DNA of 64,000 nucleotides, taken from contig JAJEKV010000057.1 in the NCBI GenBank assembly GCA_021234155.1, positions 3,503,821 through 3,567,820 on the forward strand, in the 5' to 3' direction. Position 1 is the first letter of the stretch; every line of letters starts with the position of its first letter. The DNA comes from Isoetes taiwanensis (taxonomy: Eukaryota; Streptophyta; Lycopodiopsida; Isoetales; Isoetaceae). Made by a program: the position numbers and the translations under genes. The notes beneath the pieces are model-generated. The model was not told where the DNA came from, searched no databases, and saw nothing but the letters and a program-made list of their open reading frames with translations. Below are positions 1 to 64,000 of this stretch, piece by piece.

Positions 1-615
1 CTTTATGGAAGTTTAACAGAGATACGTTCATAGATTCATCCGTCCATTCATAATAACCATAATCCATAATTGAAATGTAAATCCTAAATATCAAAGAAGG
101 GTTAATCCTAAGTAAGAACAACCAGAGAAGACTCAAAGAACTTAACTGAAGCACTAGCCTTAAAGATATCAACTAGATTATCCACTAAGCCGAGTTTCGA
201 CTTGATCCATTGTCATTAGGCGCCTCCATCTCTCAGTAATCTGGTGTTCAGCAACAACTGGGGTGTTCAGCAACAGTTCCAGGTACTTGGGCGCTCAGCT
301 GCTCCCCTTCCTGGCTCGATTTTGGGGTAAAATGGGGGTAGTGATCCACCTTGACGGCCCAAGTTAGCATTCCCATGCTGGCCAATCGAGTTTGGCCATG
401 TGGCACCTTCCCAAGTAATCACTTAACTTAATTAAACTAATTAGATATTAATTCCTTAATTATAGGTTATTATCCTTAATAATTAATTTAGCATAGCTAA
501 ATTAATCCCTTTTAGGTCAACCCCCTAGGTTACAATACCCCATGGTGGCGTACCTTTACTGGGTGACGTGTCAGTATATTTATACGTATACCATATAAAT
601 ACTTGGAACGTCACA
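1..615 (-). repeat. 3' LTR of the chromovirus (partial)
   Basis: Near-identical to 48240-48829 and in the same orientation. On the minus strand it begins with TGTGACGTTCC at 615, directly after a purine-rich PPT, which shows it is the 3' LTR. The full LTR is 1,560 bp by comparison with the right copy, so about 970 bp lie beyond the window. Relative to the right copy it retains 11 bp near 490-505 and 15 bp near 557-572. Confidence 0.93.
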
Positions 616-630
616 TTCTCCCCTCCTTAG
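616..630 (-). other. polypurine tract of the chromovirus
   Basis: On the minus strand CTAAGGAGGGGAGAA directly abuts the TG of the 3' LTR, as expected for the primer of plus-strand DNA synthesis. Between it and the integrase stop (631-1158) I see only non-coding internal sequence. Confidence 0.85.
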
Positions 631-1158
631 AAATAATGATGTCCTCAGCATTAGGGTTAGTAAAAAATATAGGAAAGTACAGTATGAAGGAAGGTAAGTC
701 CTTATTTCCGAAGGTAATACATTAAAACTTAAAGTTTGAAACAGTTTAAGCACCGAGGTGCATTTCACATGATCCCCACGAGAAAGTTTAAGGACCGAAG
801 TCCGATATCAAACATCAGAGTAGCAAAAAAGAAACACATGTAAACAAGATAAAACTGGAAAAGTCGGGCCATCAGCAACCCTCTATACATGGGCAGGTCA
901 CGTACTGCTCACTGGCCTGCACATGTCAATACATCAGTTTATATAGATAAAATAATTAGGTTGTGGTTGAAGGGACCACCCCCTATATAAAAAAAATAGA
1001 AGAAAAAAATCTATGTACAAGGGAACCTATCATGCCTATGGTTCGCAATTCATTGCGGCGTAAGGAATGGCCAAGTTCCCATTATAGCCGAGATGAATGC
1101 GGCTTATCAACTACATGCTTTCCAAGCAATTCGCGGTCATGCCCACATTGACAATACA

Positions 1159-4100
1159 TCACGTCCTAGAGAACACGAAGGTGATCTCATCATCGGTAAC
1201 TATTATCACCCACGATGCATCTACCCCTCTACTGCATGATTCTCGGCGGATCAAGCCTTCAAGCTTACCGCCGGGAGCGGGGTTGATAGCATCGTTGATG
1301 GTGCGGCCCTGAGATTCTCGCATGAAGTCCGGATAGTGCTTCTCAAGGTCTATCTTCATCACCCACGTAGCATCTTCTGTTGGCAAGTGTTTCCATTTAA
1401 CCAAGTATTGTAGCATTTGACTCCTTCTGGTCTGCTTATTGGCCCGATCAAGAAGAGCTTCAGGCACTATATCTAGATGCTCTTCCGTCATTTCAAGAAG
1501 GGTGGGTGTATCCAAGATCTCCTCTGGATCGGGGGTGTGTTGTTTCAGAAGGCTCACGTGAAAGACCTTGTGGATCTTCAAGCGGGGTGGCAAATCCAGG
1601 CGATATGCTTGTTCTCCAACACGTTCAATGATTTTGAACGGCCCAGCCCATCTGGGTGCCAGCTTCTTGCAGTTACCAATCTTGAGCTTGACTTGTTTTA
1701 CCTTAATCTTAAGCCAAACTGATTCGCCCACCTGGAATACTCGTGGGGTTCTGTGCTTATCCGCTACACTCTTTTGACGACTGTGTGCAGCCAATAAGTA
1801 ACCACGAACTTCTTCAACCAAAGCTTGCATTTCCAAGAGGAGTTGTTGGGAAACCTCCACTTTGGAAACGGGGTTATGCCATGTGTCTGGAGTAAGGCAT
1901 TGATAACCATAATTTATCATAAAGGGAGACATTCTGGAAGACTCCTGTTTCATGCTGTTATAGGCAAACTCGACCAGATAAATATAGTCAGCCCATTGTG
2001 ATTGCTTACTCCACACATAGCTTCGTAGCATATCCTCTATAATACGATTGGTACGCTCTGTCTGACCATCCGTCTGAGGATGATATGCCGTACTCATAGC
2101 AAGCTTGGTCTGGATGGTGGCGAAGAAATCTTTCCAGAATGCACTTACGAATTTGGGGTCCCTGTCGGATACAATAACGCGTGGCATTCCGTGCAACCTG
2201 AAGATCTCCTTTGCAAATAGCAGAGCGGTATCGAAGGATGTATCCGTGGTACGACATGGCAAGAAATGAGCCATTTTCGACAATTTGTCGACTACTACCA
2301 TCAATGCATCATATCCGAGAGTACGTGGAAGGCCCACAATGAAATCCATGGTTATCACTTCCCACTTAGCGTTGGGCACATCCAGAGGTTGCAACTCTCC
2401 TAGAATCCTTAGCTGCTCAGCCTTGGTTTGTTGACACACTTGACACTGCTTAATGTACCTGGCAAGGTCCTTCTTCATGGAAGGCCAAAAATAACTGGAG
2501 CGGATCTTAAAGTAGGTCTTCATAAAACCTGCATGTCCAGCTATAGGGCTGTTATGCGTGTCATGGAGAATTAGCTCACGTACTCCTGAAGTCTCAGGTA
2601 CACACAACTTATCCTTGTAATATAACAAGTTGCCCTCTTTCTTATATGAACGGAAGGCTTCACGTTCTTTATCTGTGCGTGCCTCCTTAGCCAAACTATC
2701 CCAAACATTACGGAACTCGGGATCTGTGGCCAAGGTCTGTTCTATCTGTTTCCCAAACTCACTAGTGAGGGTGGAAATTGCATTACAATGGGTTCGGGTT
2801 ACCAAGGGATGGCGTGACAACGCATCCGCAACCACATTGTGCTTCCCAGGCTTATACATAATCTCAAAATCATACTCCTCCAGAAATTCCATCCATCTTC
2901 TCTGACGGAGGTTGAGATTCAGCTGGGTGGATAGGTACCGAAGACTCTGATGATCTGTATCAAGTTGAAATCTTCTACCAAGAAGGTAGTGTCTCCATAT
3001 ATGCAGAGCGCGAACAACTGCTAACAACTCCTGGTCATGGGTAGGGTATCGCTATTCAGTCTCGTTCATTTTCTTTGAATCATATGCAATAACCCTCCCC
3101 TCCTGCATTAGGACTCCACCGGTAGCAATCTTACTGTCATCCGTTGCCACTAGTTTATCTTTTTCAGGATCGGGCAATGTGAGGACTGGTGCTGACGTTA
3201 AAGCATCCTTAAGCTTCTGAAAACTTTCCTGGACCTTTGCTTTCCAATGCTCAATCCAATCCTTCACCTTCTCATGCTTTGTAAGATCAGTAAGAGGTGC
3301 TGCAATCTTTGCAAAATCCTTAACAAATTTCCGGTAATACCCTGCTAATCCTAGGAAACTTTGGACCTCTGAAACATTACCTGGAATGGGCCAATCCTTT
3401 ACTGCCTCTATCTTTGCTGGATCTGTAGTAATTCCCTCTGCTGAGATGACATGTCCCAAATAATCCACCTTCGAAGTGGCAAACTTGCACTTAGAGAACT
3501 TGGCAAAGAGCTGGTGACGTCTTAGCTTTTGTAGGGCCAACCGAAGATGTTTCTCATGCTCCTCCAGAGTCTTACTATAGATGAGAATGTCGTCAAAGAA
3601 AATAACAACAAAATCATCCAAGTATTGTCGGAAGACATCATTCATCAATCGCATGAAAGTTGCGGGGGCATTAGTTAATCCAAAAGGCATAACGGTAAAT
3701 TCATAATGCCCATATCTAGTGCGAAAGGCAGATTTATGAATGTCCTCCTCTTTAATTCTTATCTGATGATATCCGGAGCGTAAGTCAATCTTTGAGAAGT
3801 ATCTGGCCCCTTGCAACTGGTCCATAAGATCGTCTGCTCTAGGTAAAGCATAGCGATTCTTGATGGTATGCTTATTGAGTTGCCGATAATCAATACACAT
3901 CCTCAAGGAGCCATCCTTCTTTTTAACAAAGAGGATAGAAGCGCTAAAAGGCAAAACACTAGGCCGAATGAAGCCTAGGTTTAGTAGCTCCTGAAGTTGC
4001 TTCTTAAGCTCTGCCAATTCAGGGGGACTCATACGGTACGGGGCCTTACTGGTAGGCTTAGTACCTGGTTCCAAAGCTATCTCACATTCCACCCCTCTGA

Positions 4101-4755
4101 ATGGAGGAAGTTTCTGGATCTCGTCTGGAAAGAGATCACTAAATTCCCTAAGAAGATTAGCAATGCGTTTTGGCAATGCATCAACTACTTGCTTCTGTTT
4201 AGCATCTGACTCAATGGATGCAAGTCTGATGACGCAAAGTAGCTTATTCTTGCGTATAGCCTTACTTAACTGCCTGATGGACATAGACTGCATAATAGGG
4301 TTTAATGGATCACCTTTTATAGTTACGCGGGCTCCATTAGCTGCGTTGAAGGTAACCTCCCGCTTTTCGCAGTCGATATTGGCTTTTGCAGATGCCAAGA
4401 ATTCCATACCAACAATCAGATCATATTTGCCAATATCCATTAACTCGGCACCCAATGCAACTGGTGCACCCGGCAGCTGCATTTTAAGGTTAATGCGACG
4501 GCCATGAGTATGTCTGATTTTTCAACTGGCTAACGTGACAGGTTTCGGTCGGGACCTCAAAGTCTCAAGCTGCAATACCTGGGCCATTCTAGGAGAAGCA
4601 AAATTATGTGTACTTCCCGTGTCCATAAGAATTATGAAAGGCTTACTGTCTACTTGACCTATGGTGGAAATAACAGCAGGCTGACTTTCAGCATTGCCGG
4701 TTTCTATGGCTGCAAGGATATGAGACGCACCGTTAATATACTCGGGAGCCTCCTA
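1159..4755 (-). pseudogene. pol: chromovirus pol: protease, RT, RNase H, integrase, chromodomain
   Basis: Reading on the minus strand from the insertion edge, an aspartic protease with MDTGSTHNFAS lies near 4600-4640. Next come RT ([18 protein letters not shown], and FFDDILIY in place of the usual F/YVDD), RNase H (DTDHQSLRYL and VVADALSRHP) and integrase (CQVCQQTK zinc-binding half; catalytic TMDF, VSDRDPKF and DGQTERTNR). A C-terminal chromodomain follows, with YLVKWKHLPTEDATWV. Two in-frame stops break it: TGA at 4522-4524 after the protease and TAG at 3052-3054 inside RNase H. Both are one C-to-T change from CGA/CAG. The frame runs on past both. It would join directly to gag without the TIR element at 4756-41483. 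Reverse transcription and chromatin-targeted integration are the family roles; this copy is dead as it stands. Confidence 0.93.
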
Positions 4756-4781
4756 GGGTGAAAGCATGTTGTAGTGGAACA
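4756..4781 (+). repeat. left TIR of outer element
   Basis: 26 bp, a perfect inverted match to 41458-41483, beginning GGGTGAAAGC. The next 60 bp contain further TGTGGTG-like motifs also found just inside the right end. Confidence 0.9.
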
Positions 4782-4932
4782 AAAACGTGCATTTTAGCAC
4801 CACATTTTTGGGTGCTAAGTGTGGTGGGAACTACCGAATTTGTAGTGGGAGAGGCAGTTATTTTTTCAAATATACACATGATTACTTATTCAAAATTTTG
4901 TCCTTTCAGTCTTATTCAGTCTTGTACACGAT

Positions 4933-5192
4933 CATTTTCCCTCAAAAACTCTGATCACGCTCCCTTAATCCGGCAAGACCATTTCTGATTCTGAATTTTC
5001 ATTTTCCCTCAAAAACTCTGATCACGCTCCCTTAATCCGGCAAGACCATTTCTGATTTTGAATTTTCATTTTCCCTCAAAAACTCTGATCACGCTCCCTT
5101 AATCCGGCAAGACCATTTCTGATTCTGATTTTCATTTTCCCTCAAAAACTCTGATCACGCTCCCTTAATCCGGCAAGACCATTTCTGATTTC
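4933..5192 (+). repeat. 66-68 bp minisatellite, four copies, in the F1 leader
   Basis: Copies start at about 4933, 5001, 5068 and 5134. Each contains CTCTGATCACGCTCCCTTAA and AATCCGGCAAGACCATTTCT. The last copy stops 20-25 bp before the F1 start codon, so the array occupies the promoter or 5' UTR of F1 in the subterminal part of the outer element. Confidence 0.9.
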
Positions 5193-5929
5193 TGGCAAGA
5201 AGATCGATCACGAAATGGCTCTGATCATACCGGACTTGAATGCCACGGGATACACCTACAAGGAAATGTACAGGCAAGAAAAGCATTACGCCACACAAGA
5301 AGAAATCGAGTCTGTTTGGGGACCGAAAGTATTAGGAAAATCCACTTACAGGTGGGTTGCATTCTAGATTCGGGGATGCCCATGATTCTCTGTTGTTTAG
5401 AATATTGTTTTGTTTCATCATGCAGGTTGAAGAATCTGAGCAAGGAGAGGTATAATGAATATATGTGCCTTTACAAAAAAATCACAGGCAGGAAGTGTGC
5501 CTGGGGAGGCATGGCCTCACAGACTATGGCTGTTGCGTATTACCTTCACACAAAAGGAAAAGAAATAAACTGGTTGAGTTTCTGGCAACAGTTAAGAGAA
5601 AAAGGGTCTGAAGCCTCTCCGTCCCAATGTAAGAGGAAGCATGCAAGCATTTCAAATAGTGAGGAAGCAGAGCAACATGCCACAGATGATGCTTCCTCTC
5701 TTGAAATGACTAGGCCACAATTCAAGCCTCCTCAAGTCAGAAGAAGAATCTCGGGAAAATCACTTGAAAAAATAGGTACTTTTCAACCCTCTTCTTCCGG
5801 AACCACCATATGATGCAATTTAATATTGGAACCGTTATTTTCCAAAAGGTCTAGCAAGCTTGAACAATCGGGTACACCACTTACTTCTTCATTTGGGTGT
5901 GTTGTAAGTTATGTGTAGGCAATTTGTCT

Positions 5930-6550
5930 TTGCTAGTTTCGAGTTGTGGTGGATAATTTCAGTTCCACATGGTATGTAGCTCCAAATGTGTTCTGGGACA
6001 GTCATATGGTGCCAATTATATGTTAATAATGTAGTTTGTAGCATATGTAGTGTCACATATAGTACCAAACGTGGTACCTTATCTGAATAGTGAATTGGCT
6101 TCCATATGTTTCTATATTTAGTGTCATATGTGATGTTAGATATGGTGATACTTGTGAATGGTGGATTGTCCGCCATATGTGGTGCCAATCTAACTGCGCT
6201 AAATATTGCACCACGCTATCTCCGCCACATATGGGGTGGTGGATGCCCCACGGATGTGGTGCCTTCTCATTGCATTGTGGTGCCACATGTGGTGTCTAAT
6301 GTGGCACCACTATGGATCCACATTTTGCACCACATGTGGTGTCTTTGACGCCATTTGTGGTGCGAAGTAATGGATTGCCATATGTGGTGCCTTGGGTGCA
6401 TTGTGGTGCCATATGTGGTGTGGCATGTGGCACCGGTTTGGTGCCACATGCCACACCACATGGTGAATATGACGCCATTTGTGGTGCAAAGTTTGTCATG
6501 ATGGAATTTGTGGTGTGTAAAGTGGTGCTGTTGTGTCATGTGGTACTAAC
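5930..6550 (+). repeat. TGTGGTG-rich array, left subterminal, inside F1 intron
   Basis: Dozens of TGTGGTG/CCACA motifs, often as CATATGTGGTGCC, in an intron of F1 about 1.2 kb from the left TIR. The mirror-image array at 39735-40470 lies about 1 kb from the right TIR with the motif inverted. Such paired arrays are typical transposase-binding regions in large plant DNA transposons; that role is inference here. From 6551 to 7437 I see no gene I can support. Confidence 0.75.
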
Positions 6551-7437
6551 CTTGGATTACTTTCCGGTTGAATTCAACAGAGACCTTTGGGAGAATGGAT
6601 CAACTCTACAAGATCGGTGATTCATTAATAAGGCAAGGTTGCAAACTTGTGATCAAAGCCCATGAGGTGCTACAAATGAAGGTTCAAAGAACTTGAGTTC
6701 CGGGCCAGAAGATGAATAAAGATTTAAAAAAATGGAAGGAATGATTAAGGATAAACCAAGTTCGTGCGACGGTATTCGGGCTATATGCCAAGATCTGAGG
6801 CCGAAATGAAGGAACCATTACCGAGAATTTGAGCGGACAAAAATTGAGGAGCTTAATCTGGCGTCACCAGAAAGCGCATTACCTACAAAGATTGAAAGTC
6901 TTTGGAACCAAGGTTAGAGAGGTTTACGTCTTGCAAGGACCGTCTTCCTTTATTTGTCTTGGATCCACTACTTCCGGACCTTAATAAGGCTGAAGATTAT
7001 GGTAGTGGCTGTCCATTCTGTGGCAAGATCCTTCGGTGGATGGGGAAACCACTACCAACTTTGATTCTTTGAATCACGAAATACCAATACCATCTTCCAT
7101 GTCTCCGCTCATCCTCTTGAGGTACTTCATAACAAAATTCTGAAGTGCTTAGTATAATTGTATTCTCATTGACAAATTTATGTTCACTTTGCGGGGATTT
7201 GTAATCAACTGCTGCATTGAGAATTGCCACATGAATTTTCTCTGAAGATGGGTACAAGCCTTAGGTGTGAGTAGGGAGGATCAAAAGCAACTTCAAGCTA
7301 CCGAGGCACTTACGGTGAGCACTTATAGGTAGCTTAGTTTACATGCTAAGGGCCCGATGTAAGGGACCGGATGCCAATTAGGATTAGTGGACTTCCTATC
7401 TTTCACCCCTGGCTTAGTCTCTTTTAAGTTTGTCTGT

Positions 7438-7689
7438 TTGATGTATCTAATTTACCCCCCCAGGGATGAGGTCGCTCACTCATTTTAGGTGGCGAATTAG
7501 ATACATCAAGCAGAAAACTTCGAAAAGGGAGTAAGCCCGACATAAAACAAGATAGCAATCTTTCATCCCCGGCTTAGTCTCTTCCATCCCTCGGTTGGCT
7601 TAGTCTCTTTTGCTTGTCTGTTTTTATTGTATCTAAAGTGCCCCCTGGGATGAGATCGCTCGCTCATTTTAGGGGGCACTTTAGATATA
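7438..7689. repeat. two tandem hairpin-forming inverted repeats in F1 intron
   Basis: Hairpin 1 (7438-7509) has arms TTGATGTATCTAATT and its complement. Hairpin 2 (about 7628-7689) has arms TGTATCTAAAGTGCCCCCT and its complement. Each has a loop around GGATGAGGTCGCTCACTCAT. Flanking GGCTTAGTCTCTTTT is duplicated too, so the unit was copied in tandem and then diverged with compensating arm changes. They could be a small foldback element or a structured RNA. Confidence 0.7.
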
Positions 7690-8999
7690 TATAAACATGA
7701 ACATCGTAAAGAGAGTAAAAAAGTCTGGAGCTTATTTGAAAAAACCAAAGCATAGTTACAATCAATTGTGATTCAATTCCAGGTTTGCAGAGCATGGTGC
7801 CGTTTACTAATTCAGGTCTAACTGTTCATATTGGTGGCAATGACTTTGTGAGTCCATATAGCACACCAAAAAGGGAATTATTTTCTACCCCCAAAGGTAA
7901 CCAAGTCTTGTTTGATGCAATTGGGATATGTAGCTTACTTCTTCATCCCTACTTTGTAGATATAGAGGTACAATGTGGTCAGCTAGGGGGACAAGACACT
8001 CAAACCCCTTCGAAAGCATTAGACACAGATAGAAACTCGGGCAAATCAGAAGATGCATCAGGTTACAGGAACTCGAACAAATCAGTAGATGTCAACAAAT
8101 CAGTAGGTGCATCAAGTCAAGCTCCAGTAGGTGCTCCAACTGGACAACAATCTGCCAGATCAACAGATGCATTAAGTCATGCTCCACACCAATCTGCCAA
8201 ATCAGCAGATGCATCAGGTTATGATCTGAACAAATCGTTAGGTGAATAAGTCGTATTTAATTAAAGTGGGACTCATTCCATTCCCACTTTTTTTCGGAAC
8301 CCTGTTATTTTACACAAAAAGGAGCACCCCGACCCGAAAACGGTCCTTAATTCGAATTTTTGTCTGTTAGTGTGCATCCAAGCTTTCTTCCAGTTTTCTT
8401 GGATAGCGAGTCGAGAACAAGAACAATGCAACTCAAACATAGGAATTTCATTACAGATTGAAACCAAAGTTCTTGTTGAAAAAGATTCTTAGTTGAACAT
8501 TTTGGCTCTATTTTCTTAGGTGGGTAGACAAGAGATCACAAATTCCAACAAAAATTAAGCAAATTGTTTACTTAATCACCAAAAAATACTAGTTTTGAGA
8601 TACCGTATATTTATAAATGGGCTCATTACAATATATATTACAGTGGGTGAAGAGACCATAGTGGTCGTATGGGCACAATGATTACACCCTCTTCACACAT
8701 GAACCACCTAGTGCAAAGGGCGCTTGGAGCTCTCTCCAAGTCACGGAGCAACTTACAGACGATAGAAATTTGTATGAGGCGTTCCTTCATGGGCCACGTG
8801 CTTGTATGTCCAACTGATGTCACCACCCTCTTCTCGGCACCTTTCTTCAATGAACTGGTCTTTTCATTGCTCCCAAGCATGTACTATCTGGTCGAGATAA
8901 GGACTGCAAAAGACAAAATCAAGTTAGTCAAGTGATACTACAGGCAAAAAAAAAAATAAAACACGTTCTTGGGCCATTTTGGAAAAATACGGACACTGG

Positions 9000-9440
9000 G
9001 GAGCCTTTCTCGAAAGCGACTCAAAGCTTAAAAACCAGTTTTAGGTTGGAGAAGGCCTTTCTCGACTCGCCGAAGTCGAAAGGCGTTTCAAAGCTTAAAA
9101 AGCGCAGGTTTTAGGGGTCGAAAGGCCTTTCTCGACTGAGTCGAGAAAGGCGACTCAAAAAAACGCAGGTTTTAGGGGTTGAAGGCCTTTCGACTTCGCG
9201 AGTCGAAAAGGCGTACAAAAGCTTAAAAACGCAGGTTTTAGGGGTCAGAAGGCCTTTCTCGACTCGCGAGTCGAAAAGGCGTACTCAAAGCAGCGCAGTG
9301 TTTTAGGGTTGAGGAAAGGCCTTTCTCTCACTCAGTCGAAAGGCAGCTTCGAGTAAAAATGCGTGGTTTGAGAACCAGTTCTATGGAAAAGGCAGGTCTG
9401 AGGAACTTTCTCGACTCACGAGTCGAGAAAGGAAGCTCAG
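9000..9440. repeat. array of self-complementary CTCGACTCGCGAGTCGA units
   Basis: Roughly six copies of a 60-75 bp unit containing GGCCTTTCTCGACTCGCGAG and a GCAGGTTTTAGGGG spacer. The core is a palindrome, so each unit can form a hairpin. Related TCGAGAATGGAGGCAGTTAT units recur at 11345-11435 near the other end of the same element, suggesting subterminal binding sites. Confidence 0.8.
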
Positions 9441-9652
9441 AGTGAAAAAAGGAGGTCTGAGGGCCATTTCTGAGTTTCTATCTCCAATATTATGGAGCAC
9501 AAATCATGACTAATTGGACCATATTCTATGTATTTTCTATGTATTTTCTAATGCACACCATATCCTATGCACTTTCTATGTATAGCAATACAAAAAATCG
9601 ACCCTCCCCTTTTTAATATGTCAATATTTACCCATAGTTTTTTTCAAAGAGT

Positions 9653-9880
9653 TTTTTTAAATGGGACACTATATAGTATGTATTTTGTAATTTCTAATAA
9701 GCACAATATACTATATGACTACAAAATGAGAAGCTTTTTTAAATAGGACACTATATACTATGTATTTTGTAATTTCTAATAAGCACAATATACTATATGA
9801 CTACAAAATGAGAGGCTTTTTTAAATGGGACACTATATACTATGTATTTATTAATAAGCACAATATTCTATATACTATGT
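9653..9880 (+). repeat. 82-bp AT-rich tandem repeat, about 2.7 copies
   Basis: Units start at about 9653, 9735 and 9817 with TTTTTTAAATGGGACACTAT and contain TAATAAGCACAATATACTAT. The third copy is shortened. It lies in the interior of the 3.8-kb TIR element. Confidence 0.85.
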
Positions 9881-11570
9881 ATTTTTTATTAAAAAATACA
9901 CTCCCTATATGAAAAAATAGACATCACAAGCTCTAAACGAGCATACAATCCATGCTGGAAATAATGTTCTAGTACGGACACAAAACTACCCCGCTTTTTT
10001 TTTCCCCCTCATTTTCGAAATTTGAATTTGGTACATACCTTTTGGTCCTGTTCTTTTCCACGATGGTTCTAATCCCCTGCTGAAGACCCGGCTATGGCGA
10101 TGGCAGCCTCTTTTTACTCCTTCTCTGAAGCTATTTCGGGCGAAGAACACGGGCTTTTCATCAAGCCGTGCCGAGACTTTATGCCGTGCATAGCTTCTTG
10201 CAAGAAATAGGGGATTAAATGAGCCTTAGCAGATTATATGAACAAGATCCGGCAGATGGGTGCTGCAGCCGAAGATCCGGCTGCTGATACTTGTTCGTCG
10301 CGCCAAGGGAGCAGCGGAGCAGCATTCTTGGATGCGGAGCAGCGTTTTTGGATGCCAGCGCCACCTTACTCCCGGCATCTGTCAGCCTCCTTCCTATTTG
10401 TGTTTGCGGAGGATATGGCCTCCTTCCTATTTGCGGAACCCCTGCCAAGAAATCTGTTAAAAAATCTCCTCTTCCTCTTGCTGTTCCTACTCCGGCCAAA
10501 TCCCCTGTTTCTGCCCCTCCAGCTCCATCTCCGGCTCCTAAGAAAGCTTCCAAGCCTGGATCCAAGTCGAAATCTGTGGAAAGCTTTTCTGTGGAAATCT
10601 GTGGAAAGCTTTTCTTGAACCTGTGGAAATCTGTGGAAAGCTTTTCTTGAACCTCGGTAAGAACAGAAATGGTCCAGTCTTGTTTTGCAGTACAAGAAGC
10701 CATTGCAAGATCCTGTGGAATCTGCATCTGTGGTGGAGTTGGAACTCCGTTGGAACATCTTCCGAACATCCCGCAGGTAAATAACTGCCCCTTTGCATGC
10801 TTAAGCCTGGGAGCACTGTTTTTCACCGGATCCGGCATTTTTCTGCTTCAAACAGACCAATCCGGCTACTTAAACTTCAAAAATCATCAAAGAAGTTGCT
10901 CTAAATCAAACGCTTCAGAATGGAAGAATTTTACCTGCATTGCAGCACATAACCGGCAGAGAGCAAAATCTGCCAACAGGTCCCAAGACGGATTTAAACT
11001 TCAAGGCGGACAGGGAAGAGTTAACAAGGAAGAGTTAACCGGACAGGGAGAGATTTGACTGCAAAATCGGTGAAATATGTTGCAAAAATCGGTGAAATAC
11101 GCTGAAACAGCTTCAAATTCGATGATTTTGCGCAGGCACAGACACATCGACACGGCGACAAATCCAGCAGATGGAGACTCTACCTACACAAATTCTATCA
11201 TGTGGTCCCGCTGCAGGGAATCCAACGACTATAAGCTACTCCAGGTATCTGGGAGCAACGTCTATTTTCATACCTGTCAGATAATGGGAGCAACGTATAT
11301 TTTCATACCTGTCAGATAATGGCCGAACTATGACTATCTATGGCTAGAAGATACTTATTCTCGACTACTGAGTCGAGAATGGAGGCAGTTATTACATTAG
11401 TCGAGAATGGAGGCAGTTATTACATTAGTCGAGAATGTCATTAGTGATTACATTTATTTAATTTAGTCACTTAGTCATTAGATCAATTTAATTTATTATC
11501 TAATTAATTATCTAATTAGTTTAATTGATTATTGATTATATATTAATAATTAATACTTTTTTTTTTGGGA

Positions 11571-11925
11571 GACCCTTGACCCCTTTGCCCCTCCCGCTCC
11601 TCCTTTGCTCCTTTGCTCCTTTGCCCCTCCCTCCCCCATCCCTTCTTCCAACTAACTTATCCCCCACCCCCCTTCCCTCCCCCCCCCTTTTTTGCCTCTT
11701 TGCTCTCCCCCCTCCCCCATCCCCATCCCATCTTCCAACTTATCCCTTCCCCCTCCTCTTTTGCCTCCCCCTTCTTCCAACTTAACCCCTCCCTCCCCCT
11801 TCTTCCAACTTATCCTCTTTTGCTCTCCTCTCCCCTCCCTGCCCCTGCCCCTTCTTCCAAATTATCCCCTTCCCCTCTTCAACCTATGGCTCCTCCCTCC
11901 TTCTCATCCCACCCTTCTTTTTATC
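11571..11925 (+). repeat. polypyrimidine (C/T) tract
   Basis: About 350 bases of almost pure C and T on the plus strand, near the right end of the 3.8-kb element. It creates long spurious open frames rich in Pro, Leu and Ser. Such tracts can form triplex DNA. Confidence 0.9.
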
Positions 11926-13018
11926 AAGTGTGTGATGTGTAATTCAGAAATTTTTTTTTGGGGTATGAGTCCCATTTTCAGTCCGAGTCCCAAAATTCGA
12001 GATTTGTCCCACTTTAATTAAATACGACTTGAATGTAAGTCACAAGGTAACTTCCAACCTTTTGTGCCTGTCTTCTTTTTAATTTGACCCATATAGTTAC
12101 CGAATCTGTTAAATTTTTGCATCTGGAAGTGTCTCAGAGAAAAAGCAAGAGCAGAATTCCAAGCAAAAGACGAAGTTTCCAGCCCTGCACGAAGAGATGC
12201 TGAAGCAGAAGTTTCCAGCCCTGCACCAAGAAATGCTGAAGCAGAAGTTTCCAGCCCTGCACCAACTCTGTCCATGCAGAAGACTACAAGGTTAAGCCCA
12301 ATCCTGCTTGTTTTTTACTACAATGGAGTTCTGGGTAGAAGTTATGACAAGAGTCAGTTACTACCCACTGCCAAAGAAGTTGGAATTAAGTTGATCACAC
12401 TTAACAGAACCAAGTGGGTAGTAACTAGACCAGGCTGGGCCGAATTCATAGATTGGTGCAGTCAGAATTTTCATATAGCACTTTGGTCCAGCCTGCAGGC
12501 TCAAAACTTGAGAATGATAGTTAAGGGAGCATTGATGAAACACAAGGACAAATTCAAGTTCATATGGAATCAGGATCAGTGTACCAACACAAATTTATTT
12601 AACAGTGGAAAGCCATTTTTTTTGAAACACCTCAAAAAACTCTACGACGAATTTCCAGGTTTCACAAAAGAGAACGTGCTTCTCATTGATGACAGCAGAT
12701 ACAAAGGGTACCTCAATGAGCCAAACACCATGATCTGTCCAAACAGCTGGAGCCCTGACATAGTAGATGGCAATTTCCTCATGAATGATCTAAAGGTTTG
12801 GCTTCAGGGGTTGCTGAAGGCAGGGAATGTGCAAAGTTATGTCGAAAGCAACAAAATGCTGAATATGTTTGACACTGAGAGTCAAATTTGTATTAATATG
12901 ATGAAAAAACATAGAACTAAAGCCTAGAAATAGTATTATTGTGTATATGATGTAACCTCTCTTGACTTTTTAATATAAACAAAGTTTTACTTCAATTGTT
13001 CATTTCTTGGCTATTTCA

Positions 13019-13929
13019 ATGTTCCTCAAGGTTTTCAATGATCTTCCATTTGCTGAATGTAAATTTACACCACCAGCACGAGGACTACAGCCGCTTGATC
13101 AAGAGGCAATCAGAATATTGGAGAAAAGTAGGGATTGGTTCAGTGACAGGATAGTCCATTTCTTCATGAGGTTAGTAATTTAATATAAACAACTCAGATT
13201 TAAAGTCTTCTGTTGTTTCTTAAATCATCTTGTTTTACCAGACCTTGGACTTTGGCAGGTGTATGCACCAATTCTGCATCAAGCATGACATGGAACAGAG
13301 GTTCCATTTCATGGATCCGCTCATTTACACATTACTGTCGAATGAGCTTGCTTCAAAGGACAAACTGTTGAACCCTCAACTTGCAATTTCGGAATGTACC
13401 ATTCTGCCAGCATGCTATCAGCAGCACTGGACAGTGTATGTCATTGTAGGTCTTGGAGGTCAGCCAGTTAAATGTCAGCCAGGTGTGTACCATTTTGACA
13501 GCCTAGAAATGTACAAGGGCTCTGAGCCTGTCATGAGTTTTGTTGAGGATGCAAACACAAAATTCCCAAGCACCATAAAGCTGCGCCACAAGAAAATTAC
13601 AAGTTCCCCCACTCAGTCTGATTGCTGCTCGTGTGGTCCTGCTATATGTGTCTTTGTAAAGAAAGTTGTGGCTGCAGTAATGCGAGACTTGGACATACTA
13701 TCCCAATGCAAGGTGAGTTCGTAAATTTGAAGGTATTACTCATCCAATGTGAGGCCTGATATGTTTGTTGCAGGGTGTACCAATTTCTAGTGGCGAGCTG
13801 TTGGACACGCGCAGAATGATGATTGATGTTGTGAAGCACAGTTGCTCTAGTAATGGATCTTTACTTGTAATCACATGTTTGTATTATTGTAACCAAAGAG
13901 GTTATTCTTGTAACCTATTCTTTCATTGA
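13019..13929 (+). CDS. Ulp1-like (C48) cysteine protease carried by the outer TIR element
   Basis: Three exons with GT-AG introns (13019-13170, 13259-13712, 13774-13929) give an intact frame of 253 aa. The start MFLKVF is provisional and an upstream exon is possible. The features are those of a SUMO-protease-type C48 fold: the N-terminal W-F-S-D-R-I-V helix, the catalytic His in QQHWTVYV, the Asp in YHFDSLEM, and the Gln/Cys region in TQSDCCSCGPAICVFV. It lies 92 bp downstream of F1 on the same strand. C48 proteases occur in several classes of large plant DNA transposons, where their role is unknown; cleavage of SUMO-like or element proteins is the usual guess. It is notable as the only long intact gene of this outer element. 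Confidence 0.8.
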
Positions 13930-14045
13930 CACTCTAATGTACATTGTTGTATACTATTGTATACAATAGACTTTTCTGGCTGACCAGAGCAACACTCTGG
14001 TGGAGTTCAAATCTCCAGAAGAAATTGATGTATTCAAAGATTCAT

Positions 14046-14290
14046 GACAATGTGGTGATACATGTCGTGATAGATGTGGTGATACAACTGGTGCACGTGG
14101 TGAATCATGTGGTGCATGTGGTGAATCATGTGGTGAATCATGTGGTGAATCATAGGTGGCATGTTGGAGCTTACGTGGCATGTTGGAGCCTAGGTGGCAT
14201 GTTGGAGCCTAGGTGGCATGTTTGAGCCACCTTGGCATGTTGGAGCCTAGGTGGCATATTTGAGCCACCTTGGCATGCTTGAGCCTTTAC
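14046..14290 (+). repeat. ATGTGGTGAATC cluster followed by GTGGCATGTTGGAGCC tandem units
   Basis: 14046-14153 has about eight GTGGTG motifs, mostly CATGTGGTGAAT. 14154-14290 has at least seven units of GTGGCATGTTGGAGCCTAG, some inverted (GAGCCACCTTGGCATG). The second unit also occurs once at about 33226-33252, upstream of the 107-aa gene on the other side of the inner element, so the two were close neighbours before that insertion. Confidence 0.8.
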
Positions 14291-15136
14291 ATGACCTTTG
14301 TTACATGTTTGACTTTCATTGACCAACATGTTTGGTGAAGCGTAAGTCAACAATTGAAGTCAACAATCAATTTACACTAGCTAATTATAACTAAAATTAC
14401 TAAACAAGTGCCAAGCCAACATAATATGATTGGTGTCCAAAAAAGATTGGCCATTTCAGGATAGATTTGGGGTAAAAGCATGCTAGGGTGTCATACATTA
14501 GTTCTAAATTCATGTACTATTTTGCACTAGAAACCCGTTTTTTTATGTAATTTTGAATGTATGGTAGGAGGCCACGTGCTTGTCGTTATATATTTAAAAA
14601 AGGAATATATTTGATTGTTTGTCATCATGACATGAAGTGGCCGACGGTTGTTGCGAAATTTTGGGCACAATCACTGGATTCCCTCCGATCCAAGCAAATT
14701 CCCTCCAATCCATCCGAAGCAAGCAAATTCCCTCCAATTTACGGTCTAAGAATCTAAAACAAAGAAAAGAATTTCAAATTCTTGCCGGATCTTTGCATGC
14801 ATATCAGTTTTCATAGTAGTAGTAGTGGCATGGCACAAGAAAATGAAAGTATGAATGTAATTATTACTCGGTGATGTCCAAAATGAGGACGGTGATACCG
14901 AAATCGACAAAGGGAAGCGAAAATGGTTGAACAAGATACTCTAAATGACATCTTTGAATGAAGTGACAGAGAGTGATACATCGTCAACGGTGAGAATGGC
15001 GAGATCATATTCCGTACTTCACCAAAAAATCGGGAAAAGAGCGAGAAAAGGTTGTTGAATGCTTTAGAAATGAAGCCGTTCTCTATCTCCGTGAAAGAGA
15101 GGTATTGGTTTCGTGGATCTTGCAAGATAACAGCTC

Positions 15137-15410
15137 TTGGGGTTGTTTAAACCCATGATTGGGCTACCTTCAGAAGCGGTGGTGAAACATTCATTGTTAC
15201 AAAATCTCAAAGATGGATTAGAAGAGGTTAAATCTTCTAATAGCAGTGACAAGTTGGCAGCCAAGCACTCTGTTTTATCCATGATTGTTCGGAAAAATGG
15301 GGAATTGAAGCAAAAAGGAGTTGTTTCAAAAATGTTGAACTGCCATCCTCGAAATTTGTCATACGCTGCAGGCAGAAGAAAGAGAATGAAAATTGCAGGT
15401 CCAAGTATAT
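15137..15410 (+). pseudogene. T1 transposase, part 1 (exon 1, cut by Gypsy insertion)
   Basis: The frame runs into the Gypsy LTR at 15411. It aligns with T2 exon 1 on the minus strand: here LAAKHSVLSMIVRK and CHPRNLSYA, there LAAKSSCLAIAVRG and HPRNLTKA. The segment N-terminal to this in T2 (about 130 aa, very basic) is not convincingly readable here upstream of 15137, where frames contain stops. The reading frame resumes exactly after the 3' copy of the TATAT duplication at 26478-26482. Confidence 0.75.
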
Positions 15411-16002
15411 TGTTAGTCCTGTGCCTCCTGGTTCAGGACTATTCATGCATACGACGGACCAGGTCAAGCTCAAGGATCCACAGACAGGGATGGGTCAGCC
15501 ATCAAAGGCTCAGCAGAAGACCAAGCAGCAGACCACGCAGTCAAAGCCTGCGTCCGTCAACAAGAGGCGCCGCTCAGACAAGTGATGACCCGTCACCGCC
15601 CGTGTCAGCGTCAGCGTGATTCTAGGCATTTCAAGAGGCACCGTCAACATTCCTGCAAATCAGGCCTCCTTCCAGGAGTCGGCACCGAGATCAGTCCGAG
15701 TGTCTATATTGGGCCAGAGGCCATTGTACTATATATGAGTAGAGCTAGCATATGATGGCTAGATGAGTTTTGAGTCTTGTCTCTTTTCAGTCTTCTCTCC
15801 ATTGCGAGAGCTCATGTATGTTCATCATTGATATCAAGGAAGCATATCATTTTCCTCTCATTGTTCTTTTCTGTTCCATTTTCTTCTTCTTGTTCTTTTC
15901 TTGCAAATCCCGCGTGACATAGTCCCCCGGATTCTCCTGTTAGATCCAAGGGTCCTCACAGAGGGCTGTCTTGCAGGAGTTCCCGAACCCAGACCCCAAA
16001 CA
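15411..16002 (+). repeat. 5' LTR of nested Gypsy element
   Basis: 592 bp, TGTTAGTCC...CCCAAACA. The first 280 bp or so differ from the 3' LTR at many sites and small indels, while roughly the last 310 bp differ at only about two positions. Confidence 0.93.
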
Positions 16003-16003
16003 C

Positions 16004-16020
16004 TGTCGCCGCTGCCGGGT
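16004..16020 (+). other. primer-binding site, tRNA-Asp-like
   Basis: TGTCGCCGCTGCCGGGT starts 1 base after the LTR. It resembles the tRNA-Asp-type PBS used by many plant Gypsy elements (TGGCGCCGTTGCCGGGG), with three differences. The tRNA assignment is from memory of that consensus. Confidence 0.6.
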
Positions 16021-16049
16021 CTGATTCGATTTTCCTTTCTTCTGTCGCC

Positions 16050-18694
16050 ATGTCTGTCCGAAACTTCACGCCAGAAGAACTTCTTTCCCAGACGGCGTCT
16101 CGCTTGGAGCGCCATCATCGAAGGGAAGCTGTTCGTGACATGTATGGATCTGCTTACGACATTGAGGGAGGCCACATTCGGTCTAGGGCTCAGTCGGCGC
16201 CACCCACCCCTCGTGTCATGTCTCGTCCAAATTCTCCGCCTCAAGCGTGCAAACATTGCTCACAGCCTCAGTCTCCTCATCACTATCAGGAGCCCTATCC
16301 GGCTCCAACTGCTCAACCTTACTTTCATACCCCAGAACATGCCTTCATCCATCACTCTTCTGGCCATAAGCCTCTGCTTTCACAACCATCATCTCCTAGG
16401 GTGGACAGGGATATCCACATGTCTCTTTTGCTCCTCCCCAGGAATTTCCGTTCCCTACCTTTCCCACCGCTCTTCCTGTTTACAATCTTACAGACCTCAA
16501 ACCCCATGATCAGGCACCTCGGCCACCCCTTCAGCAGGGTCTTTCCAGCACCATACCCCCTCCAACTCCACCTCAATATCCTCACTATCATGTTCCGGTC
16601 CAGCCCAGCACTTTTACCTCTACCTTTCAGACCCTTAAGCTGACTTATCCCACCTTTGGCAACATGAAAGGCAAACCTTTAGACCAAAGTGCTCAGGCCC
16701 ACATGGAAGAATTTGAAGCTCTGGCTGTCCTGAATGGTCATGCGCAACCTCAACTGAAATTCCACATCTTTTCCACCACATTGCGTGGCTCCCCACTGGA
16801 AACAAGATTGGTCCGAAATGAAAACTGCTTTTCTTTCTCACTATGGGACCACGGATGATGATCAACTTCATCTCAAGCAACTTAATGACCTTCAACAAGA
16901 GCCCGCAGATGTCTGGGATTTTGCGGGACCGTCTTCACATTCCTTTCGGCAAACTCAAGGAGTACCCCACACAAGAGCCGGATCTTGGTGCGGTTTCTCC
17001 AAGGACTTCCTCCATTTCTCGGACTCATGGTGAATACTGCGCCCAAAGACTTTGGAGCAGGCTATCGATCTTGTCAATCACTCCGTCAATGTTTCCTCCC
17101 GTGGCGTGGCTCTTCGGGGAGCTTCCTTTCATTCCACCCGTCATGGTTCCCCGGGCTGGCTGTTCAACCTCAACCGCGCCAATCCAGCGGCCTTGTCGGA
17201 TCACGGTGCCATATCTGCAAATATCAAGGCCACTTGGCGAATGAGTGCAACTCCACCAATGGCCCGCCTCATTGTAAACGATGCAATATGTGCAATCATG
17301 CCCGCGGAAGAGTGCACTTTCACTCATCCTACACCTTTCATAACAAGATGGTTTATCAAGTGCAAACAACACCTCAGCACCAATCGCCATATCAGCCGCC
17401 ACCACTGCAGGCGCAACCCAATCAACTCTATCAGCAACAGGAGCAACAACGGGGACCCAACACACGTCCTCCCTTTGATCCTTCGAAAGCTCAGTGTTAC
17501 CACTGTCAAGAATGGGGTCATACCACCACGGCGTGTCCTCAACTTCCACAAGTTCAGGTACAGCTTCCTGGCACAAATCAGACCACATCAGTCCGCCTCA
17601 CGGCTTACCAACTTTGGATTGCCAATGGCAAACAAGGCCCGCGTCCGGTTCTTCGGAAGCCACCTCGTGCACCTCAGCAATCACGCTATCAACCCGCTCC
17701 TGCAAATCAACCTCAGATGGATCAACAAGCACAGGAAGAAATTTTTCAAGCTCTCAATCCTCCAGTCCAGCCGTCCAATTGGGTTGGTTTAGTCTCACGC
17801 CAGACCAGGGCGTCACGTCCCTTAACCATTATTCCTAATGGCACGCAACCTACCTTTGCCGTCGACACAATTCCTCATGCAGAAGACAAACAGGTCCATT
17901 TTGCACCTGACTTGGAGAAACTCATGCCGAATGTCATGCCTAAAGTTCGCCAAAGCATTCTGAACCTCATGCAAGCTGCTGAAGGCCGCACGTTGGCTAA
18001 TGTTCATGCCACCACTCGAGCTCAACAAAGACAGGACGCACCTTACATGTCGCAACCTCCACGCTCTCAGCCATATCCAAATATCGCTGCTGAGGTAGAC
18101 CTACTCAAAGAAGTTGCTGCTTCCTTACCACGCACTCCCGCACCTATGGATCCCGCAGATCCTTTTTCTCATGTGCCTCTGGAACTCCAAGAGGAGCTGG
18201 AAAAAATCAAAATTCCTCTAAGTCTTGCAACGATTTTGAAACTCTGTCCTGCTCTCAAGGACCAGTTACCACTCCCGACTGTCTTGGTTGGGGCTGTTGC
18301 TACCTCTACACCCACGGTACATGCCATGGTGGGCAATCAGCAAGTCAACCATGTTCAAATTGATGGAGGTAGCGCAGTTAATCTCATCACGGATAAACTC
18401 CGCAAACAAATGGGCATCAAACAACTCTATCGTGCCCCATATGACATCAAATTGGCCAATGGCCATATCCGCGAGACCTCAAAGGCGTCACGCCTCTTCT
18501 TCACATCAACATTGGTGATCTCGATTCCCCTTGGAATTTGGTGTTTGGAAGGCTGGAGAAGATCCGGTGATTATGAAATGTTGGTCGTGAGACCTTTTCT
18601 CCGCCAGGGCCAAGAGCATCCATTCTTGGGCCCGGGATCGGTTAGTCATCAACGTATGGTCACCTCAATGCCACCATGGACTTGGAAACAGTAA
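16050..18694 (+). pseudogene. gag: gag and protease of nested Gypsy, frameshifted
   Basis: It starts ATGTCTGTCCGAAAC (MSVRNFTPEEL) 47 bp after the LTR. Gag-like segments in changing frames continue at 16664-17033 (HMEEFEALAVLNG, KTAFLSHYGTTDDDQL). The long frame at 16985-18694 has two CX2CX4HX4C zinc knuckles, CHICKYQGHLANEC and CYHCQEWGHTTTAC, a Gln/Pro-rich linker, and the protease motif QIDGGSAVNLIT near 18355-18395 (DGGSA in place of DTGSS). At least two frameshifts separate these parts. Confidence 0.8.
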
Positions 18695-18833
18695 AATCAT
18701 TTCCGTTGACAATGCTGAACCCTCTCTCTCCGACACCGATTTTGAGGACGCCCAGAATATTTATCAAGTTCAGGCTCCACCTGCGAGTCTGCCTCTGTCA
18801 TCCTACCCCGAATATGCTGATCCTTGGGGAGAA

Positions 18834-19790
18834 ATGACTCTTGAACAGGACCAGGCTGTGGCTGCTTTGCTTGACCCTTACCTGGCTCCTTGCAATCGAA
18901 TCCAACGTGTTGATCACTTTTCAGACGCTGAACCTCCTGCAGCTCCGGTAGATGTACACGCTATCATGAAGCAACCACTGCTTGAGGAAACTCAAAACCT
19001 CTTTTTTCACCATGCGGTATACGCATCCTCTGTTATGCTTCAACCTCCTGCTCATATTGTCCAGGACCGCGGTTATCCCCATATTCAGACTCGACGTCGA
19101 GATTGTGGGCGTAGGCAACAATCACCGTCCGAATTGTCGCCAATCTTCCGACACCCTATCGTAATGGGGCCGTCACGCTTTTCAAAAGTTCAAACACATT
19201 TTAAGCCGGAGCTATAGAGATCTTGAGGGAATCAACAAAACCTTGGGGAACTCACCATTCCTACCAAGTTCGATGCACGCCAGTCCGGCAAAGAACGATG
19301 CACGGCTCAACCCCAATTACCGATGATCGCGTCAAGGCGAAATTGACAAACTCCTTCTTTGCGGGTTTGATCTATGAGGTCAAACATTACGAGTGGGTGA
19401 GCTCCATCGTCATTGCACTCAAACACAATGGTAAGATCCGGCGTTTATGTGGACTACCGAAAACTCAATCGTGCCCGCGGGCGTGATCATTTTCCACTTC
19501 CCTTCACGGACCGGGTTACGGAAGAGGTTCTTGGACATGAGATGTACTCTTTCATGGATGGTTTTTCCGCTACAATCGGATCTCAATCAAAGAATCGATC
19601 AACTCAAGACTACCTTCACCACCCCGTAGGGCACTTTTTGCCTACAAGGTGGTTCCTTTTGGATTATCAAACTCTCCATCCACGTTTCAACGTATCATGC
19701 TCTCGTTTTTCATGATTTTATGAAGGAAAATCCCTTCTTGCAAATTTTTCAAGATGACTTCTCGCCTCTGACGTTCCATGGCTGACCATT
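18834..19790 (+). pseudogene. reverse transcriptase remnant of nested Gypsy
   Basis: RT motifs survive only in pieces and in several frames: YVDYRKLNRARG followed by FPLPFTDRVTEEVLG (about 19440-19540), then SFMDGFSAT. A region near 19640-19760 translates in fragments as palm sequence with FQDDF in place of the catalytic Y/FVDD. Multiple frameshifts make RT non-functional, unlike the intact RNase H-integrase next to it. Confidence 0.75.
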
Positions 19791-19944
19791 TGGATAAATT
19801 GGAACTTCGTCTTTCGAAAAATGTGATGAGTCCGGCATTAGTCTCAATCCCAGAAATGCACCTTTTTCGTCACTTCGGTGTTCTGTTGGGACATGTGGTC
19901 AACAAAGCGGTATCACCACGGATCTGCGCCAAAATCAGGCAAGC

Positions 19945-21954
19945 GTGCTCAAGGCTCAAGCACCAGCCAATATCAAGGAAACACGCTCTTTCTTGGGTAA
20001 GGTCAATTATTACTCCACCTTCATTCCTGGACTAGCAGCCATTGCAGATCCCATTCATAAACTCACGGGTGATGAATCCACCTGGGCTTGGAATTCCCAG
20101 GCGGATGCTGCTTTCCAACAGTTGAAGCTATTGCTTACTCAGGCCCCGGTTCTTGTTCCTCCTCAATGGGACAAGCCCTTTCATGTCCATGTCGATGTCT
20201 CGGCCTTTGCTATTGGAGCTGTTCTTTCTCAAGAATACGATGCGCACACTGACAAACCAAACCGCTACGCCAGCCGGAAACTCAATTCTGCTGAACGCAA
20301 CTACTCTGCCACAGAGCGAGAAGCCTTGGGTTTAATTTTTTGCGTCCAACGCTTCCGTCACTATCTTTTGGGCAGTCAGATCAAATTCTTTGTTGACCAC
20401 CAGGCACTTCTTTATTTGATCAACAAATCTACGCCCACGGGCCGCATTGCTCGTTGGGTCCTCCTTCTGCAAGAATTTGCACCTTTTGAAATTGTTCACA
20501 AGGCCGGCAAATCTCATGTTGTCCCGGATTATCTTTCACGCATCCACACAGATGATCCCTCCACTGGGGTCTCAGACGCCTTTCCTGACGCTCAACTCTT
20601 TCTGGTCACGGCAACACCTCATTGGTTTCATGACTTTCAGCAGTATCTCCTCACAGGTGCTCTTCCACCAGAGGACGCCACGCTCTCTCCAGCCAAGCGA
20701 CAATCCCGTCGCCATCAATTTCTCCGCGAGGTCCGTGACTACACCATGGTTGCAGGCCATCTTTACAAAAAGGGTAAGGATACAATCCTTCGACGCTGTG
20801 TTCTCCCTCATGAGGTCCCAGATATTGTTCGAGAACCCCATGAAGGGCTCGGTGGTGGTCATTTTCATGGAGACACCACGGCACGCAAAATCCTTCTTGC
20901 TGGTTATTTTTGGCCCACGCTCTTCAAAGACGCTCACGCCCACGCCCGCACGTGTGATGCTTGCCAGCGTGTGGGATGGCCCACGGCCCGTGACACTCTT
21001 CCCTTGACGCCGGTTGCCACGCCACTTCCCTTCAGCAAATGGGGAATGGATTTTGTGGGACCCATCGATCCTCCTGCGCGGCACACCCGTGCCCGCTACA
21101 TTCTGGTTCTCACTGACTACGCTACCAAATGGGCGGAAGCTTGCGCACTTCCAGACAACACTGCGGCCAGCACAGCCAAAGTCATCTATCAACAAATCAT
21201 CACGCGATTCGGCTGCCCCACGGAGCTGGTCAGTGATCGTGGTGTCCATTTTATCAATCACACCATCAAGGAGCTGACGGATTATCTCCTGATACATCAT
21301 CACAAGAGCACACCTTACTATCCTCAAGGGAATGGTTTGGCTGAAAGCACCAACAAAACTCTGGTCACAATTCTCAAGAAAATTTGTGACGCTTCTCGCA
21401 CTGACTGGCAAAACAAGCTTCCTACTGTTCTTTGGGCTTACAATACTTGTTTCAAAATAGCTACAGGTCACACCCCTTTCAAATTGGTTTATGGACAAGA
21501 AGCTCTCATGCCGTTTGAATACATACTTCCAACACTCCGTTTTCAACTGGCTACTGCCCATAATCCGCCTGCTGCACTCAAAGAAAGGGTCTATCAATTG
21601 GAACAGTTGGATGAACTTCGAAGGGATGCTTATATTCGTGTTCTTCATGGACAACGGTTGCAAAAATCTCTACATGACAAACGTATGAAGACAAAAACAT
21701 TCAAAGAAGGAGATTTGGTTCTTCTTTATGACTCTCGGTACAAAAATTTTCCGGGTAAACTAAAGTTTCGATGGCTTGGCCCTTATCAAATTGCCCAAGT
21801 GGTTAAACCCAGCGTTTTCCAGCTGGCCGAATTAGATGGAACTCCATTACCTACACTGATTAATGGCTTTCGCCTCAAAACATTTCATACAACAGAAAGT
21901 GCACATCAACAAACAGATGCTGTTCCAGACACGAACACAACAGATAGTGACTAA
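19945..21954 (+). CDS. RT thumb, RNase H and integrase of nested Gypsy (intact frame)
   Basis: An open frame of 669 codons. It begins in the RT connection (ETRSFLGKVNYYSTFIPG). RNase H follows (HVHVDVSAFAIGAVL, ATEREALGLIF, FFVDHQALLYL). Integrase has CDACQRVG in the zinc-binding region and the catalytic residues in WGMDFVGP, LVSDRGVHF and PQGNGLAESTNK. The C-terminal GDLVLLYD and KLKFRWLGPY are the usual GPY/F-type module; no chromodomain follows. The first Met is not a biological start, as the protein would be released from a polyprotein. Confidence 0.9.
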   Translation: MLKAQAPANIKETRSFLGKVNYYSTFIPGLAAIADPIHKLTGDESTWAWNSQADAAFQQLKLLLTQAPVLVPPQWDKPFHVHVDVSAFAIGAVLSQEYDAHTDKPNRYASRKLNSAERNYSATEREALGLIFCVQRFRHYLLGSQIKFFVDHQALLYLINKSTPTGRIARWVLLLQEFAPFEIVHKAGKSHVVPDYLSRIHTDDPSTGVSDAFPDAQLFLVTATPHWFHDFQQYLLTGALPPEDATLSPAKRQSRRHQFLREVRDYTMVAGHLYKKGKDTILRRCVLPHEVPDIVREPHEGLGGGHFHGDTTARKILLAGYFWPTLFKDAHAHARTCDACQRVGWPTARDTLPLTPVATPLPFSKWGMDFVGPIDPPARHTRARYILVLTDYATKWAEACALPDNTAASTAKVIYQQIITRFGCPTELVSDRGVHFINHTIKELTDYLLIHHHKSTPYYPQGNGLAESTNKTLVTILKKICDASRTDWQNKLPTVLWAYNTCFKIATGHTPFKLVYGQEALMPFEYILPTLRFQLATAHNPPAALKERVYQLEQLDELRRDAYIRVLHGQRLQKSLHDKRMKTKTFKEGDLVLLYDSRYKNFPGKLKFRWLGPYQIAQVVKPSVFQLAELDGTPLPTLINGFRLKTFHTTESAHQQTDAVPDTNTTDSD

Positions 21955-22094
21955 ACCAGCGGCATATTTATATTATAGGTGGATTTTTTTTTACAAAATG
22001 TGGGCGCAGCCCAGCTATTTCCGCTATGGGCACTGCCCTATATACAAAAACGGGCTCAGAGCCCTATCTACTAAGTCCTAAGAAGAAAAACCCT

Positions 22095-22379
22095 CTACTC
22101 CGGGTTTGGAGCAGAAGTGATGCGCAGGATGTGGTAGAGGTTCTGCTCAGGATCCCAGCGAAGGTGCAGAACCACCTCCATCCCGTTGGTCTTCGGATCG
22201 GGATGTTCAGCCATCCCGGCACACCAACCGTCCATTCTCAGGCCACGATTGTGGCAGCGCCAGAGGTCCAGACAATTCATCTTGCAGGTAATCCACTCCT
22301 GACAGTTAGTGGGCATAGTGCAGTTCTCGTTCAAACCAGCAGCAGCCATGCTGAGCGCCATCGGATGCCTTCGTTTCAC
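22095..22379 (-). CDS. antisense Cys/Trp-rich small ORF with its own TATA box
   Basis: On the strand opposite to the Gypsy genes, a 94-codon frame with Met codons at positions 1, 7 and 11; the third or second is best placed relative to the TATA box. Six Cys are spaced through NCTMPTNCQEWITCKMNCLD and on to WCAGM, and three Trp occur in the same half. I do not recognise the family. TATATAAG lies at 22391-22398, about 30 bp upstream of the expected transcription start. Antisense genes between integrase and 3' LTR are known in Tat-type Gypsy elements, so this may be a resident accessory gene or a captured host gene. Confidence 0.45.
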   Translation of the reverse strand: MKRRHPMALSMAAAGLNENCTMPTNCQEWITCKMNCLDLWRCHNRGLRMDGWCAGMAEHPDPKTNGMEVVLHLRWDPEQNLYHILRITSAPNPE

Positions 22380-22390
22380 TCCCGGTTCGT

Positions 22391-22398
22391 CTTATATA
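22391..22398 (-). promoter_or_regulatory. TATA box for the antisense ORF
   Basis: GGCTATATAAGACG on the minus strand matches the plant TATA consensus, 30-42 bp upstream of the Met codons at 22361 and 22349. Confidence 0.5.
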
Positions 22399-22892
22399 GC
22401 CAACTGAGGAACTCCTTGTCGACATGGACCAATCACACAAATCGCCAACGTGTTTGCAATGCAAGGCTGTTTGTAAAATGAGACTCTTTTCTCCCGCCGC
22501 ATATTTAGCCATGGTACCTTCTGACACATTCCTTTTAATGATATCCCACTTCGAGTTGCCAGCATTAAATGCCATTTCTTCTTTTCACGCCCGTCGAACA
22601 TTAATGTGTGTCCTTTGCCCACCTGTCACATCCCATCATTCTCTCACGCCTCATCTCCACCGTTCATTCCTTCTCCATTTGTTGTTTGGGGACTTAGCCA
22701 AATTTTTGCCTCTCAATCGCCTCCTTGGCATCTTTCGACACCTGGCACCATCAACGGTTGCAGCTTCGCCCTTATCATACCCCTTCACCCACCTTTGCGC
22801 GCCCTAAACCTTTTCGTCTCTCTGCGCCTTCGTCTTTTGTTCTCTGCTCTCCGCCTTCTTCAAACAGTTCCTTCTATTCCGACGCTTTTCGC

Positions 22893-25495
22893 CATGGCTG
22901 CCCCCAAACTTTCTACACTTCAAGCTTCTGCTCCAAGGGATGCGACTCTTTTTGGGTCTGTGTCTTTCTCGACGCCCACCTTTCGAGAGGCCCTTGTTGG
23001 TCTGAGTCGGGAAGTTGCGGAACGCCACAAGCTTTACGAATTTTCACAAATGGAGCTCCCGGCCCCAAATCCGGCGCAATTGCAGCAGTTCATCGCACAC
23101 ATCGTCAACAGCCCGGAAGGACCATTTTACTTACTCAGCATTTGATTTCTGAGGTATTCCACATCCCTTTGCAAAAACCTTCTGTCTCTTGGGCTGCTTT
23201 ACAGGACATGGACGTCACTCAGTTTGGCGCTATTGCTTATCAAGCCAACCAACATCGCCTCACAAATATTGCCAAACCCCATGAGACTTTTGTGAAGTTT
23301 CTGTGGCGAAAATTGCTTGGGCATTCCATTAAGAACACCCACATCAATAAGCCGTTTTTATAATATGGTCATCAACGCCATTCACTCCACTCTGCATGTC
23401 GATTGGCCTCGGCTTTTTATTCTCTGAGTCTTCTTCAAAGTAGACGCGCGTTCGGCTACCCCCCTCCTCTGTCTCTGAAATTTCCGTGGGTGGCCATCTT
23501 CAGGCCCTCATTCGTCATTATCTTCCAGTTCTTGAGAGCCCTTCCACTTCCCATACCTCCACTCAGCGCTCTCTGCATTCCCAGCGTCAAACTCAACAAG
23601 CTGTACCTTCACGCCAAACTTCCCCTCGTCTGTTCAACATCCGACCCGCGCATGTCCTTTGTCTCCTCTTCTTCCTCGAGGCCACGCCTTCCAATTCCGT
23701 CATGCCTCTCAACAATCTCGGACAAAGGCAGACGGGGCCCTGCACCTCTCCATCCTCGGCGGCTCGTACAAATTCCAACAAGATGTTCAAGCGGCTGCCA
23801 TGCGGCTACATGCATCGAGGAGGCTCTCATGGCCGGTGTTCAGCGTCCACGGAGGCTTCGATCTTTGTTCAAAGAGACCTTCAAGCTGCCACGCCCCATG
23901 TTCAAACCACGGAAGCCCAACTTCAAGAAAAAGCACGCCTCTATTACGTGCCCGTATAGATCTCACCCGGTGCTTTCGGGATCGGACCCGCCTACTTACG
24001 GATCAAAGCGCAGCTCCAAACCGAAATTCAGGACTTATTGGAACAGAACAAGTCCAAAGATACCCTTCTGAGTGACAAGGAGAAACACATTGCTAAGCTA
24101 GACACCTTGTACTCAGAGCTTTGTGACAATTACAGCACTCAAGTTCAAAATCTCACTGAGCGTGAAGCTCGACTCATCTCCCTTGAAGCTCAGCTTTCCA
24201 CACTCACCAATCAGTTAACGTCCCTCCAGACTCAGCTTTTGGAGGCTCAGAAACAAAAGGTCATCGATGACGCGGAGATTGCCACGCTTCGCCTCCATAC
24301 TCTGGGGCAATCCTCTTCACATGCCACGCTTCCTGGTAAACGGGTCCGTGATCAGCCCCGTCTTTTGTTAGAAAAGGAGCATCGGATCCGTGACCTTGAA
24401 CATCAGCTCCAGCAAGCAGTTCAATCTGCTGAGGAAGCCCAAACCAAACAGGAGGGATATCTTGACATTGCCACCAACATCCCTGGGACTTCTCTACTCC
24501 TTCCAAACTATCTTGACTATGTGGTGGCCCGGCGGCATCTCTTTCTTTTTGAAATGGTACGCGGCCAATGGCAATGTTCATCAACAACCACTCAAAAGTA
24601 TGGACTTCCTTCGGATCCGGCGGATCTTTCTATAGAAGACAAGGGTTTATTTTGTGCACTCTTAGTCTTTGATCAGCTCACGGTTGAAGATCCCGAATTA
24701 GTCATCTTCCGAAGTTGTTCAAATTTTTCATGGCTTATGTTTTTCATGACTTCTACCCGGGCGGATCTCCGTGATAAATTCCCGATGAGGCCCATCGTGT
24801 TTTTTCGAGGCAACTCCAATGCTTTGGGTTGTTATCACCAACCAACAAATATTTCCGGGATCCCTTTCGGTCCGGACTTTTGAACAAGAGTACATGCCCG
24901 AATTGGCTCAAAGACTTACCTCTCGTGGCGGGTTGAAACGTTGGAACAGGTAAACAAAAATCCGGGCGCACCACGATGATCTTGAGTTTGCTTTCGATTT
25001 ATATGCAAGCACTTGGGAGGCTACAATCAACTCCGTGGCCTTCTGGAAAGCAAGACCATTCCCACGGGTTGGGTCAATCCTCCTGTCTATCAATTACTCT
25101 CTACTTCAGAATGGGACCATTGGTGTCGTGCTCTTGATCAAAATCTTGTTCAAGCATTCAGGGACATGGCTCACAAACCCACGCACTGGCATGATTCCCT
25201 CTCCATATGCTTCCTTAGGAGCCCCTCCCCCCCGGTTCCTTTCTTCTGATTGGCGTCTTCCCTTTTGGACGAAGGTCATGGATGGCCACGCTGGGTCGAC
25301 TCCGCCTCAGATCTCCACGGATCTCCGGTGGGATCCCCGATTTGTCAGACGCTCCAATTGGGAGGATAATGCCACTTTGGACACTACTGAAAATTGGATT
25401 TACATCGGTAATGAGCGTGGTTGGCAAAAGCCTGCTGATGCTCTTCATGGTCTTGACACCTTCTTGCAGAATGCCGCCACCTCACCAGATCCTTG
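22893..25495 (+). pseudogene. 3' accessory ORF of nested Gypsy, coiled-coil, frameshifted
   Basis: It lies in sense between integrase and 3' LTR, where Athila-like elements have an env-like or accessory ORF. It starts MAAPKLSTLQASAP at 22893 and continues in several frames. The longest segment (24038-24883) is a heptad-rich coiled coil (HIAKLDTLYSELCDNYSTQ, SLEAQLSTLTNQLTSLQTQL) followed by a globular part with YLDYVVARRHLF. I see no signal peptide or membrane segment, so I do not call it an envelope. At least four frameshifts are present. The coiled coil suggests self-association; function unknown. Confidence 0.6.
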
Positions 25496-25872
25496 ATCTG
25501 CCGCCAAAAGCGTGTTTTCGTGGCTCTCAAATGCATCCTGGTCAGCTCTTTAAATAGGCAGCGTCCAATCTTTCACTGCAATCCGAATGCCAGCGTCAGT
25601 GCCTTCGGTCTTCAAACTTGCCTTCTCATGGAGTGCCAGTTTGTTCCTTCGGCTGCCCATGCTGCCCTGGAAGACATGGTGCGCTCTCACTTCCTCATTG
25701 AGGCCCATCCTGCCCTAGGGCTCAACACCCCTGACGCTCTTCAAACACGCCAGGACCTCATTGCTCATTACCATAATGGCGCCCGACCTCATTCCCGTGA
25801 GGATCACTTTCCGACTGCTGGTTTCCCGCCTTCGGAAGCACTTCCTCCTTTTCTTCAGACTGAGTGTCATTT

Positions 25873-25884
25873 GGTGGGGGGGAG
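25873..25884 (+). other. polypurine tract of nested Gypsy
   Basis: GGTGGGGGGGAG directly precedes the TG of the 3' LTR. Confidence 0.85.
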
Positions 25885-26477
25885 TGTTAGTCCCAGGCCT
25901 CCCGGTTCGGGAATATTCATGCATCCTGACGGACCAGGTCAAGCTCAAGGATCCACAGCGGGCATGGGTCAGCCATCAAAGGCTCGCCAGAAGACCAAGC
26001 AATGCACCCACGCATCAAAGCTGCGTCCGCCCAACAAGAGGCGCCGCCAGACAAGTGATGACCCGTCACCACCCGTGTCAGGTCCAGTGATTCTAGGCAT
26101 TTCAAGAGGCACCGCCAACATTCCTCGCAAATCAGGCCTCCTTCCGTGAGTCGGCACCCCAGAGATCGGTCCGAGTGTCTATATTGGGCCAGAGGCCATT
26201 GTACTATATATGAGTAGAGCTAGCATATGATGGCTAGATGAGTTTTGAGTCTTGTCTCTTTTCAGTCTTCTCTCCATTGCGAGAGCTCATGTATGTTCAT
26301 CATTGATATCAAGGAAGCATATCATTTTCCTCTCATTGTTCTTTTCTGTTCCATTTTTTTCTTCTTGTTCTTTTCTTGCAAATCCCGCGTGACATAGTCC
26401 CCCGGATTCTCCTGTTAGATCCAAGGGTCCTCACAGAGGGCTGTCTTGCAGGAGTTCCCGAACCCAGACCCCAAACA
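25885..26477 (+). repeat. 3' LTR of nested Gypsy element
   Basis: 593 bp, same TG...CA termini as the 5' LTR and followed by the TSD TATAT at 26478-26482. Confidence 0.93.
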
Positions 26478-26640
26478 TATATGGGCATTAGCAGGCAGAA
26501 AGAGAAGATCTGATTGTTTGGACGGAGACACAAAGCAATTAGTCATCCAATTTTGGTTAAACAACACCAAGGTTTCACCTAAATACAGGGATGTAAGAAA
26601 GAAAAGGCATCAGGCAATCCAGTTTCTTGATATACCACAG
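26478..26640 (+). pseudogene. T1 transposase, part 2 (rest of exon 1)
   Basis: Directly after the LTR the T1 frame resumes as IWALAGRKRRSDC...VIQFWLNNTKVSPKYRDV and ends LDIPQ at a CAG/GTATTT splice donor. The matching T2 segment is ELVQQFWTENSRVSPNAKDV, ending LEESQ at CAG/GTTATT. The intron position is thus conserved between the paralogues. The intron 26641-27275 contains a short tandem repeat (27117-27215). Confidence 0.8.
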
Positions 26641-27116
26641 GTATTTCATTCTTTACTGTGTGAAATGCTTCTGATCCCTCATGTATATGTTTATTTTTAT
26701 TGGAATTTATAGTATCTTCTTTGTTTTGATGTATGAATGCTTTCTAATGACTGATCTATTATTTATGTATTCACTTTTACTTACTTTTACATATGCGATC
26801 ACCTTTGTTGGTTTGCTTACATTTATTGACCATGTATATTACACTAAATCTTCCTTTCTTATTTATGCAGTGACTCCAAAATTCTTAAGCAATGTACAGA
26901 TTAGATATTTGCATAATATTGTATGTTATACATGTCTATAGAGTACATATCTTGTACTCGGACTTTGAATAGTGCCTATGGACTTCAAGAATCTACTCTA
27001 GAACATTAATATGCTCTAGGGTACAAGAATGTACCCACATACTTATCCTTACACACGTATTTAATGTACATGTGTAATGTATATTCTGTTGTCCTTATGT
27101 ATATTGTAAGTACATT

Positions 27117-27215
27117 CTGAGTACATATGAGTGCATATGAGTGCATATGAGTGCATATGAGTACATCTGAGTACATATTAGTACATTATGAGTACATGTT
27201 AGTACATTTTGACTC
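27117..27215 (+). repeat. GAGTRCATAT tandem repeat in T1 intron
   Basis: About nine 10-12 bp units (GAGTACATAT, GAGTGCATAT, variants). The equivalent T2 intron carries the much larger TGTGGTG array. Confidence 0.85.
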
Positions 27216-27275
27216 CGCATGTACTCAATTGCACATACAAAATCTTTTATTAACTATGATGATTTGAATGCACAG

Positions 27276-27809
27276 GCTGAGCTGTACCAGAACTTTGTGG
27301 AGCAACACCCAGAGGCAGACATTGGCATCGATTGTTCAATACCTCAAACCCCGATTGTGTAAGGAAGCTAAAGGAAAGAAACACATGTTGTTGTGTCAAG
27401 CATGAGCAAGCAGAGAACTTCAGGAAGGCATTTAATTCTATGAGGGCTAAGCTTTACATCAATTGTAGCTGCAATTGTGAAGTTTGTGCTGCTAACAAAA
27501 ATGATGGAATTTGTCAGGCTCACAAGCATACATACTGTAATGTCAGCACTCTATGGAGGAGTATGGTTTGTCCAAAACAAGATAGTGATGAGTGGCACAA
27601 ATTAAATTGTATTACAAGTGATTGCAAGAACTGTGGTAAGCATAACATTAGCTTGTGTCCAAAAGAAACTGAAAATGACATTGAAAGTAAAGTCAATTGG
27701 CAAATATACTCTTATGTGGATGAGAAGTCTAAAAAAGGAGTCTCAAGAAGGCTCAGATTGGTGGAGAAGACAACAAATGCACCTGTAATGCTGGATGCCA
27801 TGTTTGGTC
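27276..27809 (+). pseudogene. T1 transposase, part 3: Cys-rich putative zinc-binding region
   Basis: The acceptor CACAG at 27271-27275 opens an exon starting AELYQNFVEQHPEA, homologous to T2 LQLFRKFKTKHPSV. A 1-base loss near 27330 shifts the frame. The Cys-rich part then reads CCCVKH, NCSCNCEVC, LWRSMVC and CKNCGKH...LCP, matching T2 SCSCTCQLC, LWRGILC and CKECGIKKFPICP. The Cys/His spacing suggests a zinc-binding DNA- or protein-binding module ahead of the catalytic core. The frame is interrupted by a MITE at 27810. Confidence 0.75.
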
Positions 27810-28058
27810 CATAGCTACCGGGAACCAAGTTCCCAACTCCGTTCCCGTTCCCAACTCCGTTCCCGAGGGTCCAGAGTTCCATAAGTTCCCACTTTAGTTC
27901 CCAGTAGAAAAGAGAATATACCCCGAATATACTCAAAGGATCCCTCGAATATACTCGAACATTCCGTTCCCATTACGTTCCCGTTCCCATCCGTTCCCGT
28001 TCCCGTTCCGAATTTTGGGTCTAAGTTCCCGTTCCCGTTCCCGTTCCGGGTAGCTATG
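27810..28058. mobile_element. hAT-like MITE inside T1
   Basis: 249 bp with TIRs CATAGCTACCGGGAAC and CATAGCTACCCGGAAC, flanked by a perfect 8-bp duplication GTTTGGTC (27802-27809, 28059-28066). An 8-bp TSD with CA-starting TIRs fits a hAT non-autonomous element. The interior is built of repeated GTTCCCGTTCCC units on the plus strand. Removing it together with one TSD copy restores the T1 frame exactly (AMFG then HMKTF). Confidence 0.9.
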
Positions 28059-28066
28059 GTTTGGTC

Positions 28067-29346
28067 ACATGAAGACATTTATCCATCACAACTTTGCAGC
28101 TCACTGGCAAAGCAAGGAATTCAGAAGATGTGTTCAAAACCTGAGAGATGATTCAGTGATATCAGTGGTTGACTTTGCAGAAAATTATACATTGAAGCCT
28201 TTCAAAGAGGTTCAGTCAGAACATTGGAATGCAGACCAAGTTACTATAATGGTACAGATTACCATGCTAAAGGTAAATGGCATCTTGAAGAAGACTGTTC
28301 ACTTGTATATTTCGATGACGTAAATCATGATACACATTTTGTACAACATGCATTTAAGCTTCATCTAAAATGGCTGAAAGAGAATGGTGGATCTCATGTG
28401 TACATATCATATTGTGTGGTCTCGATGGTTGTGTCGCACAATACAAGTCCGTAAGAAATTCATATTTCATTACCAGTACTATGTTGAATATGGCATTCGT
28501 TTACAATGGAACTACTTTGGTTCCGGGCATGGAAAAGGTGAACATGATGGAGAGTCCGCCAAGGCCAAGCGGTACTTGCAGCCCGAACGATTCACGAGAA
28601 CATGGAACAGATTAGAGGTGCACATGATGCTTGTGTTGTCTTGAGGAGCAAGCAATCTAATGTTAACAGAGTATACTTGGGAAGTGAAGGAGTCGATATT
28701 GATAGAACCAATGCATTGGATGTGCAACCTCTTCCCGGTATTCGAAATTGCATGCTATAGCTTCTATAAGTCCAACTGACCCCACCTTAGTAATGGTGAG
28801 ACCATTATCTTGCTTCTGCAATGCTTGCATTAACTTTGAATGGGATGCTTGTGAGTCCATTTCATTCTGTGGGAAGTGGCAATTAAAGAAGCTAGTACCC
28901 CGATTGTGAAGTAGAGAATGAGGAAACTGCTGCTTTTGCAAATGAAAATAAAGAGCTAGAAGATCTAGTACAGGTAGGTGATATGTTTGCTTCTTTTGCT
29001 GCACCAGGAAATGAAGAAAATATGCCATACTATATCCTTCTTTGCAAGAAAACAAAATTTGTTTTGCAGGAAAATGTTATTGACGATTACAAAAATTATC
29101 ACCATACAGGTGAAACAGTCATATCAACAGATTACTATCAAAAATTGCACCGGTTGTCACCACAAGTATAAGTTATTGGATGACAAAGAAGTTCTTGTAC
29201 CGCAGAGTCCATTTATTGGAGCAAAGTTTGCAATGCCAAAAGTAAATCATAAGGTGAAGGGTGCTTCTGCAGCTTATGCATTGTCTACTGATGTGCATGA
29301 GATGCTACTGGGAAGTCTGCCTGAAATGCTACATGATCTGGAATAG
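28067..29346 (+). pseudogene. T1 transposase, part 4: DDE-like catalytic core and C-terminus
   Basis: Conserved blocks follow in order, in changing frames. Block 1 is VVDFAENYTLKPFKEVQSEHW (about 28165-28230), first Asp. Block 2 is GLDGCVAQYKS (about 28420-28452), second Asp. Block 3 is NYFGSGHGKGEHDG (about 28510-28550), probable third acidic site. A C-terminal part around 28983-29171 (YYILLCKKTKFVLQEN) matches T2 VFWMLLCTKPKFEVEN. The end MLLGSLPEMLHDLE matches T2 ILENLPEVLSDED. I recall the DFAEN / DGC..QYK / HGKG..DG signature from unannotated transposon-like proteins in several eukaryotes, but cannot name the superfamily. Several frameshifts make it a pseudogene. Confidence 0.72.
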
Positions 29347-29499
29347 CTTGAACAGATTATATGTTGGACAGATTATATGTTGGAGAGAAATCTGAAAAGA
29401 GAAAAGTGCAGGAGTAACATGATTTATATTACATTGTAATTGAGTACATCAACTTATTTCAAAACATGTTTCTTGTTATTGATAACTTTACAGAATATA

Positions 29500-31452
29500 T
29501 CAACTTCTTTTATGCCTAACTATTACATCCTGTGGTGGCTGAAATCTCATAGGTATTGCATCCATTCTCCTAAGATTTTCGGAGCGCCATATAATGTTAG
29601 GACTAGCTGTGGCAGAGGCCACTGCTACTTCTCTTGCAATTGGAAGCCCACTCCAGCCCTCACGCAGCGCAGTTGACTCGTGCGCACTTGGCAACGGATT
29701 CCTTCCCCAAGGATCAGGATCATAGATCTTGTGAATTGCCCAAAGTATTGTTAGCATCTCATCCCTGGTGCTTCTGTCTTCGATCTGTTCGACCTGATCC
29801 CATAATCCAGGCAGGCTGGTAAGGAATCTTGCTTCATACATTAAGCCACAAGAGAATGGTACATCTGGAACATATTCTGCTTCAGTCTCTAAAGTAGAAG
29901 GTGGTTCATCTGGTTCAACCTCTGCTCCATGTACATGTACAAGTTCCTTTTGTTCTGGTTCAACCTCTACTCCATGTATAAATTCCTCTTCAATTTCATT
30001 TTCAATCCAATAACAAAAGTTAAAAATTATTAGCATTTTAAATCTAAAACTTCCTCAACCTTAAATATTAATAATAGATATAATTTAACAAGTACTCAAA
30101 AGAGTTATGAAAGCAAATCAACATCAAGAAAAGTTACAGTAAAACAGATTCAGTTTATCAAAGGCATTGTACATAGGGCCTTTATTCTGTTCATATCTTC
30201 GCCGTATTCATCCACTATAGTCTTGATGATAATGTCACCATATATGTCCCAAGAGTCATCCAACTTATGCTCCTTTATGTAATTGGTAAAATCTGGTGCA
30301 TATTTCAACCCTACCAACCAATCAAATAAGAAGGACAGATGGTTGTCGCGTTCTATCAAAGGTGTCCATAGTGGCACACAAACATAACTTTCTTTGTTGA
30401 AAAGAGCTTTGTGCTTAGACTCAAACACACCACAGAGTTAATTCCATTGTATTTAGGATATTCAATGACAATACTATCCATAGGTACTACTTGAGGGGTT
30501 ACACCAACTGAATTTGTGTAAGGAAGTCCCCAACATCTCTCTTTTCCATAAACATGTTTAAATTTTGGGATGCCATCTTCATAGAGCTTGTCCAAAATTG
30601 ATGTTATGATATCTAAGGTAAGAGTTGACCATATGGCCAAATCCCAATGAAAGGAGGGATATTGAAGCATTGCTTTCATTGTTGGTCTGCAGTAGAAAAC
30701 TCCATGTTCTGTAATTATGGGATTGTAAGAGGAAATATTCATTCCTGGAGTTCTATAAAAGTAACCCAGAACACCTTGGATCTCAAATATTAGGAGTCCT
30801 GTAAGGAAGCAAAATATAATTAACATACAGTAGCACTAGGATTGCAACCATTCATTGATTACATTATCAAGATTACATAAAGCCAAATGGCTTAGTGTTG
30901 TTTCCAATAAGAAAAAAGCCAATTGGCCTCATTTGATAAAGAGTTATGAAATGCTTCTCTTGCGAGGTGCTAGTAGTGCCTGTTTCGATGAGATGGCTCT
31001 TATAATTAATCATAGCCTTAATGAGCACATGTCTCCTGGACTGTGCATACTCCGCATCAAACCAATCTGAAGAGAACTGAAAGAATAAAAACAAATAGTT
31101 TTCAGAATTAAATATTATATAAAAAGCAATTGTGTATACTCACCATGCTCTTAGCTTGCACCTGGGCATCCACAAAGGCTTGCATATAAGCCATGACATA
31201 AAGACCACAAGAGGCCAGGTCACCCCATCTGGCTTCATCACCCCATATCTCTCTTACCATAGCATCATACTGCTCGTAAACATCACAAAAATTCAGTTGT
31301 CTGAGCTGTCTTACAGAAAACCTGGTATCATCAGGAGGTAAAATTTCCCTTTTGGCATGCGAACTTGAAGCTTTCTTATTTGCTGGAGGCTTTCCGGTCC
31401 TTGGAGACTTTCTTGAACCCTTGATTGGTGTCTTCTTTGGGGTCTTTGCCAT
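29500..31452 (-). pseudogene. F2: FCP1/NIF-like gene of the inner element, catalytic motifs lost
   Basis: Minus strand. Exon 1 (31452-31144) has a Lys/Pro-rich basic N-terminus and a domain with ARWGDLASCGLYVMAYM, matching F1 CAWGGMASQTMAVAYY. It ends at a GTGAGT donor. Exon 2 starts at 31076 (FSSDWFDAEYAQ). An exon from about 30804 holds the HAD region: motif I LLIFEIQGVLGYF, then AIWSTLTLDIITSILDKL. After a frameshift near 30430 comes FESKHKALFNKE where F1 has IDDSRYKGYLNE. Both catalytic aspartate motifs are therefore gone, while the surrounding fold, including GVLG, is kept. An acidic tail with HGVEVEPE/HGAEVEPD repeats (29500-30036) may be the last exon or a separate ORF. Confidence 0.68.
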
Positions 31453-32154
31453 GTTTACAGTACCTGCAAAATGAACAAAGCAACAAATTTGATTTCATAA
31501 GATAAATTTGCACGAAATATTTGAAGATCAGACCGTAAACCAAACGCATTGTTTATATTCATGTTAAACCTACATCGATTTAGCTTGAAAAATACCGCTT
31601 TTCGATTTTTAATCCATAGAACCAGTTCTATTACTTCTTGAATTCATTTTCGGACTGAAATCACAGAAAATTAAAACTACAAAATAAAGAAAACAAAACT
31701 TACAGGGCAGATCACACGGATATGCAGTGTTCCGAGCCGGTTCAAACGTTCTTAGCAGTGCCAATTTTCGGAAAACAAACCAATTCTTGCTCCACTCGAT
31801 TAGCCAAGAAACAGGGGGAACAAAATGGAGGGAATTTTTGGTACACTCGAATAATGACATTTTCTTTAATGATGGCAATCAAAAACTTGCTATAATTAAA
31901 ATACATAACGTTATATGTAATGTATTCGAATGGCCTTTTTTTTGTCACCCTAGCGTGCTTATACCCTTTGTTTTTTTTTTTAGAAAATAAAATTATGGTC
32001 ATTACGAGGTAATTATTCGTATCCTACTAAATCATTACGATTAAGATACTAATGGTACGAAATCCTAAAATCGTAGCCTATGAAATTAATTTCACGCCAG
32101 CCTTTATAGGCTATGGTCGTGAGGGAGAAATATCGTCCAATTCTCCCAAACAGA

Positions 32155-32653
32155 ATGCCGAAGCGCTGCCGCTCTGCTTCCCCTTCCCCTGGCCCGTCCA
32201 AGCGCCGGGCCTTGCTTACCTTGCCTTTGGCAGAGGTCCTAGCCAGTTATGGCATAGGATCATGGACGATTCCTTTGCAGGATGATGTCGAACTGCCACA
32301 CGATTCTGTCCCCAATTCAGAGGAGAGCTCCTCTTCTGAAAACTCCTCTTCTGAAAGCTCTGAATACTCTCTTTCAGAGCTTTCAGAGCTTTCAGAAGAT
32401 TCCTCCAATTTTCATTCATCTGATGCAGATTCTTCAGAGGAGGAGGTTGATTCCGAAGACAACATCTAGAGTGAAGAAGAAGAGACCAGCGAAGGAGAAG
32501 ACCCGGAAGAAGAAGACCCCGAAGAAGAAGAAATGTTTGCAGAATTTCACAATTGGCTGGAGAGTAAGTACTAAGTAGCATGCAATTCAATTTTTTGCAA
32601 TCTTTTTTACAGGCTTTCTAACTTTCTTTACTTTTCTTACAGATGAAGCTTGA
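32155..32653 (+). pseudogene. small acidic Ser/Glu-rich protein gene of the outer element (internal TAG)
   Basis: Two exons (32155-32563, GTAAGT donor; 32643-32653) would encode 139 aa: a basic start MPKRCRSASPSPGPSKRR, a middle LPLAEVLASYG, then a long Ser/Glu/Asp tract and FHNWLENEA. An in-frame TAG at 32467-32469 splits the acidic tract. The same frame continues for 39 codons into the splice site, so TAG probably replaced CAG recently. It lies 190 bp beyond the inner element. No known family; a charged linker or histone-/DNA-mimic-like role is conceivable but unsupported. Confidence 0.55.
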
Positions 32654-32704
32654 AGTCCCGGAGCTGAGGAAGCCACTGTTGTTTTTTTTTTGTTATGATC
32701 AAGT

Positions 32705-32900
32705 TCAACCACAGGCCTTTTGTGCCTTTGTTATTTTTTGAAAAAACAGATACCACATGCCTTAGTGCCTTTCTTTGATCTCACCCATATGTCTGACAGG
32801 CCTTAGTGCCTTAAACTTGACACACAGGCCTTAGTGCCTTGTAATATATGATGGCCTTAGTGCCTTTTTTTTGTATATACAGGCCTTGTGCCTTTCTGAA
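32705..32900 (+). repeat. degenerate CAGGCCTTAGTGCCTT repeats
   Basis: About seven imperfect copies of GGCCTT(A)GTGCCTT at irregular spacing in the 3' flank of the acidic gene. Each is itself nearly palindromic. Confidence 0.7.
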
Positions 32901-33435
32901 GTTTTCTGTATTGTAATTTCTGAAGTATTCTGTTCTGAAGTATTCTGTTTTCTCTTTTAATCAATTGGTTTTGTAATACCTTTTTATTATGCCTTCAGTT
33001 TAATCCAGGCCTTGTGCAAGTTTAATTCAGTTTAATTCAAGTTATACCTTGGAATTCATTCAACATTCAAGTACAAATTTCTGTAACTGAAGCATAAAAA
33101 ATGAGAATGCAAAACAGAAACTTCTTTATATTCATAAAAGTACCTATACAGTACCCTTTACACAATTGCCACAGTAAGTGGATTTTCCTAATACTTTCGG
33201 TCTATGTGGCATGCTTGACCCTTTACTGTGGCATGTTGGAGCCTAGGTGGCATGCATGCAAACGTCCCTTTCCTCTTCTGCCTCATTCCCAAAATCGTAT
33301 GAATGCCTACGATTTGCATCCCTTTTATTCCCAAAATTCTGCCCTGCAGCTTCATTCCGTCCATTCCGTCCCCATCGTCTATTCCGCCATCTCCTTCACT
33401 CCTTCCCCATTCTGTCCATCTCCTTCACTTCCGCC

Positions 33436-33759
33436 ATGGCCAAGTTCAAGACTACACTCCACAGGAACACTATCCCGGCCATTGTGCCTGCTCCTTCGCA
33501 GCCAGCACGGTCAGAATCCGTGTCTTCCTGCGGAGGATCCGTGTCTTCCTCCACTAGAGAAGGCCGCCCGGTTACAGTGGTGGCGAAGTTCACTCCACCA
33601 GAGGTGGAGAAGCTCATCATGGATGCACAGGCTGTCGCTTCGATGCGGGTGCTCGTGTGGGTGCATGCAGGTTATGATGACGAGGAGCGACTCCTCGAAA
33701 TGAAGATGTATGCCTGCGAGGACGACCTCCATATAGAGCTCAAGATGGCCCCCGCCTGA
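33436..33759 (+). CDS. 107-aa unknown protein of the outer element
   Basis: It starts at CCGCCATGGCC, a strong plant start context, giving MAKFKTTLHRNTIPA and ending HIELKMAPA. A Ser-rich stretch (SVSSCGGSVSSSTREG) is followed by TVVAKFTPPEVEKLIMDAQ and an alpha/beta-looking C-terminus (VLVWVHAGYDDEERLLEMKM). I do not recognise the family. It is higher in GC than its flanks. The 33206-33252 region upstream shares GTGGCATGTTGGAGCC with 14154-14290. Confidence 0.5.
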   Translation: MAKFKTTLHRNTIPAIVPAPSQPARSESVSSCGGSVSSSTREGRPVTVVAKFTPPEVEKLIMDAQAVASMRVLVWVHAGYDDEERLLEMKMYACEDDLHIELKMAPA

Positions 33760-35600
33760 TTAGTTTAGATTTGTATTGTAATCCCTGGTTTCAATTTTTT
33801 TAGCAATAGTCCTTGTGACTATTCTTTGTAAAGGCTTTTCATTAATGACAGAACTTGTTTTGCAATAGTCCTTGTTTTGCAATAGAACTTGTTTTGCTTT
33901 TTTAACTTCTCTCTCGAGTTTCCATCGTTCTTTTCGATTAGCTGAACTGCTTAAATTAGCTGAACTTTTTGTCATTAATTATAAAATGCAAACAAGGAAT
34001 TTGAAGGTGCGTAATCTATATGATCTCGCACACTAACAAAATATGGTAACCAGCTTTCGGCAAAATAGGAAAATATGAGATGGGTGGCTCGGGTTCAAAA
34101 GAAATAGAGTTCAAAAGAAACCGAAAAGAAAAACACGAAATTCCCTCAAGCAAAAGTTAGTGGCCTTGCAAGAATATTTGCACAAAGCGTAGCTTAATGA
34201 ATTTTGGCCTCATATCAATTCAGGGGACCTAATTTGGGATCCATATATTGTCATCACCAAAATCAGTCAAGATACTATTAGGAATCGAGAGCCATTCCAT
34301 TTTCCTCGACGGGTCAAAAATGGTCAATGCCCCTGTCTGATTATGGTGAAATCTGTGGTGAACGCTTTGTGGTGAAAAATGTGGTGAAAAAATCATGGTG
34401 AAAGCTGTGGTGATGCAAACGTTGTTTTATATTTCAAATAATAAAAATACATATGGAAATCTACCATACAGGTAGAATACTTCATACTTCTTATGAAATG
34501 AAGTATGCAGAAAAATAAGGGAAAACTATAACCCTGAGCTTCTAGTATTATCAAAATGCATTAGAGATATAATAATAGCTGTTTTGAAGAGGTTAATGAT
34601 GACATACGATTCTTGGGCCTCAATCGAGATCCCCGTGCATTGTGAGATCTCAGAACTCTTCTTCTTCTTCCAAGTATGTTCAAGATGAGATCAAGTTTTT
34701 CTGCTTTAATAGTTGGTGAAATCCAAAGAACACTAAAACATGAGCTTCTCGTTTACGCCCACTTATGATCTGATTCATAAAGTATTGTCTCGGTTGTTGT
34801 GTCTCCAAGCATCCGCCTGTTTTAGCACTTTTTTAATGGTGAAGCATGGATCATTTCTGCTGTAGTTGGATGAACATATCCTCTTCCGCAATGGGGGAGA
34901 GCTGCGAACTCATCCTCGAATCATCATACCACCCCAGATCCCCGGCTACCCGCACCCAGCTCTGTTAAGTCTCCCGGACGCATTCATGTAAAAAACAACA
35001 TCATTAGTAATATAGAAATCACATTCTACTACAAAGAAAGGCAACCTTCCTAGCACGCCTTGGCTTCTAATTCTTTAAGCCTATTAGGAATTAACCTCTG
35101 TTTTGAGCCTAGAATACCTCGAATTCATGGGTCCTCCGCTCCCTCTAATATCCCTACTCTGTTCCTGGTTTATTTGCTCCAAAGATAGGTCCTACCGGAT
35201 CGATTGCATTTTGAACTGGCGAAATTGTTTGTTCTCGTGTTCTCCTTCTGTTTTCTTCCGCCATAGCTGGATTGGGATAAGCCAATGTCTGCATGCAAAA
35301 CTAGATTTAGGGTTTCCCCAATGCTTCCCCCGACCCGACTTTTTTGAATGATTGACCTTGCATTTGATGTGACAGATTTCCAATGATTCTCTGTCCCATT
35401 CTGTTCATCCTTAATGTAATTTTTCTGTGTGTCACTTTCACCCTGTCAATTAAACAGTGAGAGATTGAAGAGTGAAGATTTATATTAAACATATAAAATG
35501 ATTACATAAGGTTACATTTCAGATTACAAGCCAGGATTTCTATTAAACATTTCAGATTACATGAGCAACAAAATTTTTTATATACACTTGCTTTCATTCC
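33760..35600. other. gene-poor interval of the outer element
   Basis: No ORF here has support. 34345-34410 has five GTGGTGAAA-type motifs like those of the subterminal arrays. The rest is AT-rich and featureless by eye. Confidence 0.6.
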
Positions 35601-35609
35601 CGTAAGTCT

Positions 35610-36217
35610 ATCAAAAGAGATCCAGGTCCAGCTCCTCCTCGTCATCTTCTATGACCACCGATCGATGGCCCGGGTCAGCTTGCCACCTATTTCATCCCAT
35701 TCTGGAGGGAAAGCAAAAAACTATAATGGTGCAGTGTTACCAAACAGAATAGCAGCTTCTCCATGTGCATCCTGCAAGCCCTTGTGATGATAGAACATAT
35801 CCCTGAAGTGAAGGAATTGTTCTTCTGTAAACAACCTATCATAACAAAAGCAGAACCTGTCTAGCGTAAAGGCTTGGTAGCCATTAAGCAGAAAAGGTTT
35901 CAACCTTTGCAGATCCTGGTCAATAGTAGGAGGAATAGGCCAAAGATGCTGGTGTGTAAAAATTTCAGTGGAAGCAGAGAAAGTTGAGAGATCTGGGAGG
36001 TTTGGTTCATCCTCCTGGTGAGAGTTTTCAACATTTTTGTGGTCATATTCTCATCCGGTGAATAGAGAAATTTCTGTTGCCTGAGAATGTCCATCCATTC
36101 TGCATGGGTGAAAATCGGGACATCACGCCTAGGTATCATGGGCTCTTCTTCTCTGGTGACATTGTCCCATTCCGGCACTCCATCGTTTTGCAGGATCCAA
36201 GAGGTGAAGTTGGCCAT
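35610..36217 (-). pseudogene. unrecognised gene of the outer element, one frameshift
   Basis: Minus strand, start MANFTSWILQNDG at 36217 in good context. The first frame runs to about 36050 (FTHAEWMDILRQQKFLYSPDE). A shift then leads into a second frame reading HQHLWPIPPTIDQDL and LLNGYQAFTLDRFCFCYDRLF, ending GNTAPL at 35721. A short acidic stretch, VIEDDEEELDLDLF, at 35610-35660 could be a last exon. No known family seen. It belongs to the cargo of the outer element, between the 107-aa gene and T2. Confidence 0.45.
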
Positions 36218-36235
36218 GTCTGCTGAAGTAGCTGC

Positions 36236-36283
36236 TGTAAGCTGTAAACTGTAAACTGTAAACTATAAACTGTAAACTGTAAA
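36236..36283 (+). repeat. 7-bp CTGTAAA tandem repeat
   Basis: About six units of CTGTAAA (one CTATAAA) just upstream of the minus-strand gene that starts at 36217, within its likely 5' UTR or promoter. Confidence 0.9.
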
Positions 36284-36493
36284 CTCGGTCGGGAGCAAGA
36301 AGAATGGCACCTCGGGCCTTTTGGGTTGCCCGAGGTCATTAATTTTTGTCATCCCATAATGATTTTCGGGTACGGCTGTCAGCCAAAGGATGATAGAGGA
36401 ATTGATGGGACCGAGAGAATTTAAGGAAAAGGAAAGCATTTCAGTGGAAAAGCTGTTCAGAAGGATCTCTGTCTTGGGGGAAGAGACAGAAAG

Positions 36494-36546
36494 TGAAACA
36501 CGTGGTGAAACATGTGGTGAAACATGTGGTGAAACATGTGGTGAAT
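36494..36546 (+). repeat. CATGTGGTGAAA tandem repeat
   Basis: Four 12-bp units of CATGTGGTGAAA (first one CACGTGGTGAAA), the same TGTGGTG core as the subterminal arrays, located between two divergent cargo genes. Confidence 0.9.
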
Positions 36547-36714
36547 GGCGAATTTTCCCAAAAAAAATAAACTTTTACATGGCCCGTCAGCCCTAAATTC
36601 AAATTCTCTTTCGCTCCTTCACAATTTCATGCTCCTTCCTGCTGCTCAAAGGGACGCTCTACTCTCACAGTTAAGTGCATTCCATCTCGATCCCAAGATC
36701 CTCTGTCAAAAGAT

Positions 36715-37371
36715 ATGAACCACTTCAGCTACTTTGCTCCAAACTATGATACACTCTCTCTGGATCAAAGAGGATCTCAAACTCTGCCAAGATTGGATGC
36801 TAATGGTGTAACAGTTCCTCTATTTCTGAGACCAGCTGGGCCGAGCATCTCGGACGAGCAATTTGCCTCAGATTTTGAATACCAACAATCCGAGTCCCCA
36901 CAAACATACTGACTATTCGAGAGATTACATGAGGAACCTTAGCGAGAGACATTGGAACTTCAAAGGAACCCGCGAGAATATAGATTGTTCCCGGTAGGCG
37001 GATTGGTACCGCGATATTCAATACACTCATGACATGTGGACAGTACGCGATTAGGGGCATCCACGGATATAGATATAATTGATATCCCCGATGATGAACT
37101 AGAATGGGCTATAGAATTCCTGCAGAGGCACATATCTTATGCATCAAATATGGTGGTTCATGGAAAGCAACAATGCGGAAGAATGACGGTCGGCAGCTTT
37201 GAGTACTACGGGGAATGCTATTATCATCACAAATGCCCTGGCAAATGCATATGGCACTTTGATAATTTTGATGTCCACTACCAATGCGGTGGGCTGATTC
37301 TTGAGCTAAACCGGGAAATGCCAACACTCTTATACTTCACCCTAATTTCCGAGCTCACCATGAATTCCTAA
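36715..37371 (+). pseudogene. unrecognised cargo gene with three in-frame stops
   Basis: One frame of 218 codons from MNHFSYFAPNYDTL to LISELTMNS, broken by TGA (36910), TAG (36940) and TGA (37030), approximate positions. Each is one C-to-T change from CGA or CAG, and there is no frameshift. The C-terminal part has PDDELEWAIEFLQRH and a Cys/His-containing segment (GKQQCGRM, GECYYHHKCPGKCIWH). No known family seen. The clean frame with only transitions argues for a real gene silenced by methylation decay. Confidence 0.5.
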
Positions 37372-37825
37372 ACACCTACCATTTCCACACAAATCACCCC
37401 ACTCTTCCACATCATTGACTTGCACCTCTCCCTTTTTTGACAAGAAACAGATCTGCATATAACTTCTGCATCTTATTAACATCTACATCTTTTCTGCAGG
37501 AATTGGTCTGCTCACTCTGTTGCAGCATAACACATATCACAACTACTACCATTATTATTAAAAAACATTGCTATGTGCTTTCAACAAAGACCTACTTCAT
37601 TTGTATTTATTTGCATGCTTTATCATGAGTAGCCTACCTATAAAGGCTCACTCACTATGTTGTACCTTTTTCTATAATTAATGAAAAAAACCCCATTCAC
37701 TCAAAAAAAAAAAATACAATTGAGCATGGAATTGAGTTTCTTATATTATTCCCAAACAAGGCAAGACACAACAACATATATTTAAAATTTTTGAATCATT
37801 TCCTAACCTGTAAGAATGTGTTCAA

Positions 37826-40800
37826 CTATTCTTCATCAGACATGCTATCTTCATCAGATAAAACCTCGGGCAAGTTTTCTAGAATATTTTCCTCATCCAC
37901 TTTGGTCTAGCCTCAGAACCTGCTCGAGCACCTTTCTTGATCTGCTACATGGAAACTCGAATAGCACAAATTTGACTAGAGAATACAAGTGACTTTGGCT
38001 CGTTTGTCAACAACTCATACATCACCTTTGACCGAGGCGTCTTTCTATAGTAAATGCCCTCCACAACGGTTTCACCTCTCATAAACAAGTTTCCGTTCTG
38101 CTTGAAGTCATTTTCAACTTCAAATTTTGGCTTGGTGCATAGCAACATCCAAAATACAGAATCCTCCTCATTCCCTTTAGGTGCAGCAACTGCAAAGTTG
38201 TCTCCTTCTCTAAGTGCTTCTGCAAGTACATTTGCCAAGGTTGAGTATAGTGGCCTGGTAGACTTGCGGGTCTCTTCCACATCCGCATGAACATTGGAGG
38301 ATGGTTCAACGACTACAAGGTTCCATTCATCTACATACAATTTGTTCTCACACATGTCCCATTTTCCATCCAAACAATTCTTTGCAAAAACATGATAGCT
38401 TTACGGTATGTAGGCGTGTTGGATTTCCTCTTTGAATCCATGGACTGAATGAATTTGCCTCGGTTTTACGGAATTGTCTCTCGCACCCCAAGCCTTTTTC
38501 CCCGTTGATATCCTCGTGTTTTATTTCCCGTAAGTATCTCCAAACTTTTCTTCCATTTTCACCACTCGGATGTACCACATTGAAATTGTTTCTCTGCAAT
38601 TTTCACCACATCATGGGCATTATCTAGTTTAATGTCGATGTTTAAGTCATGAACCTCGTATCCATCTTTTCAATTCTGCTTTGCCTTCCCATCATGTTCA
38701 CCTTTTCCATGGTTTGATCCAAAGAAGTTCCACATCATGTTGACCTCTCAGATCACAACCGTACCTTCCAACAAAATAAAATGATCCGTCGCTTTGAATT
38801 GTGATGCAAAGACCATCCGAAAAATACATAGTGCCGTTTGGGGACATTGCCTTTCTCGCTTTAAGTACTCAAAATGTTTCATAAAACAATGTTGAACAAA
38901 AAGTGTGTCATGTTCCCTATCATCCGGCACATAGTAGTGTGTTTCCTTCTCAATGGTGTCTGTCGTGGATCAACCTCGATAGGTTATTTGAACAAATATA
39001 GTTATCGGTTGTTGACCCAAATAAGCATGGACTGAACTTCATTCTCGCTCCTTAAAAGTATAATTCTCTGCGAAGTCAACCACGGATAGGTAAGCATCTC
39101 CGGCAAGTTATCAAGGAGTTCTTTTGTAATCCTGCCTTTGCCACTTATATCCTAAGTTGTGTAAAGGAAATTTTGGAAGCTTCTCTAACATTTTGTTCAC
39201 CAGTGGAAGACTTGCAGTTTCATTGTGTTGATGAACGAGCTTAGACTTCTTGCTGCCATCTCTGAATACAGTTTTTTCATAGTCTAGGTATTCCCACTTC
39301 ACCATGCCACTATCACTAGATTGTTCATGTGGGCAGATAGGGAACTTCTTAATCCCACACTCTTTACACTCACCCAGAATGCATTCCCTCTTATGGTAAG
39401 GTTGGAAGCTAGTTTTCTCACATAAGATTCCCCGCCACAGACTTCTTGTGCTACTTATTTTGTATTCAGACGCCCTGCATTCACCATATATGTCTGACCT
39501 GCAAAGCTGACAAGTGCAGCTGCAGCTTTTTGGGTGCTTAGTTCTCATACTATTGTCTGCATTCTAACATGGTATATACAGCAGCAATTATTGAAGTCCT
39601 TTAATTTTACAACAAACCATGGTTTCAGCTTTTCAAACATCCTCTGTTTGATCATAACACTAGGATGTTTCGTTTTGAATTTCCTGAACAATTGCAACTG
39701 CAAGGAAGATAACAAGGTGATCAGCATATTTATTGCACACTACATTTTCCACCACACTAGGCACCACATAACATATATTACAGACATTTATCTTACACCT
39801 CGTTATTCACCACACTAGGCACCACAAAGCATATAATACATAATTTATTGTACACCATATTTTTCACCACACTAGGCACCACATAGCATATATTACAGAC
39901 ATTCATCTTACACCTCGTTATTCACCACACTAGGCACCACAAAGCATATAATACATAATTTATTGCACACCATATTTTTCACCACACTAGGCACCACATA
40001 GCATATATTACATAATTTATTTTACACCATATTTTTCACCACACTAGGCATCACATAGAATATATTACAGCATTTATTTTACACCATGTTATTCACCACA
40101 CTAGGCACCACATAACATATATTACAACATTTATTTTACACCATGTTATTCACCACACTAGGTACCACAAAGCATATATTTAGAGCATTTATTTTTCACC
40201 ATATTTTTCACCACACTAGGCACCACATAGCATATATTACAAAGATGTATTTTACACCATGTTATTCACCACACTAGGCACCACAAAGCATATATTTACA
40301 AAGATTTATTTTACACCACGTGCCTCACCACACTAGGCAAAGACATATCATATATCACAAAGATTAATAGGCATCACACACCACGAGCAATCACTAACCA
40401 CACCAACCACATATCACAAGCAATCACTAACCACATACAACATACCACATTAACAATAAAAAATGTGGTGAAGATGAAGAAATGAAATAACCTGTGATTC
40501 TTCCAGATAGCGAGTGGCATGATCCTCTCTTACATTTCGTTCCAATCTTCTGAACTTAACATCCTTTGCATTTGGAGAGACCCTACTGTTTTCGGTCCAA
40601 AATTGCTGCACAAGTTCTATGACAGAATTGGGAATTGCATCTGCTCTTCTAACTCTATCTCTTCCCTCTTCAATTTTGCTTTGGTAAGATTCCTAGGATG
40701 AACACCCAGCAGTTTACCAAAACCCTGAGCACTGACAGGATTAGCACTTTCGGTATTAATGCTTCCTCTTACGGCTATAGCAAGGCAACTACTCTTGGCT

Positions 40801-41231
40801 GCTAAACTCTCATTGCTGTTAGAGTTCTTCACAAGTTGAATGGAAGCCCTGAGGTTGCTGACCACAATGCTCTTGGCTTGCAAATCTTTCAGCTCTTCAC
40901 CAAGTACGCTGTCCATTGTGTCATCTTCCAGAAAATCTCGTAAAACCTCTTTCTTATCACTGTCAGCCAAGCCTTTAGTGGTGCTATGAAATGAAGATAA
41001 TAATTTCAACACCATCCGATGCCTAGTAGAGGCCGTTCTGGTGGATCCTCCCTCTGCTGATGCAATTTTTGCTAATTCTTCTTTAGCTTCCCTTTTTCTT
41101 TTCCTTTGGCGTCTTTTATGATCCCGTTCTTGTTCTGGAGTTCTCTTTCTCTTACCTGTGCTCCGTTTTGAGATTTTAGGCAGATTTGCTTCCAAATTAA
41201 ATGATTCAAAGTATGAACCGGATTGATCCAC
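37826..41231 (-). pseudogene. T2: transposase of the outer element (DDE-like core with Cys-rich region)
   Basis: Minus strand, starting MDQSGSYFESF 250 bp inside the right TIR. Exon 1 (41231-40492) has a very basic tract (RDHKRRQRKRKREAKEE, probable NLS/DNA binding), then LAAKSSCLAIAVRG, HPRNLTKA and, after a 1-base shift near 40682, QQFWTENSRVSP. The intron 40491-39698 contains the TGTGGTG array. Later exons give a Cys-rich region (SCSCTCQLC, CKECGIKKFPICP), then in broken frames SVVDFAENYTFK (about 39060-39085), FSDGLCI, FFGSNHGKGEHDG and the C-terminus at 37826 (LENLPEVLSDEDSMSDEE). It is paralogous to T1 throughout. Four or more frameshifts; dead as it stands. Confidence 0.75.
39735..40470 (-). 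repeat. TGTGGTG array, right subterminal, inside T2 intron
   Basis: About ten units of roughly 57 bp on the plus strand, each with TTCACCACACTAGGCACCAC and a CATATATTACA spacer. This is the inverted form of the left array motif. It ends about 1 kb from the right TIR, mirroring the left array, and fills most of the intron between T2 exons 1 and 2. Confidence 0.9.
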
Positions 41232-41457
41232 AACCGTGTGCTTCAGGAAAGGCGCGGGTTAGGTGGAGATTGGAATGGGACGGGTGGCGTAGGAAATTGG
41301 AATGGGACGGGTGGCGTAGGAATCGGGTTGTTGCAGTTCAAGAAATGATTGAATCCGGGCAGTACATGCACTAGGCGCCAAATAAACATTTAAAATCGCA
41401 CCACAAATTTGATATCTCCCACCACATTTTTAGGGGAGACAGGGGGGACACCCAGGG

Positions 41458-41483
41458 TGTTCCACTACAACATGCTTTCACCC
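41458..41483 (-). repeat. right TIR of outer element
   Basis: Perfect inverted copy of 4756-4781, followed by CCCA (41484-41487), the probable 4-bp TSD. Confidence 0.9.
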
Positions 41484-42708
41484 CCCAATCGAGGTCGGCC
41501 ATGGCCAGCTGGGCAGTCTGTGTGACATAAGGGCAATTCTGCATGAAGTGCCCGGGCCGTATACACCTGTAACATGCTTTGTCTCTGGGTAGCTGTTCTC
41601 GGGCCTCTTTGGGAATAGACTGTAAGAGGTTCCGAACTTCCTTACCGACATTGTTCGGCTTGTCGGGCATGTTGAAGGTGACTTTCTTTTCCTGGCGGCC
41701 ATTAGAGTTCTGTTGAGAGGGCCCCGGACTCAGTGAACGGTCCTTGTAAGGTGTGTACGGGCGTGGCTGCGAGTAAGAGGCGGGGCGCTGGTACTGGTTT
41801 CGTGGTGCGTCCTCTTCAAGGCTCAATGCGTTAGCCTCAGCCTCAGCAACTGATTTCGGGTCTATGGCCTTAACCATTCGTTTAATTGATGGGGCCAACC
41901 CTTCAATATAGCCCTCTACCGCCCTCTTTTCATTCATTCCTGGCACATACAGCCTCAAGCGCATGAATTCATCAGTGTAGGCCTGAACTGACATACCCTT
42001 CTGCTCTAACCTGTAGAAAGTCTGAATCTGTTGGCATTTGTACGCACGGGGCACATAATGCGACTTAAAAGCTTTGGCAAACATTTTGAACTTGCACCTG
42101 CTTCTGTCCAGATGCTTGGCTCGAGCATAGCCCTTCCACCAAATACGAGCAGCTCCTGTAAGGTTTGTGGTGGCAACCTTTCCTGTATCCTTTTCTGTCA
42201 TGCCATAGGATTTTCCAAACTCCTTCATCTCGTCCAACCAGGACTCTGCATTCAGCCCGTCTCTAGATTTCCCATTAAACTGGGCCAATTTCCTATTTTT
42301 CCATATACTGGTTATGGCCGTGTCAACCGTCTTACGGTACTCTTTGTCCCGGCACTTTGCATGGTCACCAGATGATACAGACGACTCAGAGGACACAGAA
42401 GTGGCCGATTGTGAGGACGTGGCACTATCGTTAGAGGAACTCCGACGACGTTTGGGACGGTGCCTCCTTAGTGCGGGTACAGGGGCCGGTTCAGGTGCAG
42501 GTGGCTGCTGTGGTGGTGGACTTGGCGGTAACAGAGGTAACTCCGGCCCATCTTCCTGCGCATGCTGCGGTGGGTTGGCATTCAACACATAAGCTTGCAG
42601 CTCCACTAACTGCCGCTTGATCAACAGGAGTTCCTATTCAGGCATTAATCTGCTAGCACCTGAGGGTGTCTGCCACGAGGCGTTACGTGCACCGTCTATA
42701 TTGACCAT
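41484..42708 (-). pseudogene. gag: chromovirus gag
   Basis: Starts MVNIDGARNASWQ at 42708 and is read to the insertion edge. An in-frame TAG at 42634-42636 follows MPE. Then come a Pro-rich segment, a basic Ser-rich segment, the retrotransposon Gag domain (ESWLDEMKEFGKSYGM, AARIWWKGYA, YRLEQKGMSVQAYTDEFM) and a CX2CX4HX4C zinc knuckle, CYRCIRPGHFMQNC. The frame would lead directly into protease at 4755 without the TIR element. Gag forms the particle and binds RNA. Confidence 0.92.
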
Positions 42709-42987
42709 AAGAAGGTATAAAGAGAGTTATTGTAATACCACGGGTCACAAAGAAGATTATTTTAAGTAGTGCTAGGAAATAATAATAAAGACCATAGAAG
42801 AGAAGAAAAGATCTTTATTATTAAGTGAAAGTAATAGTTACATCAGAGTTATATCCTTAGCAAAACTTAGGGTCATAATGTACAAAAAGTAGTGATTACA
42901 AAGATATTTTAGCCATAAGGCTGTACATTCAACAACTCTTAGTGAACACATACTTAGCCATAAAAGAAAAAACTGAAGAGATTAAGA

Positions 42988-43476
42988 CTAGGGCTGCGCA
43001 AAAGGGTAGAGGATGGAATAGCGGACGCTTTCCCGTACGGCCCTTACTACCTTATAGCGAGCCCATGCCTGGATAATGACATGCTGGTAGTCCAAGGTGG
43101 GACTAATGATGAGGAGATTAAAAAGATCTCGTAGCGCAAAGAAAATTTGCCATAAATGATCATTAGCATCGGCATAAGCTTCATGCCTCTTCTTCTCCCA
43201 GTAATTCCAAGTTCGTCGAAGAGTTTGTTGCAGATGTTCGAAGGCACGTTCTCGGAGAATGTTGACTACTTCCAATCCTTTAGCTGGATCATAGGACTCA
43301 TCTTCCACAACAAGTTCCCCTTCTTCGGAGTCATCATCTCGATCTGGGTACTCACCATATCGTTGGCCGTAATCTTGGTCGGGAGGTCCTGGATCGTCCC
43401 TTCGTATGTCATTGGTGATTCTTTCCTCGATCTCTGCGAGATCGTAGTCTGCAAGATGGCAAGAATGAATATACAC
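42988..43476 (-). CDS. chromovirus extra ORF 3 (leader region), unknown
   Basis: Minus strand, 162 aa, 280 bp upstream of gag. An acidic N-terminal half (RDDDSEEGELVVEDESYDPA) is followed by an amphipathic helical half (FEHLQQTLRRTWNYWEKKRH, LWQIFFALRDLFNLLI). The first Met may not be the true start, as LADYDLAEIEERI could follow a splice. No known family seen. It is the third of three extra frames between PBS and gag, a region normally short in chromoviruses. Confidence 0.55.
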   Translation of the reverse strand: MYIHSCHLADYDLAEIEERITNDIRRDDPGPPDQDYGQRYGEYPDRDDDSEEGELVVEDESYDPAKGLEVVNILRERAFEHLQQTLRRTWNYWEKKRHEAYADANDHLWQIFFALRDLFNLLIISPTLDYQHVIIQAWARYKVVRAVRESVRYSILYPFAQP

Positions 43477-43661
43477 TGTGGAACAATTTCTTATACCCTA
43501 ACTCTAATAGATACAAAGAAGTATCATGGGAAAACAACAATTTAATTGTATGCAACGATACAATAATCATAAGAGAAGGGCACATATATTGTATGATGGC
43601 TAAAAAAATGCCAAATCAAAATTTACAACTATATGCAGTACAAGATGCGTAATAAAAATGT

Positions 43662-45092
43662 CTAAGAACTAGGGTTCTCCTCTTCGTCCATAGGCTGAGG
43701 AGGTGGTGGCGGCGGTCGATGACGTAACAAAGTCACCCCTGGGTCCACTGTGGCAGCTGCAATGGAGGCAACCTCTGGCGGATAGGCGGCAGCCAATGGG
43801 GCCGCCGTAAGAAGTTTCATACTCATCCATGGTGCAATATCCTGCCCCAATGCAGTGAGGGCAAGATCCCGTCGGATGAGTACGTAAGTAAGCGTGCGAT
43901 AGGGAAGCTTCTTATGCCCTGCCAATGTGGAAAGAGCACGGAGGTTCCACCACGAAGCCTCGGCCTCTGGCCCTAAGTCCTGGGCTACAAAAAGGACCTG
44001 CCCCTGCCGAAAAGCTGATAGGAAGAAGCGGGTAAGGTGATTCCCTAACGCCTCCCCCTGTGGCGACCTTCTTATCTAGGTCCATAGGGACCTCTTCTTC
44101 CTTGAGTTCCTCCTGTTCTTCGCTCAAATGAGCAGGGTTATGGTAAAGATCCTCTCCCTCCTCATCCGATCCGGAGGGAACTTCGACCATATTAATATTT
44201 GGGACATGAGGTCCCATAGCTGTAAAGGCATCCGGTGAAGGCTGAGATGGCGGATCCTGTAACACCAGTTTGCGAAGCCGTAACAAAGTTTCGGCCGGCT
44301 CTATGGTCTCATGATGAAATTGGAGTAGCTGCTGTACTTCCTGGGGAAGGTCAATAGGAGTAAAGTCAATGAAATCATCCATACAGTACTCTGCTAACTC
44401 ATAGAGTACATGGTCCTTGCGTCGGCGCTTAAACCCGGCCACCATGTGATAAGTCCAGATGATATCATCCAAGAGAAGATACTCTTGCCCTTGGTGATAC
44501 ACAACTAGAAGGGCGTCTAGTCCAGACAAGCGTGCAGCTTGTTCCCGACGTGGTGGCATCTCCTTTGCCAGCTGCTTCCAACGGACGAAGTCACCCATGC
44601 CTATGTGCTCATCCTCTTCCTCATCGGAAGGCTCGGAAAGTTTGCCTTTCTCTGCCGGCAATGTCTCATCCTCAACATACTGATCCATGAGGATGGCGAG
44701 TGCAAAGGCAACTTCGAGATATTGTCGCCCTGGTGCTGAACAACTGGCGGCTGTTTACCCGATCTAAGTTTGCCCTTGAGCACTTCATATGCGTGGGTGT
44801 CACCCCCAAGCATTTCTCGGACTACATCCCGTTCTAGGTACAACTGGAGAGGTTCCCCAAAAGGAATACACAGAGGGAGCATCTCCTCTGTGTAAAACTG
44901 TAGGAATCCGGCATAATCTGGGTGCCGCTGCATATTAGAGATGAGGTCAAGGCGTTGACGTAGAAAGGGCTGTAAAAGGTCAAAGGGCACCTGTGGATCC
45001 CAATGCTCTCCATCCTGGTACCATGCAAGTAGATCGGCGGCAGCCATGGGCGCTGGAAGAGAGGAGGGAGGAAGATAGACAGATATAGACAA
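43662..45092 (-). pseudogene. chromovirus extra ORF 2 (leader region), acidic, two frameshifts
   Basis: Minus strand. Start at MSISVYL (45092) or more likely MAAADLLAWYQDGEHWDP (45047). It reads through FYTEEMLPLCIPFGEPLQ, shifts near 44690 into VEDETLPAEKGKL, an acidic EPSDEEEDEH and GLDALLVVYHQGQEYLLLDD, and then a second acidic stretch GSDEEGEDLY and LSEEQEELKEEEVP. A second shift near 43920 leads to MAGHKKLPYRTLTYVLIRRD and a Pro-rich end. No known domain seen. Two long acidic tracts next to a histone-fold ORF are suggestive but prove nothing. Confidence 0.5.
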
Positions 45093-45248
45093 GTGAAAAT
45101 GAAATCTTAGAGATCCTTTTTAACCCTTTTTTTTAAAGTGATTTATTTATGCTGACGTCAGCATTTTCGTACATAATACAAGGACAAAAATGTAGATTTT
45201 TATTTAATATAAAAAAAATATTTACAACGCAGACATTCTCAAAACCCA

Positions 45249-46498
45249 CTAAGGACGCTCTCCCCGAATCCTGCGGGCCAGGGCCAAATCCTTTGGCATT
45301 ATAGTGACTCTCTTTGCGTGGATAGCGCAAAGATTTGCATCACCAAAAAGTGCCACCAAGTAGGCTTCTGCAGCCTCTTGAAGTGTAAAATGGCAAAAGT
45401 CTGGAAGCGGAGGTCGGTTTTGAACTCTTGGGCTATCTCCCGAACTAACCTTTGAAAAGGCAGCTTCCGTATCAGGAGTTGTGTGGTCTTCTGGAACTTA
45501 CGGATCTCCCGTAAGGCCACGGTGCCGGGTCTGAACCGGTGGGGCTTCCTTGGTGGAGCAGGGTTGGGAGGCGGGCCCCTTTGCCGTGGTATCGTCTTGC
45601 CCCCAACAACAGGACGGGGCCGGGAAGCATCCACCCGCTCCTGCCTCCGGCTGGAACTCACGTTCTTCCCAATAGCTCCGACAGTCTTCAACTTCTCCTT
45701 GTACTGGCTGCCAGACTTATGGGCTACGGCTTTCCTCCGGTGTTTAATGGGCGTCCTGTCCATCTGGTTTGGCCCCTTCTCAATCTCTGGTCCCCCATTA
45801 CCCTGCTAGTCCTGCTGCTCTTGTCGGGCCTTCTCCTCTTTTTCCCTTTGGATTCTTTCCTGCTCCTCCCGGAACTCTCGAGCTCTCCTGAGGTCGTCTT
45901 CAACCTCAGCGTACCGTCGTTCTACAATGCGGCGAAGGAGTTCAGCGTGGTATCGATTGGGTCGCTGGTTCATATCAATCTGGATCGTCGTCAAGTAATC
46001 CAGACTGATGTCAGGAATCTCTCCCCACGTGAAGCTCTGGGAGGCTTCATGCCACTCATATGGGGGAAGCTCGATTGCCCTGCCATCAATGACGGCGACT
46101 CCATCTCCTAAATATCTATATTCTCGACCTCGAGCCGCCGTATCGGCTCGTTCCACCTCCCTGCGGTCATCCTCCCTGGCCAAGTTCCGTATACGGTCGG
46201 CCTCTGTTCTTATGTCCTCCTCCTCAGTGTGTCCCTCACATTCAGGAGGGTAAAATTTGATCAACATCATGACCAAATCAGGTTGCTCGACTATGGTATA
46301 AGGAAGCTGTCGGAGATTCAACCTAACCAAAAACGATATCGGATAGGGTATCCTAGCGTCGTCAGCAAATCTGTTTACCAACTCATCCAGAAGTATGTCA
46401 ATCAAGGCAAGGTCAGTAGCCATGTGCTGCGCGATTAAGGCATAAATCTGGGCTATGGTGAGGGTAGCGGGGTCCACGGTACTCTTTTTGGTGGCCAT
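45249..46498 (-). pseudogene. chromovirus extra ORF 1 with C-terminal histone H3 fold
   Basis: Minus strand. The first 230 codons (MATKKSTVDPATL...) end in a charged R/E-rich coiled coil. A single in-frame TAG (45806-45808) separates them, with no frame change, from a histone H3-like protein that has its own Met at 45763 ([11 protein letters not shown]). Its N-tail of about 75 residues is not canonical but keeps GGKTIPRQ near where H3 has GGKAPRKQ. The core is nearly canonical: [20 protein letters not shown], then [20 protein letters not shown]. After a 1-base deletion near 45385 it reads [20 protein letters not shown], then [12 protein letters not shown] and RRIRGERP. The centromeric-type divergence of loop 1 and helix 2 is absent. 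With TAG read as CAG, this was a fusion protein of about 420 aa. Confidence 0.85.
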
Positions 46499-46816
46499 AA
46501 CTATGGCGCTGAGGTCTAAGGCGGCAGACAGTGAGGCGCTTGCGGTTAGGAAAACGATAGGGGAGGCGCTAGGGGTAGAAAAGGCGATAGAGAAAAGCCA
46601 AGGTGGAAAACAGGGTCGGGTCCGGCAGCTATGGCGGGCGTCAGACCTAGCGGGCGGAGGCGCTGTTAAACAAAAAAAAAGTTAACGGCCGCCTACCCTT
46701 TAAATTTTTAAAAGTTTTTTTTTTTTTTTTTTTTAAATATATTTATACGGCGGAAATACGCGCGATTATACGGTCGGGTGCCGACAGCATTATACGCGTT
46801 TCTACCGCGACTGTAA

Positions 46817-47024
46817 GTCGATAAAAAGCAAGTGGCGCCCGAGTTGACTTTCGGGGCCCCTCCTTGACTCCTTTCCGCCTGTTAATGACCCTCCTAGGGT
46901 ATCTGGGTATGCCCGATCCAGTCGATAAAAAGCAAGTGGCGCCCGAGTTGACTTTCGGGGCCCCTCCTTGACTCCTTTCCGCCTGTTAATGACCCTCCTA
47001 GGGTATCTGGGTATGCCCGATCCA
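46817..47024. repeat. exact 104-bp tandem duplication in the chromovirus leader
   Basis: Two copies, 46817-46920 and 46921-47024, both starting GTCGATAAAAAGCAAGTGGC and identical by eye, so recent. They lie between PBS and extra ORF 1. An 18-base T tract follows leftward at about 46716-46733. Confidence 0.95.
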
Positions 47025-47250
47025 TTGGAACCACTTTCGCCTTCATCTGAACTACCTACAAAAAGTTATAGCCCCTCCAAACTTGGGTCCTCCAGTTGCC
47101 CTAAACCTCTTAAAACTTACAATCCACTACATCAACCTAGCACAAAACCAAACATCAAAGAGCTAAACATTCACACTAGCTTAAGCTCCCACCTAACTAC
47201 TGAACTAACGAGTTAGGGTTTGGTCAGTGCTATGATTCGAAAATGCGAAA

Positions 47251-47266
47251 TCACGGCTCGATACCA
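47251..47266 (-). other. primer-binding site of the chromovirus (tRNA-iMet type)
   Basis: On the minus strand TGGTATCGAGCCGTGA starts 3 bases after the LTR end. It resembles the initiator-Met PBS TGGTATCAGAGCC used by most plant chromoviruses. Confidence 0.85.
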
Positions 47267-47269
47267 CTT

Positions 47270-48829
47270 TGTGGCGCTCCACGAACATATCGGCGGCTCG
47301 AACGTATACATACGGGGACTTTCCCCTCCCATGGCAACCAACTCGCCATGAGCAGGGCCCTCCGTCTAACTCGGGCCATCTATAGAGAGAGGGTCATTCG
47401 GCCCACGCCTTCAATGGGGCTCCTACGTCGCGGAAGTGTGAATACAAGGTTAGCACACAGCATAATCATATCATAAAATACCACCACGAAGGGTGGCACA
47501 TCCATCCAACTGACAACAACAAAGAAGATGCATTTGATACTAGGAAAAACACCCAAACCCCTGGTTCTACCCCGGCTCAGACTCCATGAGGATCGACTGA
47601 CGGCTAGGTCTCAAGAGGTCAGCAGACCGAATCTTGGCATGGCGCTGGCTGGCATAGAACATCGGCTAGGATTGTCCATTCCATCCGCCCCTCCTGTGCA
47701 CACTTTGCAGATGAGTCGAATCATGCTATGGCATCGCTATAGCCTTCCGGAGACGCAGACTCAAGGTATCACCCTTCAAGCCTACTCTAGGGTTCATGAC
47801 GCCCCGGTCCGATGAGGCAGGTCAGGGAAGTGTCCCCTTCCAGGATCACAGTGGTTCCATGGGTGAGCTAGAGAATACATGCCGCATCAGCGACCCCCGC
47901 ATCCATACACGACTTACTCACCCGAAATCTACTCAAAGTACAGGGTGCCCCATACGGGTCACACCTCTGCATCCAGGGAGTGCCAGACCCATACCCGGCC
48001 CTCTACGTGACCGGCTATCAGGCCTAGCCCACTGTAGGAGTCCCAGGAGCCGTGTATGTTCGTGCAAGACCCCACCCCCACTTCACCACTGCGTCCCTTC
48101 TCTGGTGCTAAGCCATTCCATAGCATCCACGACTCAATGGTCTCTTGTGCACAGGCCGCTACAATTGGAAATTAAAGGAGCTACTAGGAGCATACTAAAG
48201 CATCTGGCACAGAGGTCTCTACCCCCCCTCTAATCCCTGCTTTATGGATGTTTAACAGAGCTACTTTCATAGATTCATCCATCCATTCATAATAACCATA
48301 ATCCATAATTGAAATGTAAATCCTAAATATCAAAGAAGGGTTAATCCTAAGTAAGAACAACCAGAGAAGACTCAAAGAACTTAACTGAAGCGCTAGCCTT
48401 AAAGATATCAACTAGATTATCCAATAACCCGAGTTTCGACTTGATCCATTGTCATGAGGCGCCTCCATCTCTCAGTAATCTGGTGTTCAGCAACAACTGG
48501 GGTGTTCAACAACAGTTCCAGGTACTTGGGCGCTCAGCTGCTCCCCTTCCTGGCTCGATTTTGGGGTAAAATGGGGGTAGTGATCCACCTTGACGGCCCA
48601 AGTTAGCATTCCCATGCTGGCCAATCGAGTTTGGCCATGTGGCACCTTCCCAAGTAATCAATTAACTTGATTAAACTAATTAGATATTAATTCCTTAATT
48701 ATAGGTTATTATCCTTAATAATTAACTAAATTAATCCCTTTTAGGTCAACCCCCTAGGTTACAATACCCCATGGTGGCGTACCGTCAGTATATTTATACG
48801 TATATCGTATAAATACTTGGAACGTCACA
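47270..48829 (-). repeat. 5' LTR of the chromovirus (complete, 1,560 bp)
   Basis: On the minus strand TGTGACGTTCC...GAGCGCCACA. Its outer 590 bp match 1-615, with deletions of about 11 and 15 bp. No ORF inside is supported. Confidence 0.93.
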
Positions 48830-50426
48830 ATATATTGAGGAGGAGGGGGCTATGCTACATACACAATATATTGAAGATGGAAGTATCATGAGCTAGATCA
48901 AATTTATCAATACTCTGCCACTCATTACTACTTATTACTGATCAAATGTTGACTAACAAACATAAAGGGGAGCTAACGTAAAGCACAAAAAGAACTTCAA
49001 AATGTATCATTAAGAAATTTTGTCCTTGCCTCATCTTTTCCTTTTACAAGTTTTATTAATAACAATATGGTATTTGGGTCGCGATTTTTGTCGTTCTGTT
49101 AATTTCGTGGTGCCATGCGTCATCCCATTCTATTGCAGAATGGTATTCCAGTCGCCCATTCCACATATCCAGTTTTCCATCCGGTTAACAACAACAAATC
49201 CTCTGTTTTTTTGTTCGATGGTAGACAACGGCGACGAAGAACAGGGCTTGGCAATGGAACAGGGCTGGTGACAGACAGGGCTTACCGCTTGAGCTGGAGC
49301 TTTTGGCAATGGTTGGAGGTGCAAAAACCTTTGGACTCTGTTTTTCTTTGCATGTTTTTGTGAATCCTTAGCTTGAATCTTTAGCTTGAAGGCTTGTCGC
49401 ATTGGCGCCCGAAGTTCCATAAGGAGCAGATGCTCCTGCTTCCGCATGATCAATCTGATCGGTGCTTATTGTGTTTATTTCTACAGCCCTGCGCTAGGTT
49501 AGGAAAACAGAGTCGATGAAGAACAAAGCATACAAAATCTGCAGATCCTTACTTTTTTGGGCAGTAGAACAGATCATACAGCGAAAATTTGCTTCATCTG
49601 CTTCTTGCCGTGCCAAATCGCTCCACAAATACCATATTGTCAGTTCATGTTTTTTGGTCTGCCATTCTGTCATGTACCGGTGACCCGCTCCCGGCTAACG
49701 CTGGTCGCCGGACCCCCATCCCAAAAACCTTGAATTGTTTTTTGGTCTGCCATTCTGTCATGTACCGGTGACCCGCTCCCGGCTAACGCTGGTCGCGGGA
49801 CCCCCATCCCAAAAACCTTGAATTGGTACATAATATGGTGCAAAATATAAGGAATTGTTGAACTTTTAATTCAAAAGAATTGCAAGGCGATTTTATAAAT
49901 ACATTACAACTCACGCACACCATTTTTGTACTCGTGTACACCTGTGTTCTCCAGCAGTGTTATTTTATTGCTATCAGCAAAAAGCTTCAAGTTATTATAA
50001 GTTGGATAATAAAAAGTCGAAATTAAGCACACTTGAGCAAAAGCAAAAATCTTTATTTTGGAGTTTGAAATGCCTTAGCTATGGGCAAATAGCCCACGGA
50101 ATTGTTTAAAAAGCCTTTGTTACATTTATGGGAGAGGAGGAAGAATAGTGAGGGTTATCTTTAAGCTCGAAGTATCATGAGCTATAAAATATGTTCATCG
50201 ACACTTGCCAGTTATTAATGATCAAATAGTAGACAAACATATATGGGAGCTAATGTAAACGAACGAGAACTTCATGTAAATTGAACATCATCATTATATT
50301 AAACTGAAGTCTATCATCTTATGTAGGAGATAATAGATTAGATCACAACAAGAAAGAGTTACAAGGAAAGGGTGTGTAAGACCAAAGTTGACAAAGAACA
50401 GTCTTGCTTATTAGAAGAAGCAAGGA
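48830..50426. other. host flank, no gene; diverged duplication of LTP 3' flank
   Basis: 48877-49015 and 50168-50285 share AGTATCATGAGCTA, a GATCAAAT...GACAAACAT block and GGGAGCTAA in the same order, an imperfect direct duplication. The second copy lies just 3' of the lipid-transfer gene, so the first may mark a lost tandem copy. No coding remnant is readable between them. Confidence 0.5.
49650..49825 (+). repeat. 88-bp tandem duplication
   Basis: Two copies, 49650-49737 and 49738-49825, with TTTTTTGGTCTGCCATTCTG and CGGCTAACGCTGGTCG, nearly identical (GCCGG versus GCGGG). Confidence 0.93.
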
Positions 50427-50860
50427 CTAAACAGGAATCCCTACATAAAAAAAAAAACCAAATAAATGTCAGAAAAGATGAAAAGCAAGAGAACATAACA
50501 TGAAACAACATAAGAAACAAAGTGGAAAAAAAAAACAAAGGAAACGAAGAACGCACCATCACATTTGTAGTTGGGAGGGATATACTTAGCAAAGCCACAG
50601 CGGCGAGGAACGGAGAGGGCATTACGGAGGTCGAAACGGATACCATTACTTTGAGCAGAGTTCATGGTTTGGCAGAGGCAGTTGGGGTAGCCATTGTAGG
50701 TGCGGATTGTGTTGCAACAGGCAGCGCCAGGATAGCCAGAATTGGTGTTCACAGCCTGAAGGCAGTTTGCAAGGTTGAGATAGTTGTTGCACTGAGGCAT
50801 CTGAGCTGAAGCAGCCACCACCAAAACACCCACTACCGCCCACATCAGCGCCATCCCCAT
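50427..50860 (-). CDS. non-specific lipid-transfer-type 8-Cys protein
   Basis: Minus strand, two exons: 50860-50557 (donor GTGCGT) and 50440-50427, about 105 aa ending CDGIPV. An N-terminal signal peptide (MGMALMWAVVGVLVVAASAQ) is followed by the eight-cysteine motif in canonical order: C (MPQC), C (LANC), CC (GAACC), CXC (NCLC), C (PRRC), C (NYKC). This is the fold of the plant LTP/2S albumin/amylase-inhibitor superfamily. Such proteins are secreted and bind lipids for cuticle or cell-wall functions. A TATA box (minus TATAAG at 50906-50911) lies 46 bp upstream of the start. It is an intact host gene, the first right of the nest. Confidence 0.85.
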
Positions 50861-50905
50861 CTCTCAGAGAGATCTCTCTGCCCCCGAGTGTTTTTTCTGC
50901 TTCGG

Positions 50906-50911
50906 CTTATA
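50906..50911 (-). promoter_or_regulatory. TATA box of the lipid-transfer gene
   Basis: CAATATAAGCC on the minus strand, 46 bp upstream of the ATG at 50860, leaving a short 5' UTR. Confidence 0.6.
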
Positions 50912-51746
50912 TTGCCTTTCCAGCCTGCCTTATTTATGCCTTGGCCTCAACCCCATTTAACATCTGGTCTTGGTCTTTGCACACTCATTCATTGCATTTC
51001 GGTGGCAGCCTTTTTCCGACAAGGACACCTGTATTTCTCTTCCTTTAACTATTCCTTGCATGGCATTTTATCTATCCTTCCTGTCTTCTTCCATTATGGC
51101 TGCTGCCTCTTTAATCTTTATCAATGGCCACTACATGCATCCTCCAAGTCCAACCATTCTTTTCCTGACACTTATTTACCTATAGGCCTATATCTTACAT
51201 GTCCAGGGCAGCATTATTCATGGCTTCATTCCATGACAAATTGCCCTCTACAAATAAGTTGTTTATCATATCTTCTCTCTGCAGTCATTTAGTGTGTGCT
51301 TTGTCAATGTACTTGTCAGGCTGATCCCAGATTCACATTCACATCTTTTCATCATATCTTTTTTTGTTTCTTTGCCTTACCTTACCTCTGTTGCTCTTTC
51401 ATTTCGCTTACACTTCTCGGTTTTACTGTGCAAGTGTTTGTTTAGAACACTGCCTCATTTCCCTGTGTCTTTATTACATTCTCAAATTTTCATAGTTTGC
51501 ATGTTCCAATTTTACTTCCTTATATGTTGAAGGGGCCTAGATGCTTCCCACAATATATTCAAGTAGGCTCTTTATGTTCTTTTGTCATAATGACTTGCAA
51601 TCTTTTAAAATGTCTTGTAGTAAATGTGGTACAGCCTATTTACGAATTGTGCATTGTGCAGAATATAATTTAAATACATTTGGTACACTTCAAGTTTATG
51701 TTGAGGTCTCAAACTTCATCTAAGCTGCCTAGTCATCTAGAAGGAT

Positions 51747-51932
51747 GATGTGGCAATCCCTACCAAGGGACACACACCCACAGAAAGTCATGTCCTTAGG
51801 TGAATAGTCATGTCTATAGCCAAGAGACATATCTCTTAGGCTTCTATATGTAGCCATGGTTGGGGCTGTTCTAACTAACACGATCAATATAGTTTTGTTC
51901 TTCCTTCCACATTTGTGTCATGGTATCAGAGC
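51747..51932 (+). mobile_element. LTR 3' end plus tRNA-Met PBS (old LTR retroelement fragment)
   Basis: TGGTATCAGAGC at 51921-51932 directly follows a CA-ending stretch (ACATTTGTGTCA), the exact junction of LTR and initiator-Met PBS in many plant LTR elements. The upstream 170 bp (from about 51747, TGATGTGGC) would be the LTR end. I find no second LTR and no gag or pol downstream, so it is a remnant or a non-autonomous TRIM-like element. From 51933 to 53340 no gene is supported. Confidence 0.65.
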
Positions 51933-53346
51933 TCAAGGAGGAGCGATTAGAAGGAAGGTGTTGCCCGATAGGGCAACCACATGCATGGTCTTGGGAGTAA
52001 TGAAGCAAGAGGACAAAGTTAGAAAGATACTAGAGGTAACTAAAAATGTAATCAATCTAGTGATTAAAATTACGCTAGGGATCTTAGCCGTGTTAAGGAT
52101 TCTTCTTAACAATAATAGATTTAACAAATATAGTGTCTTTTCCTGTAAGCTTGTCTTTTATATTAAGACTCTCAACATTACCAGGTGATCTATCATTGAG
52201 TGATTTGGTCTGAACCAGCTTGCTCCTAGGCTATTTCTGATTTGTTATTACCCAATATGTTGTTTTGATTTTTATTACTTTGCCATTTTGCCATCCCACT
52301 GCTAACCATAATTGTTCTGTAATTTCCAGCATTGAGTGGATCAGTCAGTAATGCAATTACTTTGTTACACTGCCAACCCTTGGATAGGCCCTCTCCGAGT
52401 GCTTTATTGAAGATACTAGTTTCAACTGTCATAAATCCTTCTCTAGCTGCATTGAAAATACTTGTTGTGAATCTTGGCAATTCTAGTGCTTTATTATTAC
52501 TGCCCTCCCTACTGCTTCTTTTGTGAAATCTTCCTCTCTTGTTCATTCTGGTATCATTGTTATCTTCATCCCTTAGGTACATAGCCTAATCAGGTGTTCC
52601 TTCTAAATCCCCTATTTTGTTATTCTGTACTTGTTCTGCTTCTTCTGAAATATCAAGCAACAATTACATTTGAAGGTTTAAATGGCTGGTAATTATCATC
52701 GAATGTCTCTGGTTTTTTCAACGACAGTAAATGAAAAAAGAGATGATAACTCTATAGAAACATTCAGGTTTATAGCGGCAAAACTTTAAATTTGCAGGTA
52801 ACGCTTCTTAGAGAAGTTGCAAGGTCAGTGCTTAGTATTATGTGAAACATTATTTAGTAATCATTGTTTAGTAATCATCGTCGTATAGTTCAACAACTGA
52901 AACAGTTGTGAGAATGCCGAATTATTGGATCCTCAAAAGCCTGCAGAGCTTCTTGCTTGAGCTGCTTCAGTTACACATGGCAATAGAGGCAGTACAAGTT
53001 TACGTTTCTTTAGTTCGAGCACAAATAGCTTATTTTGGAATAGACACCGAGCAGGTTGTCTTTCAACACAAAGATATGTGCAAAGAAACCAGCAATAGAT
53101 CAAAATGAGACCAGCAGGAAGTCATAGCATTTTGATTGTTTAGACTAGTTATTTTGCTTGGGAAAATGGTGGAAAGGACTCTTCAAACTCAGTTAAACAT
53201 GTAATGTTACTCTGGTTTAATTTTTAATATGCATGCTGTTGTGCAAGCAATTGGATTACATTATAACTTTTATAGGCTACTAAGTTAAAGTCGTTCTTAG
53301 CTCATAAGAGCACCTCCAATAGTTGAAATATTCTACTTTATAAGCA

Positions 53347-53515
53347 CGAAATGTTAGGGCAGGCCACATTTCTCCATATTATCACCCTTATTACATCCTA
53401 TAACTTTCTTGTCTCACCTGGCAGGCTGCTAGTGCCACTTGGCAGGCTGCTAGTGCTCGCCGGATTGAACAAAAAAGGGCGGCACGTGCGAAATGTGGAC
53501 TGCCCTAACATTTCG
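53347..53515. repeat. 25-bp inverted repeat pair, foldback/MITE-like
   Basis: Arms 53347-53371 (CGAAATGTTAGGGCAGGCCA...) and 53491-53515 are complementary with one mismatch. Between them is a duplicated GCAGGCTGCTAGTGC. The upstream GAGCACCTCCAATAG resembles the start of many plant MITEs. The outer ends and TSD are not resolved. 53516-54820 holds no gene; an A16 tract is at about 54030. Confidence 0.7.
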
Positions 53516-54821
53516 AGGGGAAATGTTCGCTTGCTGGCCATTACGCGAGGTTTTGGCTCGCCCTAACGGGCTCGCCAGGGCCTTACCCCATGTAATGGCC
53601 AGCCTAAGCCAAATGATGGAATGTGATCCTTTTGTTGCTCCATCAAATGCGATTTGAGGACATCATTTTCAATATACAAATTACTTGTGCTTTAAAAGAT
53701 TATAGCAACATGGAAACATTGATCGTTAGCAGGATATCATGACTTAATAGTTTGAGGCGTCTGCATATTTGGAATGTTCTTTTTATATTACTACATTTTT
53801 TGGTTCCCAAAGTGCCTATGAGTGTTCCTCCCTTGAATCAGAAATGATGGAACGCATCTAGATTTAGTATCTTCGAATTGACTCTTATCGTTAGTCTCTT
53901 ATTCTGGAGTAAGTACATTGTGCTCCAGGCTCGTGCTCCTATGGCATCTTTTTGTGCTTACACAGTTAGATGAGACATGTAAATTTTGTACTTTTTATTT
54001 GATTAATTAACTTTTTGGCTTTCGTCCTTCCAAAAAAAAAAAAAAAAAGGTGCTGCGCACGGAGGGTTGCCCTCCGTGACCCGAGAGTGAAATGGCTTAA
54101 ATCACACTTCAAAGTCATGTTTTCGAGCATATACTGACATATACTTGGAATATGCCACAGGGTTTTCCTCGTAGGGACAACCCAAAAAACTGAACTCAAA
54201 CATATCAGTGGAATGCTATTTCCATGCCCAATTCATAATTCATAAGGCAAGGCATTCAAATACGCTAATAACTCACAAATTGAATGTTGCAAATAGGAAA
54301 AAGAAACACAATCCATTGGTTCCATTCAAACCTTGAACATATCGAAAGACGAGAAGCAAGAATGATGATTTCGTTGGTGTTCTAGTTTTCTTTATCGGGG
54401 CTCAACACATGCACGCACTGTAGCCCGGTTCTCCAAGATTCAAGGAATTCGATTTTTTATTGCTATTTTTGTTTTCTAAATTTGAAATTGCCTCCAAGAT
54501 TTCCAACCATCTTTATTGATTTTAGTACTAAATTGGGGGACAAAAGGGACATCGAAAATGAGACACCCCAGTGTGCAGACATTTGTTTGGTTCTAAAACT
54601 ACAAGGTTGAATCCATTATTAATGTTCGACATTTTATGATAGAGTATATCTCTCAATTTTGAATGGCGTGGAAGACGATCTTGAATATGTGGGATTTGAA
54701 CCTATATTATGCCCAAAATCTAAGCATACCAAAGTATTATAATGGCTAAGAGATAGCCATGAAGCAACCACCATCCATGAGTATTCATGTTCACAATAAA
54801 TATATGGACTGCTTCGTGTGC

Positions 54822-55242
54822 CTAAACAAACAAAGAAATGTCACTACATATGTTTGGCAAGTCGTCGCTTGATTCAACATCTGGATCGCTCTTTGCCGTG
54901 GGTGTGCACATCTCAAATGCCACTGGCCCCATACCCAAGCAGTTAAATTCTTCATTTTCAGGGAAGACATCTCCAGCACATTCACCAAAAGATCTTTCAG
55001 CTACACCTGATATTACAACAGGAATGTCAATGGACTCCTCCATTTTCTTTTTGGGTTGGCACTGCCAAGACCTCCTCTGTAACTTCATCTTGAAGCTCTG
55101 TATTTTCATCAGGTACCATAGCACAATCATTTACAGCATTTGCTGTTTGTACATCCAAACTCAAAGCAGTATGGTAAATAACTGCCATGCTCTTGGAAGC
55201 CAGAGGAAAATGCTTGGAAGAAGAAGAAGGGTCGAGCTGCGC
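54822..55242 (-). pseudogene. copy A of duplicated Lys/Glu-rich gene, internally deleted
   Basis: Minus strand. It starts MAQLDPSSSSKHFPLASKSM at 55242 and reads to PTQKENGGVH. The related frame shifted by one continues as IDIPVVISGVAERSFGEC to SSDDLPNICSDISLFV at 54822. Copy B at 56920-58668 has the same start (MAQLELSSSKHLL), the same DENTELQDEVTEE-like block and the same SSDDLPSVCSEL end, but carries a long repetitive middle that A lacks. Upstream sequence is shared with B (see findings). No function assigned. 55410-56919 contains no supported gene. Confidence 0.55.
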
Positions 55243-56919
55243 CATAGCCACGCCTGCAAAGGAATGGGGCTGGATGACCGAGAGTTTACAGGCAGCAGCC
55301 AGTTTGGAGCAGTCACCAGCATATGCTAGGCATATGCCAGCATATACCTGGGTGCCCACATACCCACATAAACGAGGGTTTGCCCCGTTAGGGGCAACCC
55401 AAAAACTCATTTTGTCCTAAATCAGTAGGAGTTTTGTATGTTTTGGGATATCGGATTGGACGGTGTAGATTAATTGGAGGGGGACGGGCACGTTTTGCAA
55501 GATGATTTAATGTTAAGGCTTCCTTTTCACTAAACTTATTATGCATGTTGTTGATTATTTGAAGTAATACATTGCCCACCTAGAGATATCCAGTGATGTG
55601 TGATGCTCTACTTTAAACAAACTGGTCCATTTTCTTCTCTATAGGTGAATGGTAAGCATGCAAATTTGTTGTTGTGTATGGTAAGGCAGGCTCACTGCAT
55701 TACATGCCACATGGGTGGATGATCCTGCGACATGGGGGAACAATTGACGGACAATAATGAATATCATGAGACATGGAACATGTGCAATTTTGTATTATTG
55801 TTAGTGTTATGGGATTAGGAATTAAAAACTTTAATTTAAAACCTAGTTGTTGCAAATTAGCACGCTTCAGGAGATCCAAGTCAAATGCTCAAATGGAATG
55901 GGGAGTCTCTTTCAGGCATAGAGCTCGAAAGAAGATACGGGGCAAGAGTCATCTGCCTGGTTGTCTCGCTATTTGATCAAAACCAGGCAAGGCTTTGAAC
56001 AATGTTCCACCAATCGAATTTTGCTAGCATTGATTGGTTTGACAGACGAAAAACAACATATACCAGCTCCTTTTCTTTTAGGTTCTCCCATCAGAACTAG
56101 AGCATATTTCAATGTGCAAGCAATACAGCTTCATCTTAGTATTTCTATAACATTTAATCCATTTTCAAATTGAAGTACAATCAATATGATACACAATCGT
56201 TCACCTTCAGCGATTAAATGCTTTTCAAGAAAAGTGCATCACTTCAAACTTATTGCATGCACTACAGAAGAATAATCGATGCATGAGTCTTCAGTAAAAG
56301 TTTGGGCTGTTAGAAGTGCCAGATGTGCAGTGCAATAATGAACTTGCAGATATTACTAAAATAAGCGATTCATAAAAAATATATTCAAAAATCCAAAGAA
56401 ATTGCAATTTGGGAGAGTCTAATCCAGCAGCCACTTACATGATTAATCTTCTGCACATGACTTACCTTTTTATCATCTACGTCAAGCAAGTTTATAATTG
56501 AGATATCAGAAAGGAAGGAAGAATTAGGAGGAGTAATAAAAGAAGAATTTTGATTCAATTTTTAAGTGCAGAATCAAAAATCTTTTGTTAAACGAATTGC
56601 AGTAATGAACACGATAATTTTAGAAAATGTAGTTTCTGTTTATCAGGTTGGTAAAAATTCCTGCTCTAAACATAAGAGTTTGAAGGTTGTCCTTATGGCC
56701 ATATTCTTTTTGCCAAGCTAAGTAACAATACGCATCATTATTAAAACATGAAAAATCTTCCTCCTCTCTGTCTCAAAAATGATCTGACTGCTGCATGTGA
56801 ATTTTTTGTTTTGACCTGTGAACATTGCAAAACTAGCTTTCTTTGGAAAGGTAGAATAACAGTAAATCTAGTATGAAAAACCTAAAATGTTTGTGCTCTT
56901 CCCTCCCCAGTGTCCGTGT

Positions 56920-58668
56920 TTATGCAAAACCTTCTGAAAGGCAATTCACAGAGGCAGTGAAGGAGCAAACTAGATATTGAAAATACATGGCTACTTGCTG
57001 CAATTCACTGCATACGCTTGGCAAGTCGTCACTGGACCCAACAGCTTGAGCCTTCTTAGGAGTGGACTCGGTTGATGCCTGAGTGATATCTATGGAATTA
57101 TCCCCTCGTGAAGCGTCCTGGTTTGATTCAGCTGATCCGGTGCATCTATCGACAACAGCAGAAACAACACAAGGGGTGTGAACAGGCTTCTTCAATTCTC
57201 TTTTACATCAAGTGTTAGCGACTCCTCTGAAGCCTCATTTTGAAGGTCTGCATTTTCCTCAGTTCCCTGGTTATTCTCAAAAGCAAAACTGATAGCACTA
57301 GGCTCCTTTGCAGCTGGAATTTTTTCATCAGCTCTTTCAACTACGATATGATCATTCAGAACCGCTTGCTCATGACTAACTCGATCTTTTGAAGTCTGCT
57401 CGGGCTTCGTAGATGCTGAGAGTGCCTCCCCATTTTCTTCCTGTAACTTGCGAGTGATTCTTCCCCTAGTGTTCCGAGTTTTGATAGGTACAGTATTTAC
57501 CAAATCCACTTCCACCGCCTGAGATACATTCCCTTTCTGTTCTGGAGCTTCATTCTTAGCGCCTTTTGCATTGGCCCTGGAAGAAGCCCTTGTAGCTTTG
57601 ACCTGTGAGGTTATCTTAAGCACTTCCCTTTCTGTTGCCTCCTCCTTAGATTCATCTTCTGAAGATAACCCCTTGTGTTCTGAGTCAGAACACAAGGGGC
57701 TGAGCCCACAGAAGCCTTGCTAATGTCCTCCTTTTGAAATGTGGCTCCCGTGTTTGAGTCTCTGGAATTGGCCCTTGCAGAAGCCCTTGTAGCCTTCAAG
57801 GTTATGGCAACCCCCTTTTCCTTTTCCTCCTCCTTAGACTCATCTTCTGAAGATAAAGCCTTGCTAGTCTCCTCCCCGTCTTGGAGCTTCCTTCTTGTCA
57901 CCATTTGCCTGGCGAGAAGCCCTTGTTGCCTTGGCGTGTGGTGTTATACCCACCTTCTTTTCTTTTACCTCCTCCTTAGAAGCATCTTATGTGTCCAAGG
58001 AAGCATGACCCATTTCCTCAACTAGTTTCTTTTTTTGTATTGCGAAATGCAACCGACACGGTAGATCCCTTCTTAGCTTTATTGGGAGTTTCCTCGATAC
58101 TCCATTTCCCAAATCCTCGTTACGAAGTTGGTGCGTGAAGTCTGCACAAAGAACAACCTGTTCCTTCTCCTTAGACTTATCTTGTTTGCTAATTTCTTTT
58201 TCCTCTTCTCTGACTTCCTTCTTGCTGCCATTGGCCTGGGCAGAAGCCCTTGTAGCTTTCACCTTCTTTCCTTCTACCTCCTCTTCAGGTGCATCTTCAT
58301 CCTTCGAAGAAGCCTTGTTAATTTGCTCATCTTTCTTTTTTCTTGTACTCCTTGCTGCAACAGACCTGGTAGAACCCTTCTTTAGCCGGAGTTTCTCCAT
58401 TTGCCAAATCATTTGTACCAAAGCTGGGCTGTGATCTTTCTTCACTAACAACTTGCTTGCGCGACCCTCTTGTAGCGGGCCTTTTTGCGTGGCTTTTGGC
58501 TGCAGAAACCTTTTCTTCTGCTTCATAACTTTCTTCGTTCTCATTATCTACGACAATTACTTCAGGCTTCTTCACGCGGCTCTTTCTTGTGGTTGTGGCT
58601 TGTTTTTCACAGCAGCTGCAGATTTACGAACTGGAGTAAATGCTTGGAAGAAGAAAGCTCTAGTTGGG
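56920..58668 (-). pseudogene. copy B of duplicated Lys/Glu-rich gene with KATRAS repeats, frameshifted
   Basis: Minus strand, start MAQLELSSSKHLL at 58668. It is a charged, low-complexity protein read in several frames: KKPEVIVVDNENEESYE, then repeats of the form KATRASAQANGSKKE, KATRASARANS and KATRASSRANAKG, and KTRNTRGRITRKLQ. The C-terminus is SSDDLPSVCSELQQ. Basic repeats alternate with SSEDESKEE acidic blocks, the look of a nuclear chromatin- or chromosome-associated protein, but I recognise no domain. Frame changes near 58380, 57990, 57680 and 57190 indicate a pseudogene, unless some are introns. Confidence 0.5.
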
Positions 58669-59589
58669 CCATAGCCACGGCTGCTAAGGAATGGGCTGGA
58701 TGACCGAGCATTTACAGGCAGGAGCCAGTTTTTAGCAGTCACCAGCATATGCTAGGCATATGCCGGCATATACCTGGATATGCCCACATACCCACATAAA
58801 CAAGGGTTTGCCCCCCTAGGGGCAACCCAAAAATGGTTCCCAAAGTATTCTGATAGCTTTATGTCTAGAATGGAGTACACTAAGTCATATTATGTTTCTA
58901 AGAAACTCACAATTATATTAGATTTTTTATTTTTGGCAGAGATCTACCAAAAGTTGATATGATTGAGCATGTTCATATTTAGACTCAATGTTACCAATAA
59001 AATTTCTGAGTAAAAAGTTACATTACAGCATTTACTAGATTGTCTGACATTTGCTAGATGGAATCACCAGAAGCTCAAGAGCTGTGAACTCTCGGTTCAC
59101 AAACTTCAGGTATATGTGCAAATCACTCTGTCAGTAAGAGCCAATATTATAGGAAAACCTGTACTCATGGCGGGTATCTCTTTGCACTGGATCAATAGAG
59201 ACAAATGATGCCTAAGCCAGAGAGATATACACTAGAAAACTTGAAAATATAGTCTACGACAGTACCTCATGAGCTGTCGAAGATGAATAGCAGAATGGTT
59301 GGCATATTTGCGAGCTTCGCAATTATATTTTTTTGAGCAAGGTGGACAGACTATAAAATAGCTAGAACCTACTCATGGAATCTGTTCAAATATTATGCAT
59401 TTCTTTGAGCAAGGACAGTACTTTGCCATGAAGGATGATAAATCAATGCCAACAATATGGTTTAGTGTCTTTGCCATGATGTATAGAAATGTTATTTTTA
59501 ATACAAAAGCCCATCAAACAGCACACACCATTTTGACATTCATGCTTATGCCCAACAACTTCTTGGATTTCTATTAAGACTTGAATTAC

Positions 59590-60330
59590 TTCAATTACCT
59601 AATTGCCATAAGGTACATTGGATGTATTTAAGTATACACAATGGAACCAAATCCTACAACATAATAATGACATAGCACATCAAATTCAATCTTATAATTG
59701 TCATGACAACAACAATTGCCTTATAGCCCAGCAACGACAACGCAATTCAAGTCCAATCTTATAAATGTTAAGACAAGAACTGCCTCATAGCCCAGCAACG
59801 ATGTAGCAATTTTAAGTCCAGTCCTATAAATGTAAGGACAACGACCACCTCATAGCCCAACAATGACCTAGCGATTTAAATTCAATCTTATAACCCAGCA
59901 GCAACATAACAATTCGCCCAGCAATGAGATAGCAATTTAAGTCCAATCCTATAAATGTCAGGACAACAACTGCCTTATAACCCATGAATGACATAGCAAT
60001 TCAAACCCAATCCTATGAATGTCAGGACAACTGCCTTATAGCCCAGGAACGACATAGCAACTTAAGTCCAATCCTACAAATGTCAGGACAACAATCGTCT
60101 AATAGCCCAACAATGACATAGCAATTTAAGTTCAATCTTATAGCTTAGCAACGACAAGCCCAATCCTATAGCCCAGCAACACCAGAGCAATTTAAGTCCA
60201 ATCCTATAAATATCAAGAGGAAGAGGAAGAGGAGATTTTAACGTCAAGACAAGACAACAACCGCCTTATAGCTGTGCAATGATATAGCAATTTAAGTCCA
60301 ATCCTACAAAAAATGTCAGGATTGAAAATA
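59590..60330 (+). repeat. degenerate ~75-bp minisatellite upstream of the UGT gene
   Basis: About nine imperfect units containing TTTAAGTCCAATCCTATAAA, TGTCAGGACAACAAC and CCTTATAGCCCAGCAACGAC. It ends about 150 bp before the UGT start codon. Units vary in length by internal deletions. Confidence 0.85.
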
Positions 60331-60482
60331 TGTTTAACATTTGTTGGAGCGTGACACAATGTTCAACATTTGTTGGACACGTTCATACAAGAGATAAAAA
60401 TACAGTCAAACTTATGCACACAGCAACGAATAGAAATAACTGCCACTAGGTAAGCAGGAAACTGTATTGTTGAAACAGAACA

Positions 60483-62023
60483 ATGGAGGGAGGTAGCGAT
60501 GGCAGGCCCAAGCTTCACATACTTCTGATCTGTTTTCCTCTGCAGGGACATCTCAGTTCTATGCTCTACCTTGCTCGCAAGCTTCTGGCGTTGGACTTCT
60601 CAATCACCATAGCCAATGCTGAGCCGTCAAACCAGCGCCTTCTCCAATCATGGGGCGCTGTTGTTCATCTTCAAAATTTACCAGATCCTTTTGGTCCCCA
60701 ACCATCTCAACAAACGGTGAGCACTTTTATCAATTCCGATCAAGAAATCTTGCAGAAATCAGTGGGCGATTTGCTAAATGAGTTATGCGAGAGCAAGAAT
60801 AGGCCTTCTTGTATTATATTCGATCCATATATGCCATGGGTGCTGGATATGGCAAACAACTTAGGAATTCTTTCTGCGGGATTTTGGACATCCTCTGCAT
60901 TAACCTTGGCATTTCAACTAAACATTCCTCGTCTTATTGTTGAAGGATGCATTCCAGCCAAGAGCGACGGTAGGGTTCTTGCATTTTTCAAAATTGAGGG
61001 TAAAAGTTTAGGGCACATGCTTGTTCTTATCTGTAATATCTTTTGTGATGCAAAGTTATGATTTAGGGCAATCTTTTTGTTTTTGCAGATGCAACAGGGA
61101 AAGAGATTACATGGATACCAGGATTTCCTGCCTTGAAAGTTTCTGAATTTCCAACAGGATTACAAAATGGGGATCCAGAAGATCCACAATTCATATACAG
61201 ACTCAGAAGAACTCAACAAATACAAAAGGCAGACTGGATTCTATTTAACACTTTTGATGATTTAGAAATGGATTCACTATCTCAGTTTCCAACTTCTTTT
61301 GCAATTGGTCCTCTACTTCCAGCCACAGCATTTGGCACAATCGATGAACCCCAATTTGATGAAGTTCCAGCAGCATGGAGAGAAGACAAATCATGCATGA
61401 GATGGCTAGATACAAAGTCTCAAAATTCTGTTGTGTATGTGTCCTTTGGCACCATAGCCAGGCTTTCTGCAGAGCAAGTGCAAGAAGTTGCAGAGGCATT
61501 ACAGGCAAGTGGCTATCCATTTTTATGGGCTATTAGGCCGGATCTTATACAGGGTAATCTAGACAAATTTCTTGAGGATTTTATTATCAGAAACAGAGAA
61601 CAGGGAATGATTATTCCATGGGCTCCGCAGATAGATGTGCTTAAACACCCTTCAATAGGTGGGTTTTTGTCACATTGTGGTTGGAATTCAACTTTGGAAA
61701 GTATTTGTGGAGGAGTTCCTATCATTGGCTGGCCTCTTATGGCAGAACAGAACCTCAATTGCAAGTTTATTGTGGATGTGTGGCAGATTGGTATGAAAAT
61801 GCCAACCAAAGGTGATGAACTAGTGACAAGGGTTGAGATAGAGAAGATGATAGGGAAGGTGATGAAAGAAGAAATCATCCGCAAAAGGGTTAAGATGTTT
61901 GGGATTCAGGCACGAAAAGCAACTTCTGATTTAGGTTCTTCTTATCACAATTTGAACAGGTTCGCTGAGGATCTAAGAAGAATGTGTAGATCCATCAACA
62001 ATAAGTCCAAGTTGAAAGGTTGA
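60483..62023 (+). CDS. UDP-glycosyltransferase (family 1, plant type)
   Basis: Two exons (60483-60999, 61089-62023) join to 483 aa without a stop. The N-terminal acceptor domain has the start-proximal His of the PLQGHLSSMLYLARKL motif as presumed catalytic base. The C-terminal domain carries a full PSPG box with WAPQIDVLKHPSIGGFLSHC, GWNSTLESICGGVP, and WPLMAEQ ending in Gln, the residue usual for UDP-glucose users. Such enzymes glycosylate hormones, flavonoids or xenobiotics in the cytosol; the acceptor cannot be told from sequence. The single intron lies about one third in, a common plant UGT position. Length is normal and it looks functional. Confidence 0.93.
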
Positions 62024-62303
62024 TAATGCACCTAACAATCATTTGAATCATAAATTTGAATGGAGTTAATTCCCACTTGATAACTTCATAAACATTTTGA
62101 GGTAATGAAAGCTTCAATTCGATTATTAATGAATATGCATGAGATAACTCTTATGGGCAAGAAAAATGCTCTTCTTCTTCCTCTAAACTTCTTTCTCAGA
62201 CTTACCAATGTATAATTTCTACACCTTCTTAAAAACAACATGCCATACCTCTGCATTGGGCGAACTACAAATCTGGTTCGAAAGCTAGGATGATGCAAAG
62301 GGT

Positions 62304-62708
62304 TTGTGTTCTCTACTTGCTTGTTGTTACTTGTGCGATTTGCCAGTTGCTTCACATTCCTCGGCTATGGAAGATGCTCTACATACAGTTCTGGTGGTGT
62401 CGTCCTTAGCACCATCAGCATCAGCTATAGTTCCTACTACTCTCTACGTTGTTGCTTCTGCTTCTCATGCTTCTGAGATTGTTATGGTTGATGGTCCTAA
62501 TCTTCAGTGTGCTAAAGAGTCTTGGCAACAAGTCAATTGGAAGAAGGCAACGAGGAAGAAGTCTGTTATGTCATCTCATGAGCCTTTCCTACCTCGTATT
62601 ATTCAATGGTATGATAAGTTGATGTCTGTTGATGATCATCTCGATGTCGCAGATCATGTTGATTGTGATGAGGCCATTAAACGCCTCAAGGTGGCACAAG
62701 GAGTATGA
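62304..62708 (+). CDS. unrecognised ORF, doubtful
   Basis: An open frame of 134 codons, MCSLLACCYLCDLP to KVAQGV, with a hydrophobic Ala/Ser/Val-rich first half and a charged second half (LMSVDDHLDVADHVDCDEA). No domain recognised. The codon pattern is not convincing and it may be a pseudogene or transposon fragment. 62709-63820 has no gene I can support; a frame at 63396-63790 could be a LINE ORF1 remnant. Confidence 0.25.
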   Translation: MCSLLACCYLCDLPVASHSSAMEDALHTVLVVSSLAPSASAIVPTTLYVVASASHASEIVMVDGPNLQCAKESWQQVNWKKATRKKSVMSSHEPFLPRIIQWYDKLMSVDDHLDVADHVDCDEAIKRLKVAQGV

Positions 62709-63820
62709 TTATATACTGTGTATGGGTGGTTTTTCTTAGTCGACTATTTCGTCCTCTTGGTTTTGAGTCACAGGTCACAGGTCCCGTGTATGTATCTTGA
62801 TTTTCCTTGATAATAGATTGTTGTCCTTAAAAACAAAAACTTTTGTATCCTCTTATAAGAACAGGGTCTCAATTGGGGTATTTGGGTATGGACAAAGCTT
62901 CTTCTTCTTTCCCCTCCCTCCCCTTTTTTTTGGGGGGGGATGAAAATTGGTGGTGGGGGAAAGCACTGGTTCAACTAATAACAGTAATAACTTGATCATC
63001 ATATGGATAGATATCAACTCGTGGGATTTTCAAAATAATGTAATGTATCTAGAGGCCCCTTCATAATTAAGTTACCTTTACCTTGGAAAACAAACTTCAG
63101 GTACTATGTACATCATTGGACAAGCATGTGGAGGGAATAATTGTCCTATGTTATTTCGGTTGCCATTATAGCCACACATACCAAGCTACACCAGGCTTCG
63201 AAATTCCCAATAGCTCTAACCAGATAATGTTTCGGTAAGTGTCATGCTCTAACGGATTTTGAATATAAACTCAAGATTATTTGCCGGATTTGAAGGAAAC
63301 CCCACTATTTTTTTGTCGGCAAGTAAAAATTCGAACCGGAAAATAAGGATTGTGGCCGAAAATTTAGAAGACTAGTTTTTCGATGCCTGCTACACATGAG
63401 TTTGCACTTTGAAAAAGACAAAAGGTTTGACAAAAGGTCCATTCATACGGTTGGAGGGAGTATTAAGCTTGACTTCACTAGTATGCTTGTTATTGGTGGT
63501 GCAAATAGGAAACATACGCGTGTTGCAAAAGTTGGGCATCTTTATGGGATGTATATGTTCAATGAGAAGAGAACAAAAGGTATACCTTTGTTGACAATGG
63601 TACGTAGCCTCGGGAGAATCCTTCTTGGGATGGCCAGTCGATGTAAGGGTAAGGAGAGAAAGTTCTGCCTATTGCCAGAAGGTTTATGGGGATTAACTTA
63701 CGGGGGGCTACATTCTTACAAGCCACATCTATCTTCGTCCACGTGGCCCATGTGCAGGATGAATTTGTCGGGATGCAAAATTGTCTAGGAATCTTCTTAA
63801 AGGCTATTGTTATATCAACC

Positions 63821-64000
63821 ATGAAAATTGTCTCTTGAAACCTTAGGGGTATTAAAAGGGTTCTTAAGAATAGAATAGAATAGAATAGTGCTTGTCGCCA
63901 TTTGCTCTATGATGGCGGATGTAATTCTTATTCAAGAACATAGGCTTCCTGATTTTGAAGCAAGTTCTATTGGAAAGTGGGTGGGTAGGCAACAACTACT
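63821..64000 (+). mobile_element. start of LINE ORF2 (endonuclease), cut by window edge
   Basis: The frame begins ATGAAAATTGTCTCT, then TGA where plant LINEs have Trp, then NLRGIKRVLKNR, the usual start of an L1-type APE endonuclease. After a GAATA microsatellite expansion (63866-63883) that shifts the frame, ADVILIQEHRLPDFEA matches the QE catalytic block. So it is a decayed LINE running off the right edge. Confidence 0.65.

Follow-up and report, generated by a model that had tools for sequence, protein, structure and literature searches.

A histone H3 core fused to a leader protein in a chromovirus family of Isoetes taiwanensis

Organisation of the element

The window is the whole stretch of DNA analysed here, 64,000 nucleotides of the Isoetes taiwanensis genome (assembly GCA_021234155.1, contig JAJEKV010000057.1, positions 3,503,821 to 3,567,820). 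It contains a chromovirus on the minus strand with a histone H3 core upstream of gag. The features of this copy, in the direction in which the element is read, are as follows:

47270-48829, minus strand: 5' LTR of the chromovirus (right-hand copy), about 1560 bp, with the ends TGTGACG.. and ..CCACA read from the sequence
47255-47266, minus strand: primer binding site of tRNA type, TGGTATCGAGCC, read from the sequence
46816-47023, minus strand: exact 104-bp tandem duplication (sequence repeat) in the untranslated leader
45809-46498, minus strand: ORF1 leader frame of 230 codons, an N-terminal domain followed by a charged helix
45806-45808, minus strand: in-frame TAG after the ORF1 leader frame, a lesion in the window copy
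45548-45805, minus strand: basic linker that replaces the H3 N-terminal tail
45249-45547, minus strand: histone H3 core and stop codon, with a 1-nt deletion near 45384-45385
43665-45092, minus strand: ORF2, in pieces in different frames (45092-44604, 44688-43915 and 43925-43665; frame list)
42991-43476, minus strand: ORF3 frame, immediately upstream of gag
41484-42624, minus strand: gag, with Ty3_capsid, Retrotrans_gag (Pfam) and a CCHC knuckle, cut at 41483/41484
4756-41483, no strand assigned: 36.7-kb transposon between gag and pol, with 26-bp perfect terminal inverted repeats (4756-4781 and 41458-41483)
3055-4521, minus strand: pol, end of protease, reverse transcriptase and start of RNase H (Pfam)
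1162-3051, minus strand: pol, RNase H, integrase and chromodomain (Pfam)
616-630, minus strand: polypurine tract abutting the 3' LTR, read from the sequence
1-615, minus strand: 3' LTR, cut by the left edge of the window and recognised by LTR comparison

The element was assigned to the chromoviruses on its LTR pair, tRNA primer site, polypurine tract, gag with a zinc knuckle, and a pol in which reverse transcriptase, RNase H and integrase follow one another in that order and end in a C-terminal chromodomain. The LTRs are 93.8% identical (48240-48829 against 1-615; 13 mismatches and two gaps amounting to 25 gap positions, 615 columns). Pfam recognised RVT_1 (2.9e-39), Integrase_H2C2 (1.3e-19) and Chromo (8.2e-08) in pol, with rve just under the cut-off (1.2e-07), and the CCHC knuckle of gag, which scores below the Pfam cut-off, was read by eye. 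The best match in a protein search with pol had 49% identity. In six of the seven sibling loci L003-L009 the primer binding site reads TGGTATCAGAGCC.

Three extra coding stretches (ORF1-H3, ORF2 and ORF3) lie between the untranslated leader and gag. No Pfam family matched the ORF2 pieces or ORF3. A relative of the first ORF2 piece adjoins H3 in all nine H3-bearing slices among L079-L098, and ORF3 has a counterpart in 27 of the 29 gag loci L050-L078.

An earlier note on this DNA, made from the letters alone, had placed the H3 frame between the primer site and gag of a chromovirus. This setting was found, with LTR, primer site and gag to one side and pol with its chromodomain, polypurine tract and LTR to the other, and with the addition that the 36.7-kb transposon splits gag from pol; sibling gag alignments end at the transposon junction (41483-41486) in 25 of 29 cases. 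The chromovirus copy in the window is dead, because the insertion cuts off pol.

The H3 segment in the window copy

All four parts first described in the earlier note (leader frame, TAG, non-canonical tail and H3 core) are present at 45249-46498, on the minus strand. That the core forms one frame did not hold, as the deletion at about 45384-45385 splits it into two parts in different frames, KPHRFRPG...LRFQ (45547-45401) and LQEAAEAY...RRIRGERP (45383-45252). The two parts separately matched the Pfam family Histone at 3.1e-17 and 4.1e-17, and chance resemblance was rejected on the match of the first part to H3 chains of the PDB (phmmer, E=3.1e-27). The window core agrees with plant H3 at 84 of 98 readable residues, whether of H3.1 type or of H3.3 type.

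Across 33 element rows the core is a collinear H3 histone fold with no insertions in 99 ungapped columns, copies with indels having been left out of this alignment beforehand. CENH3 is presumably marked by a lengthened loop 1 and a divergent core; this identity was rejected, as the element core is collinear with canonical H3 and has no loop insertion. The canonical N-terminal tail of H3 (ARTKQTARKS..) is absent from the rows read of all five kinds of element H3 described below.

The spacer that follows the H3 stop (45093-45248) is AT-rich and contains AATAAA, a TGACGTCA palindrome and a short A-run on the coding strand, with a polypyrimidine-AG directly before the next ATG, all observed by eye. 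The spacer could be what is left of a poly(A) tract, or it could provide a splice acceptor for subgenomic mRNAs.

Sibling copies in the genome

The genome to which the window belongs (1.66 Gb; 1,658,258,908 bases in 1110 contigs) was searched at the DNA level with positions 45249-46498, and 40 of 1557 first-look candidates were scored. Full-length matches over the 1250 bases number 35; another is short of the first base alone, and four more are incomplete at one end. The leader-H3 junction is covered in all 40, a count for which the query itself selects. In copies picked by similarity to the H3 segment the mere presence of H3 proves nothing, and it is the coding signal that does. Measured against one open copy, the frame is undamaged in the leader of 17, the tail of 26 and the core of 26 of the 40, and throughout in 5, with some lesion in 35 of the 40 aligned kind-A copies. 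The TAG position holds a stop in one further copy (L013) and none in the other 38. In five of the 40 an uninterrupted frame runs from the leader methionine to the end of H3, so the TAG and the 1-nt deletion are local decay of the window copy. The fusion protein of kind A has about 420 residues in all.

A gag search of the same genome gave 40 scored matches from 2730 candidates, of which 29 were judged by slices, flanks and coordinates. H3 is present in 19 of them, namely the window, eight copies with H3 2.4-2.8 kb upstream, and 10 of 20 sampled others that were picked for their absence from the list of H3-segment DNA matches. In six more the slice that was read contains no H3 (a relative of the leader frame occurs in one of them and an ORF2 piece in two), and four, at C919:19988947, C923:1522465, C935:523594 and C1033:8083498, have a shortened leader and lack H3. 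Siblings without the segment, which the earlier note had named as evidence against a captured gene, are thus found in 4 of the 29 judged gag copies, against 19 that have it, and H3 is therefore not present throughout the family.

Several gag copies that are 91-95% identical to that of the window carry an H3 with just 71-74% DNA identity, and in L079 and L098 the gag matches that of the window but the H3 has no blastn DNA match at all. Because near-identical gags carry divergent H3s, subfamilies have probably swapped leader modules. The gag of L079 (G000:C1103:2538704-2539728), 95% identical to that of the window, adjoins an H3 of kind C.

Selection on the leader, tail and core

Over all pairs of the 40 copies (Nei-Gojobori), dN/dS is 0.150 for the leader, 0.343 for the tail, i.e. 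the basic linker, and 0.147 for the core; purifying selection, with values below 1 across copies, had been proposed as a check in the earlier note. When the frame is shifted by one or two bases dN/dS rises to 0.95-2.11, the exception being 25 far pairs of the core at offset 2 (0.71). Pairwise differences in the core average 0.0504, 0.0295 and 0.1657 at codon positions 1, 2 and 3. Methylation decay was rejected as the source of this third-position signal, as the excess persists without CG and CHG transitions: transitions outside these contexts amount to 0.0132, 0.0063 and 0.0915 in the core, and in the leader to 0.1085 at the third position against 0.0220 and 0.0127 at the first and second. The leader signal at the third position rests on transitions, because transversions alone show scant excess there (0.0488 against 0.0404 and 0.0380). 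One copy with a broken core (L048) was left out of the codon-position counts and the comparison of kinds, and kept in the dN/dS values and the lesion count. Taken together, the sequences indicate selective constraint on the codons of all three parts, the leader, the tail and the core.

For the window copy itself, a neutral simulation rarely gave core replacements as mild as those observed (fraction 0.015), and a permutation test placed the replacements at positions that are variable in other H3s (0.011); next to dN/dS both tests are weak.

A lone processed H3 pseudogene was rejected on the dN/dS of 0.147 over 40 copies and of 0.018-0.089 within kinds. No word of at least 9 bases is shared between 44950-45260 and 45540-46760, where a flanking target duplication was sought, and so the single processed insertion that the earlier note had offered as an alternative is contradicted on both counts. 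The copies thereby show, at the level of sequence, that the H3 segment is a gene of the chromovirus family and not a pseudogene of one copy.

Kinds of element H3 and their origin

In an H3 protein search of the genome the best 150 of 9305 candidates were scored, 15 at 96-98% identity (host-like) and 135 at 60-86%; for 47 of those 135 the surrounding frame runs for 400 codons or more without a stop. Sequences were read for six of the host-like matches and for 18 of the others. The six host genes are ordinary H3, with canonical tails, E77 and L90. The element H3s fall into five kinds, with 40 rows in A (window included), 4 in A2, 9 in B, 10 in C and 1 in D, which gives 64 cores after three with indels (L084, L087 and L092) were dropped. 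A107 occupies all 64 cores, against T107 in all six host genes (T107A), and is carried by all 18 sequences read from the non-host-like matches. L124 is present in 60 of the 64, and kind C keeps H87. The linker can be aligned in A, A2, B and C, and weakly in D.

The earlier note had called for a tree of H3 including the host genes. In a tree of 48 rows the element cores form one clade (33 cores, support 97/97) apart from 15 host and other H3s; it used 33 of the 64 cores (9 of the 40 of kind A and all other kinds), had no CENH3 row, and its bootstrap, like that of an earlier tree, had not fully settled. The earlier tree, which the 48-row tree supersedes because two outgroup rows were mis-registered, gave the element clade 90/90. 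It also showed B and C as supported clades (100/98 and 99/97), A2 within or beside A, D as a single row, and the element clade next to host rows, the nearest being H3.3-like (85/73).

Within kinds omega is 0.018-0.089, and it is 0.029 between A and A2 and 0.025 among host H3s. Judged by these values, constraint on element H3 ranges from about equal to that on host H3 to some 3.6 times weaker. All other between-kind comparisons, and all those with the host, have synonymous differences of 0.77-0.94, which is saturated, with pN/pS of 0.11-0.17.

At least one copy of each of the five kinds lies upstream of a gag. In kinds A and B and the single C copy tested this gag is 91-95% identical to that of the window in DNA, in the single A2 copy tested the downstream gag is 97% identical over 151 residues, and in D it is 43-46% identical in protein. 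The pattern fits one capture from the host lineage that predates the split of those gags. Given selection, saturated divergence, gag linkage and a single clade, the H3 gene was most likely captured once and long ago and retained as an element gene. The suggestion of the earlier note that the element captured an H3 and fused it to its own leader ORF gains support from the five open copies, the constraint and the single clade. Overall, it is well supported by the sequences that an H3 core of the host lineage was captured, fused behind the leader and kept by purifying selection while synonymous divergence between most kinds became saturated.

The tails of older kind-A copies (L035, L043 and L111) contain ARKS, which resembles the surroundings of H3 K9 and K27. 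In its place the window subfamily reads AHKS (45710-45763).

Conserved and replaced residues of the core

H39, R49, K56, F84, D106, C110, T118 and L126 are kept in all 64 cores, H113 and K115 in 63 of 63, and D123 in 62 of 64. Apart from H39, we take these to be contacts within the H3-H3' bundle, with H4 or with DNA, the DNA contacts being R49, K56, F84, K115 and T118. Replacements common to most copies are found at 86, 87, 89, 102, 105, 107, 124 and 125, and six of these sites (86, 89, 102, 105, 107 and 124) each set 60 or more copies apart from the six host genes. These six replacements may change or weaken the choice of partner. Those shared by nearly all copies are concentrated in helix 2, at 86-89 and 102-107, close to the patch by which H3.1 and H3.3 differ and which presumably has a chaperone role. 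Because the core contacts are kept and the canonical tail has been lost, the nucleosome-forming part appears to be preserved, and in place of the mark-bearing part there is a basic linker under constraint, attached to the leader domain.

The leader protein

The ORF1 leader matched no Pfam family, and none of 6349 candidates from 5.8 billion proteins reached E <= 0.001. An alignment of its domain in 18 rows, among them three relatives at 31-38% identity, leaves 17 columns invariant. Scans of plasmid and viral sequences gave no relative and one weak H3-like contig (L001), and among the at least 120 matches listed in a protein-database search with H3 most were tandem H3 proteins. Single-sequence folding gave a poor model (pLDDT 47.5).

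Possible roles of ORF1-H3

The best overall explanation, which we consider to have an even chance of being right, is that ORF1-H3 is a chromatin anchor that enters nucleosomes. The protein would fold as H3 and pair with host H4, and its conserved core would bring it into nucleosomes or (H3-H4)2-like complexes. The replaced N-terminus, consisting of the basic linker, charged helix and leader domain, would then point outward, so that element protein would be anchored on chromatin. Such an anchor would most likely hold or direct element nucleic acid or the integration complex, at the same place where the integrase's own chromodomain would act. This cargo is a guess, because the leader domain resembles nothing known.

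A broader reading, to which we give slightly less than an even chance, is that of a dedicated retroelement histone. ORF1-H3 and host H4 would form nucleosomes on element or target DNA, both marking this chromatin and displaying element protein, and would provide a self-written address for escape from silencing and for integration.

It is also conceivable, though unlikely, that the histone acts against silencing, since a tail without lysines 4, 9, 14 and 27 would allow no H3K9 or H3K27 methylation on element nucleosomes. None of the rows read from the five kinds has the canonical tail, and their core is conserved. However, the linker is constrained (dN/dS 0.343), whereas loss of lysines alone needs no constraint; a leader of about 300 residues would not be needed, and the older kind-A copies hold the K9/K27-like ARKS.

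Somewhat less likely again is a packaging role, in which ORF1-H3 and host H4 would coat the reverse-transcribed DNA in the particle or the pre-integration complex. The retention of R49, K56, F84, K115 and T118, presumably DNA contacts, and the position of the gene upstream of gag would suit such a role, but the Pfam scan of element frames found no other core histone, and host H4 would have to get into the particle.

That the protein occupies histone chaperones or H4 and so disturbs host chromatin assembly during transposition is improbable: it would account for the near-universal replacements at 86-89 and 102-107, near the H3.1/H3.3 patch whose chaperone role we assume, but leaves the conservation of DNA-contact residues and of the leader frame unexplained. 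A neutral passenger, i.e. a processed H3 caught and amplified with the element as in the transduplication by fungal hAT elements, is contradicted and very improbable, as the broken window copy, the lesions in 35 of 40 copies and the 4 of 29 judged gag copies without H3 are outweighed by a dN/dS of 0.02-0.15 that rises to about 1 or above when the frame is shifted, by the saturation of synonymous sites between most kinds, and by fused frames without damage.

With the nucleosome-entering anchor as the preferred reading, the sequences suggest that the elements use a histone which they encode themselves to build or tag chromatin. Few host genes are guarded as closely as those of the core histones. 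A retroelement H3 that has exchanged its tail and bears a protein at its N-terminus would be a natural experiment on the role of the tail in transposon silencing and on the entry of histones into chromatin, and retroelements would join the known carriers of viral histones.

Comparison with known systems

No report of a retroelement-encoded histone was found in the open-access literature, a scope outside which most subscription papers and preprints lie. Fungal hAT transposons have captured and amplified an H3 coding sequence, the copies of which are inactivated by RIP in one fungus, with 23 of 26 apparently functional in another (PMC6710886). That case is transduplication by a DNA transposon, with no fusion described in the part of the paper available (PMC6710886). 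Here an LTR element carries an H3 that is fused, divergent and selected. Maize Bs1, as far as the accessible sections of a review describe it, is a plant LTR element that transduced pieces of host genes into a hybrid gene; these come from an ATPase, a xylan endohydrolase and a glucanase, with no histone among them, and the word 'histone' is absent from the text of that review (PMC13317346).

Marseillevirus, Medusavirus and bracovirus resemble the present case in having viral genomes with their own core histone, but they are DNA viruses, unlike the chromovirus described here. The text of a review of such histones does not contain the terms retrotransposon, retroelement or retrovirus (PMC9145170).

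Plant LTR retrotransposons can retain additional ORFs in many of their copies, on either side of gag-pol, and according to the portion of the source at hand these ORFs are commonest between pol and the 3' LTR, unlike the H3 upstream of gag; 'histone' is absent from that text (PMC7264820). The orchid element Gypsy_Pa_2799 has an ORF for a 2-ODD (m6A demethylase), which by the available extract is an RNA demethylase domain and not a histone, and the term 'purifying selection' does not occur in the text (PMC9289625).

Other features of the window

The 36.7-kb transposon (4756-41483) has a frame of NLI/FCP1-type phosphatase at 12097-12927 (Pfam NIF, 5.1e-12) and a Ulp1/C48-like frame at 13224-13724 that is below threshold (0.0027). 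Two of its frames, 15131-15619 and 40617-41258, have no Pfam match and share an HPRNL-type motif, seen by eye; they are possibly the transposon's own conserved protein. A tandem array with a unit of about 57 bp lies within it at 39670-40368. It also holds a nested LTR retrotransposon on the plus strand (15411-26477), with LTRs at 15411-16002 and 25885-26477 that are 93.8% identical, and RNase H and integrase at 19798-21954. Two plant-type genes are also present in the window, one for a lipid transfer protein at 50441-50860 (LTP_2, 2e-12) and one for a UDP-glycosyltransferase at 60474-62023 (UDPGT, 3.3e-26 in the second frame).
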